Of a DNA stretch of 64,000 nucleotides, positions 1 to 64,000 are shown piece by piece. The position numbers and the translations under genes were made by a program. The DNA lies in the NCBI GenBank assembly GCA_025558095.1, contig JAIVFI010000006.1:558001-622000 (forward strand), given 5' to 3'. The notes beneath the pieces were generated by a model. The model was not told where the DNA came from, searched no databases, and saw nothing but the letters and a program-made list of their open reading frames with translations. This stretch comes from Hyaloraphidium curvatum (taxonomy: Eukaryota > Monoblepharomycota > Hyaloraphidiomycetes > Hyaloraphidiales > Hyaloraphidiaceae). Numbering within the stretch: position 1 is the stretch's first letter; the number at the start of each line of letters is the position of its first letter.

Positions 1-83
1 CACCAGCCCATTTCCGAGGCGGTACATGGAGCCACAACGCTCGGATTCTGGCCCGACGGGCTTTACATTCTAGCGCAACCGAA

Positions 84-2193
84 CTAGTGCTCGCCGAACT
101 GGCTCTCGGTGACACCTGCAGAACGCCCCACAATGCCACGTCAGCACGGTAGACGATGCTCGCCGCCAAACACCCACCCTTGCCCATGGCGGCCGTGGAC
201 GCCACACCGCCCTGCACCGTCTTGATGAGGTTGTCCTTCGCACATCCGAGTCAGCTTCGTGGCATCGTGCCTCCCGGCGCCTCCCACCATGTAGTTCGCA
301 CCGGACCACTTCTGGTGCGCGAGGGTCTCGACCTTGTTCTCGCGCTCCTTCCGCTGGATCATCGAGACGTACGCGTACATGCCGCGCGTGGCGTACTCGC
401 GCGCAAAGGTGTCGATGATGAGCGCTGGCGGTCGCAGAGGTCAGCGGCATCTCTGTGCCGGCATCGCGTGATCCCACCGTCCGAGTGGAAGCCGGCGAGC
501 GTGATGAACTGCCACACGAATCCGAGCTTGCCGAGGTCCCACACGAAAGTCTCCATCTCCTTGTCCGACATGCCCGCCGCGTCCCAGTTGAACGAGGGCG
601 AGAGGTTGTAGGCGAGCTTGGCCCACTACAAGGTTCCGTCAGGCCAGTTTGGGGCTGCAAGCAGAGGAAGGCCCACCGGGTAGACGGCCTTGACGCCCTC
701 GGCAAACTCCTTCGCCTGCGCGTAGATCGGGCTCTTGGTTTCCATCCTAGATCACGGCAGGAACTGGTTGGTGGCGAGCGCAGGCAAAGCTCCCGATGGG
801 ATCCTCACCAAAGAAGATCGGCGTAGGGCGCGTAGGCCACGGCGCGGGCGGTGCAGCACTTGGTACCACCCTGGTACCGGTAGTAGCCCTCGCGGGTGCG
901 CGGCGCATCCTGAACAAGCCGGATCAGACCGGTCCAACCACTGTAAACCATACAGAGCTCACCCAGTCAAAGTGGAATTCCACTCCGGCACCCTTGACGA
1001 ACTCGCGCGCCTCCTCGATCGACATGGAGTCCGCCTTCTCAAGGAACTTTGCGGCGTCCTTGCCCGCCGCCTTGAGGGCGTCGGCAATGGCCTGACCGAA
1101 GGTCATGAGGTTGGCTGGCAGATGAACGCGGAGCCGTCAGCGACGAACGGGCCCGGCGGCCGGGAGACACACCATCAGCGATCCACTGGTCCTCCACCGA
1201 CTGCAGCGCGTCTCCCCGCTTCCCGGCAGCCTGGGCCTCGTCCATGACCGTCACGAGGGGCTTCAGCTTCGGGTTGGTGCTCCCGAGGATGAAGGGGTGG
1301 TCGCGGCGGTCAATCGACGAGGTGATCAGGGTGGCGGCCTCGGCGTCCGTCCTTGCAACAAGCACGTTCTCGACGCCCATGACGTCGAACTGGGGGGGAA
1401 ATGAATGTAGTTTGCGTCTCTCCGTGGGCCTCAGGTGTAAGTTACCTGCAGACGGACCGCGATGAGGCGGTTGATGTGCTCCGAGATGGGGACGAGCACT
1501 TTGCCAGCCATGTGGCCGCACTTTTTCGTGCCGGGGGCCTGGTCTTCCAGGTGAATGCCGGCCGCACCGCGCTCCACGAACATCTTGGCGAGTTTCAGGC
1601 ACGCGGTGATGCCGCCGTGGCCGGTGTCGCCGTCCGCGACGATCGGGCGGAGGTAGTCCACGTAGGGGGCGGCGGCGCGCTTCTCGGCGGACATGCCCAT
1701 CCTCTCCTCGCGCTGCTTGCGGTCGTGGAAGAGCTGCGCAAAGAAGAGCTGCTCGACCTTGTTCGGGACGGTGTCCATGGGGTAGCTGCGGCGCGCGAGT
1801 GAGTCCGCCGGCCGGGCCACGGAGCGAGACGGCCACCCACTCGGCAAGGTCCGGGCCGGGCTCGTTCGAGGTGGACGCCGTCGAAGACGATTGCCAGCCC
1901 GAAACGTAGATGGTCTCGAGGTACTTGCCCATCTGGGTCACCTGGATGGTGTCGAGGGCGCCGAAGGTGTGCGAGGTGGTGCCGTTCTTCTGGTGGCCCT
2001 CCACGATGCCCCAGAGCTTCTTGGCCATCTCGTTCGACGGGTACTGGATGGGCAGCGTGCCCCGCTTGGACACGACGTCGACCGCGGAGTATGGCCGGGT
2101 GACGTTTGCGAAGCGCGGCTTCTTGAACCACTCTTCGACGGCGGCAACCTCCGCGTCGAAGGCGGCCTGCTCCTTGGCGGCAAAGTCGGCCAT
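84..2193 (-). CDS. ICL: Isocitrate lyase (glyoxylate cycle)
   Basis: Cleaves isocitrate to glyoxylate and succinate, allowing growth on acetate or fatty acids. The start (ATG at 2193) opens with [16 protein letters not shown], and the conserved [20 protein letters not shown] block follows. An intron (donor GTGGGT, acceptor CCGCAG near 1790-1850) joins [13 protein letters not shown] in frame. The catalytic signature KKCGHMAGK lies near 1500-1530. Further exons encode [19 protein letters not shown] (about 1310-1385), [20 protein letters not shown], and [19 protein letters not shown] (about 515-570). The last intron (GTGGGTG...CTGCAG) precedes a tiny final exon [10 protein letters not shown]-stop at about 84-116. 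At least five introns are seen. The protein ends in EH, so there is no obvious PTS1 peroxisomal signal. It is divergent from the chitinase-like gene at 2501. Family identity is very secure; individual exon edges between 600 and 1150 are less certain. Confidence 0.93.
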
Positions 2194-2500
2194 GGCTGCG
2201 CGGGATGGAGGGGGGGGCGCGCTGGCGGCGGTGGAGAGGTTGCTTTTTCCGTGGCGTCACGGCGACTCGGCGCCGCCCGCTCACTCTGGCCGCTCGATTT
2301 CACGTGCTGGCACGGAGTTTGGCGTATTACTCGGGATCCGTCGCGTTCCTGCGGTTCTGCGTAGTACTTGGAGTGATGTATTTCGCCTCTTGTTTCCGCG
2401 ATCTCCGCTGCCTGACTGGCCCAGATCGGGCGGTCAATGGGCTCTGTTGTGGGTGGGCGGCGCCGCGCCGCTGACCGGCCCAAACACGCCGAATCTAACC
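2194..2500. promoter_or_regulatory. Divergent intergenic region between ICL and the GH18-like gene
   Basis: This 307-bp stretch separates two divergently transcribed start codons and must hold both promoters and both 5' leaders. I see no convincing TATA box, repeat or RNA gene in it. The ICL-proximal side is G-rich (tctgcgcgggatggagggggggg near 2195-2218), and open frames here are short and have no family resemblance. Confidence 0.4.
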
Positions 2501-4091
2501 ATGCCGACTGCAAAGCTGGCCAAAGCGGCGGCCGCAGTCACTGCCACCGTTCTTTTGCTCGAGTTTGCAGCAAGATGCGAGGGCGCTCTGGCGGTTTCCG
2601 GCCACCAGATGGTGACCTGGTGGGGCTCAAACCGTGCATGGCGGGAGACGCCGCAGATGCAGGAACGCTCCCTGGGCGAGCTGTGTTCCTCCAGCCCGTT
2701 CACCGTCATCAACCTGGCGTACATGGTGGACCACTTCAGCACCCGGGGCCTGCCTGCCCTGGACTTTGCCTTCCATTGCAATGGTTCGTCTTCACCTTAC
2801 CCGGGCTTTGAAACCGCAAGCCAAGGCCCGACGCTGCTGAAGTGCCCGGACATAGAGACGGACATTCTGCTCTGCCAGAGCCTGGGCAAGAGGGTCCTTC
2901 TGTCTGTGTCGCCGTACCACGAGACCCTCGCCTCCGACGGCGACGGAATACGTTCGGCAGAGCAGGTCTGGAACGTTTTTCTGAACGGCCAGTCCCCCTT
3001 TCGACCGTTTGGACGGGCAGTCCTCGACGGAGTCGACCTCTATCAGCGCACGAACGAAAAGGGCTACACGGCCTTTGCGATCCGCCTGCGCCAGCTCATG
3101 GATTCGGACACGACGAAGCAGTACCTGCTTAGCGTCTCGCCAGAATGTGCCTTTCCATCTGCGCGGGTCGGACCCGTCTACGAAAACACGCTCCTGGCTT
3201 CCGCACCGCAGATAGTGGACTATGTGAACGTCATGCACCTGGCCACGCAGGTCTGCAGTTTTGGTTCCGTGGATCGCATCGGATTCTGGAACACGGTGCG
3301 CCAATGGAACACGTGGGCAAAGGGGACCGGCACGGGCATCCGATTCATCACCGGCCTCCCGAGCTGGGGCTGGGGCTTCGAGAGCTGGGTGAATGGCATG
3401 GTGAGTTGGCGGTTGCGAGCAGTTGATCACGGGGCGGAGGCTTTATGCGTGCCAACAGGTCGGCGACTTCATCTATCCCGACGATCTCGGCAACGTGACG
3501 CAGACTTTGAACTCTTTGGAGGCCTTTGCAGGAGTCGGTCTCTACGACGCCTCCTACGAGTTCAACAACATCCCCTGCGAAGATCGGCAGGAGCGATACA
3601 GCCAAATCATTGACGCTATGCTATCAACGGCCGGGAGCACGGGCGAGCTTGGCTGTCGGACCCGCACATCTCCCCCGATCGTTTCGGGGCAGCCCCAACC
3701 CCAGCAATCATCGCGAACGACAGCCGTTTCGCGCCCAACCGGCAGCACGCGCCAGCCGAACAATGCAACGTGCTCGGGATCGTGGTGGTGCTCCAGCAGC
3801 GGATCGAACGGAGGGGAGGACGAACAGCTGGCACCGCAGCAATCCGGCCTGTCAACAGGTGCTATTTCGGGGATCGCAGTTGGCTGCGGTGCATTGGTCC
3901 TCGTCGGGGCGGGCGCGATCCTCTACACGCGCCGCCGGAAAGCACGTGGGAGAACCGAGGAAGAAGCGGGTGGGCCAAAAGATGGATCGGCAAAGGAATC
4001 GAGCGCTCCCCAAGTCATCAAGAAGAGCAGCTCGGTTGGACCAGCTCCATTCAATAGGTCCCATTCACGGATCGTTCTTGACCGCTCTTGA
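2501..4091 (+). CDS. GH18 chitinase-like type I membrane protein, probably inactive
   Basis: ATG at 2501 begins a signal-peptide-like N terminus (AKAAAAVTATVLLLEFAA). The fold matches class III (GH18) chitinases: a first strand with TWWGSN, then VINLAYMVDHF, KCPDIETDILLCQSLGKRVLLSVS, a catalytic-strand segment, and FITGLPSWGWGFESW. One intron (GTGAGT at about 3401 to CAACAG at about 3461) joins NGM to VGDFIYPDDLGNV. Where active GH18 enzymes carry DGxDxDxE, this protein has DGVDLYQ, so the acid/base Glu is Gln and the third Asp is Tyr. It should therefore bind rather than cleave sugar. A Ser/Thr-rich stalk is followed by a membrane segment (ISGIAVGCGALVLVGAGAIL) and a basic cytoplasmic tail (YTRRRKARGR). 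It converges on RPN5, with 66 bp between the stop codons. The GH18 fold is inferred by eye. Confidence 0.75.
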
Positions 4092-4157
4092 TGAGTGACA
4101 GGGACGCCGAGCGGAGTTGCTGGGCAGTGAACGTGTGTAGGATTTCAGTGACGGAGA

Positions 4158-6005
4158 TCACGACTCTACCGCCTTTGCTAAAGCCAGCGAAACCTGCATC
4201 TCCTCCTTGACGATGTAGTGCGTGCTCTTGGCTATCAGCTCGAGCACACCCTTGACGTCGTTCGACCAGTCGTTGAGCATGGTGTTCGGGTCCCTCTTCT
4301 GCTCAAAGTTCACGATCCCCGTGGGCCGATCTATCCGTGCCCATATGGTTTTCGAGACAACAAGCTTGGACAGGTACTCCTCCGTTTCCTGTGCCGAAGG
4401 TTCAGCCTGCGAGCAAAAAAGAGAGCAGTGCAACACCAACTGCCTCGTTCAAGTCCAAAAGCTGCGTCATGCGTTTGAGGGATATCTTGGTATAGTACTG
4501 GGCAATCACCCGGATGTTCTGCGAGCCGACAAGAGTGTTAGCGGTCCACGAAATAAAGGCACCGCCTCCCCTAGCTTCCCACATGTTCAATGACTCGCTT
4601 GTGCAGTTCCTTCAACCGCTCCCGCCCTTCGTCCGTCTTCAAGTCAAACACAAAAGAGCTCTTCAGATCAGGGCCGTAGATCTCCTCCACCTTCGACCAT
4701 CTCATGAGCTCCCGAGTGGTGAAGTTCTTGAGCAGTTCCCTGGTGTGCGCGTTTGAGCGGGCTCCCATCCACCAACGCCGGCGGCAGCTCACTTGTAGAG
4801 GGCGATCTTGGACAGATTGGGGTCCTCGCTGACGCGCGCTATCAAATCCGACTGCTCGTTGTCGTACGGGGAGAGGATGACGAAAAGGACAATGTTGCGG
4901 AGCGTCTGCAGGCGAGGTCATCATGAGCCCTGCGAAGAAAACGAACGAGTGGCACATGCCTCGGCCATTTTTGCGGGGTCGTCCTTGACGGACTTCGAGT
5001 CATAGATCTGCCTGTAGTACTTGCAGACGTCGATGTAGGACTTTTCGTGGAGCGCGTACTGGATCATGAGGTCGTAAAACCGCAGCTTGAGATCCTGTAG
5101 GGCCGCGAATGAGGTCTGCCACGCGGGAGCCCTCCGGCCGAAGTACCTCGTTCTCGGGTTGCTCAAAGAAGCGCGTGCTGATCTTTCGGCTAATGATCTG
5201 CATCCTGACGTAATCCTTCTTCAGCAAGCAAATGCGCATTTGCTCGAGGATAAAGTCTGTCTTCTCCCGCCGCTCCATCGAGCCGAAAGTCTCTACCTGC
5301 AGGGTGGATGGGCGGTGAGGCCACGCAACCTCTCCAAAACCGGACGCAACCCGCCTGCAAGTCTTGCAGGATCTCCGCGGCTTCGTCAATCTTCCCCTCG
5401 TCTTCCTTGATCTTTGCCAGCGTCCGCGTCAGCCGGGCCCGTTCCACCTCGACGTAGATCTTCCCCTCGGTGATGGTCCGCAGGGTCTCGATCAGCTCCA
5501 ACTTTGTCGACATGTCCTCGGCTTTGTCGACGAATGAAATAGCCTCCTGCACCATCTTGGACACGGCCTAAAGAAGGATCACCGTGTTGGCCGGTCTCCG
5601 CGCCGTGCCGACTCGCGCCCATTCACCCCTTTCAGTAGCCCGTGCTTTTTCGAGAGAAGCACGAGATGCTCGTTCAGCAACTTCCAGTCCTTAGCGTCGT
5701 GGCAGAGGGATATGATCTGCACCAGCACCCGGCCGTTGGAGGCCACGTCCGCCGACTACCCCCGCTCGGTCAGTGCCGGCCGCGTCCGAGTCTTTCGAGC
5801 TCTCACCGTCCTCGTCTGCTTCTCGAGCACAAGCAGCGACTCCAGAGCATCGTGGAGGCGCCCTGCCTGGGCGAGCGCTACCGCCTTGGGGAGCTCCTCG
5901 TCCACCTTCCGGGATTCACCATCACGTCCACGTCGACCAAACGAGTCCGGCGCCGGACCCAACCTCCTTCGTGAAATCCTTCTCCTGCTTCGGCGCGTCC
6001 GTCAT
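4158..6005 (-). CDS. RPN5: 26S proteasome regulatory lid subunit RPN5 (PSMD12)
   Basis: A scaffold subunit of the 19S lid. The start is ATG at 6005 ([14 protein letters not shown]); an intron then leads to [18 protein letters not shown]. Successive exons read from the minus strand include [120 protein letters not shown] and [20 protein letters not shown]. The last is the winged-helix part of the PCI domain. The C terminus ends in [10 protein letters not shown] at 4158. The order and spacing match PSMD12/Rpn5 along its length, with roughly eight short introns. It starts 101 bp from the divergent DARS gene. Confidence 0.93.
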
Positions 6006-6106
6006 CGTGCCTCGCACCGGATGACGCGTCCGAGGGTCGAAGACGGGTCGGATTGTGATTGAGAATCGCGAGACGCGCCGCGGCGAGAAGTCTGCTCCAC
6101 CAAAAC
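6006..6106. promoter_or_regulatory. Bidirectional promoter between RPN5 and DARS
   Basis: Only 101 bp separate the RPN5 ATG (minus strand) from the DARS ATG (plus strand), so both core promoters and leaders must lie here. No TATA-like box is evident by eye. Inferred from gene geometry only. Confidence 0.4.
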
Positions 6107-8337
6107 ATGGCCGACCAGAACAGGGCTCTCGAGGCCGCGGTGGACGCCGCAGTCGAGGAACTGGCATCTGCAAGCCTCTCGTAAGTTTCATCGCGGCAAG
6201 CTTTGGCGCTCCGGCTGATGCGATGCGATCCAGCAAGGAACCGGAGGCGGCTCCGTCCAAGAAAGCGCTGAAAAAGCAGCAGGTACACAATGCCGTACGG
6301 CCTGCCGCCTGGGGGACTCATATCCTTCTTGAAACGCAGGAGAAAGAGGAGAAGGAGCGCAAAAAGGCGGAAACGGCCGCTCGTCTGGAAGCGGAACGTG
6401 CTGCGAGGGAAGCGAACGAAGCGGTAAAGCGGGCCCGCGGACTGTCATGCGTCACACGGTTCATGATCGATTCGCACATAGGACTACTCGGTTGGCAAGT
6501 ATGGGAAGATGCCCCTGAATCAGTCGCAGGAGAGGACAGGGAAGCAGCGAACGCGGCTTGGAGACCTGGGAATGGAGAAGGTCGGGCAGACCGTTCTTCT
6601 CCGGGCGCGATTGCACAATGTTCGGGCCGTCGGTGGGGAGGCACACCTGCGGAGCAGCTTGAAGCTCCCTGATCCCGCGACTGTCGTGCAGGCTCGAAGA
6701 GGGTATTCCTGGTGCTCCGCGAGAAGTTCGACACGGTGCAGGCCGTCTTGACGGCTGACGCCGAGAACGTCAGCAAGCAAATGCTCAAATGGGCCGGGGC
6801 CTTGGCGTGCGAGAGCATTGTGCTGGTCGAGGCTGAGCTCGTCAAGGCGCTTGAACCGGTCAAGAGCTGTTCAGTTCAGGACGTGGAGCTGAAGATCCTT
6901 ACTGTGGGGGCCGCTCGAGGTCTTGGGTCTTGGGAGGATGGCGGCCTGACCTTTATCCAACAGCTTCGCCAAGAGAGTGCGTCGGAGCCTCGGCTTCCAT
7001 TCTCTTTAGAGGATGCCTCGCAACCCGACGAGGCCGATTCGACTCCCCGGGTTTACCTCGACACGCGGTTGGACAACAGGGTCATCGACCTTCGAGTAGG
7101 TTTGCCGGCGCAGCAACGGGACGGACGGGTCCTTACGTTGCACTGCAGACGACCGCGAACCAGGCAATTTTCAGGATACAGGCCGGCGTCGTCCGATTGT
7201 TCCGAGAGTTCCTTGATGGGCAGCAGTTCACGGAGATCCATACCCCCAAGATCATCCCTGCTGCGAGCGAAGGGGGCGCGAACGTCTTCAAAGTCTCATA
7301 CTTCAAAGGTGAGGGCCACGACGGCGAGGTGTGCGATTCTAGCTGAACCATCTTCCAGGGGAGGCTTTCCTTGCCCAATCGCCGCAGCTGTACAAGCAGA
7401 TGTGCATTTGCGCGGATTTCGAAAGGGTGTACGAGATAGCACCGGTTTTCCGAGCGGAGAACTCGTTCACGCATCGGCACATGACGGAGTTTGTCGGCCT
7501 GGATCTCGAGATGGCTTTCCAGGAGCACTACCACGAGGTGCGACGCCTCTTGCGTGTTTCGCTTGGGCCTGTCACTTACGCGCTAGCTCCTCAGGTCCTT
7601 GACATCTTCGACCAGATGTTTGTTTACATCTTTGAAGGCCTCAAGACCCGCTACGCGGCGGAGATGGAGGCGATTCAACGCCAGTACCCGTTTGCCGAGT
7701 TCCAATACCTTCCTAAGTCTTTGCGCTTGCAATACAAGGACGGCATCCAGATGCTCCGCGAGGCCGGCGTGGAAATCGGCGACCACGACGACATGAACAC
7801 GGAGCAGGAGCGAAAGCTCGGCCGCCTCGTGAAGGAGAAGTATGGCACGGACTTCTATATGCTCGACAAGTTTCCGTTGGCCGTGCGACCGTTCTACACT
7901 ATGCCGGACCCGGTCAACCAGGTGGGCATCGGCTTTGTGGTTGGCCCCGCGACCCGTTAACTTCAGATCATCCCTTCAGGGCTACTCCAACTCGTACGAC
8001 TTCTTCATTCGCGGCGAGGAGATCTTGTCGGGGGCGCAACGTATACACGACCCCGCTCTGCTCAAGGAGAGGGCCGAGGCGCACGGCGTGGACCTGAAGA
8101 CCATTCAAGGATACCTGGATGCCTTCCGCTACGGCGTGCCTCCGCACGCAGGAGGTGGAATTGGTGCGTCGGCGCGGTGCGACGGGATTGCTCGAGGTGT
8201 TGACACCGAACGCAGGGTTGGAACGGGTCGTCATGCTCTACCTCAACCTGGGCAACATCCGCAAGACGTCTATGTACCCCAGGGATCCTCACAGGGTACG
8301 TGGGCTCGTGTACGGTTCTCGCGACACACTTGTCTGA
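6107..8337 (+). CDS. DARS1: Cytosolic aspartyl-tRNA synthetase (class IIb)
   Basis: Charges tRNA-Asp. The start is ATG at 6107 ([19 protein letters not shown]). A Lys/Glu/Ala-rich N-terminal extension ([20 protein letters not shown]) is typical of eukaryotic cytosolic class IIb enzymes. The OB-fold anticodon-binding domain follows ([33 protein letters not shown]). The catalytic core shows [20 protein letters not shown] and [20 protein letters not shown]. Motif 2 is [19 protein letters not shown] at about 7450-7507, and motif 3 is [20 protein letters not shown] at about 8216-8275, ending PRDPHR. There are about eight introns. The last codons (8286-8337) may be translated read-through of a small terminal exon. 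It lies 67 bp upstream of the next plus-strand ORF. Confidence 0.94.
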
Positions 8338-8404
8338 TGTGTTGGTTCGGGAACAGGTCACACCGTAGCGAGGCTGTAATGCTGACGCTAACGCGGTTCC
8401 GCGG

Positions 8405-9685
8405 GTGATGATCACACAGAAACTGACACTCGCACCGTGTCCAATGCCCGTCGCCGGTCCGCGCCTCCTTCTCGCTCTTGCGTTGATCGCGCTCAAGCAA
8501 CGACCCATCGAGTGGGATGTCCGAGGATATCTCGAGTTGCTTGCCGGCGGAGGCGAAGCGTCGAACCCAGCTGGCCCCACACTCGTGTCTCTCCGGGAGC
8601 AGCTGGCGAGACTCCAGCGGCGTTGCTCCGAGCTGGAACTCCTGGTCGACTCGAAGCAGATACCGGCGACGCGGACCGAGGCGGGCGCTCCGTGCGCGGC
8701 GGGCGTGACGAATCCTCGCTCCGATCTCGGAGACAATGCCGGTGCTGCCACGTCGAAGACGCGTCCCAATGAGACCGTCGCGCGTCAGATAGCGCACAGG
8801 ATCGTAGAGAGGGAGGACGTCACCCTAGTGAAGCTGGATCTGATATTCGCGGTCGAGCAATTGTGCACCGCTTTCGCGCGAGCTCTGCAAGGCGAGGACG
8901 ACGGAGACGCCGAATCAAAGGACGGAGGAGCCGCCGAACTTAAGGAGTTCTTCGACCACTTTATGTGCTTGGCTGAAAGACTCACTTACCGTAGGCGCGC
9001 CGCGAAAAGTCGAAGGCGCGTCACAAATGCCACGTCACCCACAGAGCAAAGATCGTTGGGGCGTCACGATCAGGTCGATTTATCCTTCAGATGCGCCCAC
9101 ATACTCGGCAAGCTCATTGATGCAATTCCTGCTGTCGTTTCAAGGACCCTGGACAACGAACAGTGGCCGGACTTGGCTGCAGAGTCTTCAGGCATGACTT
9201 CCAGCAATCCACCGCGGGAGGAGCTTCTGCTGCAGTGCATCGACGTCACAGCCAGCATCCATCCTACCCTTTCCGCACTTGCTATCCTCCTGCTTGCTAA
9301 GCTTGTGCACAGCACTCTGCTGAGCTCAGGACTTGGGGAACCAAGTACGCACACCATCTTCCGGGTGCTTGATCTGGGCCAGAAACTGTTGCATCGGTTC
9401 TCCAGTGGAGATGATTTGTATTTCATGGACAGAGCAACGATTGGTAGGCCGGATCAATCTGCGTGCGTGTACTTTTGTTTTGATCTCGTGGCCGCAGAAA
9501 GGGCACATGAGGTGGTTGCAGCCTCGTTGGATATCGTACAAGGCAGTGATGATGCTCTTCTGACGCTTCTTCTTCTGCGTTTGTCACACTTTCATGCTTG
9601 TTTCCAACATGTCCTCCCTGCCTCAGGTCAAAGCCCTTTTCAGGCAACATGTCCCAGTGAACCTTGCAAATCTGTATTTGCTTAG
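8405..9685 (+). CDS. MEI4/PRD2-like candidate (meiotic double-strand-break factor)
   Basis: A single-exon ORF of 426 residues. The N terminus has a short hydrophobic [14 protein letters not shown] segment, then RGYLELLAG, then a predicted coiled coil ([22 protein letters not shown]). This order (hydrophobic ALALA-I-K motif, then Y-x-E-x-L, then coiled coil) resembles the N-terminal signature of MEI4 proteins, which assist Spo11 in starting meiotic recombination, and the length is similar (about 390 residues in vertebrates). The rest is helical and Leu-rich ([37 protein letters not shown]), with no catalytic motif. The resemblance is remembered and short, so it is a candidate only. A diverged fragment of this gene lies inverted at 24315-24560. 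Retroelements begin 71 bp after its stop. Confidence 0.4.
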
Positions 9686-9756
9686 CTTCACACTAGATCA
9701 AAGGTAGCCACCCCGTTCCGTCCGGGAAGCTAGAGGCCTGATGTCGGCTGTGAGAT

Positions 9757-9985
9757 CATAGAATAGTATTGGTGACCCGGACCTGCCCCTGGCTTGGCCA
9801 CTGTTACACCATCAGTTTGCTGCTATTTTGAAGTTTGTTGTCGTGCATCTTTTTCACTTTCCCCGTTTTCTGTCCTTCATGGACTTTAAGATGAAGCTGG
9901 CAATGGAGTTGAGGGCCTTCTCCTTCTGCCGCCTCACTTTGATCGTGGGCTCGAACTCCTTGATGATAAGAGCCCAGAGCCACGG
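9757..9985 (-). mobile_element. LINE 3' end fragment, inverted
   Basis: Read on the minus strand, this gives the same C terminus and 3' UTR as the LINE at 9986-12999: SIASFILKSMKDRK in a short ORF, then a tract ending in caatactattctat. It points away from the adjacent forward copy, so the two fragments are head to head. It is diverged from the forward copy by several substitutions and small indels. Confidence 0.75.
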
Positions 9986-12900
9986 ATCGGAGGGGGAAAC
10001 AGCTACTTGCACTGTGCCACGAGGAGGAGCTGGTGATCCTGAATGGGCGCCTCGAGCCGGGGGCAACAACTCGCGCAGGAAAGGATGGCAAGCGGGACAG
10101 CACCTTGGACTACGCAATCGTGCCGCAGAGCCGCTACGGGACGGTCACCCAGCTTGCATTTGTGAAGGAAGGCTGGGTCGTCACCTCAGACCACATGGCC
10201 CTGAGCCTGACCATCAAGGCCAACCTCGTGCGACCAGCTGCGAAGGAGAACAAGCCGCACTGCAAGCCCGTGCCGTGCGACTTCCACTTCCTCGCAATAA
10301 TGCGAAACCTCTACGACGAGCCCTGGGTCAAGGAGGCAATGCAAGAGTACGAGCAACTTCAAGCTGGATCCGACAAGTGCAACCGGCTCATCGAGATCAT
10401 GGCAGCGGTGAACAAGGTCGCAAAGAAGAAGTACGACAAGGTCAGCGTACACGAAGAGGCGGACAAGTTCCTCAACGGCTTTGCGGACTCGGCAGAGAGG
10501 GCCGAGATCGATCGGAAGCTGTCACGCCTTCTTGAGCTGCGATCCCTCATGGAGAAGGACGAGTGGAAGAAGGAGTACCAGGGGAAGACGCGGGAGCTGG
10601 AGAAGGAGCGGAAGAAGTTGGAGAAGAGGATGCGGAGGGTTGCTGAGCGAGAGAACTCCAAGCTGCTAGAGCGACTCTTCAGGCGAGAGCCTAAGGGGTA
10701 CTACCAGCTGCTTGGAAAGGCTCACGCAAGGCGCAAGGGCAACCCCGTGCCCTTTGCAGAGCTGGTGCGCCACATGGAGATGGTCGCCAGCGCCGAGTAC
10801 GTGACCAAGATCAAGGAGGATCCAAGGCTCACGTTTCCACCACTTCCCAAGGCCACGATCACGCCTTCTGGAGACCTGCTACGCCCCATCACCCTCAAGG
10901 AGCTGGAGAGGGTCTTGAAGAAGGCCCCCAACGGCAAGGCAAAGGACGAGGATGGGATCCGGCTCGAGTTCGTCAAGTACGGGACTGCAGTACTGAAGCA
11001 AGCTGTTGTCAACCTCCTCAACGACGTGCTCAATGGCGTCAAGATGGATGACTGGGGCCAGACACTGCTGGTGATGCTGCACAAGAAGGGGCCCAAAACG
11101 TGGCTGGCAACTACCGAGGCATCATGATCAGCATAGAGAGGACGCTGGGGAAGCTTAACAAGAAGGTCTTCTCCCTGGTCTGGAACGCTCGGCTAGCTCC
11201 CTGGGCTGAGTGCAACAAGCTGCTGGAAGGCTCGCAGTTTGGATTCCGTGCACGGAGATCGACCCTTCGTTCATGCAGTGTTCCTTGCCGAGGCACTCTT
11301 CTCCTTGGCCAAGGCACGCAAGGAGAAGCTGATCATGGTGTTTGTAGATTTCACAAAGGCTTTTGACACGGTGGAGCGCCCCAGGTTATGGCAGAAGCTG
11401 GAGGAGATGGGAGTACCCAAACTGGTTGTTGACATGTTCGAGATGGCGTTCGGGCGCGTGTGGGGACAGCTCCGGGATGAAGACGGGACCAAGTCAGACT
11501 TCATCAAGTTCCTGACCGGAGTGAAGCAGGGGGACCCTCTCTCGTCGCTGTTCTTCATCTTGTTCATCAACGACATCACTGCTTTCATGGAGGCCAATGG
11601 TGCAAAAGGGATGGATCTGGGCATGGTGTCTGAGGAGGAAGAGGATCAGGAGAGGATGGTCAGCTTGCTGGCTCTGTTCTTTGCAGACGACACCACTTTG
11701 ATCTCGAAGACGGTGAAGGATGCCAAGATGCAGCTGGATCTTCTGTCTGCATATGCCAGTGCCAATGGGCTGGAGATCAACGTCAGCAAGACAGAGTGGA
11801 TGGCCAGGAGGATACCTCACCGTGTAAAGGTCATGTACAGGGACCAGGAGCTGAAGAGGGTTGACAGCTTCAAGCTTCTGGGGTATCAGCTGACCTCAAC
11901 CGGCCGGAGCAAGGACCATGTGCATGGCAGAGAGGCCAAGATGAACGCTGCTTATGGGCTCTGGCTCCGCGACTTCAGGGAGCAGCCTGGGATGAGTCCT
12001 GACCTCCAGCTCAAGCTCTACAACACAAAGGTCAAGGCAGTGGGCCAATATGGGAACCCGTTCATTGTTGAGATGCCAAAGGAGGAGTACCTTGCCGGGG
12101 AAAGCACCAGGGACAAAGTGACATGCATGGCTCTTCGTGCCGTCACTCATCTGCCCAAGTCTACCTCCCTGGCCTGTCTGTATGCGATCACTGGCCAGTA
12201 CCCCCTTGCAGTTCATGACCGCGAGCCGGCACTCAAGTTCCTCATGCGCATCAAAACAGCGGATCCTGCGCTGTACCTACTCTACAAAGAGCTCAAGATC
12301 GAGGCACTGAAGGGGTCCTGGAACTGGGCTGCCTTCCTGAGGGAACTACTTGTATACTATGGTGGCGAAGATGGGAAGGAGATGTGGGAGAAGGACACTG
12401 TCTCATGGCCCAAGGAGACTGTGGAGAATCTTGTGAAGGGCAAGTTCAGGGAGATCAATGCCCAGAGGCTCAAGGACAACGACAAACTGCACTTTTGGAG
12501 GATGTGTGACATGACCTTTGGCCACATCGGACCATCCTTGATCCGGGTGGAGAAGCACCGGAGGGATGTCCAAAAGTTGCTGTGCTCTACCCACGACCTG
12601 GAGGTGGAGACAGGCAGGCACCAAGGACTTGAGGTGCAGCAGAGAACGTGCAAGCATGACCCTGAGCACATTGGAGACGAACAACACTTTCTGTTTCACT
12701 GTTCAGCAAATGCGGAGCGGCGCCAGAAGCTGCAGACTAGATTGGAAGCACTAGGCCGCGAGTGGAACATGGAGACCTGGCTCTGGGCTCTTAGCATCAA
12801 GGAGTTCGAGCCCACGATCAAAGCGAGGCGGCAGAAGGAGAAGGCCCTCAAATCCATTGCCAGCTTCATCTCAAAGTCCATGAAGGACAGGAAAACTGGG

Positions 12901-12999
12901 AAAATGAAAAAGACACACGACGACGATGAACTTTGCAATTAGCAGCAAACTCATGGTGTAACAGCGGCCAAGCCAGGGGCAGGTCCGGGTCACCAATAC
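9986..12999 (+). mobile_element. Non-LTR retrotransposon (LINE), 5'-truncated
   Basis: A forward LINE starting in the endonuclease domain and ending in a short 3' UTR that terminates with the tail caatactattctatt. The same 3' end recurs at 9757 (inverted), 13985-14000, 16665, 19338 and (inverted) near 22640. The element has no poly-A tail; a short CTATT/ATTCT-like tail is used instead. The upstream part, and any ORF1, is missing. Confidence 0.85.
10003..12942 (+). pseudogene. LINE ORF2: EEP endonuclease end, reverse transcriptase, zinc finger (frameshifted)
   Basis: The coding order is as follows. The end of an apurinic-type endonuclease domain (LVILNGRLEPG, LDYAIVPQSR, SDHMALSLTI) occupies about 10027-10230. 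A charged helical linker follows, then RT motifs: LKKAPNGKAKDEDGIRLEF, VFVDFTKAFDTVERPRLW (first catalytic Asp, about 11340), GVKQGDPLSSLFFILFINDI, and the active-site FADDT (about 11685). At the C terminus is a CCHC/CHHC-type finger (CKHDPEHIGDEQHFLFHC, about 12652-12705). Two frameshifts interrupt it, one near 11100 (GPK to NYRGIMI) and one near 11260 (FGFR to AVFLAEALF), so the copy shown is not translatable as one protein. The nearly identical fragment at 21684-22377 shares both shifts. Confidence 0.85.
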
Positions 13000-13015
13000 T
13001 ATTCTATTCATATTA

Positions 13016-14000
13016 TATAAAGGTCAAGGCAGTGGGCCAATATGGGAACCCGTTCATTGTTGAGATGCCAAAGGAGGAGTACCTTGCCGGGGAAAGCACC
13101 AGGGACAAAGTGACATGCATGGCTCTTCGTGCCGTCACTCATCTGCCCAAGTCTACCTCCCTGGCCTGTCTGTATGCGATCACTGGCCAGTACCCCCTTG
13201 CAGTTCATGACCACAAGTCGGCACTCAAGTTCCTCATGCGCATCAAAACAGCGGATCCTGCACTGTACCTACTTTACAAAGAGCTCAAGATCGAGGCACT
13301 GAAGGGGTCCTGGAACTGGGCTCTTCCTGAGGGAACTACTTGTATACTATGGCGGCGAAGATGGGAGGGAGATGTGGGAGAAGGACACTTTCTCATGGCC
13401 CAAGGAGACTGTGGAGAATCTTGTGAAGGGCAAGTTCAGGGAGATCAATGCCCAGAGGCTCAAGGACAACGACAAACTGCACTTTTGGAGGATGTGTGAC
13501 ATGACCTTTGGCCACATCGGACCATCCCTGATCCGGGTGGAGAAGCACCGGAGGGATGTCCAAAAGTTGCTGTGCTCTACCCACGACCTGGAGGTGGAGA
13601 CAGGCAGGCACCAAGGACTTGAGGTGCAGCAGAGAACGTGCAAGCATGACCCTGAGCACATTGGAGACGAACAACACTTTCTGTTTCACTGTTCAGCAAA
13701 TGCGGAGCGGCGCCAGAAGCTGCAGACTAGATTGGAAGCACTAGGCCGCGAGTGGAACATGGAGACCTGGCTCTGGGCTCTTAGCATCAAGGAGTTCGAG
13801 CCCACGATCAAAGCGAGGCGGCAGAAGGAGAAGGCCCTCAAATCCATTGCCAGCTTCATCTCAAAGTCCATGAAGGACAGGAAAACTGGGAAAATGAAAA
13901 AGACACACGACGACGATGAACTTTGCAATTAGCAGCAAACTCATGGTGTAACAGCGGCCAAGCCAGGGGCAGGTCCGGGTCACCAATACTATTCTATTCT
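13016..14000 (+). mobile_element. Second LINE 3' fragment (direct duplication)
   Basis: Repeats the region 12030-13000 almost base for base, from aggtcaaggcagtgggcc to the tattctatt tail. It carries the same C-terminal coding block, including the zinc finger (ORF 13372-13932), and a one-base change breaks the upstream frame near 13330. It abuts the preceding LINE tail through a short AT stretch (catattatataa). This looks like a 5'-truncated insertion or a tandem duplication. Confidence 0.8.
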
Positions 14001-14002
14001 AA

Positions 14003-15897
14003 GGGGAGGATGAACAGCTGCACCCGGTGTGCTACTTCTCAAGGGCAATGTCGAAGACCGAAGGGGACTACGACACACTTGACCAGGAGATGCTTGCAAT
14101 CAAGGAAGGATTTGCAGAATGGAGGCACTACCTGGAAGGAGCAAAGCACAGAACGATTGTGTACTCCGACCACCACAACCTGCATGCCCTGTCAAAAGCA
14201 GTGGTTCTGAAAGGCAGACACGCCAGATGGGCACAGTTCTTTATGCGGTTTTGGTTTGAAATCAGGTACAAACCGGGCAAAGAGAATGGAAAGGCAGATG
14301 CATTGTCAAGGAAGCCACAGTTTGAGCCAAGTGAAGACCAACTGAGGGAGCAGAAGGAAAGGACAATCTTCACGAACGAGAGTTTCGTGCTGATGGCATT
14401 GCTTGCTGATGAAGAGGACGAAGATCTGTGGGAACGGATCAAAGGCCTTCAAGAAGAGGATCCTTTGGTTCAAGAGCTGAAGACATGGCTCGAGGAAGAC
14501 CCACTGAGCAGAGGCAAGGAACCAAGGCCAGACATGGAACACTTCTCACTGGACGAAGGAGTGCTGTACCATGGAGACACAGTGTACGTGCCAGAAGAGC
14601 TTCGAAGGGAAGTTTTGGAGAGCAGAGAGCAGACATGACAGCAAACTCGCGGGACATTTTGGGGTCAAGAAAACACTGGAGCTCGTGGAAAGAGACTTCT
14701 GGTGGCCCAAAATGAAGAAGTTCGTGGAGGCATACGTGACGACATGTGACACTTGCCAAAGAAGCAAAGCGAATCGTCACAAGCCCTACGGAGAACTTCA
14801 GCCTTTGGGAGTACCTGAGAGAAACTGGTCATCAATCTCAATGGATTTCATTGTAGAACTACCTGAGTCTGAGGGCAGACCATGCATTCTCACAGTTGTA
14901 GACAGACTCTCCAAACAAGCGCCCTTTCTGGACTTCAAGAAGCTGCCAGATTCGGAACAGACGGCAAAGAAGTTCCTGAAGCACGTTTCAAAGAGCATGG
15001 ATTCCCGGATGAGATCATTTCGGACAGAGGCACCCAGTTTTTGTCAAAGTTCTGGAACCGTGCGTCTCATGGAGCTGTGTGACGTGAAGGTGAAAATGTC
15101 CACATCTTTTTACCCACAAACAGATGGACAGTCTGAAATCGTCAACCAGACTCTGGAGCAGTACCTCAGAGCGTTTGTGAACTACGACCAGGACAACTGG
15201 AGAGAGCTCTTGCCTCTGGCGGAATTTGCATACAACAATTCCATCCATGCATCAACGAAAATGACGCCATTCTTTGCAAACTACGGCTTTCATCCGAAGT
15301 TTGACGTGAAAGCAGCAAAGCACAAAGTGGTGCCAAAAGCTGAAGAACTGGTTGTCAAATTGAGAGAGATCAACGACATCCTGAAGGAAGAACTTCAGCA
15401 GGCCCAGGAGGACCAGAAAAAGTTTGCAGACAGGAAACGGACAGAATTTCCGGAGCTGAAGGAGGGAGACAAAGTCTGGATTCGGACAAGGAACATCAAA
15501 ACGACGAGGCCAGCAAAGAAACTGGACTACAAGAAGATTGGACCGTACCCAGTGGAACGGAAGGTGTCTGCAGTTGCCTACAAAGTGAAACTGCCACCAG
15601 ACGTGAAGATCCACCCAGTCTTTCATGTGAACCTGCTGCTGGAGCCTCACAAGGACGATCCGATCCAGGGGAGAAAGCAACCCCCACCAGCACCTGTCGT
15701 CGTGGAAGAGGAGGAACGTTGGGACGTCAAAGGAACTCTTGGATGTCTGAAAGAGAAGGAGGAAGTTGGAATTCTTCGTTGATTGGCAAGGATCTGGCAT
15801 TGAGGACAGATCTTGGATTCCAGCATCGAACATTGACTCTGTCTTGATTGATGAGTTCTTTGAGAAACATCCAGAAAAGCGGCAACTCGCAAATTGA
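14003..15897 (+). pseudogene. Chromovirus pol fragment (RNase H, integrase, chromodomain), unit 1
   Basis: The order is: RNase H end (CYFSRAMSKTEGDYDTLDQE, SDHHNLHAL, RYKPGKENGKADALSR); integrase zinc finger (HFGVKKTLEL with CDTCQRSK); integrase core with SMDFIVELP and later TDGQSEIVNQ; then the HPVFHVNLLL block and a chromodomain (FFVDWQGSG, SWIPASNID) ending at 15897. Frames change near 14636. A TGA also separates the start of the chromodomain from KRRRKLEFFVDW near 15750. A one-base deletion at about 14987 (cacgtttcaaag, against cacgttttcaaag in units 2 and 3) joins two frames. It thereby opens a 403-codon ORF but replaces the segment containing the second catalytic Asp (SDRGTQF). Confidence 0.85.
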
Positions 15898-16427
15898 GGT
15901 CAATTCACAAGTGAGAAAGGGGATGATGTGAAGACTAGCCCTATTTGTGACTTAGGGTATGGGAGCGCTAGCGTGCAGCCTAGAGGCCATGCGCACAAAC
16001 CCTTGTACCTCACCGATTCTCACTACAATTACCCTTTGCCGCCTTGAGCCTCGCTCGGTCCTGCTACGCCCTCTAGCAGCGCCCTAGGCCAGGATCTGTC
16101 CCCGATCCTGACAGGGAGTGAGTTAGCCAACAGACAAAAGCAAAGAGGGACCAAAAAGGTCACCTGTGGACGACTGTGAAGGCACAATCGGAGCAGAAGG
16201 AGCTCGAATGCATGATTGGCAGTCGAGGCTTGAGAGCCTAGAGAGTGTGAATAGCCACTGGATCGAGGCAAAGGCCTGGCAGATGCCAGCTGAGCTTGAC
16301 ACAGCTTTGACGCAGAAGATCAAAGCATGCTACAGTCTGGAAGTAAGCAAAGCAAACATCAGAAGCAAATTCAGCTGATGAGGGTCACTCTTGAAATTGA
16401 GGCAAGTCCTGGTGAGAAAGGGGAGGG

Positions 16428-16598
16428 TGTCAGGACGGGCCTTGGGAGATGGCCTAGTCATGGGTTGGTTAGGGAGAGCATATGGGGGCGGCCCAAACAC
16501 CATGTACCCCACTGCTTCTCACTGTGTACATAGACATCCCGCCGCCTCAATGCTATGCAGTCCCCACTAGGGCCCAGCTGGCCCCTGGGTTCCTGACA
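16428..16598 (+). repeat. Chromovirus LTR (171 bp), unit 1
   Basis: Begins TGTCAGGACGGG and ends GGGTTCCTGACA, so it has perfect 8-bp terminal inversions (TGTCAGGA/TCCTGACA). It is immediately preceded by a polypurine tract, as expected for a 3' LTR. The same sequence recurs at 19101-19271, 24144-24314 and, inverted, 24830-24999. At 171 bp it is very short for a Ty3/gypsy LTR. Confidence 0.85.
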
Positions 16599-16674
16599 CA
16601 TTGGCAGCAAACTCATGGTGTAACAGCGGCCAAGCCAGGGGCAGGTCCGGGTCACCAATACTATTCTATTCTAA

Positions 16675-18570
16675 GGGGAGGATGAACAGCTGCACCCGGT
16701 GTGCTACTTCTCAAGGGCAATGTCGAAGACCGAAGGGGACTACGACACACTTGACCAGGAGATGCTTGCAATCAAGGAAGGATTTGCAGAATGGAGGCAC
16801 TACCTGGAAGGAGCAAAGCACAGAACGATTGTGTACTCCGACCACCACAACCTGCATGCCCTGTCAAAAGCAGTGGTTCTGAAAGGCAGACACGCCAGAT
16901 GGGCACAGTTCTTTATGCGGTTTTGGTTTGAAATCAGGTACAAACCGGGCAAAGAGAATGGAAAGGCAGATGCATTGTCAAGGAAGCCACAGTTTGAGCC
17001 AAGTGAAGACCAACTGAGGGAGCAGAAGGAAAGGACAATCTTCACGAACGAGAGTTTCGTGCTGATGGCATTGCTTGCTGATGAAGAGGACGAAGATCTG
17101 TGGGAACGGATCAAAGGCCTTCAAGAAGAGGATCCTTTGGTTCAAGAGCTGAAGACATGGCTCGAGGAAGACCCACTGAGCAGAGGCAAGGAACCAAGGC
17201 CAGACATGGAACACTTCTCACTGGACGAAGGAGTGCTGTACCATGGAGACACAGTGTACGTGCCAGAAGAGCTTCGAAGGGAAGTTTTGGAGAGCAGAGA
17301 GCAGACATGACAGCAAACTCGCGGGACATTTTGGGGTCAAGAAAACACTGGAGCTCGTGGAAAGAGACTTCTGGTGGCCCAAAATGAAGAAGTTCGTGGA
17401 GGCATACGTGACGACATGTGACACTTGCCAAAGAAGCAAAGCGAATCGTCACAAGCCCTACGGAGAACTTCAGCCTTTGGGAGTACCTGAGAGAAACTGG
17501 TCATCAATCTCAATGGATTTCATTGTAGAACTACCTGAGTCTGAGGGCAGACCATGCATTCTCACAGTTGTAGACAGACTCTCCAAACAAGCGCCCTTTC
17601 TGGACTTCAAGAAGCTGCCAGATTCGGAACAGACGGCAAAGAAGTTCCTGAAGCACGTTTTCAAAGAGCATGGATTCCCGGATGAGATCATTTCGGACAG
17701 AGGCACCCAGTTTTTGTCAAAGTTCTGGAACCGTGCGTCTCATGGAGCTGTGTGACGTGAAGGTGAAAATGTCCACATCTTTTTACCCACAAACAGATGG
17801 ACAGTCTGAAATCGTCAACCAGACTCTGGAGCAGTACCTCAGAGCGTTTGTGAACTACGACCAGGACAACTGGAGAGAGCTCTTGCCTCTGGCGGAATTT
17901 GCATACAACAATTCCATCCATGCATCAACGAAAATGACGCCATTCTTTGCAAACTACGGCTTTCATCCGAAGTTTGACGTGAAAGCAGCAAAGCACAAAG
18001 TGGTGCCAAAAGCTGAAGAACTGGTTGTCAAATTGAGAGAGATCAACGACATCCTGAAGGAAGAACTTCAGCAGGCCCAGGAGGACCAGAAAAAGTTTGC
18101 AGACAGGAAACGGACAGAATTTCCGGAGCTGAAGGAGGGAGACAAAGTCTGGATTCGGACAAGGAACATCAAAACGACGAGGCCAGCAAAGAAACTGGAC
18201 TACAAGAAGATTGGACCGTACCCAGTGGAACGGAAGGTGTCTGCAGTTGCCTACAAAGTGAAACTGCCACCAGACGTGAAGATCCACCCAGTCTTTCATG
18301 TGAACCTGCTGCTGGAGCCTCACAAGGACGATCCGATCCAGGGGAGAAAGCAACCCCCACCAGCACCTGTCGTCGTGGAAGAGGAGGAACGTTGGGACGT
18401 CAAAGGAACTCTTGGATGTCTGAAAGAGAAGGAGGAAGTTGGAATTCTTCGTTGATTGGCAAGGATCTGGCATTGAGGACAGATCTTGGATTCCAGCATC
18501 GAACATTGACTCTGTCTTGATTGATGAGTTCTTTGAGAAACATCCAGAAAAGCGGCAACTCGCAAATTGA
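16675..18570 (+). pseudogene. Chromovirus pol fragment, unit 2
   Basis: Same domain order as unit 1. Here the integrase keeps HVFKEHGFPDEIISDRGTQF with the second catalytic Asp, but the frame then breaks at FWNRASHGAV-stop (17755) and resumes one frame over at MELCDVKVKMSTSFYPQTDG. The RNase H to integrase junction is also shifted near 17308, so at least three changes of frame or stops disable the protein. Confidence 0.85.
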
Positions 18571-19100
18571 GGTCAATTCACAAGTGAGAAAGGGGATGAT
18601 GTGAAGACTAGCCCTATTTGTGACTTAGGGTATGGGAGCGCTAGCGTGCAGCCTAGAGGCCATGCGCACAAACCCTTGTACCTCACCGATTCTCACTACA
18701 ATTACCCTTTGCCGCCTTGAGCCTCGCTCGGTCCTGCTACGCCCTCTAGCAGCGCCCTAGGCCAGGATCTGTCCCCGATCCTGACAGGGAGTGAGTTAGC
18801 CAACAGACAAAAGCAAAGAGGGACCAAAAAGGTCACCTGTGGACGACTGTGAAGGCACAATCGGAGCAGAAGGAGCTCGAATGCATGATTGGCAGTCGAG
18901 GCTTGAGAGCCTAGAGAGTGTGAATAGCCACTGGATCGAGGCAAAGGCCTGGCAGATGCCAGCTGAGCTTGACACAGCTTTGACGCAGAAGATCAAAGCA
19001 TGCTACAGTCTGGAAGTAAGCAAAGCAAACATCAGAAGCAAATTCAGCTGATGAGGGTCACTCTTGAAATTGAGGCAAGTCCTGGTGAGAAAGGGGAGGG

Positions 19101-19271
19101 TGTCAGGACGGGCCTTGGGAGATGGCCTAGTCATGGGTTGGTTAGGGAGAGCATATGGGGGCGGCCCAAACACCATGTACCCCACTGCTTCTCACTGTGT
19201 ACATAGACATCCCGCCGCCTCAATGCTATGCAGTCCCCACTAGGGCCCAGCTGGCCCCTGGGTTCCTGACA
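19101..19271 (+). repeat. Chromovirus LTR (171 bp), unit 2
   Basis: TGTCAGGA...TCCTGACA, with a polypurine tract immediately upstream. Sequence as in unit 1. Confidence 0.85.
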
Positions 19272-19276
19272 CATTG

Positions 19277-21683
19277 GCAGCAAACTCATGGTGTAACAGC
19301 GGCCAAGCCAGGGGCAGGTCCGGGTCACCAATACTATTCTATTCTAAGGGGAGGATGAACAGCTGCACCCGGTGTGCTACTTCTCAAGGGCAATGTCGAA
19401 GACCGAAGGGGACTACGACACACTTGACCAGGAGATGCTTGCAATCAAGGAAGGATTTGCAGAATGGAGGCACTACCTGGAAGGAGCAAAGCACAGAACG
19501 ATTGTGTACTCCGACCACCACAACCTGCATGCCCTGTCAAAAGCAGTGGTTCTGAAAGGCAGACACGCCAGATGGGCACAGTTCTTTATGCGGTTTTGGT
19601 TTGAAATCAGGTACAAACCGGGCAAAGAGAATGGAAAGGCAGATGCATTGTCAAGGAAGCCACAGTTTGAGCCAAGTGAAGACCAACTGAGGGAGCAGAA
19701 GGAAAGGACAATCTTCACGAACGAGAGTTTCGTGCTGATGGCATTGCTTGCTGATGAAGAGGACGAAGATCTGTGGGAACGGATCAAAGGCCTTCAAGAA
19801 GAGGATCCTTTGGTTCAAGAGCTGAAGACATGGCTCGAGGAAGACCCACTGAGCAGAGGCAAGGAACCAAGGCCAGACATGGAACACTTCTCACTGGACG
19901 AAGGAGTGCTGTACCATGGAGACACAGTGTACGTGCCAGAAGAGCTTCGAAGGGAAGTTTTGGAGAGCAGAGAGCAGACATGACAGCAAACTCGCGGGAC
20001 ATTTTGGGGTCAAGAAAACACTGGAGCTCGTGGAAAGAGACTTCTGGTGGCCCAAAATGAAGAAGTTCGTGGAGGCATACGTGACGACATGTGACACTTG
20101 CCAAAGAAGCAAAGCGAATCGTCACAAGCCCTACGGAGAACTTCAGCCTTTGGGAGTACCTGAGAGAAACTGGTCATCAATCTCAATGGATTTCATTGTA
20201 GAACTACCTGAGTCTGAGGGCAGACCATGCATTCTCACAGTTGTAGACAGACTCTCCAAACAAGCGCCCTTTCTGGACTTCAAGAAGCTGCCAGATTCGG
20301 AACAGACGGCAAAGAAGTTCCTGAAGCACGTTTTCAAAGAGCATGGATTCCCGGATGAGATCATTTCGGACAGAGGCACCCAGTTTTTGTCAAAGTTCTG
20401 GAACCGTGCGTCTCATGGAGCTGTGTGACGTGAAGGTGAAAATGTCCACATCTTTTTACCCACAAACAGATGGACAGTCTGAAATCGTCAACCAGACTCT
20501 GGAGCAGTACCTCAGAGCGTTTGTGAACTACGACCAGGACAACTGGAGAGAGCTCTTGCCTCTGGCGGAATTTGCATACAACAATTCCATCCATGCATCA
20601 ACGAAAATGACGCCATTCTTTGCAAACTACGGCTTTCATCCGAAGTTTGACGTGAAAGCAGCAAAGCACAAAGTGGTGCCAAAAGCTGAAGAACTGGTTG
20701 TCAAATTGAGAGAGATCAACGACATCCTGAAGGAAGAACTTCAGCAGGCCCAGGAGGACCAGAAAAAGTTTGCAGACAGGAAACGGACAGAATTTCCGGA
20801 GCTGAAGGAGGGAGACAAAGTCTGGATTCGGACAAGGAACATCAAAACGACGAGGCCAGCAAAGAAACTGGACTACAAGAAGATTGGACCGTACCCAGTG
20901 GAACGGAAGGTGTCTGCAGTTGCCTACAAAGTGAAACTGCCACCAGACGTGAAGATCCACCCAGTCTTTCATGTGAACCTGCTGCTGGAGCCTCACAAGG
21001 ACGATCCGATCCAGGGGAGAAAGCAACCCCCACCAGCACCTGTCGTCGTGGAAGAGGAGGAACGTTGGGACGTCAAAGGAACTCTTGGATGTCTGAAAGA
21101 GAAGGAGGAAGTTGGAATTCTTCGTTGATTGGCAAGGATCTGGCATTGAGGACAGATCTTGGATTCCAGCATCGAACATTGACTCTGTCTTGATTGATGA
21201 GTTCTTTGAGAAACATCCAGAAAAGCGGCAACTCGCAAATTGAGGTCAATTCACAAGTGAGAAAGGGGATGATGTGAAGACTAGCCCTATTTGTGACTTA
21301 GGGTATGGGAGCGCTAGCGTGCAGCCTAGAGGCCATGCGCACAAACCCTTGTACCTCACCGATTCTCACTACAATTACCCTTTGCCGCCTTGAGCCTCGC
21401 TCGGTCCTGCTACGCCCTCTAGCAGCGCCCTAGGCCAGGATCTGTCCCCGATCCTGACAGGGAGTGAGTTAGCCAACAGACAAAAGCAAAGAGGGACCAA
21501 AAAGGTCACCTGTGGACGACTGTGAAGGCACAATCGGAGCAGAAGGAGCTCGAATGCATGATTGGCAGTCGAGGCTTGAGAGCCTAGAGAGTGTGAATAG
21601 CCACTGGATCGAGGCAAAGGCCTGGCAGATGCCAGCTGAGCTTGACACAGCTTTGACGCAGAAGATCAAAGCATGCTACAGTC
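19277..21683 (+). mobile_element. Tandem unit 3, truncated before its LTR
   Basis: Identical to unit 2 up to gcatgctacagt at about 21683, where sequence switches abruptly to a LINE RT fragment (ccaccacttcccaagg). The last part of the non-coding tract and the LTR are missing here. An equivalent, slightly diverged tract with LTR is found farther on at 23833-24314. Confidence 0.87.
19348..21243 (+). pseudogene. Chromovirus pol fragment, unit 3
   Basis: Same coding content and the same disabling frame breaks as unit 2 (integrase ORF stop at 20428, downstream frame opening near 20343, RNase H ORF stop at 19983). The TGA inside the chromodomain is also shared, so the damage pre-dates amplification. 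Confidence 0.85.
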
Positions 21684-22377
21684 CACCACTTCCCAAGGCC
21701 ACGATCACGCCTTCTGGAGACCTGCTGCGCCCCATCACCCTCAAGGAGCTGGAGAGGGTCTTGAAGAAGGCCCCCAACGGCAAGGCAAAGGACGAGGATG
21801 GGATCCGGCTCGAGTTCGTCAAGTACGGGACTGCAGTACTGAAGCAAGGTTGTCAACCTCCTCAACGACGTGCTCAATGGCGTCAAGATGGATGACTGGG
21901 GCCAGACACTGCTGGTGATGCTGCACAAGAAGGGGCCCAAAACGTGGCTGGCAACTACCGAGGCATCATGATCAGCATAGAGAGGACGCTGGGGAAGCTT
22001 AACAAGAAGGTCTTCTCCCTGGTCTGGAACGCTCGGCTAGCTCCCTGGGCTGAATGCAACAAGCTGCTGGAAGGCTCGCAGTTTGGATTCCGTGCACGGA
22101 GATCGACCCTTCGTTCATGCAGTGTTCCTTGCCGAGGCACTCTTCTCCTTGGCCAAGGCACGCAAGGAGAAGCTGATCATGGTGTTTGTAGATTTCACAA
22201 AGGCTTTTGACACGGTGGAGCGCCCCAGGTTATGGCAGAAGCTGGAGGAGATGGGAGTACCCAAACTGGTTGTTGACATGTTCGAGATGGCGTTCGGGCG
22301 CGTGTGGGGACAGCTCTGGGATGAAGACGGGACCAAGTCAGACTTCATCAAGTTCCTGACCGGAGTGAAGCAGGGGG
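21684..22377 (+). mobile_element. LINE reverse-transcriptase fragment
   Basis: Matches 10840-11535 nearly base for base: LKKAPNGKAKDEDGIRLEF, NYRGIMISIERTLGKLNKKV, FVDFTKAFDTVERPRLW. It carries the same two frameshifts, plus an extra 2-bp loss near 21847 and one substitution at 22319. It is cut off just after GVKQG by an LTR insertion or junction at 22378. Confidence 0.85.
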
Positions 22378-22601
22378 TGTTGGAATGGATCGTTGCTACG
22401 ATTCTGTATCAATAGGGAGTCTATTGGCGTGTGGGGATACTTGGGTACGATCGGAGGGGTCATCTAGGGACTTGTCATCACAAGGGAATGGACAATGGGT
22501 CAACGTGAAACTGTCCCTCTCCCCATCCCGTCCATCTGAGTTCTGACCCGGTTCAGACCACTGGGGCTACGTCTTCCCCACGCCCCATAGCCACTCCAAC
22601 A
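22378..22601 (+). repeat. Copia-type LTR (224 bp)
   Basis: Begins TGTTGGAATGG and ends CCACTCCAACA, giving terminal inversions TGTTGGA/TCCAACA. It differs entirely from the chromovirus LTR. It is followed directly by a sequence complementary to the anticodon region of initiator tRNA-Met (see the next entry), which identifies it as the 5' LTR of a mostly deleted copia-class element. No clear target duplication is visible. Confidence 0.7.
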
Positions 22602-22614
22602 GGTTATGAGCCCA
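22602..22614 (+). other. Primer-binding site for half initiator tRNA-Met
   Basis: GGTTATGAGCCCA starts at the first base after the LTR. It is the reverse complement of TGGGCTCATAACC, the anticodon arm of initiator tRNA-Met (anticodon CAU inside CUCAUAAC). Copia and Ty5 prime from such an internal tRNA half rather than from the tRNA 3' end. Confidence 0.65.
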
Positions 22615-22639
22615 AAGGGTGTCCAGAACACTTTTGCGC

Positions 22640-22673
22640 CCATGAGTTTGCTGCTAATTGCAAAGTTCATCGT
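22640..22673 (-). mobile_element. Short inverted LINE 3' UTR piece
   Basis: gcccatgagtttgctgctaa and the bases that follow are the reverse complement of the LINE stop-codon and 3' UTR region (about 12920-12952). It marks another rearranged junction between the copia remnant and the next LINE fragment. Confidence 0.6.
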
Positions 22674-23731
22674 AACCTCACCGTGTAAAGGTCATGTACA
22701 GGGACCAGGAGCTGAAGAGGGTTGACAGCTTCAAGCTTCTGGGGTATCAGCTGACCTCAACCGGCCGGAGCAAGGACCATGTGCATGGCAGAGAGGCCAA
22801 GATGAACGCTGCTTAGCGCTGCTTATGGGCTCTTCAGGCTCCGTGACATCAGGGAGCAGCCTGGGATGAGTCCTGAGCTCCAGCTCAAGCTCTACAACAC
22901 AAAGGTCAAGGCAGTGGGCCAATATGGGAACCCGTTCATTGTTGAGATGCCAAAGGAGGAGTACCTTGCCGGGGAAAGCACCAGGGACAAAGTGACATGC
23001 ATGGCTCTTCGTGCCGTCACTCATCTGCCCAAGTCTACCTCCCTGGCCTGTCTGTATGCGATCACTGGCCAGTACCCCCTTGCAGTTCATGACCACAAGT
23101 CGGCACTCAAGTTCCTCATGCGCATCAAAACAGCGGATCCTGCACTGTACCTACTTTACAAAGAGCTCAAGATCGAGGCACTGAAGGGGTCCTGGAACTG
23201 GGCTCTTCCTGAGGGAACTACTTGTATACTATGGCGGCGAAGATGGGAGGGAGATGTGGGAGAAGGACACTGTCTCATGGCCCAAGGAGACTGTGGAGAA
23301 TCTTGTGAAGGGCAAGTTCAGGGAGATCAATGCCCAGAGGCTCAAGGACAACGACAAACTGCACTTTTGGAGGATGTGTGACATGACCTTTGGCCACATC
23401 GGACCATCCCTGATCCGGGTGGAGAAGCACCGGAGGGATGTCCAAAAGTTGCTGTGCTCTACCCACGACCTGGAGGTGGAGACAGGCAGGCACCAAGGAC
23501 TTGAGGTGCAGCAGAGAACGTGCAAGCATGACCCTGAGCACATTGGAGACGAACAACACTTTCTGTTTCACTGTTCAGCAAATGCGGAGCGGCGCCAGAA
23601 GCTGCAGACTAGATTGGAAGCACTAGGCCGCGAGTGGAACATGGAGACCTGGCTCTGGGCTCTTAGCATCAAGGAGTTCGAGCCCACAATCAAAGCGAGG
23701 CGGCAGAAGGAGAAGGCCCTCAACTCCATTG
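22674..23731 (+). mobile_element. LINE ORF2 C-terminal fragment
   Basis: Resumes the LINE at the position matching about 11818 (ctcaccgtgtaaagg). It continues to SIA near the C terminus, including the CCHC-type finger (CKHDPEHIGDEQHFLFHC). A small local duplication (gcttagcgctgctta near 22811) and a frame break near 23205 disable it. It stops at 23731, where it joins the end of a chromovirus LTR. Confidence 0.83.
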
Positions 23732-24314
23732 CCCCTGGGTTCCTGACATAGTGAGAAGCACGTGCGAAAAGCTTGAGAAGCGCGCACAATTCAGCACCAG
23801 AAGGACCGTTCAGCAAATGGATTTGCACCCTGAGGGAGTGAGTTAGCCAACAGACAAAAGCAAAGAGGGACCGAGAAGGTCACCTGTGGACGACTGTGAA
23901 GGCACAATCGGAGCAGAAGGAGCTCGAATGATTGGCAGTCGAGGCTTGAGAGCCTAGAGAGTGTGAATAGCCACTGGATCGAGGCAAAGGCCCAGCAGAT
24001 GCCAGCTGAGCTTGACGCAGCTTTGACGCAGAAGATCAAAGCACGCTACAGTCTGGAAGTAAGCAAAGCAAACATCAGAAGCAAATTCAGCTGATGAGGG
24101 TCACTCTTGAAATTGAGGCAAGTCCTGGTGAGAAAGGGGAGGGTGTCAGGACGGGCCTTGGGAGATGGCCTAGTCATGGGTTGGTTAGGGAGAGCATATG
24201 GGGGCGGCCCAAACACCATGTACCCCACTGCTTCTCACTGTGTACATAGACATCCCGCCGCCTCAATGCTATGCAGTCCCCACTAGGGCCCAGCTGGCCC
24301 CTGGGTTCCTGACA
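23732..24314 (+). mobile_element. Internally deleted chromovirus remnant with 3' LTR
   Basis: 23732-23749 is the last 18 bp of an LTR (gcccctgggttcctgaca). About 80 bp of otherwise unseen sequence follows, likely the region just inside the 5' LTR. Sequence from about 23831 matches the non-coding tract before the 3' LTR (gagtgagttagccaacagac), then the polypurine tract, then a full LTR at 24144-24314. The whole coding region is deleted. A short indel and a few substitutions separate it from the tandem units. Confidence 0.75.
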
Positions 24315-24560
24315 CATAATCGACTTATTGTGATGCCCAACGATCGTTGCTCTGTTGGTGGCATTTGTGACGCGCCTTTGACTTTTCGCTGCGTGCCTAG
24401 TGAGTCTTTCAGCCAAGCACATAAATAAAGTGGTCGAAGAACTCCTTGAGTTCGGCATCTCCTCCGTCCTTTGATTCGGCATCTACGTCGTCCTTGCCTT
24501 GCAAAACAGCGATGCATTCGGACGCGGATGCGAGGGAGGTGGATCCTTCATCGGGCAGGG
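24315..24560 (-). pseudogene. Inverted, diverged fragment of the MEI4-like gene
   Basis: On the minus strand this reads [20 protein letters not shown], then (after a small insertion) [20 protein letters not shown], closely matching residues about 162-210 of the ORF at 8405-9685. Substitutions, a 4-bp insertion (ataa, near 24422) and deletions break the frame. It starts immediately after the LTR at 24314, so the parent gene and its inverted relic bracket the retroelement cluster. Confidence 0.7.
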
Positions 24561-24824
24561 CGCTGCTGCGGTTGGCGCAGGGGACGCTGCGCCGGAGGCG
24601 GAAGGAGCCACAGGGGGATCTGCTGGCAACCGTCATGGCGAACCGTCAGGAGCTGGCTGCATGAGATCCCGTTGCTCTTCGTGTGGTATAGCCAGATACA
24701 TCAGGCTGCATTATACCATATTGATGCCATTTCCGTTCATTGGTGCGCAGAGCAAGCCAGCTGCTTTCTCAAGGACTAGGAGTTGTGAGACAATGCGACT
24801 TGCGGTCATCGATTCAAAAGCAAG

Positions 24825-25004
24825 TGTTGTGTCAGGAACCCAGGGGCCAGCTGGGCCCTAGTGGGGACTGCATAGCATCGAGGCGGCAGGATGTCTATGT
24901 ACACAGTGAGAAGCAGTGGGGTACATGGTGTTTGGGCCGCCCCCATATGCCCTAACCAACCCATGACTAGGCCATCTCCCAAGGCCCGTCCTGATGACAT
25001 GTTG
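24825..25004 (-). repeat. Solo chromovirus LTR with target-site duplication
   Basis: 24830-24999 is the 170-bp chromovirus LTR in reverse orientation, beginning TGTCAGGAACCC and ending with TGACA after a small change in the terminus. It is flanked by direct 5-bp repeats TGTTG (24825-24829 and 25000-25004). That is a proper 5-bp target duplication and a record of insertion followed by LTR-LTR recombination. It lies 45 bp beyond the securin-like stop codon. Confidence 0.8.
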
Positions 25005-25048
25005 TTGCACAAGTACTGCTCTGAAAGTGTCATTTATTCTCATCATCA

Positions 25049-26259
25049 TCATTCTACGGGGAACAAAGTGGAGAAGTCAAACAGGTCATGGCAGGGTGGG
25101 GGTATCTCAAGAGAATCCTGCAAGTCCAACACGTTTTGGAGAAGGTCTTGCAGTCCATCTGGAACACGAACGGCCATCTCAGCCAGGCACCGTTTGCAAG
25201 CACCAGCAAGGCAACCCACCGTCGGAAGACGGCCGTGTGAAGTAGTCCCAGTTGTCTGCTTCAGGATCCTCCGGGCAAGCAAACGGATCGGTGACCCTGC
25301 AGAGCTTGTATGCAGCAGGGTCGACGATGATTGGCATTTGCTGCCTCAGAGCGTACTTGAGACCTTCAAGGTCAATCTCTGGGAGTGGCGGGATGTCCTG
25401 TAGCTCGTCTGGAGGAACGTTGGCGTGCAGCAGGACGGGAAAGAAAGCACTAGCTCACCGTACTCTCGCTTGGGGGGGCAGTACTCTATCTCGACATCCT
25501 CCTCGTCCTCGGTGGGTGTTGCAACGGTCTCCGCCACAGGATTCTGCGCTTGCTCCAACGAAGCTCGCTTCCTCAAGCGCTTAGCTCCACTGTCGGGTCG
25601 ATTCTGCAGTGGGTTGGAATCCCTCGACACCGGATGAGCTTGAAGGCGCGTGACGTCCGGAGAGACAAAGTCCTTCGAAAGCTGCTTCGGCGCCAGAGAG
25701 CCCTGGGCCGCCGCCAAATCGGCGGTCGCGGTGTCGTGCAACGGTAGAAAGGCCTTCTTCGCCGTCCCTGGTGTGCGCGTTGGCATGAAACGGCGACCCG
25801 ACGTCGAGTTGAGCGCAGGGGACTTCGGCTGCCCAACACGCCCGTTGTTTGTCGTCGAGACAACGGGTCTTTGTGCCAGCGGTGCCACTTTCCCTCCGCC
25901 TTTCGTCGGGCTCTGTTGCCTCTGCTTCACAACCTCCTTTGGAACGAGCTTGCCTTTCGGGTCCACGGCACTGGGCTTCCCGGCAACACCTAGCGCAAGC
26001 GAGTCAAGGCGGCGAATCAAATGCGGGACAAGCGAGTGAACGCACGGTCGCGAATGGCAGGCACGTTGGGCGGCCCATGAGCTTTGAGGGGAGCCCTGCC
26101 CGATGCCACGTCCCCCTTGCCGGTCTCGGGTTTCAAAGCATTGCCGCTCTTGGCCAGCCGCTTTGCTCCAGTAGCGCCGGCCTTTGTCGCGAGCACGTTC
26201 TCTTTGTCCACGAAGGGCACGGTGGGACGGACCGCGTGCCGCGGGGCCAGTGAGGCCAT
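25049..26259 (-). CDS. Securin-like protein (candidate separase inhibitor)
   Basis: ATG at 26259. The N terminus contains VPFVDKENVLATKAG, a KEN box preceded by VDKEN as in animal securins, then RAPLKAHGPPN, a possible RxxL destruction box. The middle is basic, Ser/Thr/Pro-rich and low in order. Near the end is DVEIEYCPPKREY, which fits the EIExxPP separase pseudosubstrate motif of securins. An intron (GTGAGC at about 25456 to CCTCCAG at about 25408) leads to DELQDIPPLPEIDLEG and an acidic C-terminal region ending FDFSTLFPVE-stop. Small size, disorder, KEN plus D-box, and the EIExxPP motif together suggest securin, whose sequence is otherwise poorly conserved. An intron near 26010 joins the two main exons. 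Alternative: another APC/C substrate. Confidence 0.45.
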
Positions 26260-26563
26260 GTTTCCTGCGGTGCGGGGACGCTGCCCCGGCGGGCTTTGCC
26301 GCCTCGATGACCGAGAGCGCTCTCTGCGCCGGTTGCGATGGTTCTAGGGCGACTGCGGCGTCCGCGTTGTGGGCTCTGTGTTCGAGCTTTGAAACGTCCG
26401 GCCGGTGCCGCCGGGCTGGCCGCCGGGTTGGCCGGCGGACAGGCGGACATCGTCAAACTCGGCCTCGCCCCCGAATCTTTCCCACACGGGGCCTACCTCG
26501 TCCGTCCTCCGTTCCCGGCAACACCTCTATATCATCGGTCTATCATGAAAACACAACGCTGCG
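26260..26563. other. Intergenic region upstream of the securin-like gene
   Basis: About 300 bp between the securin-like start and the lipoyl synthase stop, both genes on the minus strand. It presumably holds the securin-like promoter and the lipoyl synthase 3' UTR. Open frames crossing it are antisense shadows. No repeat or RNA gene seen. Confidence 0.4.
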
Positions 26564-28082
26564 TCACGCGCCGCCAGCCGCGGCCTTTGCCTGCCGTTCC
26601 TCCGCCATTGCCTTGATGAAGAACTCACCAGCCTTGTACGACGACCTGCAAGCCACAATCAACGATGCTCAACGACTCCACGCGAACCAGCGCTCACCTG
26701 ACCAAGGGACCCGACGCGACGTAGCGGAAACCCAGGCTCTTGGCGACTTCCGCCCAGTGGTCGAACTTCGACGGATGGACGTACTCTTGCACCTTGAGGT
26801 GGCCCTTTGTCGGCCGCATGTACTGTCCGAACGTCACCACGTCGACATCGATGCGCCTCAAGTCTGCGGGCTGCTCAGGAAACAGCGTTACGGCTCGAAA
26901 ACGGAAAACCCACCTTCGAGCGTGGCCTGCACCTCCGCATCGTGCTCTCCGAGACCAAGCATCACGCTCGTCTTGGTAATCAGGCTCGGCACCGCTTCTT
27001 TTGCGTGCTCCAGCACCCTCAAGGATTGCCGGTACTTTGCTCTCCGGTCTCGGACGTGGGGCGTGAGGCGTTCCACGGTTTCCAAGTTGTGGGCGTAGAC
27101 GTCCAGACCAGAGCGGGCCACCCGCTCCACACCCGCGAGATCCCCTTGAAAATCCCCCGTCAGGCACTCGACTGCAATGCTGGGAGCCCTGGAAAGCGGC
27201 CGACGGTTAACGGCGTCGATATCGGAGATCGCATCAACGCACTTCTCCTTGATCAGCTCCACCGTTCGAGCAAAGTGGTTCGCTCCGCTGTCCGCGAGGT
27301 CTGCAAACAGGATTGCTTAGCCGCAGTTTGACATGTTTCGCACGCGCCCAACGAACCGTCGCGGTCGACCGAGGTCAAAACCACGTAGCCCAAACCCCAC
27401 CGCGAAATGGCTTCCGCCGTCTTCTCGGGTTCCATGGGATCCAGCGGGGCGGGTTTCCGGTTTGTCTTCACGGAACAGAACCTGCAGCCCCGGGTACACT
27501 CATCGCCCATCAGCTGAACGGGGTTGCGGGAAGCGCGGGGCAAGCGAGAGAGCATGAGCGACTCTGCATTCCAGCAGCAGTATCCATCCTCCCACCATGA
27601 TGGTGGCGGTTGCGGTCTTGGACTCGCCGCCGCCCCAGCATTCGCCGATGTTGGGGCACCTCGCTTCCTCACAGACGGTGTGGAGGCCCAAGCCCCGCAG
27701 ATCCCGCTTGATCCTTTTGTAGTCTTCTCCCACGGGGATCTCCGTCTTGAGCCATTCGGGTAGCCTCACATGACTGGCGGTCTGGTCGTGAGCCGTTCAA
27801 GGCGCCTGGCTCGCTCGCGGCGACCCACTTTCGCCGTCGCAACTCCCCGGGGCTCAGCTTCTCCCTCGCAGCCTTGGGAGTCACCTCTCCCCCGACGAAA
27901 TCGTCCAGCGTGGGCTCGGCGCCGGTCTTGAGGCGCGCCGACAGGTCCGCCAGCCGGCTCCCCGAGCTGGTCGCCTGCGTCCGACGTGCGGCCGCCGTCC
28001 TCACGGCCGCGCACGCGGTCGGCGCAGACGCATCGCAGATAGGCAGGGCGCGGCGCGAGGCCGGCAGCCTGAGGCACCGCAT
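26564..28082 (-). CDS. LIAS: Lipoyl synthase, mitochondrial (radical SAM)
   Basis: Inserts two sulfurs into octanoyl groups on lipoate-dependent enzymes. ATG at 28082 opens an Arg/Ala-rich mitochondrial presequence. Then [20 protein letters not shown] and the auxiliary-cluster motif [13 protein letters not shown] follow (about 27630-27700). The radical SAM motif [12 protein letters not shown] is at about 27480. [52 protein letters not shown] and [17 protein letters not shown] come next. A last exon after an acceptor near 26670 gives [18 protein letters not shown], including the conserved RSSYKAGE serine ligand. The stop is TGA at 26564-26566. At least five short introns. It diverges from TAF1 with 97 bp between starts. 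Confidence 0.94.
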
Positions 28083-28179
28083 GGGAGTGGCGGAGATCGG
28101 AACTTGCCCCTTGTTGAGACGCGTGAGCTAGAGTGTGCGAGAGTTGGCGCACCACACCTCCCGCCGGTGACGCGGTGCG
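28083..28179. promoter_or_regulatory. Bidirectional promoter between LIAS and TAF1
   Basis: 97 bp between divergent start codons. Inferred from geometry; no recognisable core element. Confidence 0.4.
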
Positions 28180-31155
28180 ATGGCGCGGGCGGACGCGGCG
28201 GCGGGCGCGTCGCCGTCGCTGCACGATCTGACGCGGCCGCCGGACTTTGCGCGCGTGTCGCGGCCGTCGCGGAAGCCGACCGCGCGCAAACGCGGCCGCG
28301 CAGACGCGGCGTACGCGCTGGGCCGCGACTCGGCGGCTGACCTCGACGAGGACGCCGGCGCCTCGACCGCTTCCGAGGGGGCTTCCGACTCGCCGCGGGA
28401 GGCGTCGGGCCGAGAGGAGGAGAGCGAGGTCCGCGTCGGCGGGCGGGCGGCGTCGTTCGCTCTGCCGGCGGCAAAGGTGCTCTTCGAGGACTGGGAGGAT
28501 CGTATCGCGTGGGATGGGCCGCGGCGGGAACCGGCGCGGCCCGGCCGGAGGAAGGTGCCGCCGTCGGACTCGATGCCGGACTGGACCGGGGCCATTCTTT
28601 GGGACCTCCCCGCGCCCGGAGCCGGAGTGCCCGCCGCTCGCCCACTGCTCGCTTTCGGATCGTCGTTCAAGCTTCCCTCTGGGAGCTCAAACCCATTCAA
28701 CGTCTCCAACGACAAGTACTACGAGGTCCACGAGAAGAGCAAGAACATCCGTCGCCTCGCCTTCACCCACGCGGTGCTGCAGCACTCCATGCCGGCATTG
28801 AAGCTGCAGCATCCCTTTTACCGGACGGCGCTCACCGTGGACAGTTTGCGCCACTTCCACCGCCCCATGCTCCGGCGTCCTGCCGAGGACATTGTGCTTG
28901 CGCCCCTGCGGCCGCCAAAGAAGCGCAAGGGAGAGGCCGGCTTCGGGGCCCCGAAGAACCTACGAGACTTGTCGCTCAGGGACACGGAGCCTTTCCTTCT
29001 GCTCGAGTACTCCGAGGAGCATCCTCCCATGCTGTCGAACATCGGCATGGGTGCTCTGATCCAGAACTACTACCGGCGTCGCGACCCGCGGGACACCCAC
29101 GTCCCCGAAGTACGTTGGCTCTGTTTGTTTGCTCCGCGTGCCGTGCTCATGCCATCGCGCTCAGCTCGCCGATGGCGAGCCGCAGGTCGTGGAGCCCGAA
29201 ACCAGGGCTTCCTCCTTGGAAGAAGGATCCCTGCCCTTCTTTCTTGCCAACGTGGAACCCGGAAGCACTGTGCAGGGCTTCAGCACCAACATGTTCCGTG
29301 CCCCGATATTCCAGCATGCCCCGAAGAGCTCGGACTTCCTCGTCGTTCGGTGTGTGTCTTTGCGCGCTTTCTGCCTCACGCTTTGCCTAATGCCACCTGC
29401 GCTTCCAGTCATCCGGCTAAAGAGGGCGGCGTCAACTACTTTGCCCGGCCAATCGACACCGTCTATGTGGCCGGTCAGGAGATGCCGCGGATGGAGGTTC
29501 CCAAACCTTCGTCTCGCAGAGTCACGAACATGCTAAAGGCCCGGATGATGGTAGATGCGTACCGCATGATCAAGGCGAGTGAGAACAGGGGCGAGCTCGA
29601 TCTCAGCAAGCTGTACAAGGAGTACCCGGAGTTTCCGCCGCTGCACATTAGGCAGAAGCTCAAGGTTCGCCTCGTCGTGGAGGCGCATTTTGTCCTTCCT
29701 GACCTTGATGAGCACAGGAGCTAGCCCAGTTCCAGAGGAAAAGCAGCCACACGACCATGTGGCGGCTTGCACCCGGGGCCCAGCTCCAGTCCGAGGCATG
29801 GATTCAAAAACAAGTCTCGCCCGAAGACGTGAGGCGCTAGCCTAGCTTGACTGCTCCTTGCGAGGCACTTATCCCGCCTGTTCCAGGTTTGCACGATCCA
29901 AAGCATGCTGTCGGCCGCGCAACGTTTGATCGACGGTGGCCGTCAAATCTCGGACGTCATGGGAGACGATGCCGGCGAGGATGTGGACGTGATGCGCGAC
30001 ATGGAGGAGGACCTGGCGCCGTGGAATACGACAAAAAACTTCCTTATGGCCGTCCAAGGGAAAAACATGATCAAGGTTTATGGCGACGGAGAACCGACTG
30101 GACGGGGAGAAGCTCTGAACATGCTCAAATTCCCCAAGGAGGGAACGGTAAGGGAGCTCCGCGTTTTGCTTGTGGGGTTATTCAGACGGCACCGTCTCCA
30201 GTTTCTGCGGGAGGAAGATGCCAGGAGAGGCAAGCAGGGCGAACCATTTCGCTCTAGCCTCTTGGAGCAGAAGAACGCCTTCAGGCACGAGGTGGGTGAT
30301 GCTCGTCGGCACCATGGACGCTCCGAACCAATCTGTGCCGGCCGCAGATCCAGCGTGTGTTCAACCTTCAGAACCGCGCACTCAACAACAAGGAGGAGCT
30401 GCCTGACGAGTTCGTCTCACGCGCGCGTTTCCAGCGGGCACGAACTAATGGTTGCCACCAACAGTGCGGTCAAAGATGAGCCGGTCCTTTCACCCTACGC
30501 CGAATCCGCGGCGAGTCGACGGGTGTCGGTGCATGCTCCTCGAGTCGGATCGCCCGTTCTGTCTCCTCCATATCCCCGAGCCGCGTCGCCCGCTCCCATG
30601 TCGCCGCCGCATTCTCCCGGGAGTCCTTCGGTGTACTCGGAAGCATTCTCGGACGAAGAAGACGCGCAATCGGTCGCCGACAGCGCTTTTTCGCAAGGAG
30701 CACAGGCTGGCCCTCGGAACCTGATGATCTTCCGAAAGGTTGGGAATTTGGCTCCCACTCCCGGTGTCGAGTCTGATTCTAGACGGCAGATCCGGTCCGA
30801 AACTGGGGCGGTCGTCACCGAGATCGAGCTGGTGGATGATCCACGGGTGGCCAAGGAGTACCTCCGGAGTCGCCGCAAGATCGACCGCAGCGGCATGGAT
30901 GACAAGCAGCGCCAAGAGGCGACCGACGAACAACTCCTCATCCTGCACAAGAAGTCGTCGCGCCGAAACATGGTCTGCTCGGTCTGCAAGCAGTTTGGGC
31001 ACATGCGGTCGTCGCTCAAGTGCCCCATGAGGCAAGCACGCGGCCAGATGCCCGCGGTGCAGCAGCAACCACCGCCCCAAGAGAGCAAACCGGTGCAGAA
31101 GCTCGTGCTCAAGGGGCCAATCATGGCACCGAAGCGCAAATTCGAGGAGCTGTAA
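28180..31155 (+). CDS. TAF1: TFIID subunit TAF1, lacking bromodomains
   Basis: Largest TFIID scaffold subunit. ATG at 28180. Acidic/Ser-rich start, then FEDWEDRIAWDG and SSNPFNVSNDKYYEV. The DUF3591 core follows: LTVDSLRHFHRPMLRRP, LSLRDTEPFLLLEYSEEHPP, LSNIGMGALIQNYYRRRDP, VNYFARPIDTVYVAGQEMPR, KLYKEYPEFPPLHIRQKLKV, then after an acceptor near 29750 MWRLAPGAQLQSEAWIQKQV and, later, LAPWNTTKNFLMAVQGK. Near the C terminus is VTEIELVDDPRVAKEYLRSR, then the TAF1 zinc knuckle CSVCKQFGHMRSSLKCP (about 30976-31026). The protein stops about 40 residues later, so there is no bromodomain, as in budding yeast TAF1 and unlike animals and plants. About seven introns; the edges near 29120-29330 and 30160-30460 are approximate. 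Confidence 0.9.
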
Positions 31156-31166
31156 ACCGCGGTCGA

Positions 31167-32045
31167 TCACGTGGCGAACCGGGCTTTCTTCCGCTGCAAT
31201 TCCGGATGGAAGGCGCTGCTGTAGCCCGCCGTTCGTTCATCGTCTAAAGTGACCGCCCGTGTCTTTTGTCCTCCGAGTCCAAGGGCTCGGATGCGGTCCT
31301 GCTCTGCCTTCTCCCGCCTGAGGCGCTCTTCCCGAAGACGGGCAAGAGTATCTGCCTGTGATTCACTGGCTGCCGGGGGCGGCGGCGCACGGTGATCTGC
31401 ACGACTCTTGGCGGAGTTGGGCTCCTTGCGCCTCGCCTTCTCCATGACGGAGACTGGGTCCTCGAGGTTGGACGATCGCCTCTTCGACCCCTTGGTCACC
31501 TCAACGATCTCCTCCCGAGATGCCTTGTCCCGAGATTTGGAGTACCAAGGCAGCGGCTCTGGAGCGCCAAACGAATCAGCATCGCAACGGGAACCGCACT
31601 GGCGGCCGAACCTCGAGTTAGGTACGTTGTCGTCTTCCTGTCGGCAGCCTCTCGTGCCTTCCGGTCCTCCTCCTCCCGCTCCGCGTTCTTGAGCCCACCA
31701 CTAGTCGCCCCGCTTTCCATTCCGGCCCAGAAGTTGATGTGGCCACCTGAGTAGATGGTCGTCCCGCTGGTTGCAGCCTGGTGCGGTCCCTTCTGCTCTT
31801 CAGTCCCTCGGTCCTGACCATCTTTCGATTTGATCCGCAAGGCAGCAAGACGCCGCTCCTTCTCCTGCAAGTGAAACTTGTGTCACCGCTGAGCTGGGCT
31901 GCGCAACCGCCGGGCAACGCACGGCAATGAGCGCCCTCTCCCGCTCGCGCTCCTCCTGCTCCGCAAGTTCCTGCTCATCCCTGCGAACCCGCTCCCTGTT
32001 CTTGTCGTTGTAGACGTGCCACGATTTGTGCTTCAGGATATTCAT
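31167..32045 (-). CDS. LENG1: LENG1-like CIR_N-domain nuclear protein
   Basis: ATG at 32045 gives MNILKHKSWHVYNDKNRERV, the Cir_N domain typical of LENG1 (leukocyte receptor cluster member 1) and related splicing-associated proteins. A highly charged helical region follows (RRDEQELAEQEERERERAL). After an intron near 31870-31920 come ERRLAALRIKSKDG and GGHINFWAGMESG, and after another near 31500-31620 MEKARRKEPNSAKSRADHRA and a C terminus rich in Arg/Glu ending KKARFAT. About 290 residues are expected. Molecular function is poorly known in any organism. Its 5' flank is interrupted by a hAT transposon whose target duplication starts 20 nt upstream of the ATG. Confidence 0.8.
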
Positions 32046-32072
32046 CCCTCCAGGGGGGGAGGAGAGGACGGG

Positions 32073-34938
32073 TAGGGTGCCTGGCAAGCTCAAAAAATAC
32101 CGTGCCCACGGGCATGCCCATCACCTGATCCGGTGCCCATGGGCACCATATGGGCATGCCCATCATGTACTTGTAGAAGAGAGTCTATTAGGAACGTGCA
32201 CGATGCTGCGCTAAGAGTGCTTCCAAGCTTATCTGTGCCTCCCCCTCCTCAACAAAAGCCCGCAGCGGTTGAGCAGCAGCCAATTGGGCTTCCTCAGCAG
32301 TGCGCAGTTGATTAATGTCGAGGAAACTCTCCAAGACATAGGGCCCTGTCGCGGCGCGGAAGACGGAAGTTGTCCCAAATCCCACCTCGAACTCCTCCTC
32401 CTCCGCATCAATGCGAGGCCAAAGTGCGTGGAAAACATCTCGGTGCTGCTCGTTTTCCGGGTCCAGGGCCCGGATAGGAGCTCCCGAGCCCAAGGTCAAG
32501 GAATCCAGGACGTCGGCAAGGTTGTCATCGGTTCCGTGGGTTCTCCAGGGCTTTTCCTCCGCAGATTGCACCCTTGGCTTTAAGGTCTTCATCTCCTGCT
32601 TCAATGCGCTCTTGACCAGCCCTATTTCCTTCAACGTTGCGGAATTCATTCGATTCCGCGAGTCTGTCTTTGCAAGGCCCAAACTGGAAAACACGCGCTC
32701 GGTCGCGGCACTGTGCGGCGCAATGCTAAGCACCATGAGCGCAAACTCGCGCACAAAGACGAGTTCCGTAGTGCCCAAGCCCCAGGTCTCCCAGAACTCC
32801 CTTGCCGTCCGAACCTGGCCGTCGATCCCGCTGAACATGTTGCGCCCGAAGAAATAGTCATCCAGCTGGGCAAGGACCGACAAGCTGGCCTCCTGTCGGA
32901 ACTTCCAAGCAAGCAGCAGCTTGCCAATCTCCCATTCGAGCCACCGCTTCTTGTCCCTGCCGTCGACCTGGCACCCAGTCACAGAAAACTTCCGGTGAAC
33001 AGGGGAAAGGTGGAGAGCAACAAGGTAGATCGCATGATCAAACTCCTTGACTCTGGCATTTAACGACAACTTAGCCAGAGCGAATGTTTCCCTGGCACCC
33101 TCCACAACGGGACTAACACCACGCCAGGTCCGAGCAACCATCGAATACTCGATCAGTACGTCTGCCAGGGTCGCGTCCGAATGCTCAAGGCGGCCTAGGG
33201 CATCCACAATCGGCCTCACGATCTGGATCAGCTCCGCATTGTGGGCAAAGTGATACGGGTCCTTCACCACATCCAGCACCCGATCTGGAACGTCTGTCGG
33301 CCGTACACCGGGTTCCAGGCCATCGTGCGCGTGTTGCGGGCTGAGGAGAAGACGGAACCACGGCTGATGTGCGTCAATGCCCAAGCAGACCGTAATGAGA
33401 GAGTACCAGCACGAGTCGGTATGCGTCGCGAGGGAGTGTGCAACATCGTGCTTGCCGGCCCAAATCTGGGCCAAGCGGCGCCACATAGGCGCCTTGTGAA
33501 TCCAATTGACGAGAGTGAGGTTCTTTTTGATCACGGAGGTGGCCCAGTCGTGCTTCACAATGTCCTTGACGAGCAGGTTGAGGTTGTGGAGAACACACCG
33601 AATGCCGATGATGTGGGGGTGCTCCGTGCTCACCAGCCGACGAAGCTTCTTCATGACGGAAGGACTGTCCGTGCAGAACGCGTTCACGGGGCCCGGGGCC
33701 GCGAGATTGAGGCCAATTGAGCGGCACGACATGTTCACCTTCTCGTGCAAAAGCTCCGCGTTGTGGCGATCCTGAGTGACATCCCAGAGGTCCAACAAAC
33801 GCTCCATGCCCGGTGTAACGGCTACCATCGCGTAGATTGAGGCCCCAGACGAATCTTCCCATCCGTCAAGCTGCAGAGTCCACGACTTTGCGGTCCCACA
33901 AAGCACGACCAACTTCTGGGCTTCGTCCCTAGTGATCTGGGTCAGGATACCACCAATAGAGTGGCGTGTCAGGGGCCGGTACGCCGGGCTCAGGATCCCC
34001 AGAGCTTGCAGCAAATATGGATTCGACGCGAATCGAAACGGGACGTTGCCGGTCACAAAAGCTTTGGTGATCGCGAAATCCACCGCACTTGCAGTGGCAG
34101 CAGACAGAGGGGGATGGAAATGAGCCAGGAGAGTTCCAGCGCCAGATGCGGAGCCCGCCGCAGAACACGCCGAGGGCGGCGTCGACGACGCGTCAGAAAA
34201 CGCGTTCCTCTTCCTGCGTTTGCTCTGCGGCGCTGCAGCAGACTTTTTCTTCTGCTCCTCGTCGTACTGATTGAGGCGCCGAAGGTACGCGACGCGTTCT
34301 TCCCCCACGGACTTGCACTTGGAAACGATGTGCTGCTCCAACCGTTCTGGCCGGCCATCCATTTCCTCCGAGCAGAAAGTGCACTTGGCCGTGACGCGTT
34401 TGCCCCTGTTCACCCCGTCCTTCCTTTTGACGAGGAAGCCCGCCCATCGCGGGTCGAGATCCGGTGCCGGGCGCACCCAATCGCCCCGCTCCACGGAAGG
34501 TCGCAAGGAGGCAGAGCCGCGCTCGGATCCGCTCTCCTCCTCGTCGCTGCGTCCTTCATTGACTGCGCTGATGCTGTCATTGGGCGCGAGTTCGTCCTCC
34601 ATGTTCAGGACTTCGCAAAGCCGGTGAACTCGCGACGAACCCCCCACCCGCCGACCGCGACACCCTCGCAGAAAAGGAACGGAGACCGCTCTACGGATGA
34701 ATGATTTCATTGAATCACTATATCAATTCATCCACGTTTGCTTGGCGTGAGCGATAGATTCCGCGTCCTGGCCCTGGCTCCTGACCCCTTAGGCCGGCTC
34801 CCCTGCCCGCTCGACGGGCTCGCTGTTGGGCACCCGGTGGGCAGCGCATCCGCAATTGGTGCCCATGGGCATGCCATGGGCATGCCCATGGGCATGCCCA
34901 CTTTGGGCATGCCCAACTTTTTGGTGCCAGGCACCCTA
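32073..34938 (-). mobile_element. hAT transposon, copy 1 (complete)
   Basis: 2866-bp element with terminal inverted repeats TAGGGTGCCTGGCA/TGCCAGGCACCCTA, flanked by an exact 8-bp target duplication AGGACGGG (32065-32072 and 34939-34946), diagnostic of the hAT superfamily. Both subterminal regions are packed with palindromes of the type GGGCATGCCC and TGCCCATGGGCA (32100-32170 and 34855-34915), probable transposase-binding sites. It carries one intact transposase gene on the minus strand. A second copy of identical length is at 53908-56773. Confidence 0.95.
32188..34710 (-). CDS. hAT transposase, copy 1
   Basis: Intact 840-codon ORF without introns. An N-terminal BED-type zinc finger covers residues about 88-135 (Cys110, Cys113, His127, Cys132). 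A basic Lys/Arg stretch follows, then a DUF659-type region. RNase H-fold acidic residues are visible as the Asp in LQLDGWEDSSG, the Asp in AFCTDSPSVM and the Glu in SAATERVFSSLG. The last lies in the C-terminal dimerisation block (LMVLSIAPHSAATERVFSSL). The Met at residue 37 (MEDELAPND) could be the real start, since the first 36 residues look like leader. The frame is fully open, and the copy appears identical to the one at 54136-56658, so the element is probably recently active. Confidence 0.93.
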   Translation of the reverse strand: MKSFIRRAVSVPFLRGCRGRRVGGSSRVHRLCEVLNMEDELAPNDSISAVNEGRSDEEESGSERGSASLRPSVERGDWVRPAPDLDPRWAGFLVKRKDGVNRGKRVTAKCTFCSEEMDGRPERLEQHIVSKCKSVGEERVAYLRRLNQYDEEQKKKSAAAPQSKRRKRNAFSDASSTPPSACSAAGSASGAGTLLAHFHPPLSAATASAVDFAITKAFVTGNVPFRFASNPYLLQALGILSPAYRPLTRHSIGGILTQITRDEAQKLVVLCGTAKSWTLQLDGWEDSSGASIYAMVAVTPGMERLLDLWDVTQDRHNAELLHEKVNMSCRSIGLNLAAPGPVNAFCTDSPSVMKKLRRLVSTEHPHIIGIRCVLHNLNLLVKDIVKHDWATSVIKKNLTLVNWIHKAPMWRRLAQIWAGKHDVAHSLATHTDSCWYSLITVCLGIDAHQPWFRLLLSPQHAHDGLEPGVRPTDVPDRVLDVVKDPYHFAHNAELIQIVRPIVDALGRLEHSDATLADVLIEYSMVARTWRGVSPVVEGARETFALAKLSLNARVKEFDHAIYLVALHLSPVHRKFSVTGCQVDGRDKKRWLEWEIGKLLLAWKFRQEASLSVLAQLDDYFFGRNMFSGIDGQVRTAREFWETWGLGTTELVFVREFALMVLSIAPHSAATERVFSSLGLAKTDSRNRMNSATLKEIGLVKSALKQEMKTLKPRVQSAEEKPWRTHGTDDNLADVLDSLTLGSGAPIRALDPENEQHRDVFHALWPRIDAEEEEFEVGFGTTSVFRAATGPYVLESFLDINQLRTAEEAQLAAAQPLRAFVEEGEAQISLEALLAQHRARS

Positions 34939-35052
34939 AGGACGGGGGGGCACAAACGCGTCGATATCAGGAATCCCCAAAGGAATCCCACCCTTTTGTT
35001 GCGAATGTGTATGCGCAGAATGATTACAGGGAATATCATCGCTTCAGATACA

Positions 35053-36297
35053 TCATCGCTTCAGATACGGCTCCAGATACTGCAGCGCCCTCTTCAGGTT
35101 GTCCACGGCCGTCTCAATGTCATCGTACTGGATGGCGCTGATTGCGAACCGGGCGTGCTTCTGCGCGTTGCCCAGGACCTTGGGATCGTACGCATACGCA
35201 CCCCCTTGTGATGCTTCCGCCATCTTCTGGGCCGAGTAGTCCGCGCCGCGCGCTGGTGGCCGAGACGCCCCCCCTCGCTGTGGTCCCGGGCTAGGGCTCT
35301 GCGAGGGTTGCGCACGGGGAGCAGCAGCAGGATCTGAGCGTTGTGAGGGGGGGTCCGGGAAGGCAGGAAAGTCCGGGAAAGAGCCCGGCGCGGCTCCCCC
35401 CTGTCCCATGCCGGGCCCCAATCCTCCGAAGCTTTCGTCTTCGCGCGGAGGGCTGCCGCCGAAATCCGGGTCCCGACCGCCGACAGCGAAACCAAAGTCC
35501 GATGCCGAGGACGCTCCGTTCGGTTCGTAGCCCTGCATGTCCACATCTTCATCCATTCCCAGCCCCCCAGGCGGTCCCGGCTGGGGTACGCGTCCCTCGT
35601 TGATCGCCTTGATGATGTCCGCGGTCTTCCACCGTGCGTATTTCATCTTCTGATCCACCTGTTCGAGATCCAGCTGGTTGGCCCGGCTGTTCGTGTTGAC
35701 TTTCGACAGAACCAACCTCTTCCTCGAGGTCGCCAAAGATCTTCAGCAGCTCCAGAAACATGGAGGCCGCGAGAAAGGTCTTGGCGGTCTTCCTGTTTGG
35801 CTATGGATGAGGAATCGTTGCCCGAAGCACGCAAGCGAGTCCCACTTAGTCGCCTGTCCAGCCCTATCCTCATTGTCGGCGTTGCTGAAGATCTTGAGGG
35901 CAAAGTTCTCGATGTAGGCTTTTGCCACGATGTCGTCGGTCATCGCCTCCATATTGGACAAGCTTTTCTTCTCCTGCGATCCGCGGACGCGTCGGCTTGC
36001 GGTCAAAGTCGGGCTCGCCCCGTGCTCAAGCGCACCTGCTCCAGCCTATCCATCAGACCGTACAGATACTCCTGCACTTCCTTGCTCCGTGCTCCCTGCT
36101 CCATTTTCTCCAGCGCCATGCGCGCGGCATAGTAGTCGCCTGCGATGGTCGCGCGGCGTCAAGACCACGCAACCGTGAGGCCGACGCGAAGACCCGCAGT
36201 AGTAGGCCACCACCGGCTCGCGGCCACGAAGCTCGCTGCCTCGCTGCAAGTACGGCGAGATGGCCTTCAGTTCCGGGGGCACCGCAGGGGCTGGCAT
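35053..36297 (-). CDS. VTA1: VTA1/LIP5, ESCRT Vps4 cofactor
   Basis: Activates the Vps4 ATPase in multivesicular-body sorting. ATG at 36297: MPAPAVPPELKAISPYLQRG, then after introns DYYAARMALEKMEQGARSKE, NMEAMTDDIVAKAYIENFAL with KIFSNADNEDRAG, and KTAKTFLAASMFLELLKIFG. Together these make the N-terminal tandem MIT-like domain. ARWKTADIIKAINEGRVPQP starts the linker, which is Gly/Pro/Ser-rich. The C-terminal dimerisation/Vps4-binding domain reads NAQKHARFAISAIQYDDIET then AVDNLKRALQYLEPYLKR-stop. The order and spacing fit VTA1 along its length. Starts 72 bp from the divergent SPT8 gene. Confidence 0.92.
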
Positions 36298-36369
36298 GGT
36301 GGAAGAGAGTGAACGCGTTGAACTTCGACGATCGCTGGGGTCGCTTCATCACACCCCGTTGGAAACGAG
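36298..36369. promoter_or_regulatory. Bidirectional promoter between VTA1 and SPT8
   Basis: 72 bp between divergent ATGs, the tightest such pair in the window. Inferred from geometry. Confidence 0.35.
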
Positions 36370-37792
36370 ATGGACGTGGACGGGCCGACCGCTACAGCGA
36401 ATGGAGAACTGGGTCAATTGGTGACAGAAATAAGCCCTCAGGTAGTATCTCCCGGGGCGTGATGTGGTCCTCGCTGACAGAGGCCTTGGGAAACAGGTTG
36501 CGAGTGTTCACCCGACTGGGATAAACTGCGTGCGCCTGACGTCAAACGGCCGCTGGTAGGGTCGTGGTGTATCCCACTGAAAACTTGCTTTGATGCGTCC
36601 GGAAGGCTCTTCACAGGGGCACAAGATGGAGAAATCAGGAAGTTTGACTTCGTCGCCTCGCTCAACGGGAAGGCTCCGATCACCTCGAACCAGCGTCAAG
36701 GCATGTCGGGAGTTCCAGACGCCGTCGGGAAAGGAGCAGTGCTAGTATCATCTTGGGAGAACCGCAACCTGGACTCGAAAAGTGTGATCAAACTGCTGTC
36801 TTCCACGGACTGTCTGCCTAAAGATGTCCCGCACTTTGCAAACCGCAGACTCACCCGTTTTCTCAATGGAGTTACAGTCTGAGGCCCTGTGGATGGTCAC
36901 TGGATGTCAGGTAGCGTCACGGGAGGTGCCCTCGCACTAGTCCATCGCCCACACCTGCTCTAGGACGGCTCCATGAGAATCTGCACTGTGAGGCACGACG
37001 AAGGAGACTGCAAGGGTTCGCTGCAGCAACACACGGATGCGGTTTCGGCACTTCAGCTGCACGGGAACGAGCGCAGATGCTTCAGCGGTTCTTGGGACAA
37101 AACGATGGTGGACTGGGACCTTGACGTGGGACGCAGCGTCAGGCAGTTTGGACAGTCGAAAGTGTCCCAAGTTACCTCGATGCGGCTCCAGCCGGACTCT
37201 TCCGGTCACGGTGGCCTGTTGCTGACGTCTTCGATTGACGGTGCGGTCGCCGCCTGGGACCTCCGCACGCCGGAGGCGGTCGCCACTTCGTTCCCGCTAC
37301 CTGAACGCACGCCGCCGTGGGCAATGTCAGCATGCTGGAGCGGGGACGGACAAAGGATATTCTGTGGCAGACGCGAGGCCGCCGTAGATGAATGGGACAT
37401 CCGGAGACCCGATCAGAGCCAGCGATTAACATTGCCGAAGGGGAGCGGTCCGGTATCTAGCGTTCTTTGCCTGGACAACAACAGGCAGCTCTTGTGGTGG
37501 GTGCTGTGGACCCGATTGCACGGACTTCGGGTCTGACCGATCGCGAATCAGTGCCAGCAACGACAACATGCGCCTGTGGCTTTTGGACGAGCTTACGAAC
37601 GCGCCTTCCACCGGGATGGAAGATGAGGTCAGGATTGATAGGATGCGGTTCCTGCTGGTGCCCGGGCACTCTTTTGGCATGGTGTCTGATATGTGCATGG
37701 ACGAAACGCGCCGCTTTTTGATCACAGTTTCGGGAGATCGCGGCTGGCCAACGAGATGTACGAACGCAATGATCATTCACACCGTTGCATGA
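36370..37792 (+). CDS. SPT8: SPT8-like WD40 protein (SAGA, TBP-binding)
   Basis: ATG at 36370 (MDVDGPTATANGELG), then after an intron VASVHPTGINCVRLTSNGRW, then LFTGAQDGEIRKFDFVASLN and GKAPITSNQRQGM. WD repeats follow: TVRHDEGDCKGSLQQHTDAV, CFSGSWDKTMVDWDLDVGRS, LLTSSIDGAVAAWDLRTPEA, IFCGRREAAVDEWDIRRPDQ. SPT8-specific C-terminal features are SASNDNMRLWLLDE, VPGHSFGMVSDMCMDETRRF and ITVSGDRGWPTRCTNAMIIH. The last corresponds to the TSGNRGW block that marks Spt8. At least five short introns; the segment 36750-36970 is the least certain. It ends 7 bp from the convergent stop of the BPI-like gene. Confidence 0.82.
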
Positions 37793-37799
37793 CACCGGG

Positions 37800-39539
37800 T
37801 CATCTGGCCGTGCTGTAAGCGGCGTCCAGGGAAAGCACTATCTCATCCTGCCGCACGTCGACGGCCGTGCCCACGAAGCTGACATGCGGCAGGAGGGGCA
37901 GCTTCTGCCGAAAGCCTCGAACGAAGTTCTCCAGTGCCTCCGAGTTTGCCCCCAATGCAGCATTGAACACGAGCTTGGCCCGATCAATATCCACCGGCGT
38001 CGCAAAGCTCGAATCCAGGAGCTCGGGAATCAGTTCGGCATCGTCCAGCGACACGTCCAGGAAAGTGTCCTCCCCGGAAGTCGAAATGCCCGGGAGGAAG
38101 CGCAAGACGAGCGACATGATCATGCTGAAGAGATGATGATCGACCGCCGCTGCACCCGAGACATCCTGGCCGGAAACCTCGAGGACTGCTTTGATTGTCA
38201 CCTCGACCGTCTTCGGCGATTCCGGAGGGCCAACACGTATCGCAGGGGCACGATCCAGCTTCACTGCGACGGCACAAGGTGCGTTCCGGAACTGTTCGTC
38301 GACCTGCGGCACCGCCTGGGACCAGAGAACGGAGCAATTGGTGATCTCGGGAGGACCGTCCGCGTGGTCGGGATCGAAACGGTCAAACTCCCACTGCTTG
38401 GGGGATCCCGTGACGAACCAGGCCCACGATAGACAGTTCGGGACCGTCGAGAGCAGGAAGATCGAGGTTCCTTGCTGCCTCCCCAGCGCAAGCGGCGCCT
38501 GCGCCCGCGCGGTCGAGCTGAAGGGGCAGCCCATGACGCTGGCTTCGATGTGGCCCATCGCGTACGCCGAAAAGATCTCGATCTGGCCCGAAAAGCTGGT
38601 GTTGACTTCCAGAGTGCTCACGTTTACGGAACGCGGCATCGACGCGAAGATCTCGTTGGCCCTGGCCGGCAAATCAACCTGGATCGCGTTCCTCACGGCC
38701 TCCGCGACCCGCCCTTTGATGTTGCCCTTGAAGATGTTGGCAAGGACCTCGTAGAGCCATGCAGCTCCGGATTCGGATATCTTGATGTCCAGCGAACCCA
38801 TCACCACCTCGCTGTCCCCGACGGACATGCGCACCAGGCCCTCCGGAGTGACGTCGAGGGTGACGTGCGCGGAAACCAGGCACTCGCTGGCGACCACGAG
38901 AGCGTGGCCGTGAGACTTGACGTGCGGCCATCGCAGCTGCTCGAGCTCAAAGTTGAACTGCGGGGGCCATGAGTTGGGCCCGGGGAGCGGAAACGCTGCC
39001 GGCCTACCTCGACTTCAACTGTCGAATTGTCAACCATGGCGGCAATGTCGCCATCTCCCAGCGCCACGGACGTACGCCCCGTGTCCAGCACGACCCGCGT
39101 GAGAGTGACGTTGGTGAGCACGATCGAACTGTCTCCCAAGACCGGCGTTGGCTGGGTGGTGTTGACGTCGGGGAGGGATCGCGGCGAGCTGAATTGCTCG
39201 TTCACGATTCCGACCGCGATGATGGCGGCGTCGTCGAACAGCCTGTCCCAGGGGATAAGGCGGTCATGTCATCGATCGCAGGGAGCGAACACACTTTTGA
39301 CGCAGGAGCAGCTCAATGCCGGGTCGCCGATACAGATTCGAAGCAACTGCATCTTCCGGCAGACGTCGTTGGTTGTCACCGTCCTGTTGCCGCAGCCACG
39401 GGCCACCGGTGTGCCGCTGCGACTGCAGTTCCGGGACGCGTCTGCCAAGCAGTGGCGATGCAGGTACGGCCGGGATAAAGCCGCATAGCACAACGAGCAC
39501 CAGCGCCGCTAGCTGCCACAAGATACGTGATCGCGCCAT
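37800..39539 (-). CDS. BPI/LBP-family lipid-binding protein, secreted
   Basis: ATG at 39539 gives a signal peptide (RILWQLAALVLVVLCGFIPA). A Cys-rich segment follows (CRKMQLLRICIGDPALSCSC), then FDDAAIIAVGIVNEQF and TNVTLTRVVLDTGRTSVALG. After an intron (GTAGGCC...CCGCAG near 38960-39010) comes FNFELEQLRWPH. The BPI-type barrel motifs are ISESGAAWLYEVLANIFKGN and KGRVAEAVRNAIQVDLPARA, which parallel the conserved ASWLY-x-x-F segment of BPI/LBP/CETP. The second half contains NEQFRNAPCAVAVKLDRAP and FSMIMSLVLRFLPGIS and ends DEIVLSLDAAYSTAR. In animals this family binds LPS or lipids; in algae and plants its ligands are mostly unknown. The frame changes around 38380-38500 mean one or two more introns. 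Confidence 0.7.
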
Positions 39540-39907
39540 CGACGGGCGGCGGGGCGGCGACCTGCCTGTGCGCGGATGTCGTCTCAGGGAGCGCGCGTGT
39601 CGCCGGTCGCCGGCTCGCCCGGCCCGATGTACAGTAGCTGGCCGGCCAAGAGGCCCCGTGGCATTGGGAAGGGCCATTATTTGGACAGGACGAAGGTCTG
39701 GGCTTCGTCGGCTTCTAGGACGAAAGCAGCATCCGACGCCGCGTACGTTTCAGATTCGAGACAGACAGAGTGCCTTGAAGTCTTCGGTGGAACGATCGGG
39801 CCTTCTCTATGACGACGCACAGAAAGGCGGTTTTGATGGCTCGAGACGGGATTTCCAGGGTTGGAATGGCGCTAGCGCTACCTGGACTTGTCTTACGTTT
39901 GTCCCAG

Positions 39908-41442
39908 GCGTGTTGTCATACACTCTCTATGCGGAGCGTGCAAAACGGGCGACGGGTCGGCTGCGTTGGTTTTTGAACCCTGTTAGTCGGTGCGGTGGAC
40001 TCACGAGGGTCCTTTTGTGCAGCGTTTGGCAAACCTGAACCGCAATTGGACCAAGCTCTGCGGGATGGCTTGAACATCGAAGACAGGCCACTTCCGCCGA
40101 CTCGGACAGAGACAGCTGTTACCGCGGTACTTTACTAGTGGATTTGCACTGCGCTGCACCCCTAAGCTTGGCCCCCCAGCCGCCTGTCGCGCTGGATAAT
40201 GGCAAGAACCTGGTCTCGGAAGCGCCGAAGAAGGAGGAGCCATGGCTGAAGATAATTCGCGAAGCGGTTGCGGTTCTTCTTGACAATAAGGAACCGACGC
40301 CCGAGTTCAAGGAGTATGAGGAGCTGGTTCGCCGAAAAGCGAAGAGGGACGAAGAGGTTGGTGCTTCCTGACCGTCAAGATAACCCGTCGTCTAACCTGC
40401 TTCCACCATGCAGATCGAAAAGCTGAAGTCCGGGAAGGTGAGTCGCTAGGACCGGTGTGGGTTCCCAGGACTTACCGAACCTCTCAGGACGAGAAACGCA
40501 ACTTCCCCGAGCTTGACGAAGAAGCCTTGAAGAAGGTACCACGCAGCTCATGGAGACGTGTGGCCTGGAATTTTCACTCCGCGCTTGTAGGTGCAAGAGG
40601 CTTTGGGCCCCGGCAAGGGCGCGGTCGCCAACAAGTTCAACATCGCCGTCCAAAAGAGCGACATTGCAACGCTGCGAGACGGACAGTGGCTCAACGACGA
40701 GGTGCGCTCCTGATTTGCAGAACCCCGCGTCTGCTGAACCTCGGCCAGGTCATCAACTTCTACGGCCAGCTCATCATGGAACGCGCCAAGACTGAGCCGG
40801 ACAAGTACCCCAAAGTCCACGTCTTCAACACCAACTTCTTCAGCTTGCTTCGCGACCAGGGCTACAAGTCGGTGCAGCGATGGACGCGAAAGGTACATCT
40901 TCCGTTCAACGCTTTCTCGTCCCGCTGACCAAAAGTTGCCAGTACGACGTTTTCTCTTTCGACTATGTCCTGATACCCGTACATTGGTCAATGCACTGGT
41001 GCTTTGCCGCCATCAACTTCAAGAAGAAGCGCATAGAGTACTACGACTCGCTTCACGGCTCGGACCAGAACTGCGTTGCCGTAGGCACATCGTTGTCGCG
41101 GTCAGGCGCCATCTTATTCGGGTCCACCTGCAGCTTTTGCGAGATTACCTGGAGCGGGAGTCCATGGACAAGAAGAAAAGGCCATTCGATCTCTCGGGGT
41201 GGGAGGACTACATCCCCAAGGTGCGCAGCTCTCCGTGGCCGACTGACACTCTAATCGTAAGCTCGCGTTCTTCTCAGCAGAGTATTCCCGCCCAGAAGAA
41301 CGGCTACGACTGCGGCGTGTTCAGCTGCATGTTTGCAGACTACGTCAGCAGAGAGGAAGTCTTCGACTTCTCGCAGACGCACATGAAGTACTTCCGGAAC
41401 CGCATGATCTACGAGATTGTGAGCACGAAGCTAATGCTGTGA
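39908..41442 (+). CDS. ULP1: Ulp1/SENP SUMO protease (peptidase C48)
   Basis: Cysteine protease that matures and removes SUMO. Exons read SFGKPEPQLDQALRDGLN (from 40021), EEPWLKIIREAVAVLLDNKE, then IEKLKSGK, DEKRNFPELDEEALKK and VAVQ-type sequence with LRDGQWLNDEVINFYGQLIM. The catalytic residues are visible: His in PVHWSMHWCFAAINF (about 40980), Asp in EYYDSLHGS, Gln and Cys in IPAQKNGYDCGVFSCMFADY (about 41283-41342). Seven or more introns of 50-75 nt with good GT/AG edges. The first coding exon and ATG are not resolved; an upstream exon ending in ALVFEP (about 39908-39986) is in frame. It converges on PIN1 with 66 bp between the stop codons. Confidence 0.88.
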
Positions 41443-41508
41443 CGCATCACGGTGCGTCTGGACGGATGGGCTGCGGGCACGGTGTATGTTTCGATACCCT
41501 GATTCCTG

Positions 41509-42206
41509 TCACTTGGTCTCTTCAACACGGATGATGTGCACACCGCTGTCCGATTCGACGATGTCCGAGATCTCCCCGACCTTGAGGGCAAACGCGGCCC
41601 GCTCAAACGAGGGCTGCATCTGGCCCTTGCTGAAGAATCCGAGATCGCCCCCGCGCTTCGCGCTGCTGCAGTCCGACTGCTGCTCCGCTATCGCAGCAAA
41701 GTCCGCACCATCTTCCACGATGCTCCGGCGGATCTGGCCCAGCTTCTGCAGGGCCTCTTCCTTGGAGCGCGTGATCTTGGCCTCGCGCCAGCTGGAAGGG
41801 TTCCTCGATCCTGGTAGGTGACTGTGACGCGTGCCCATTCGCGTCGATCATGGCGAGCGCTTACCAGTATGCTTCAGTCGCCAATCGGCCCGAGCAATCG
41901 ATGAGCTAGACGTTCCACAGCAACCTGGGAGTCCGAACCTTCACAAGAATGTGCCTCGCCCGCACCGCCACCACATCGGATCCTCCCGCCACCGTCACGC
42001 CTTCAGGGAGATCCCACCGGCTGCAGTTCCCGGCCAATTCAGCGAGCAACGAACCGTCTACACGGTGAACCCACCTCTCCCCGGTCCGCCGGTTGAAGAA
42101 GTAGACCCTGAACGACCGCAAGCTGAGCTCCTGCGCCGAATCCAAACAGATGTGGTTCGTACCGGCCCTTGCTCTTGCTGTACAGCTTCTCCCACTCAGT
42201 GTCCAT
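41509..42206 (-). CDS. PIN1: PIN1-type peptidyl-prolyl isomerase (WW + parvulin)
   Basis: Isomerises phospho-Ser/Thr-Pro bonds. ATG at 42206: MDTEWEKLYSKSK. A WW domain is split by two introns: VYFFNRRTGE joined to SRWDLPEGV (near 42020-42110), giving the aromatic pair and the second Trp-x-x-Pro. The parvulin domain follows: VAVRARHILVKH-like start, then RNPSSWREAKITRSKEEALQ, FAAIAEQQSDCSSAKRGGDL (the catalytic Cys region), GFFSKGQMQPSFERAAFALK and SGVHIIRVEETK-stop. The intron between 41838 and 41950 joins the two domains. Starts 76 bp from the divergent POT1 gene. Confidence 0.9.
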
Positions 42207-42282
42207 CTCGTTTGATCGATGGTTTGTCGGGTCCCGCCGTCCCCAACGACTTCCTCGAATCCGTGCTCCGCGAACTCGCAGG
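42207..42282. promoter_or_regulatory. Bidirectional promoter between PIN1 and POT1
   Basis: 76 bp between divergent start codons; inferred from geometry. Confidence 0.35.
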
Positions 42283-44317
42283 ATGCAGTTCGTTCCCCTC
42301 CGGGAGCTTCAGCCGTGCCCCAGCGCCACCTTCTATGCCGTCGTCGCGGCCGCCAAAGAGCCGACAAAGTCGAAAGGAACCGGTTGGAACGGGCCTGTGC
42401 GACGAGCGCTCCGGCTGACCCTGCTTCCAAGACTACGTACTTTCGTTCCAACTGACGGATCCGACTGTGGAAAACACTTTCGTCTCGGTGCAAATATTCC
42501 GGCGGACCCTAGCGGAGCTGCCGTCGGTGCAGGTCGGCGACGTTGTGAAGCTCTCAAACGTCAAGGTGGAGACACCGGGAGGCCGGGGGCGCCGCCAAAT
42601 GGCCAACATCGTCTGCATCGCAGGTCCAACGATTCAATGGGAAGGCCCAGTGCCTGTCGACCCGGCAGACGGCGTGCCTGGCCTTCCCCTCCGATCGCAA
42701 GGACCTCGTCGCCAGGCCTCCGCCCGACAACAGCCCCGAGGGAGCCGCGGAAGTGGACCAGGAGCAGGATGAGCGTCCGATAGCTGCGTTGCGGCGCTGG
42801 TGGAGGAAAAGCAGAGAACGTGTGGAGCCCGCGGCCATGATCCTGCCTTCGGCCCGCCGGCCAACGCTCCGACAGAGCGAGCTGGAAGCCAACAGGTTCT
42901 TCGACTACTACGGCGAGGTTTGTGAGGGTCTCGACTTTTCTCGGCCACCTCAAGACGTGTCCTTCAGGTCCTCGCAACGCGCTCCATCACGGACACCCAG
43001 TGTCTTGTGTGGCTCACGGACTTTACCGCGTCGCCCCTCCTGCGGTGAGGCTCGGCGCACTCGTAAAGGTCTGGACGGCATCTGGAACCACTGCACTTCA
43101 GGCCATATGAGCCGGAAGGCCTCATCCCCGAATACGAGCCCGTATGCCAGGGTTCCGTCTTGCCGTGCATAGCATGGTGGGTGTTTGCGCAATCCGTGGT
43201 GAGGGCGAGAGTGAACGGGAACGCTGCAGGGACGCCAACGCCGTGCGTGCTGCCGGGCTGGTCGCCGGCCAGATCGCCCTGTTCAGGAACATGCTTGCCC
43301 GGGATCGTGATGGGTTCCTGGAAGCGCATCTTCACGGAGACAGGGAAGGGACGGCAACGGAGAACAGGATCAGGGTCATTGATATCGAAGACTCGAGTCT
43401 GCTAGAGTTTCTTGAGTACGCACGCTCCGGACGACGGTGAAGTTCACTTCACTTGACTTACCCACACGCCGTGCAGGCAACGGGCTTCCGTCGTCTCCGT
43501 TCCGCCGCGTCGGATATCCATGTGCCAGCCGTCGCAAAAGCGCCGCATCTCGGAAGCGTTTGACACTGAGGGGGAGGGATCGGAGGCTTCTCCGTCAGCA
43601 AGGAGATCCAAAGCCCTCTCCGCCCGGACGTCGCTAGCCTCTGCACAATCGGCCACGCCGCGGACAAACCGGTCGCGGAGCATTGCGGAGATATTGATGG
43701 ACAACCAGGTGCTGCAGGCGGGCTGCAAGCTAGCGTCGCCCTGATTCCTGCCGCCCCCAGGTCCCAAATCGGTACTTTTGCGACGCCAAAGTTCTGGACT
43801 ACTTGCCGCGGAGGACCAAGGACTTTGCCGTGCCGATCTGCGACCGCTGTCATGCGAGGCAGGATCGCCGATGTTGCTGGCAAGCGTGGGAGCTGACGCG
43901 CTGGAACCCGCTGCAGCTGCCGTCCTTCGGACTCTCCCGAATGCCGCTCCTGCCCCGGCAACACTCGTTTCAGCTTCGAGTTCCGTTTCTCGCTGCTTCT
44001 GGGTGACGGCAAGGACCATTTACCGGTCCATGTTTCGGGGGAAGAGGCGGTGAGCTGGTCGAAACCCCGCTCCCGCTTTCCGTAACCCCGCACTGCCATC
44101 CGCGCAGCGACACTTTTTCGGCCGCCGGCAGGCCGAGAACCTACACAAGTGCGAGCAGGCGGCGCGGGAGATCCACAGCGCCATGATCCGCTCGGCCACG
44201 GTATCGCGAGAGGGGTCCTTCTGCGTGGAATCTTTCTGCCCGGAAAACGCGGCGAAGACGAGCACGGATAGGAGTTATCGGCTTGTATTCACCGCCGGCG
44301 ACAGACCCTTCCTCTAG
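42283..44317 (+). CDS. POT1: POT1 / telomere end-binding protein alpha
   Basis: Binds single-stranded telomeric DNA. ATG at 42283 opens [20 protein letters not shown] with the POT1 hallmark KSKGT. An intron (GTTGGAA...TCCAAG) then continues [19 protein letters not shown] and [20 protein letters not shown], the first OB fold. RRWWRKSRE and [12 protein letters not shown] come next, then after introns [20 protein letters not shown] for OB2. A Ser/Arg-rich linker (about 43510-43730) is followed by [20 protein letters not shown] with ICDRCHA. The C-terminal OB fold/zinc region reads [20 protein letters not shown] with [13 protein letters not shown]. The final exon ends FTAGDRPFL-stop (TAG 44315-44317). 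About eight introns. The C-terminal assignment is less certain than OB1. Confidence 0.82.
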
Positions 44318-45204
44318 ATCGCTTCGCTGAGTAGCCGGTTCAGCTTGCTGATTTTCGACGATACCGAGAGGTCGATCGTCTTGTCGCCGACCTCGACGAT
44401 GAGACCGCCCAGGATGGCGGGGTTCACCTGCGCAGGAAGGTGAGGAACTACACCGCGGCGATGAGTGTCCGGAAAGAGCCCACCTTGCTCGTGACGGAAG
44501 CCTTCTGGTTGGCCTGCAGCAGGTTGCTCTTCTGCAGAAGGTCGCGGATCCTCCCCAAGGTCTTGCTGTCCAGCTCCTGCAAGCCCGCGATTGCCACGGT
44601 CACCACGGTTCGGCAAAGCGCCGCGGTCCGCGGGCGCCCACCTTGGCGGACGTCACCGTCACCTGCACCTGCCCCCGCGACGCCAGCAGCAGCTGCGAGA
44701 AAGCCGTGACGATCTTGGGCGTCTGGTCCAGGCGCCCGTTGTCCGCCAGCGTCTCGAAGAAGTTTGCGGTAATCTTCGAGTACGAGCCCTTCCCCAGCGC
44801 GGCCTTGACGCCGGCCTTCTTCGCCTCACGCGAGATGATGGGCGTCTCCATGAAGAAGCGGAACTTTGCGTCCTTGTCCATCAGGTCCTTGATGGCGGCC
44901 AGGTCGGCCTCGACCTTGTCGACCACGTCCTGCTTCTGCGCGGCGGTGAACAGCGCCGTTGCGTAGCGGCCGTCGATCCCGTGCAGCACGAGCGGCGGCT
45001 GGGGGCGGGTGAGCGGGGGGCGCGGCGGCGGCGGCGCGGGCGGCGCACCTGGCCGGATGCGGCGGTCACGTAGGAGCGGGCGGCGCGCGGGGCCTGCGGG
45101 CGCATCGCGGCGGGCGGCGTCAGCGACGGGGACGGGGCGGCCGGGCCGGCACGACCCACGGCTCCCGCCCGGAACAGTTCCCTCAGCGCCATTCGGGAGG
45201 CCAT
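44314..45204 (-). CDS. ATP5PO: Mitochondrial ATP synthase subunit OSCP (delta type)
   Basis: Stator subunit linking F1 to the peripheral stalk. ATG at 45204 ([20 protein letters not shown]) gives an Arg/Ala-rich mitochondrial presequence. An intron precedes [20 protein letters not shown], then [60 protein letters not shown] and [14 protein letters not shown] second intron (about 44600-44640) leads to [20 protein letters not shown], and another leads to [37 protein letters not shown]-stop. The stop codon (CTA on the plus strand, 44314-44316) overlaps that of POT1. An upstream in-frame ATG at 45252 is possible. Confidence 0.92.
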
Positions 45205-45289
45205 CGCTGGTATGGGCTGTGGCGTGGACAACGGCGTCGACAGCGAAAGCACTAGCTACACTCTCAGAAACTGCTACTGTTCCCCCTGT

Positions 45290-45307
45290 GCCGCAATCCT
45301 TTGCGGC
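45290..45307 (-). ncRNA. Hairpin in the short tract after the Fanzor stop (candidate guide-RNA region)
   Basis: GCCGCAA-TCCT-TTGCGGC forms a perfect 7-bp stem with a 4-nt loop, 65 nt past the Fanzor stop codon on its coding strand. It lies in the 167-bp gap before the OSCP start. TnpB/Fanzor systems encode their guide RNA at or just past the 3' end of the nuclease gene, so a hairpin here is notable. It could equally be a chance palindrome or part of the OSCP promoter. Confidence 0.2.
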
Positions 45308-45371
45308 CTAGCAGCAATGTTCATCATCGAGCCTGCGAATAAAAGGCGGTCCCTGACGGACTCCACCTCGA

Positions 45372-48300
45372 TCAAGCAAATGCAATGGCGCCCACGCGGT
45401 GCATGGCACGCCAACTTGTAACTGTTTCCGCGGCCAGGTCAGCTTGCCGGCTTGAGCTTCTTGACCGACCCATTCGCGGCGCTTGCGGCCGTACGCTTGC
45501 GGCCTGTGGCGGCACCTGGAGCTCCCGGATCAGCTCGGGATGACGCTCGGGATGACCGTCGCGAATGCGAGCGCGCTCACCCGCGGACTTGCGCGGCGCT
45601 GCACCAGTCCCAGCTCGGAGCTTGGGCTGCGGCTTCGGCTTCCTGGTGTCCGGCCTGAACGGCCAGGGGCGCTCCCCTCCGGTGATGAGGCCGAACCAGA
45701 AGAGGTGCTCCATGGAGTGCACACTGTTCACGTCGCGCATCCAGAAGCGGCGGCAGAGGGGACAGTATTTCACCCCGCGCACCTCGCCCTTGGAGCCGGG
45801 GTTCCGGATTCCGACGACATAGGTGGTCTTGCAGCTGGAAAGGACGTCAGGCGAGTCGGATGATCACGGCGGCTGCCGCACCAGCTGCACATCTGGGACG
45901 TGAGGTACTCGTTGACCAAGACCATGATCCCGGCCTTGGCCAGCTCCGCCCTGAAGCGAACGATCCGGGAGGCCGGGCCGCCCTTGCTCGCATGGCCGAA
46001 TCGCGCGGCGCCGTATGCGATGGTCGTCTGTGGATCGTACTTGCCCGAATACGGGTTGCGACACATGTCGCGACAGATCCAGCTGAGGACCTCGCGGCGC
46101 CGGCGAATCGTGCGCACACGATCCAGGCTGCAGGATGCGTGAGCGAAGTCGTTGCCACAGGGATTGGCTTGCCCACCTCCGTTCTCCGGAACAGTAGACG
46201 TCCAGGATGCGGTCGAGTTGTGGCAGCAGCGCCCTCGTGTAGTCCGAGAAGGCTGCACTGTTTGTCGTGCGTTGAGAGGGCAGGTCGCGCTCGAAATCGT
46301 GGAGAGACTTCTGCACAGGGTTGCCCTCGCAATCGTTGACGTCCAGCATGGTGGTCCGCTTGGTGGCATTCAGACGCGCGGCCGCCTTGTCGTAGCCGCA
46401 CAGGCGGCGGTCGAGCTTGGCCGGAACACCGAGGATGAGCTCCGGCAGCGCCGGGGTCCCCGCACGGCCGGCACCAGCGACCTCGCCCCACAGCTTGGCA
46501 CCAAACTCGTCCGTGCAGCCGCCAGGGGTCGGGAACAGTTCGACGTTGCGCCGAGCGTGCTTCTCCGCCTTTGCAGCGTCGTTGGGGCGCGAATCGGGCG
46601 CCGGCGGCTTGAACTCCGAGATCTTGGGCTCCCAGAGCGGGTGGTGTCTGCACGCTCCAGCGGCAGGCGGCGACGGACCGAAAGACCTTGCGATCCGCTT
46701 AGTATCGGAGCAGGAGTGCTCTAGGTGGAAGCCGACGATCCTCCCGAAGCTGACGGAACCGTCGGCCTTGGACGGGTTCGCCCGCTTCGGCACGTAGTGC
46801 GACTTGGTGCCGTCGGCATTGGTCACGGTGATGCGCTCCGTTGTCCCCGGCAGATGACTGTTGGCGAAGTCGTAGCGTCCGTTCGGCCCGGGATTCAGGC
46901 TCTTGGCAACGAGCCGCACGTCGACGCGGCGGTTGGCAACAGCCAGAAACCAGCGATTCGGATCCACGTCGACGACCCCGCCCTCCACTGGCTCGCCGCG
47001 CTCGGCCCGCTCGAACATTTCCGCCTGCGTCGGCATGTGCAGGAGATTGGGTGCCAGCACGGACACATGGTCAGGGCGGCTGAGGTAGTAGACGGGAATG
47101 CCAGTCTTGAAGTCGACCGGGGGCCGCGGCAACGGCTCGGCAGAACGCGGCGGGAGCGGAACCGGGGTCGGGGCCAGCTGAGGAGGTACGGGGGCAGCGA
47201 ACTTGCCCTCGACCGTTACCGTCGGCGGCGACGGTTCGACCGCGCAAACGACGACTTCGGGAGGGAAGCAAGAAAGGAAGGGGGAAGGAAGTGGCGGCGA
47301 GAAGTCGGGGAAAGGAAGGGCCGCGCATGGATGCACAGAAGTCTCGGGCACCGAGTCACCGGGCGAGACAGTCGCGCAGGGAGGGTCGTTGTGCCCCGAG
47401 CTCAGGGGCGCGAACACGTTGGGCGCACAGTCCACGGCCTTGCAGGCGGCATCTTGACAGCACGAGCACGGGTCGTGCACCCAATGCGGGGGCGGTTCCG
47501 GGGGAATGGAGGCAGGGAGAGAAGTCGAGGCTGGTGGTTCGACGAAGGAGAAAAAGGGCGGGGGTTCCGGCGGGACCGCGGCGGGGATGCCGCAGTCCGC
47601 CGGAGGCTCGGAAGGCATGGTGGTGAAGTTAAGGTTGCTGCTGGCACAATAAGAGGGCTCCCAATCCATCGGGACCGATTCGTCCCCTTGGGCCGTCGCC
47701 TGCAGGTAGTAGACCATGCCCCCATGCCAAATCCGATTCTGGCCTGGAAAAGTGAGGATCCGATCAGCCTCCGAACCCGTGCGTCACTGAGCAAAATGCC
47801 CACCATCGAAGACAGCCATGTCGCACGGCGGGTCCGGATCGCCGTTTGGCAGCCATGGACCGGTGTAGAGCGGCGGGTATGGATCCATCGGAACATCGCG
47901 AGGGAACGAAACATCCACTTCGAAAGCAGCAAGACCGGCGGGCACATGAGCTGCGGCGGGAACGGAGACGGTGGGCCGAGTTTGAACAGGAGGAGCCGGC
48001 GCGGCTGCTGGCGAATGCGCTGCGCGCTTTGGCGGCTCGACGTCCTGTGTCGTGTTTTGCCGCTCCTGCTGCTGCGACTGCTGGAACGAGACCTTTTCCA
48101 CGAAGGAGACTTCTTCGTTAAGAATGCCCAGGGTGCTGCCGCAATGATAGATGCCCCGGACGCCGGAGTACCTCAGAACGTCCGCGGTGCGACGATAGAT
48201 GGGCTGCGTGGCGGCGGCATGGCCCCTTGCCGAGACTTTGCCCTGCTGACGGAGGCGGAAGAGCCGGTCCTCGTTGACGAGTTGGTTGCCGCCGTTGAGC

Positions 48301-51300
48301 AGGTGGCCGAATAGGTAGTCCGAGTCAACGCGCGAGGTGTCGATGCCAGGCGCGACCTCCACGCCCAGCTTGGACAAAAACTCGGGCAGATCCGAGGCCG
48401 AGATGTAGACGGTCACGGGGGACAAGCTGATTTCGGCGACCGCAGCCCGAAGCTTCCGCCGCGCCCACGAGGCTGCCTTTTCCTTGCCGGTCTGGGCGGC
48501 GCCAAGCCCCGCCATCGCGGCGGCGGCGGCCGCCTTGCGCTCCCGCCGCTTCGTCTCCATGGTCTCCTTCTTGGCGAGTCCCTCGGGCCCCGGCTGCGGT
48601 CGGCGCTTACGGAAGCTCACGACGAACCCGTGCCATCGCTTCGGGGAGCCATTCTTGCTGTAATGCCGCTTCTCGACGCGGTGCGGCCGCCACGTGTTGC
48701 GGGCCCTCCTGGTCTTGTTCGAAGCCTCCCTGTCCTTGACCGGAGCAGTTGAAATGGTTGGGAAAGTTGGGGTTGAATCGGGGTCCCTGGCGGTGCTCGT
48801 CCTCCGCGCCGTTCCAGGTTCCGGCAGTGCAGCAGCCGCGGACGCGGCCCTCTTCTTCAGCGCCTCGTCCTGCTTTTCGAGCTCGTGCAGGGCGATGAAG
48901 CACATCTGGAAGCCGAAGGCTTCGTCCGCGGGGTTCGTGGATGAACGACACTTGTCGAGGTCATACTCGCTCATCCGCGCCACCAGAAGCTTCTCGCTTT
49001 CCCAGTGGGGCCGGTTCTGCCCCACCAATGCCGCCGCCGCCGCCTCGTTCATGTCCTCGGCGTGCTCGGGGACCCAGAACTTGGGTTTCTGCTCTGTCGA
49101 CCGAATCGTTGCCGTGGTCACGGCCGGGTAGCGGAAGGGGATGCTCCGAAGCTGTAGACGGTTTGCAACCACCCAGTCCCTCAGCTCCTGCAGCTCCACC
49201 TTTCGCAAGTCAGCCTTCTCCGCAGGTGAGGCCCGCGGCAGCGTCTCCCAAATGTTCTGGAGGTAGCTGCGCACCGCCTCCGTTTCCGCGTCGACCTTTC
49301 CGCGCGGCTTGCCCTTCGGCAGGTTCACGGTTCGCACCGCGGCCGCCACGGGGTTGCCCGCCTGCTTGTCCTGCAGGACCCGAGCGATAACCCTCCGCTG
49401 CGAAACGGTTGCCGGCACCGGCGGCTTCTGTTTTGAATCCCGGAGGTCAACGATCCGGTTCAGCTGCAAGCCTCTGAACGGCCGGAAAAGCCTCCCCAGC
49501 CCGACCCTGAGCTCCGTGGCCTCGGCAAGACCACAGCCAAATGCGCTTTCGAACGGGAAATTGGAGAAGTCGTCGTCCCCATATCCGAGCTTTGCCAGAG
49601 CGTAGCTGAGGATTGGGCCAATCCGCCTCCGGCCGACGCCCGCGTTCACCTCCCCGCGTAGGAAGCGACGGATGAGAACCTTGAGCGCAGTCAGCAGCCG
49701 CTGCGGCACGCTTCGAGCTCGGTTGAAAGCGACCTGCTCGGCATAGCGGAGCAAAGGTCCCTGCACGAAAAGCGGCCTGAGCTTTTCGTACGTCTCGCCC
49801 ACAAGTTCCCGCGCCTCTGCAAACGCAGCAACGGCCGCCTTGCGGACAAGCTTTGCCGCTGCGTTGTGCTCCGCGACGGTGAGAACGGACGGTGCGCCCT
49901 GATCAGCAACCTGCGAGAGATCGGGGGTGTCCTCAGCCGTAACCAAGTCCTCGTCCTCAATCTGATCCAGCTCGCCGTGCAAGAAGTCGGCCAAGATCTT
50001 GGCGCCGGCCTGGTCCTCGTCCATCGCGTCGTCATCGTCCTCGAAGTCAACGTCCTCGAGCACCTCGTCTCGATCGTCGTCGTTGGCTCCGAGGTCCGGA
50101 CCGCCGTCCACAAGCTGCTCCACTCCTGGCGCACCCGAATGGCCCGAGTATCTCGCCCCAGCACCGAGCCCGGCCGACTTCTGCTTTCCCGCGCGGCGGG
50201 TTCCAACAGCGGCGGACATCTGGCCGGCACCAAGCACGGCGTGGATGGCAATCTTTGCGACGTAAGACGGGGGAAAGCTGGCGAGCATGTCCTGCGTGAC
50301 GGATCCGTCTTGGTCCGGGAGCTCTTTGTTGTGGATCTGCAACAAGATCTTGGTCCAGATGATCTTGAACAAGATGGCGGCGAGGGTGCAGGCCTTGGTG
50401 ATGAGGGGCCCGACTTGCTCGTACGGGCCCCGCGCCCATGGGTGGCACACCTCGGCCGCCGGGAACCACTCGACGGCCAGCTCCGTCATCGTCTTGTATC
50501 GCTCGTGCTGGGGGTCGCCAAGTGCGAGGAAGCCGTTGAGCGCGACCCACCGCCGCTTCGGAGAGCACTCCTGCCGGTGCCTCCCGCCACCGGCGAAACA
50601 GAAAGGGCAGGACGAGCCGCCGAGGCCCGTAGGAATGTTGGCTTTGAGGTTTGTCGACGCGAACGGGACAATGTAGTGTGCGTTGGCAATGAACTGGCCG
50701 AACGACGTGGTGAGATTCCTTGGGGCGACCAAACTGTCCGCGGCGGCGGTCAGCTTCGCATCGGTCCCAGGCATGCATGGAAAGCGCGGTGCAACTCACG
50801 CCCCACGGTGGTTCTCCTCGACATGCTGCCGGAACTCACTCTCGAGGTCGAACTGATGTCCCTTCCCCGGGCACGCTCTGCAGGTGAGGTGCGCACCCTT
50901 GACGTGGTGGAGGAGCCGAAGCTCGGCGTCATAGACACGCTCCCGCGCAGCTCCGTCAGCCACCATCCCCGACGCCGCGACCTTGCGCCGCCGCCCAGCC
51001 TTCGCCGGGACTTCGCCTTCCACCTGCACACTGAAGGAACAGAGCGGACAATCCCGCTTCTGGATACGGCCGAAGTCCAGCAGTCCAACGGATTCCGCGA
51101 GGAAGTGGAGCTTGGCGTCGAGCGCGGTGCGCGCGGCCTCCTGCCGTGCTTCGGGGTTGCTACCGCGCACCAGCGCGGGCATACCGCACAAGTCCAGGGT
51201 AAAATCGCGCATCTTGGGCCCCGACTCCAGCAGCCGCAGCGTCACCATGGAAGAGTGTTCCCACCCGAGCTGCTCCGCCTTCAGGAACAGGGTTGCCAGC

Positions 51301-51371
51301 AGCTTATCGCCCTCTGCATCCAGTCCAGGTACGCCCGGGCTCATCTGGAAAAGGCCCGGGAACGAAAGCAG
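45372..51371 (-). CDS. Fanzor (TnpB-like RuvC nuclease), eukaryotic
   Basis: Putative RNA-guided DNA nuclease. The 5' part (51371-50800) has Cys/His motifs: CPLCSF, and CRACPGKGHQFDLESEFRQH with VEENH. The next exon (50733-47804) has SSCPFCFAGGGRHRQEC, a helical block AAILFKIIWTKILLQIHNKE (LPDQDG) resembling Fanzor N-terminal helices, an acidic patch near 50040, and long basic helices. Exon 47743-46177 has a Pro/Cys-rich linker, then the RuvC-I Asp in GGVVDVDPNRWFLAVANRR (about 46965). It also encodes LPQLDRILDVYCSGER, spliced to SLDRVRTIRRRREVLSWICR. RuvC-II-like TIAYGAARFGHASKGG is followed by VLVNEYLTSQMCS, the NEY/DEY-TS motif before the zinc ribbon. CSCC (across a splice) and YCPLC make the ribbon, and RDVNSVHSM supplies the RuvC-III Asp (about 45734). 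The usual RuvC-II Glu is absent, with a Glu in NEY 35 residues on, as reported for Fanzors. N-terminal limits are unsure. Confidence 0.82.
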
Positions 51372-51386
51372 CTGCCGGGGCAAAAA

Positions 51387-53744
51387 TCAGTTTGGGATTG
51401 CGGGGCTGCTCGACAGGAGATTGCACACCAGCACGGGAACGGAACCCGGATTCTCGATGGCGAGGGCCTCCTCGTTGGCCGCCATCGGGTTCCACACCGC
51501 CCAATCGAAGAATCTCTTGCGCCCTTCCGCATTGCGACTCGCCACACTATCCGGCAAACGCGCCGCCATGACTATCTTGCATCGCTGCGGGAGGGAGAGC
51601 GAAGCAAGGAAGTACTCCAGGCCGGGCGACGCATCAAAAAGCGAGCGGCCCTGCTGGTCCTTCAGCGTGCGGCACGCTTCCTCCAGTATCTGCCTAAGGT
51701 TCCTTGGCAAAGACTCGGTCGAAGCCGCGCGTTCGAGGTACTCCAACCGACAGACCTTCGAAATGGGCTGGTGAACATAATGCAGAGCACGACGTGCTGT
51801 CTCGGATGTTTCGAAGCTGTCCATGCGTGCCCTCCCGGCCGGGCCGAGCTGTCCCCAGAGAGAAACAGCGAGCGCACGTAGCCATTCTGGTCCACGACCG
51901 TTTCGTACAAGGCCCGATAGGAGGATGGCGAACCTCTCGTCCAGCACGGTGTCGTTTGCAAGGGCTGAGAGCGGAAACAGCTGTTTCAACGCGGCGCGGC
52001 TGGCTTTCTTGAACGAGACGTTAAGTTCCGGTGGGACGTCGGCATAGCGGGCGAGGTTATCCAGCTGGGAGATGGAGACGTCGGGGGCTGACGGCGGTCC
52101 CAGATCCGCGCCATCGTCCGCGGGGCGGAAAAAGGGAGGTGCCGGTGCGTCTGGTCCGATCAGACTGGGGGCGACCCGGCGCCGCCGGGCGACGATGTTC
52201 CGGAGGCGCGCGACGAAAAGCTCGCGCTCCAGCTTGTACCCCCGACCCGATGCCACCCGCTGACAGATGAACTCAAAAGGAGCTTCACCGAGGTTGGAGA
52301 GGCCCCCGAGGACGTCCGCAGCGTCGAAGCCCGCGGTCCTTTGAGCGGAGTCCGTGAAGTCGTTCCACGGCCCAAAGAATTCCCTCGCCGAACCATCGAC
52401 GTGGAGAACTTCCCTCAGGGTCAGCAAAGTGTGCTTTTGGTGCGGGTTGATGTGGGCGACGCCGAGGTTGCGAGCCTGCTCGGAGTGGGCGTTGTCGTGA
52501 GTCAGCGCGGTCTGCATGCCCGATGCGCAACCGTCATGGCAGTCCACCTCTTCAGCGAGCCGCTCGGCCGCGTTTGCTTCGGTCTGGGTCGCTGCTGCGC
52601 CCTCCATCGCGGAAGGGCACGTCTGAGGAGCCGGAGAAGCAAAGGCAGAGATCTGACCTTGTAGTGTGACCTTCCGCGCCACACATTTGCCGGCGGACGC
52701 GGATTCCGCGATGCGCACAAACTCAGCCTCGCTTAGCTTCAAGCAGTGCCGGAACGTCGCCATCAGATCGCCGTGGCCGACGATTTGAATGGCCCTCTCG
52801 ATGGACCGGACGAGATCCGGCACTGTCCTGGGGCAGTCCCGCCTCACGAGGTTCTTGATCGTGGCAAACACGTACTCGGTCGGGTTAAATTCCGGCGATC
52901 TCGGTCGCAGGTAGATGAGGCTCAGATTGTTGGCCTTTGCTACGGCCTGGACCGCAAGGAACGACTTGCCCGAGAGGTTCTTTATTATTGCCGTGCCGTC
53001 CGTGGTCTTCCTTGCCCGCAGAGGAGAGCCGTGGAAACCCGCATTGTCCAGGATAACGCCCAGGGACTCGGACCCACAAGCCCCGGCGCGAATAGTCTTG
53101 AGAAAAGCACAGAACCTCTCGGTGTTCATGTTGCCGCTGTAGATCTGGTACGAGATCACGTTTCCAGTGTGATTACCGGGTCGCGAAGTGGGTGAGATGG
53201 CGAGGCAAAGGGTCACCTTGGGGCCCCGGTTCCCTGGCAGGTATACGACGGCGGGAGTCCCCTTCTCCGAGTAGCCGAAGCGCCCCGGATCGTTGAGTTG
53301 GAATGAGGACTCGTCCAAGGCACCTAGGCGCCCCAAATCAAAGGAAGTGACCCTCTCGTGGAACATGCGGTGCCGCTCGGGTTGTTTCAGGGCTTCGGCG
53401 CTCTTAATGGTGAGCTTCTTCCTCGTGACCCTGTTGGCCTTCAGCAGCCGCGAGATATGCTGCTGCGACACCAAAACGCCAAACTTTTCCGCCAGGTCAG
53501 CAGCGAGCTCCCTTTGCGTCACGCGGACGCGAGCTTTGGCCTCGTCAACTACGTGCCGGACCATTTCCTCGGACACCTTGCGGAAGGCCTTGCGGGGATG
53601 GTCCGGAACGGTCTGAGCCCCACATCGGCGGATCCAACGGAAATACGTCGTTCGGTGAATTGCGAGTACAGCAGCAATCTCGTCCGGGCCAAGCTTGCCG
53701 GTCTGCTTGAGCCGAACCGCGGTTTCTGGCCCGCTCAGAAGCAT
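51387..53744 (-). CDS. IS630/Tc1-mariner-type DDE transposase with long C-terminal extension
   Basis: 785-codon open frame. Residues 15-110 hold two helix-turn-helix units (DEIAAVLAIHRTTYFRWIRR; VTQRELAADLAEKFGVLVSQ, then HISRLLKANRV), as in paired-type DNA-binding regions of this superfamily. Catalytic residues are Asp144 (GALDESSFQL), Asp233 (GVILDNAGFHGS) and Glu290 (RSPEFNPTEYVFATIKN). The second Asp and Glu are 56 residues apart, wider than the usual 34-36, because of an insertion (RARKTTDGTAIIKNLSGKSF). After residue about 340 the frame continues for another 440 residues of unrecognised, mostly helical sequence (FDAADVLGGLSNLGEAPFEF; WAVWNPMAANEEALAIENP) instead of ending. The stop at 51387 may lie inside an intron, making this the 5' exon of the Fanzor gene. 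Confidence 0.85.
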   Translation of the reverse strand: MLLSGPETAVRLKQTGKLGPDEIAAVLAIHRTTYFRWIRRCGAQTVPDHPRKAFRKVSEEMVRHVVDEAKARVRVTQRELAADLAEKFGVLVSQQHISRLLKANRVTRKKLTIKSAEALKQPERHRMFHERVTSFDLGRLGALDESSFQLNDPGRFGYSEKGTPAVVYLPGNRGPKVTLCLAISPTSRPGNHTGNVISYQIYSGNMNTERFCAFLKTIRAGACGSESLGVILDNAGFHGSPLRARKTTDGTAIIKNLSGKSFLAVQAVAKANNLSLIYLRPRSPEFNPTEYVFATIKNLVRRDCPRTVPDLVRSIERAIQIVGHGDLMATFRHCLKLSEAEFVRIAESASAGKCVARKVTLQGQISAFASPAPQTCPSAMEGAAATQTEANAAERLAEEVDCHDGCASGMQTALTHDNAHSEQARNLGVAHINPHQKHTLLTLREVLHVDGSAREFFGPWNDFTDSAQRTAGFDAADVLGGLSNLGEAPFEFICQRVASGRGYKLERELFVARLRNIVARRRRVAPSLIGPDAPAPPFFRPADDGADLGPPSAPDVSISQLDNLARYADVPPELNVSFKKASRAALKQLFPLSALANDTVLDERFAILLSGLVRNGRGPEWLRALAVSLWGQLGPAGRARMDSFETSETARRALHYVHQPISKVCRLEYLERAASTESLPRNLRQILEEACRTLKDQQGRSLFDASPGLEYFLASLSLPQRCKIVMAARLPDSVASRNAEGRKRFFDWAVWNPMAANEEALAIENPGSVPVLVCNLLSSSPAIPN

Positions 53745-53907
53745 GTTTTGGCCGTGCCGTTCCCCGATGCGACGCAGGAGGCACCACGCGCCTTTTGCGA
53801 TGGAGACTGTGCTCTAGCGGTTGCAAATTCGCACGCGGCGACTCCGGCAAGCTCGAGTAGCGGGACCTGTGTGTGAAACTATGGCCGTTTGGGCAAAGCT
53901 TGCCCAC

Positions 53908-56773
53908 TAGGGTGCCTGGCACCAAAAAGTTGGGCATGCCCAAAGTGGGCATGCCCATGGGCATGCCCATGGCATGCCCATGGGCACCAATTGCGGATGC
54001 GCTGCCCACCGGGTGCCCAACAGCGAGCCCGTCGAGCGGGCAGGGGAGCCGGCCTAAGGGGTCAGGAGCCAGGGCCAGGACGCGGAATCTATCGCTCACG
54101 CCAAGCAAACGTGGATGAATTGATATAGTGATTCAATGAAATCATTCATCCGTAGAGCGGTCTCCGTTCCTTTTCTGCGAGGGTGTCGCGGTCGGCGGGT
54201 GGGGGGTTCGTCGCGAGTTCACCGGCTTTGCGAAGTCCTGAACATGGAGGACGAACTCGCGCCCAATGACAGCATCAGCGCAGTCAATGAAGGACGCAGC
54301 GACGAGGAGGAGAGCGGATCCGAGCGCGGCTCTGCCTCCTTGCGACCTTCCGTGGAGCGGGGCGATTGGGTGCGCCCGGCACCGGATCTCGACCCGCGAT
54401 GGGCGGGCTTCCTCGTCAAAAGGAAGGACGGGGTGAACAGGGGCAAACGCGTCACGGCCAAGTGCACTTTCTGCTCGGAGGAAATGGATGGCCGGCCAGA
54501 ACGGTTGGAGCAGCACATCGTTTCCAAGTGCAAGTCCGTGGGGGAAGAACGCGTCGCGTACCTTCGGCGCCTCAATCAGTACGACGAGGAGCAGAAGAAA
54601 AAGTCTGCTGCAGCGCCGCAGAGCAAACGCAGGAAGAGGAACGCGTTTTCTGACGCGTCGTCGACGCCGCCCTCGGCGTGTTCTGCGGCGGGCTCCGCAT
54701 CTGGCGCTGGAACTCTCCTGGCTCATTTCCATCCCCCTCTGTCTGCTGCCACTGCAAGTGCGGTGGATTTCGCGATCACCAAAGCTTTTGTGACCGGCAA
54801 CGTCCCGTTTCGATTCGCGTCGAATCCATATTTGCTGCAAGCTCTGGGGATCCTGAGCCCGGCGTACCGGCCCCTGACACGCCACTCTATTGGTGGTATC
54901 CTGACCCAGATCACTAGGGACGAAGCCCAGAAGTTGGTCGTGCTTTGTGGGACCGCAAAGTCGTGGACTCTGCAGCTTGACGGATGGGAAGATTCGTCTG
55001 GGGCCTCAATCTACGCGATGGTAGCCGTTACACCGGGCATGGAGCGTTTGTTGGACCTCTGGGATGTCACTCAGGATCGCCACAACGCGGAGCTTTTGCA
55101 CGAGAAGGTGAACATGTCGTGCCGCTCAATTGGCCTCAATCTCGCGGCCCCGGGCCCCGTGAACGCGTTCTGCACGGACAGTCCTTCCGTCATGAAGAAG
55201 CTTCGTCGGCTGGTGAGCACGGAGCACCCCCACATCATCGGCATTCGGTGTGTTCTCCACAACCTCAACCTGCTCGTCAAGGACATTGTGAAGCACGACT
55301 GGGCCACCTCCGTGATCAAAAAGAACCTCACTCTCGTCAATTGGATTCACAAGGCGCCTATGTGGCGCCGCTTGGCCCAGATTTGGGCCGGCAAGCACGA
55401 TGTTGCACACTCCCTCGCGACGCATACCGACTCGTGCTGGTACTCTCTCATTACGGTCTGCTTGGGCATTGACGCACATCAGCCGTGGTTCCGTCTTCTC
55501 CTCAGCCCGCAACACGCGCACGATGGCCTGGAACCCGGTGTACGGCCGACAGACGTTCCAGATCGGGTGCTGGATGTGGTGAAGGACCCGTATCACTTTG
55601 CCCACAATGCGGAGCTGATCCAGATCGTGAGGCCGATTGTGGATGCCCTAGGCCGCCTTGAGCATTCGGACGCGACCCTGGCAGACGTACTGATCGAGTA
55701 TTCGATGGTTGCTCGGACCTGGCGTGGTGTTAGTCCCGTTGTGGAGGGTGCCAGGGAAACATTCGCTCTGGCTAAGTTGTCGTTAAATGCCAGAGTCAAG
55801 GAGTTTGATCATGCGATCTACCTTGTTGCTCTCCACCTTTCCCCTGTTCACCGGAAGTTTTCTGTGACTGGGTGCCAGGTCGACGGCAGGGACAAGAAGC
55901 GGTGGCTCGAATGGGAGATTGGCAAGCTGCTGCTTGCTTGGAAGTTCCGACAGGAGGCCAGCTTGTCGGTCCTTGCCCAGCTGGATGACTATTTCTTCGG
56001 GCGCAACATGTTCAGCGGGATCGACGGCCAGGTTCGGACGGCAAGGGAGTTCTGGGAGACCTGGGGCTTGGGCACTACGGAACTCGTCTTTGTGCGCGAG
56101 TTTGCGCTCATGGTGCTTAGCATTGCGCCGCACAGTGCCGCGACCGAGCGCGTGTTTTCCAGTTTGGGCCTTGCAAAGACAGACTCGCGGAATCGAATGA
56201 ATTCCGCAACGTTGAAGGAAATAGGGCTGGTCAAGAGCGCATTGAAGCAGGAGATGAAGACCTTAAAGCCAAGGGTGCAATCTGCGGAGGAAAAGCCCTG
56301 GAGAACCCACGGAACCGATGACAACCTTGCCGACGTCCTGGATTCCTTGACCTTGGGCTCGGGAGCTCCTATCCGGGCCCTGGACCCGGAAAACGAGCAG
56401 CACCGAGATGTTTTCCACGCACTTTGGCCTCGCATTGATGCGGAGGAGGAGGAGTTCGAGGTGGGATTTGGGACAACTTCCGTCTTCCGCGCCGCGACAG
56501 GGCCCTATGTCTTGGAGAGTTTCCTCGACATTAATCAACTGCGCACTGCTGAGGAAGCCCAATTGGCTGCTGCTCAACCGCTGCGGGCTTTTGTTGAGGA
56601 GGGGGAGGCACAGATAAGCTTGGAAGCACTCTTAGCGCAGCATCGTGCACGTTCCTAATAGACTCTCTTCTACAAGTACATGATGGGCATGCCCATATGG
56701 TGCCCATGGGCACCGGATCAGGTGATGGGCATGCCCGTGGGCACGGTATTTTTTGAGCTTGCCAGGCACCCTA
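53908..56773 (+). mobile_element. hAT transposon, copy 2 (complete)
   Basis: 2866 bp, the same length as copy 1 and in opposite orientation, with TAGGGTGCCTGGCA/TGCCAGGCACCCTA ends. It is flanked by the exact 8-bp duplication TTGCCCAC (53900-53907 and 56774-56781). The same GGGCATGCCC palindrome clusters fill both subterminal regions (53930-53990 and 56680-56745). It inserted about 155 bp upstream of the transposase-Fanzor start codon. Confidence 0.95.
54136..56658 (+). CDS. hAT transposase, copy 2
   Basis: Intact 840-codon intron-less ORF, residue for residue the same as copy 1 as far as I can compare: BED finger (Cys110, Cys113, His127, Cys132), Asp in LDGWED, Asp in CTDSPS, Glu in ATERVFS. 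The identity of two autonomous copies 20 kb apart in different target sites implies recent transposition. Start uncertainty is the same (Met1 or Met37). Confidence 0.93.
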   Translation: MKSFIRRAVSVPFLRGCRGRRVGGSSRVHRLCEVLNMEDELAPNDSISAVNEGRSDEEESGSERGSASLRPSVERGDWVRPAPDLDPRWAGFLVKRKDGVNRGKRVTAKCTFCSEEMDGRPERLEQHIVSKCKSVGEERVAYLRRLNQYDEEQKKKSAAAPQSKRRKRNAFSDASSTPPSACSAAGSASGAGTLLAHFHPPLSAATASAVDFAITKAFVTGNVPFRFASNPYLLQALGILSPAYRPLTRHSIGGILTQITRDEAQKLVVLCGTAKSWTLQLDGWEDSSGASIYAMVAVTPGMERLLDLWDVTQDRHNAELLHEKVNMSCRSIGLNLAAPGPVNAFCTDSPSVMKKLRRLVSTEHPHIIGIRCVLHNLNLLVKDIVKHDWATSVIKKNLTLVNWIHKAPMWRRLAQIWAGKHDVAHSLATHTDSCWYSLITVCLGIDAHQPWFRLLLSPQHAHDGLEPGVRPTDVPDRVLDVVKDPYHFAHNAELIQIVRPIVDALGRLEHSDATLADVLIEYSMVARTWRGVSPVVEGARETFALAKLSLNARVKEFDHAIYLVALHLSPVHRKFSVTGCQVDGRDKKRWLEWEIGKLLLAWKFRQEASLSVLAQLDDYFFGRNMFSGIDGQVRTAREFWETWGLGTTELVFVREFALMVLSIAPHSAATERVFSSLGLAKTDSRNRMNSATLKEIGLVKSALKQEMKTLKPRVQSAEEKPWRTHGTDDNLADVLDSLTLGSGAPIRALDPENEQHRDVFHALWPRIDAEEEEFEVGFGTTSVFRAATGPYVLESFLDINQLRTAEEAQLAAAQPLRAFVEEGEAQISLEALLAQHRARS

Positions 56774-56781
56774 TTGCCCAC

Positions 56782-57353
56782 CCCAATTTCCGCGAACGAA
56801 ACGCTTGCCTAACTGCAACCGCACTCACCCCGTAACCGTTGGAGCGAGAACCAGCTAACCGGCGCGAAAGTTTCATATTTGCCGCTTTCTTTCTGCCGCC
56901 GTGGGGTGTGTGGGACGAAACACAGTGGTTTGCTGCTGGGTCTCGTTGACCGGGTGCCCCTCAGCGACGGCCAGGAAGACTGCTCAAGGCGCTGCTCAGC
57001 AGGCCTGGGTACGGCGAATGCAGTCTGCACATTGTTTTGGGATATGTACGCGGACCAGTGAGGCGCTGTAATCCGAGAACCGCGGGTTGAGCCCAGCACG
57101 GTGCTTTGGGCCTCCCGCCCTCGGCAGTTTTGCAAGCAGACAACGGAACAGATACATAGAGCGCATCAAATATGAAACATTTCCGGGTATTTCCTATTGG
57201 TTCCTGCTTTTGCCGTGGCCTGGGGGATGGGAGATTCGGCGCCCAGTTTTGTGTGCGGGGTGGGGCCGGGTGGGCAAGCTTTGGAGAAACGGCAATAACG
57301 CGCCGTGCGCAAGAGCTAGGAAACCCCTATCCGCTCCTGACCGGATCCCGGCA
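56782..57353. other. Intergenic region between hAT copy 2 and the C2H2 gene
   Basis: About 570 bp with no family-like open frame. It includes the original upstream flank of the transposase-Fanzor block, displaced by the hAT insertion, and the promoter and leader of the zinc-finger gene. No long repeat or RNA gene seen. Confidence 0.4.
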
Positions 57354-58304
57354 ATGGAGCTTGCTGCAATGGCCCCGCTGCCGACCGCCTCGGCAGAGAG
57401 CCCGCCAAAGAAGGAGCTGCCCGAGGGCGCGGACCCCGAGGACGGCCCGGACGCGCAGGACGGCGAGGACGGCGAGAGCGAGAGCGGCGCCGCGGACTAC
57501 AAGGACGGCCAACGCGTCTACCGCTGCCGATGGGAAGAGTGCGAGGAGGTCTTTCCTGGTCGGGACGGGGACGACCCGCGTCGGAGCGCGTTCTGAACCT
57601 GCCCGGTCCGCAGTCCTGGACGATCTGGTGAAGCATGTAAACGACGGTGGGCCTCGGGACGCGTCGGTTGCCGCTCTCCGGCACGAGAATGACGGCAACT
57701 TGACAGAGCACACGGCCAAGTTCAAGAAGAAGGGGGAGTTTGTCTGCAGCTGGCTCAACTGCCCGCGGAAAGGTGCTCCCCGCCCCGCCGCTCCCGCGAT
57801 CGGCGCCGACCCTCCCCCACAGGACTCTCGCAGGCCTCGCGATTCGCGTTGGTGACGCACATTCGCAGCCACACAGGTGTGTTGGGTCCGGCCGCTTCTT
57901 TGGCCTCGCTGACGGCGAGCCCGCAAGGCGAGAAACCGTACGTGTGCTCGGCGTGCAAGAAGGGTTTCAAACGGTCGGACGCCCTGGCGAAGCACAAGGT
58001 GCGGTGTCTGCAGCCCGCGGCCGAGGCGGCCGCGGGGCTGCCCGGGGGGACGGCCGGAGGCGCCGAACTGGGCTCGGTGTCGGCGATCACGGACCCCGAC
58101 GAGCTGCTCAGCTCGTTCGCCACGACGAGCAAGGAAAAGTACATGCTGCAGAAGGCAAAGTACCGCCAGCTGCTGGTGGAACGGAGGCTGCTGGAGGACG
58201 AGTACAGCGTCGCACGGACAAAGATCCTGCGATTGCGGGCCGAGAACGAACTCGCGCTCGAGCGCGTGACTGGGAGGTCTGCCGGAACGGCCGATGTAGC
58301 ATAG
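57354..58304 (+). CDS. C2H2 zinc-finger nuclear protein, IEC1-like candidate
   Basis: ATG at 57354 (MELAAMAPLPTASAESPPKK), acidic region, then finger 1: YRCRWEECEEVFPG, spliced to LDDLVKHVND. Finger 2 is GEFVCSWLNCPRKG, spliced to RFALVTHIRSHTG. Finger 3 is GEKPYVCSACKKGFKRSDAL with AKHK. The unusual C-W-x(4)-C and C-S-W-L-N-C-P-R spacing with an SRFALVTHIRSHTGEKP-type link recalls fungal Iec1, the YY1-like INO80 subunit. So does the C-terminal coiled coil (KYRQLLVERRLLEDEYSVAR, then TKILRLRAENELAL). The paralogy is remembered, not computed; another GLI/ZIC-like factor is possible. At least four introns. Stops 75 bp before NUP155 on the same strand. Confidence 0.6.
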
Positions 58305-58379
58305 CATGGTCGGAACTGATCGAACTGATGAGTATGCGTGTGTCTCAAAACGTGCCTCTTACCGCGCTGTCGCGCGGCC

Positions 58380-61300
58380 ATGAGCGGCTTCAACTGGGCC
58401 AGCTTGCGGGGAGCCAGAGACTTCATTAAATCTTTGGGAGATGCAGACACCTATCCGGACCTGGCGGAGCTGCTCTCAAGTGAATACCTCTGCCCCGGGG
58501 CCGTTCACCGCTCATTCGGGATCCCGGCGCGTCCCCGACGCTCCAGATGGCGCAAGTCCCCCCGACTATGCCCAAATTCCAGAGCTTCAATGGCAGTTGA
58601 TCCAGAAGCGGCGGAGCCAGCCCTTCCCGGTTGCCCTTTTGGAGCAGTACGAACGTGCGCACCCGTCGGCCTCCAGACGGCGCCGGTTCTCACCGATGGG
58701 CGACTGCCAGACCTACAAACGCGGTCGTTCCTTGGTGTTTTCCCAGAGATATCGCGCGCATGGTTCACGGTGGACAACCGGCTGTACTTTCTGGACTACG
58801 AGACTGGGTCAGGCTTTCTTGAACGCACCTGGGCTCGGCCGGCTGACACGGACGTGGCCAGAACCGACCTGTATGCTTTTCAGGACCAGGATCAGATCAT
58901 TGTGAGCGTGGGGCTGGCTAAACCGATACCCGGTAGGTTCTCTCGGGGCATGTCGACCTTGGCACTGAAGGCTTGCTGTGTGCTGCCCATTCAGGGGTCT
59001 TTCTCGACAACATCGAATATGTTGTCGTCGTCGCCACTCCTTTGGAGATCTTTCTGCTCGCGGCCGCGTTTGAAAAGACGCCGGATGGGGGTCGCGGGGC
59101 CATGAACCTTTACCAGACTCAGATGTCGGTGGCAGCGGACGGGGTCAGCATGACGTCGATTGTCGGCTCGGCGGAGGGGCGGATATTCATGGGCGGCAAC
59201 AACGGAAACATCTACGAGCTGGTTTACCATGTGGGCGACGTGACGTCGCTGGATTGGGTGACGGCTCACATTCTCGCGTCGCAGGCTGAGGAATCTTGGT
59301 ATCGCCGCAGGTGCTACAAGACGAACTACTCGTCTCCGCTGGGATACTTCCTCCCTGCGGCATTGCGATTCGGGTCCGAAGGTAGGTGTCAACGTGATGC
59401 GCTGGCAAAGGCTGACTCACAAGTGGCAGATCCGTGTGTGAGCCTTGTGGTCGACAATGAGCGCAAGCTGCTTCACTCTTTGACGGCGTCGGGATCGATC
59501 GAAGTGGGTTCACGCTCTGGCGGCCCTGGAGCTCCCTTGAGAATCCCTTTTCCGTCCAGCTCGTCTACTTGGGTAGTGACGGCAAAGGCTTCAATCGGAT
59601 TGCAAAGGTGTCGGAACTCTGGCGTCTGGTCAACCAGCTCCCTCGGCAAGGGCAACCCGTGGACCCAAAGGTCTTTCGCATAATCTCGATCCATGTGATT
59701 GCCGTGGTGGAGTCCCGTTCTTGGCAGCTCGTTGCGCTGACCTCCAATGGTGGGTTGTTCCGCTGGTGACTGCGACCGCGTTGCGAACCACGAATCGCAG
59801 GAGATCGGCTCTTTTTCTCCTGCTACCCTCCGCACCCCTTTGGAGGTTTGCCCGGCGGAATGGCCGCTGCTCCTTCGCAGCCCCAAGTGCCGGTGGCGTT
59901 GCAGCTCGTCCACGTTCGGGCAGCCCCGCCGCAGCAGCCGTCCCAGGTCGCACCAGGTGGTTTGAAGTACCACCAGGGTCTCTACCAGAACGGATTCCTC
60001 CTTGTCGCGTGCGCGATCAATGGCGAAGTGGATTCTCTGGTTGCGGCGGGATCGGATTACCGAAGGGTAGGCAGTGTTGGCACTCTGGCGAGTCGTTTAG
60101 CTGACACTTCCCGAAGCCCGAGCAGCCCAAGAAGCTTCACGAAGTGTGCGGCAGCATTTTGGTGGAGAGCAGGAGCCTTGCGATCTCGCCGTATTTGGCG
60201 GGGTCGGCCGGTTCGGTGAGCGATCTCATCAACCAAGTCTCCAAGCCCCCGCCGCAGTTTCTGGTCCTCACAAGCTCCGGTAGGCACACTTGAGCTCGTC
60301 CAATGGCTTTCTGACTTGCCGTGGTCAAAGGCTTGACGGTCCTCGAGAGGGAACGCCCCATTGACGTCCTTTTCAAGCTTATTCGCGGGCTGCCAGAGTC
60401 TTATGGCGCAATATCGAGGTTTTTCGACCAGTGGGTATTCAATCTGGCTGCTGCCGAGCCAGACATTGAAGCGTGCACAGCTTTGGGCGTGACGAAGCGG
60501 CCTTGATGTGTCTGCTCGTAGCGGCAGAGATCCCCGATCTCCAAAGGTATGTTTTGAGGCACTCGTGCGTGCCCTCCGGAGCGTACTCACGATGCCACAT
60601 TCAGACCTGCCATGGAGCTCTACTACGATCGTAGTGGGGAAGCGGAGCTCACGCTGGTCCAACCTGTCGGCGTCGGATGTGGGTGCACATTGTCGATCGC
60701 GGAGCTTGTCCCTCACGACGCCTCCAGTGCAAGCTGCTGACGTTGGCAGACCGATCGATACCCCGAGGTTTGCCTATAGCGGTCGCCTCAACGGCCTGGC
60801 GCTTCTCGTCAGTCGGATAACCCGGCCGGTTTGGACATCGCCAATATTGAGGAGGGCTGCGTGAGTTGCCGTTCCACGGCATGGTACAACTAAGAGATCG
60901 TTTTGCTGACATTCCTACGTAACTAGTGATGCGAAGGGGCAGTCGGTGGTGACGCCCGGAGTTCCGCTGAAGGATCTCGTGCAGGTCAAGCTACGCTTGG
61001 CGACGCTGCGCAACGTGCTATCGAGGTTCGTCGACCATTTCGCCCCACGTACGCGACCTTTAGCACTTGCCGCCCTGACCAGGTATATGAACGTCCGCGA
61101 TCCGAACCGAGTTCCGGGAGGCGTGAAATCCCCCGACGCCGCCAAGGTGCCAGTCACGATCGTGCGCGTGATGTGCAGCGCTAACGGTCGCTATTGCTGC
61201 AGAGCGAACAGCAGCTTGTATTCGATGTCATGCACCTCCTGTCAGAAACCATCCAAGCTGTCGAGTTCATTGAGATATTGCACGAGCTCAACCTGCCCGA

Positions 61301-63682
61301 TGCATTCAACCAGTGAGGACCCGCCTTGCAAACCTGCTCGACGGTCTATTGATTGTGGCCCAGACTCCCTGAAGCGCGGCGGGACGACCTCTGCAAGCAA
61401 TTGTCGCTTGAAACCATCGTCGTCGACCAAGAATCTCGAAAAAAGGGCGTCCAAATTGTGCAAGATCTCTTTAAGCTGAACCAAGCATCTCGTGGCAGTG
61501 TAAGCTCACGTTAGGCTCTACGTTTCCCCACCATTTGACGGGCGTTTCACAGGTGGATGCACTGACCGCGAGTTTCCAGCAGCGTTGCCCATCCTTCGTT
61601 GCAGCGCGGGACATCGTCTGGTTCAAGGTCAGCTAGTCTTCAGCTGCCTCGTGAGAGCGTGGAGCTGATCCATTGTTGAACGAAGGGCATGGAGATTTTG
61701 GAACGTGCGATGAATGTGGCTGGTCCGGAGAGGGACGCAGCACTCATGGAATCTCAACGGTCCGTTTGAACTCCATTGCGCTTTTGTTCCGTGCTGACGT
61801 TCGTGACCTGCAGGCTGTGGCTTAGGGAAGCGCAAAATATGACTCCGGATAGGGTTGCAGAGATCGCCGCGCTGCACAGGAATCTCGGCTCGTTCTCTGG
61901 TGAGCTTGTCCTTCGTCACCGCAGCGGTCACTTACAATGGATCGTGTACAGCGACGGTTGAGTTGGCCTTGGCATGCGCCTCTGCGTCGGATCCCGAAGG
62001 CGCCGCCTTGAAGTACTCGGAGGGAATTGACACATCAATGGTGCGATCCGCATGCGATGACGTTCCCCTCAACGATGCTGACTAGGCGCGCAGCACGCAA
62101 AGGCGGCATATGATGTACGATCTCGCTGTTACGACATTGCGATCAAGGCCATCGAGGAGTGCTTTGCCGGTAGGGCAAACACCGGGCGTGACGGCGACAT
62201 CGGTTCCTCATCTGCCCTACATCTCAGGATCGCTGGAACAAATGCAGAAGCAGCTGATCACGATGTCCTTCAAATCGTCCGACACGCTATTTCTGTTCAG
62301 TCTCTATGACTGGCTTTTGTTGCAAGGGAAGACCGATCTTCTTCTAGAGGTAAGTGCCATTGTAAGGACACTGCCAAAAGGCAACTCACCTGCTCCCTCT
62401 TCACACGAAGGGCGAACCAGAGAGCTTGGAGAAGTTCCTCCTGCGAAGTCCGACGCTGGAGAAATCCAACCTGCTGTGGCTGTTACTGGTCAAGACCAAG
62501 CAGTACCTGAAGGCAAGCAGGGTGCTGGTCGGTCTTGCGGAGACCAAGGGGTAAGCCGGTTGTCATGCGACCGACTTTCCATCTCCTCACCGTATGCAGC
62601 CGCGATATTCCTCTGCCTAAACGCGTCGAGTATCTGTCCCTGGCGCTTTCGAATGCAAGGAGTGCTTCCGCAGGCCAGGAGGATGCTGGGGCCCTGCTGA
62701 GCTACGTCATAGACCGGTTGCAGGTTTGTGTTCCTGATGTCCTGCGTGGGGTTGGCACCAACGCCTTGGTGGACGTTGCAGGTCGCACAAGTGCAGCTGG
62801 AGATCATGGAGGCGGTTGCAGCGCGGGTGGAGAACACGAGCGAAAAGGAGCATGCCATAAATCAGCTCAACTCAGGACTGTTTGACGTCACTGATGTGGG
62901 TGTCGTGGCGGGCCAGCGTAACCGCAATTGGCTAACTCGATGCAATTGCAGCTCTTCAAGGAGTTTTCTGCCAAGTACGGCCTCTACGACAGCATCTTGG
63001 CGCTGCTTCATATCAGGTGTGTGACAGATGCCCGGCGCACACTCGGAAGCTGACCCGGAGCCAGTGGGAATGCACCTGACGGCATCGTGTTGAGGACCTG
63101 GAGCGAGATCCTCAAGGAAGCTCGCGCTCAAGGGTCGTCCTCTTCGGACAATCACAGGGCCGTGGCCGAGCGAGTGCAGAGCCTTGGCGCGCGCTTCCAT
63201 GGCGACGAGAACGTTTTTCCCGTTTGTGGGTGCACGTGGTGCCTTTTCCGATGGTTTGTTGATCCTGGGACGTCCCTCCAGACCTACTGTGCAAGGCGTT
63301 GGAGGATTACAGCTTCAAACATGGTGTTGAGGACAAAGCGTGGGTGGTGAGAATAATGCTGAGTGTTGGGGTGCCCTTCAGCGAGCTCTTTGAAAAGTAT
63401 GACGTGATGTTTCTCGAGACCAAGGTGGGTCGTTCGGACGTCGCCGTGCGTCTGCACTCTAAGAATGTCATCCAGGCTCGGGGTGGTGCATCAGCGGACC
63501 ACATCGCGGAGGCGATGTGCGCCTTGATCGAATCATGGCTGCAAACGGACCCTAAAGGCCTGCGGGCCAACGTACGGGCCGTGAACGATGTTCTGGTCAA
63601 GTTTATGCTCAACGGAACCAACGCTCGATTAGGGAGACTTCAGGAGTCTCTAAAGAGCACCTTCTCTGTGTCGGATTACTGA
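58380..63682 (+). CDS. NUP155: Nucleoporin NUP155 (Nup157/170)
   Basis: Inner-ring scaffold nucleoporin. ATG at 58380 (MSGFNWASLRGARDFIKSLG), spliced to PPDYAQIPELQWQLIQKRRS. The N-terminal beta-propeller contains SRAWFTVDNRLYFLDYETGS, FQDQDQIIVSVGLAKPIPG, VFLDNIEYVVVVATPLEIFL and GRIFMGGNNGNIYELVY, the classic NUP155 blocks. IISIHVIAVVESRSWQLVAL closes the propeller. The alpha-solenoid follows with TVLERERPIDVLFKLIRGLP, RFVDHFAPRTRP, SSDTLFLFSLYDWLLLQGKT and LKSTFSVSDY-stop (63682). At least fifteen introns; the exon limits between 60200 and 62300 are hard to fix. It converges on the next gene, with 13 bp between the stops. Confidence 0.9.
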
Positions 63683-63695
63683 ATGTACAGCAGCC

Positions 63696-64000
63696 TTACA
63701 CAAAGCGATCCAACATAGAAGCGATGCGATACCCGTTCTTGAAGTCCGTGGCCGATTGCTCCCTTTTGAACTGCACGTGGAACACCGTGCAAGGTATCCA
63801 ACCTTCGCGGCACTTTACCCAGAGCGCGTTCAGGGGCTTGGCGAAGAAAATGGTGCCGGGCGGAACCGACGTGTCGGGCGGTGGTTGTGCACCATCCATC
63901 ACCGTCCCCGGCGCCACGAACCCCTTCAGCTGAACCGATGCACCTTTGAATGTAGTGTGAAGAGGCTCCTGTAGGCTGACAGTTACGAAGGAAGGCGAAC
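63696..64000 (-). CDS. Probable methionyl-tRNA formyltransferase, C-terminal part (runs off the window)
   Basis: Minus-strand frame reading VPPGTIFFAKPLNALWVKCR, EGWIPCTVFHVQFKREQSAT and DFKNGYRIASMLDRFV-stop at 63696. The pattern G-x(n)-L-x-V-x-C-x-E-G-W, then a Lys-rich strand and T-x-x-D-F-x-N-G-Y, is that of the C-terminal OB domain of formyl-Met-tRNA transformylase, whose mitochondrial forms end in a DFYNGY-like motif. The formyl-folate catalytic domain would lie beyond 64000. Family call is by short similarity only. Confidence 0.5.
   Translation of the reverse strand, partial: SPSFVTVSLQEPLHTTFKGASVQLKGFVAPGTVMDGAQPPPDTSVPPGTIFFAKPLNALWVKCREGWIPCTVFHVQFKREQSATDFKNGYRIASMLDRFV

Follow-up and report, generated by a model that had tools for sequence, protein, structure and literature searches.

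A transposon on the minus strand of a 64,000-nt stretch of DNA (the window) carries an IS630-type DDE transposase and a divergent Fanzor-like RuvC nuclease, and the catalytic residues of both are kept; as a rule, these activities are reported for separate proteins. We propose, with a probability of roughly 0.6, that these are the N-terminal and C-terminal parts of the product of one spliced gene, acting by the mechanism outlined in the last section. Taken separately, the prediction that transposase and nuclease form one protein is quite probable, and the mechanism as a whole is put forward tentatively, at somewhat less than even odds.

The element, its copies and its target duplications

According to an earlier note on this DNA, a DDE transposase frame and a Fanzor region are physically paired on one strand, in an element running from 45372 to 53744. 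The pairing is borne out, as both parts lie inside one element at 10 of 10 loci of the family to which the window copy belongs (family A) and at 5 of 5 loci of a sister family in the same genome (family B, an element of ~8,655 bp). Because all of these loci carry both parts on the same strand within one element, the pairing is not due to chance. The limits have to be redrawn, since alignment with the nine other copies places the whole transposon at 45253-53881 instead (minus strand; 8,629 bp including the terminal T[A/C]). Seven of the nine aligned copies start at window 53879-53881 (within 2 bases) and all nine end at 45253, within a few bases. Both ends are present in 9 of the 10 A copies, and the five B copies have common ends. 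Terminal inverted repeats are present, short and imperfect (11 of 20 bases match in A, 10 of 20 in B). In A, the 5' repeat (53867-53881, minus strand) is TAGTTTCACACACAG in the window copy and TCGTTTCACACACAG in six others, and the 3' repeat (45253-45267, minus strand) is CTGAGAGTGTAGCTA; the TCG form agrees with the opposite end at 10 of its first 15 bases and at 11 of its first 20.

The host genome was searched over 31.9 Mb in 55 contigs, which yielded 10 matches to the nuclease exon at 98-100% identity, 5 at 81% and 2 at 35-38%. The ten A copies are 99.66-99.98% identical, and family A is a recently active transposon. Exact matches to its 5' end number nine genome-wide, all within A copies. 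Matches with one mismatch number six, one being the copy with an altered 5' end and five lying elsewhere, compared with ten for a reversed-pattern control; the 3' end sequence occurs in nine copies and nowhere else. Since the ends are thus confined to the copies and the extra matches are within the control level, this genome search with the A ends gave no sign of short non-autonomous derivatives.

Eight of the nine A copies with both ends are flanked by 2-bp duplications at one fixed offset (CG, GC, AC, CC, TG, AT, TG and CC), a score reached by none of 2,000 permutations. Only the window copy, with other repeats directly against its 5' flank, departs from this; the tenth copy, with altered ends, was dropped from this test. 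In B, three of five copies show duplications at one offset (CC, CG and CT) and two show them one base further (GT and AC), a count made without a permutation control. None of the 13 A and B duplications is TA. In the sections of the literature drawn on here, the whole IS630-Tc1-mariner infraclass is described as recognizing TA (PMC8533490), and the duplications named for Sailor, pogo and other members are TA, TATA, TAA or TAAA (PMC8533490, PMC7386202); A and B differ from these elements in this respect and resemble them in the features described there of long or variable D-E spacing and cut-and-paste transposition.

The transposase and nuclease halves and their relatives

Exon 1 (51429-53744, minus strand; residues 1-772), as assessed by Pfam, NCBIfam and A/B alignment, encodes an HTH and an IS630-type DDE domain reaching to about residue 345, followed by an extension of ~430 residues that has no credible Pfam match. 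The IS630 family transposase match reaches 126.9 bits (NCBIfam cut-off 100) and the Pfam DDE_3 match 55.9 bits (E=5.5e-15; cut-off 28.6). As had been claimed, the frame contains Asp144, Asp233 and Glu290, counted from the ATG at window 53744. This D-D-E triad is shared without change by A, B and two further transposases encoded in the host genome, and 56 residues separate the second D from the E. The assignment to an IS630/Tc1-mariner type in the earlier note is supported by the match to the IS630 HTH/DDE profile, and the "Tc1/mariner-type" part has to be qualified, given a target duplication other than TA. The element is therefore an IS630 relative by its transposase and atypical by its target duplication. 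Bacterial IS630 elements likewise have an HTH plus DDE transposase above the NCBIfam cut-off; A and B differ from them by the 56-residue D-E gap, the C-terminal extension, the putatively joined nuclease and the absence of a TA duplication.

The marks on which the Fanzor claim had been based are all found on the minus strand. They include the RuvC-I Asp in VDVDPNRW (D codon at window 46962-46964), a AYGAARFGHASKGG block, NEYLTSQMC with the RuvC-II glutamate (E codon at 45908-45910) and RDVN with the RuvC-III aspartate (D codon at 45732-45734). Two CxxC pairs are also present, as stated, but the first is split by an intron (intron 5 below) and reads CSC|C when spliced; the unspliced sequence happens to read CSWC. 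In the predicted fused chain, the three catalytic residues are D2200, E2535 and D2578. The RuvC-I D, RuvC-II E, RuvC-III D and C4 zinc finger are invariant in A, B and two further families, C and D. In 4/4 families the alternative RuvC-II glutamate lies six residues before the first zinc-finger Cys, which is the Fanzor placement as described in PMC10711439. The zinc finger (CxxC..CxxC) is followed 5 residues on by RD in all four, in A and B after splicing, and this falls within the published Fanzor1 signature of a C4 zinc finger then X(5,50)-RD (as given in PMC3627910). Two other published signatures are not found. RuvC-I reads DPNR in A-D, whereas the DPG at this place is, in the wording of the relevant part of PMC10711439, "near exclusively" in Fanzors; DPGNK occurs in the RuvC-I region of a less closely related locus elsewhere in this genome. 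The D-to-[TS][TS] spacing is 337 (A), 324 (B), 324 (C) and 317 (D) residues, outside the range in the Fanzor1 signature D-X(125,275)-[TS][TS] (as given in PMC3627910). Because the DPG and spacing signatures failed, we use the name Fanzor-like and do not assign the nuclease to Fanzor1 in the strict sense.

Profile searches place the nuclease region in the TnpB/Fanzor family, in agreement with the earlier note. The TNB match of the window copy alone is 20 bits, below the Pfam cut-off of 26.3, and those of families C and D are above it (32.1 and 31.2 bits). The window's frames, searched one sequence at a time against the PDB, gave no Fanzor; with a four-family (A-D) profile, the best PDB match is Guillardia theta Fanzor1 (PDB 9cer; E=4.9e-4), restricted to the C-terminal part (profile positions 362-430). 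Guillardia theta Fanzor1 shares the RuvC plus TNB layout but is described, in the part of PMC11423790 relevant here, without a transposase partner of the A/B kind, and Saito et al. report in the corresponding part of PMC10432273 no clear transposase association for GtFz1. We assign the nuclease to TnpB/Fanzor on the strength of its homology, its catalytic triad, the alternative glutamate and the zinc finger.

Association with a transposase recurs in the host genome, where 21 of 23 Fanzor-like loci have one on the same strand within 25 kb upstream; if matches were evenly spread, ~0.012 same-strand pairings would be expected per locus, a rough figure as repeats cluster. At the 15 A and B loci, the transposase lies at a near-constant distance. 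Families C and D, both on one contig, have transposase and nuclease on one strand in the A/B order, ~8.2 kb apart, as observed at the level of gene order; their middle region is not recognizably that of A and B. Four of six further zinc-finger matches have an IS630 match 15-23 kb upstream on the same strand and two have none. As assessed by eye, the C and D transposase frames look frameshifted or broken, the C nuclease frame is open and that of D is open except for a presumed intron, its nuclease match containing a TGA and a TAG. In a large protein collection, no relative at E<=1e-3 was found with a 199-aa exon (176 candidates), with residues 150-600 of the family C nuclease (the 8,000 candidates sharing most words) or with residues 1-785 of the transposase and extension (again the 8,000 candidates sharing most words, within a length limit that shuts out ordinary IS630 proteins of ~350 aa). 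Viral contigs gave no confirmed relative among 81 pattern matches for the nuclease and 31 for the transposase.

Could the nuclease half be a passenger, with its residues kept because the copies are young, and the transposase do all the work? The near-identity of the copies within a family leaves little time for a passenger to decay, and two IS630 relatives in the same genome have no detected Fanzor in the 10 kb examined for each. We nevertheless consider this improbable, since the association recurs at so many loci, the C and D nuclease frames persist while their transposase frames are broken, and A and B, although long separated, show dN/dS of 0.37 and 0.16 in the nuclease segments. Of 10 segments for which the A/B ratio of dN to dS was computed, nine lie below 0.6 (0.16 for the zinc finger, 0.17 for HTH+DDE and 0.28-0.56 for seven others), figures weakened by a dS of 1.2-2.5, which is near saturation. 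The last 43 codons, at 0.97, show no constraint. Polymorphisms within A amount to 19.5 synonymous per 1,997 sites and 32.5 non-synonymous per 5,962 sites, with the altered copy left out.

One spliced frame or two genes

The earlier note saw transposase and nuclease as adjacent frames. Their common strand and order are borne out, but most likely they belong to one spliced gene, as the introns and phases of A and B match. Six short GT-AG introns (47-66 nt in A, 49-60 nt in B), at corresponding places and in the same phases (0, 2, 1, 2, 2 and 1) in both families, most likely join transposase, middle region and nuclease into one frame; their placement rests on the A/B comparison and the need to keep the frame. 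On the minus strand, exon 1 is followed by intron 1 (51372-51428; 57 nt, GTGTGC..CAG, phase 0), which in B is 59 nt long at the same position and phase, and which contains the TGA at which the transposase frame stops if left unspliced. Exon 2 (50800-51371; residues 773-962) is 36% identical between A and B and has two C/H motifs that are probably zinc-binding; at its place B weakly matches family D (E=0.001). Intron 2 (50734-50799; 66 nt, phase 2) precedes exon 3 (47804-50733; ~residues 963-1939), which is 31-40% identical in B and contains a CxxC motif, then a partly acidic, uncharacterized middle region. After intron 3 (47744-47803; 60 nt, phase 1), exon 4 (46177-47743) encodes a proline-rich linker and then the start of the RuvC nuclease with RuvC-I. 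Intron 4 (46128-46176; 49 nt, phase 2) leads to exon 5 (45882-46127), which has the alternative RuvC-II glutamate and is the most conserved part (83% between A and B); by eye, a GT..AG stretch is seen at the place of intron 4 in family D. Intron 5 (45835-45881; 47 nt, phase 2) falls within the first cysteine pair of the zinc finger, whose remainder lies in exon 6 (45581-45834) together with RuvC-III (CPLCRRFWMRDVNS). Intron 6 (45516-45580; 65 nt, phase 1) is followed by exon 7 (45439-45515), which encodes a basic C-terminal tail (GRKRTAAS...VKKLKPAS), possibly a nuclear localization signal, and the stop.

The spliced frame has 2,653 codons in A and ~2,684 in B (2,684-2,693 over the splice options), where two extra introns are needed and one of these could be spliced at several points. 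The families are 39% identical across the first 1,700 alignment columns. The 2,653-codon frame is preserved in full in seven of the 10 A copies, with the window copy as reference, and all ten keep GT-AG at all six introns. The three broken copies have, respectively, a 1-base deletion, an in-frame 171-base deletion, and an altered 5' side plus a stop. Among the five B copies, four have no interruption and the fifth carries a one-base insertion inside the gene span.

The middle region has 26 matches in the host genome, all of them within the 15 A and B elements, and no match in Pfam or the PDB. AlphaFold, run on its single sequence, gave a mean pLDDT of 39.3, too low for use. The hunch that this region is a Fanzor N-terminal lobe found no support in any search and was dropped. 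An OTU-like protease match in family C (E=0.03; 15.2 bits, cut-off 23.3) was rejected as evidence for polyprotein cleavage.

The junction that matters most is intron 1, between the transposase and the rest. Protein sequence is conserved between A and B on both sides of it. Over the 53 residues directly after the intron, conservation is seen when the spliced frame is read (z 6.1, a level reached by none of 5,000 shuffles) and is absent from the two alternative frames (z -0.4 and -0.6; 2,000 shuffles each). In the spliced frame, B has no Met before codon 55 after the splice. Since conservation crosses intron 1 directly and no AUG is available at that place in B, we prefer the reading as a fusion protein. 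Read-through of the TGA was rejected because the frames on either side share a register in A and have different registers in B.

The alternative of two neighboring genes, in which a transposase would stop at the TGA of intron 1 and the Fanzor-like protein would be encoded by a second large gene that starts further downstream or uses its own leader exon, appears rather unlikely. It draws on the TGA, whose position coincides when A and B are aligned; the 13 codons that intron 1 would supply before this stop are somewhat alike in both families (3 of 5,000 shuffles as good, z 4.1). There is also a Met common to A and B, the first such, 54 residues past the splice point. Yet coding conservation begins at the splice acceptor, ahead of that Met; the lack of an AUG before codon 55 in B does not fit a separate gene with an AUG start, although a leader exon from farther away might supply one; the space for a 3' end, promoter and leader is scant; and both families have a GT-AG junction in the same phase, of similar length and with a CTGAY-like motif (by eye). 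The similarity of the intron 1 tails fits an unspliced, transposase-only product, possibly made by intron 1 retention alongside the predicted fusion.

Precedent can also be cited for separate proteins. Fanzor1 inside the Mariner elements PGv-1 and PUl-1 has been known since 2013 (Bao & Jurka, PMC3627910). Like A and B, these elements have a Fanzor-type protein and a Mariner-type DDE transposase in one TIR-bounded element, the transposase being 5'. As described in the pertinent part of that paper, theirs are separate proteins with TA duplications, in contrast to the predicted single spliced frame, large middle region and 2-bp non-TA duplications of A and B. The word "fusion" is absent from its main text, and no title among the matches listed for the Fanzor/TnpB literature, subscription papers being outside this scope, names a transposase-Fanzor fusion. 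The predicted single frame with the transposase is what would set A and B apart from the known Fanzor1-in-Mariner elements.

A possible guide RNA, a proposed mechanism and insertion flanks

The 3' non-coding end of A (45253-45378, minus strand) includes a 21-nt run identical in A and B (45357-45377), the longest exact match between them in 8.6 kb; the runner-up, of 19 nt, is coding. The run lies within a hairpin in both families, and D has a similar start. The predicted 3' fold has z -1.03, with 32 of 200 shuffles as good, and no Rfam match at gathering score was found in the window. By its position and the 21-nt match, the conserved 3' motif is a candidate guide-RNA scaffold; protein conservation may instead account for the run, as the predicted frame of B runs through the motif. 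Fanzor1 reRNAs are described in the pertinent part of PMC10711439 as transcribed through the right end into the flank. The earlier note's conditional reading as an autonomous OMEGA-type element is upheld insofar as the copy boundaries enclose both parts in one mobile element; the guide RNA and RNA-guided cutting are putative, the predicted 3' fold being no better than that of shuffled sequence.

We propose tentatively the following mechanism. The product would be made as one chain of transposase, probable zinc-binding motifs, middle region and nuclease. The DDE half would cut and paste the element with a 2-base stagger, while a non-coding RNA from the 3' end would arm the Fanzor-like half with right-flank sequence as its guide. 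So equipped, the nuclease would then cut the just-vacated site, or an empty sister or homologue, and repair of the cut would copy the element back. Through fusion, the two enzymes would stay together on one element, and the chain might also be cleaved, or intron 1 retained, to give transposase alone. If so, A and B would represent a natural single-chain DDE transposase with an RNA-guided, intact-RuvC nuclease, freed of the TA rule and coupling tethered excision with guided re-cutting, which we regard as possible though short of even odds.

The role of Fanzors for their transposons is an open question, and some proven Fanzors have no clear transposase partner according to the relevant part of PMC10432273. 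If the fusion is true, the preservation of both active sites argues that the nuclease acts within the transposition cycle itself, and the A and B elements would offer a self-contained, young, multicopy system for testing its role. They would also serve as a naturally occurring model of the transposase-nuclease fusions now built in laboratories. One of these, dCas9-Hsmar1, likewise joins an RNA-guided Cas protein to a mariner transposase, but is described in the part of PMC6735945 drawn on here as man-made and with a dead nuclease; A and B are natural and keep the RuvC residues. The non-TA 2-bp duplications, for their part, would broaden the known target choice of IS630-type elements.

A physical joining of the two activities would also allow guided targeting, in which the Fanzor-like half steers the fused transposase to sites matching the guide. 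Insertions do lie near gene starts, defined by an ATG within 50 nt that opens at least 100 codons; this holds for 10 of 30 flanks, compared with 11% of positions drawn at random from the window (p 0.0009; 0.0009-0.03 over the six threshold pairs tried). However, among 14 copies no right flank resembled the target of another copy beyond control sites, and no TAM-like conserved motif was found at the junctions in 14 left and 13 right flanks. The RuvC residues are, moreover, intact; in known RNA-guided transposons, the guide proteins are inactive as nucleases. RNA-guided transposition is thus very improbable, and we favor cut-and-paste by the DDE half followed by guided re-cutting. In the left flank, column -20 reaches 0.80 bit, compared with a random 95% level of 0.62 for 20 columns. 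As a separate observation, the window copy ends ~50 nt before an ATP synthase OSCP gene.

Relatives of the transposase-Fanzor pair elsewhere in the genome

Likeness between families C and D (L037 and L038, respectively), the more distant transposase and nuclease relatives on contig C2, is uneven. The 1 kb covering the transposase is 92% identical between the two, whereas other portions are 66–77% alike or cannot be aligned as DNA. This disparity suggests that recombination or gene conversion has taken place in these families. Family C also displays a weak match to OTU proteases, which falls under its cut-off.

More Fanzor-like sequences, with broken frames, are found on contigs C13, C23, and C15 (L045, L046, and L047, respectively). 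IS630 matches lie 17–23 kb upstream of these sequences on the same strand, and the three loci could be giant elements of ~20 kb. The Fanzor-like sequence L044 (contig C5, 335500–338499) carries VDEYLSSQRCPRC and a RuvC-I motif read by eye as DVG, with no IS630 match within 25 kb upstream.

Visible at two other loci (L039 on contig C5 and L040 on C23) is a related IS630 family, in which the DDE domain is followed by a long open frame. This frame does not align to the ~430-residue extension that follows the DDE domain in exon 1 of family A, and no Fanzor was found in the 10 kb examined at each locus. One family A copy (L030) sits within an element of this IS630 type.

Where families A and B insert

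Both families apparently favor insertion just 5' of start codons. Copies lie, for example, beside OSCP, beside a gene encoding a JAB domain, and beside one whose Atg3-type match is weak.

Other mobile elements and probable retroelements in the window

Two hAT transposon copies of 2,866 bp (32073–34938 and 53908–56773), 100% identical and in opposite orientation, match DUF659, with the hAT dimerisation domain slightly below its cut-off. The copy at 53908–56773, which is ~28 bp from the transposase-Fanzor element, is enclosed by another inverted repeat (53880–53907/57270–57297).

Visual inspection of 8369–12939 and 17652–21125 revealed frames resembling reverse transcriptase, carrying FVDFTKAFDTVE, and integrase, with YPQTDGQSEIVNQTLE in two frames of 267 aa each that start identically. 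GC content drops in the stretch that holds these frames, and both regions are probably nested retroelements.
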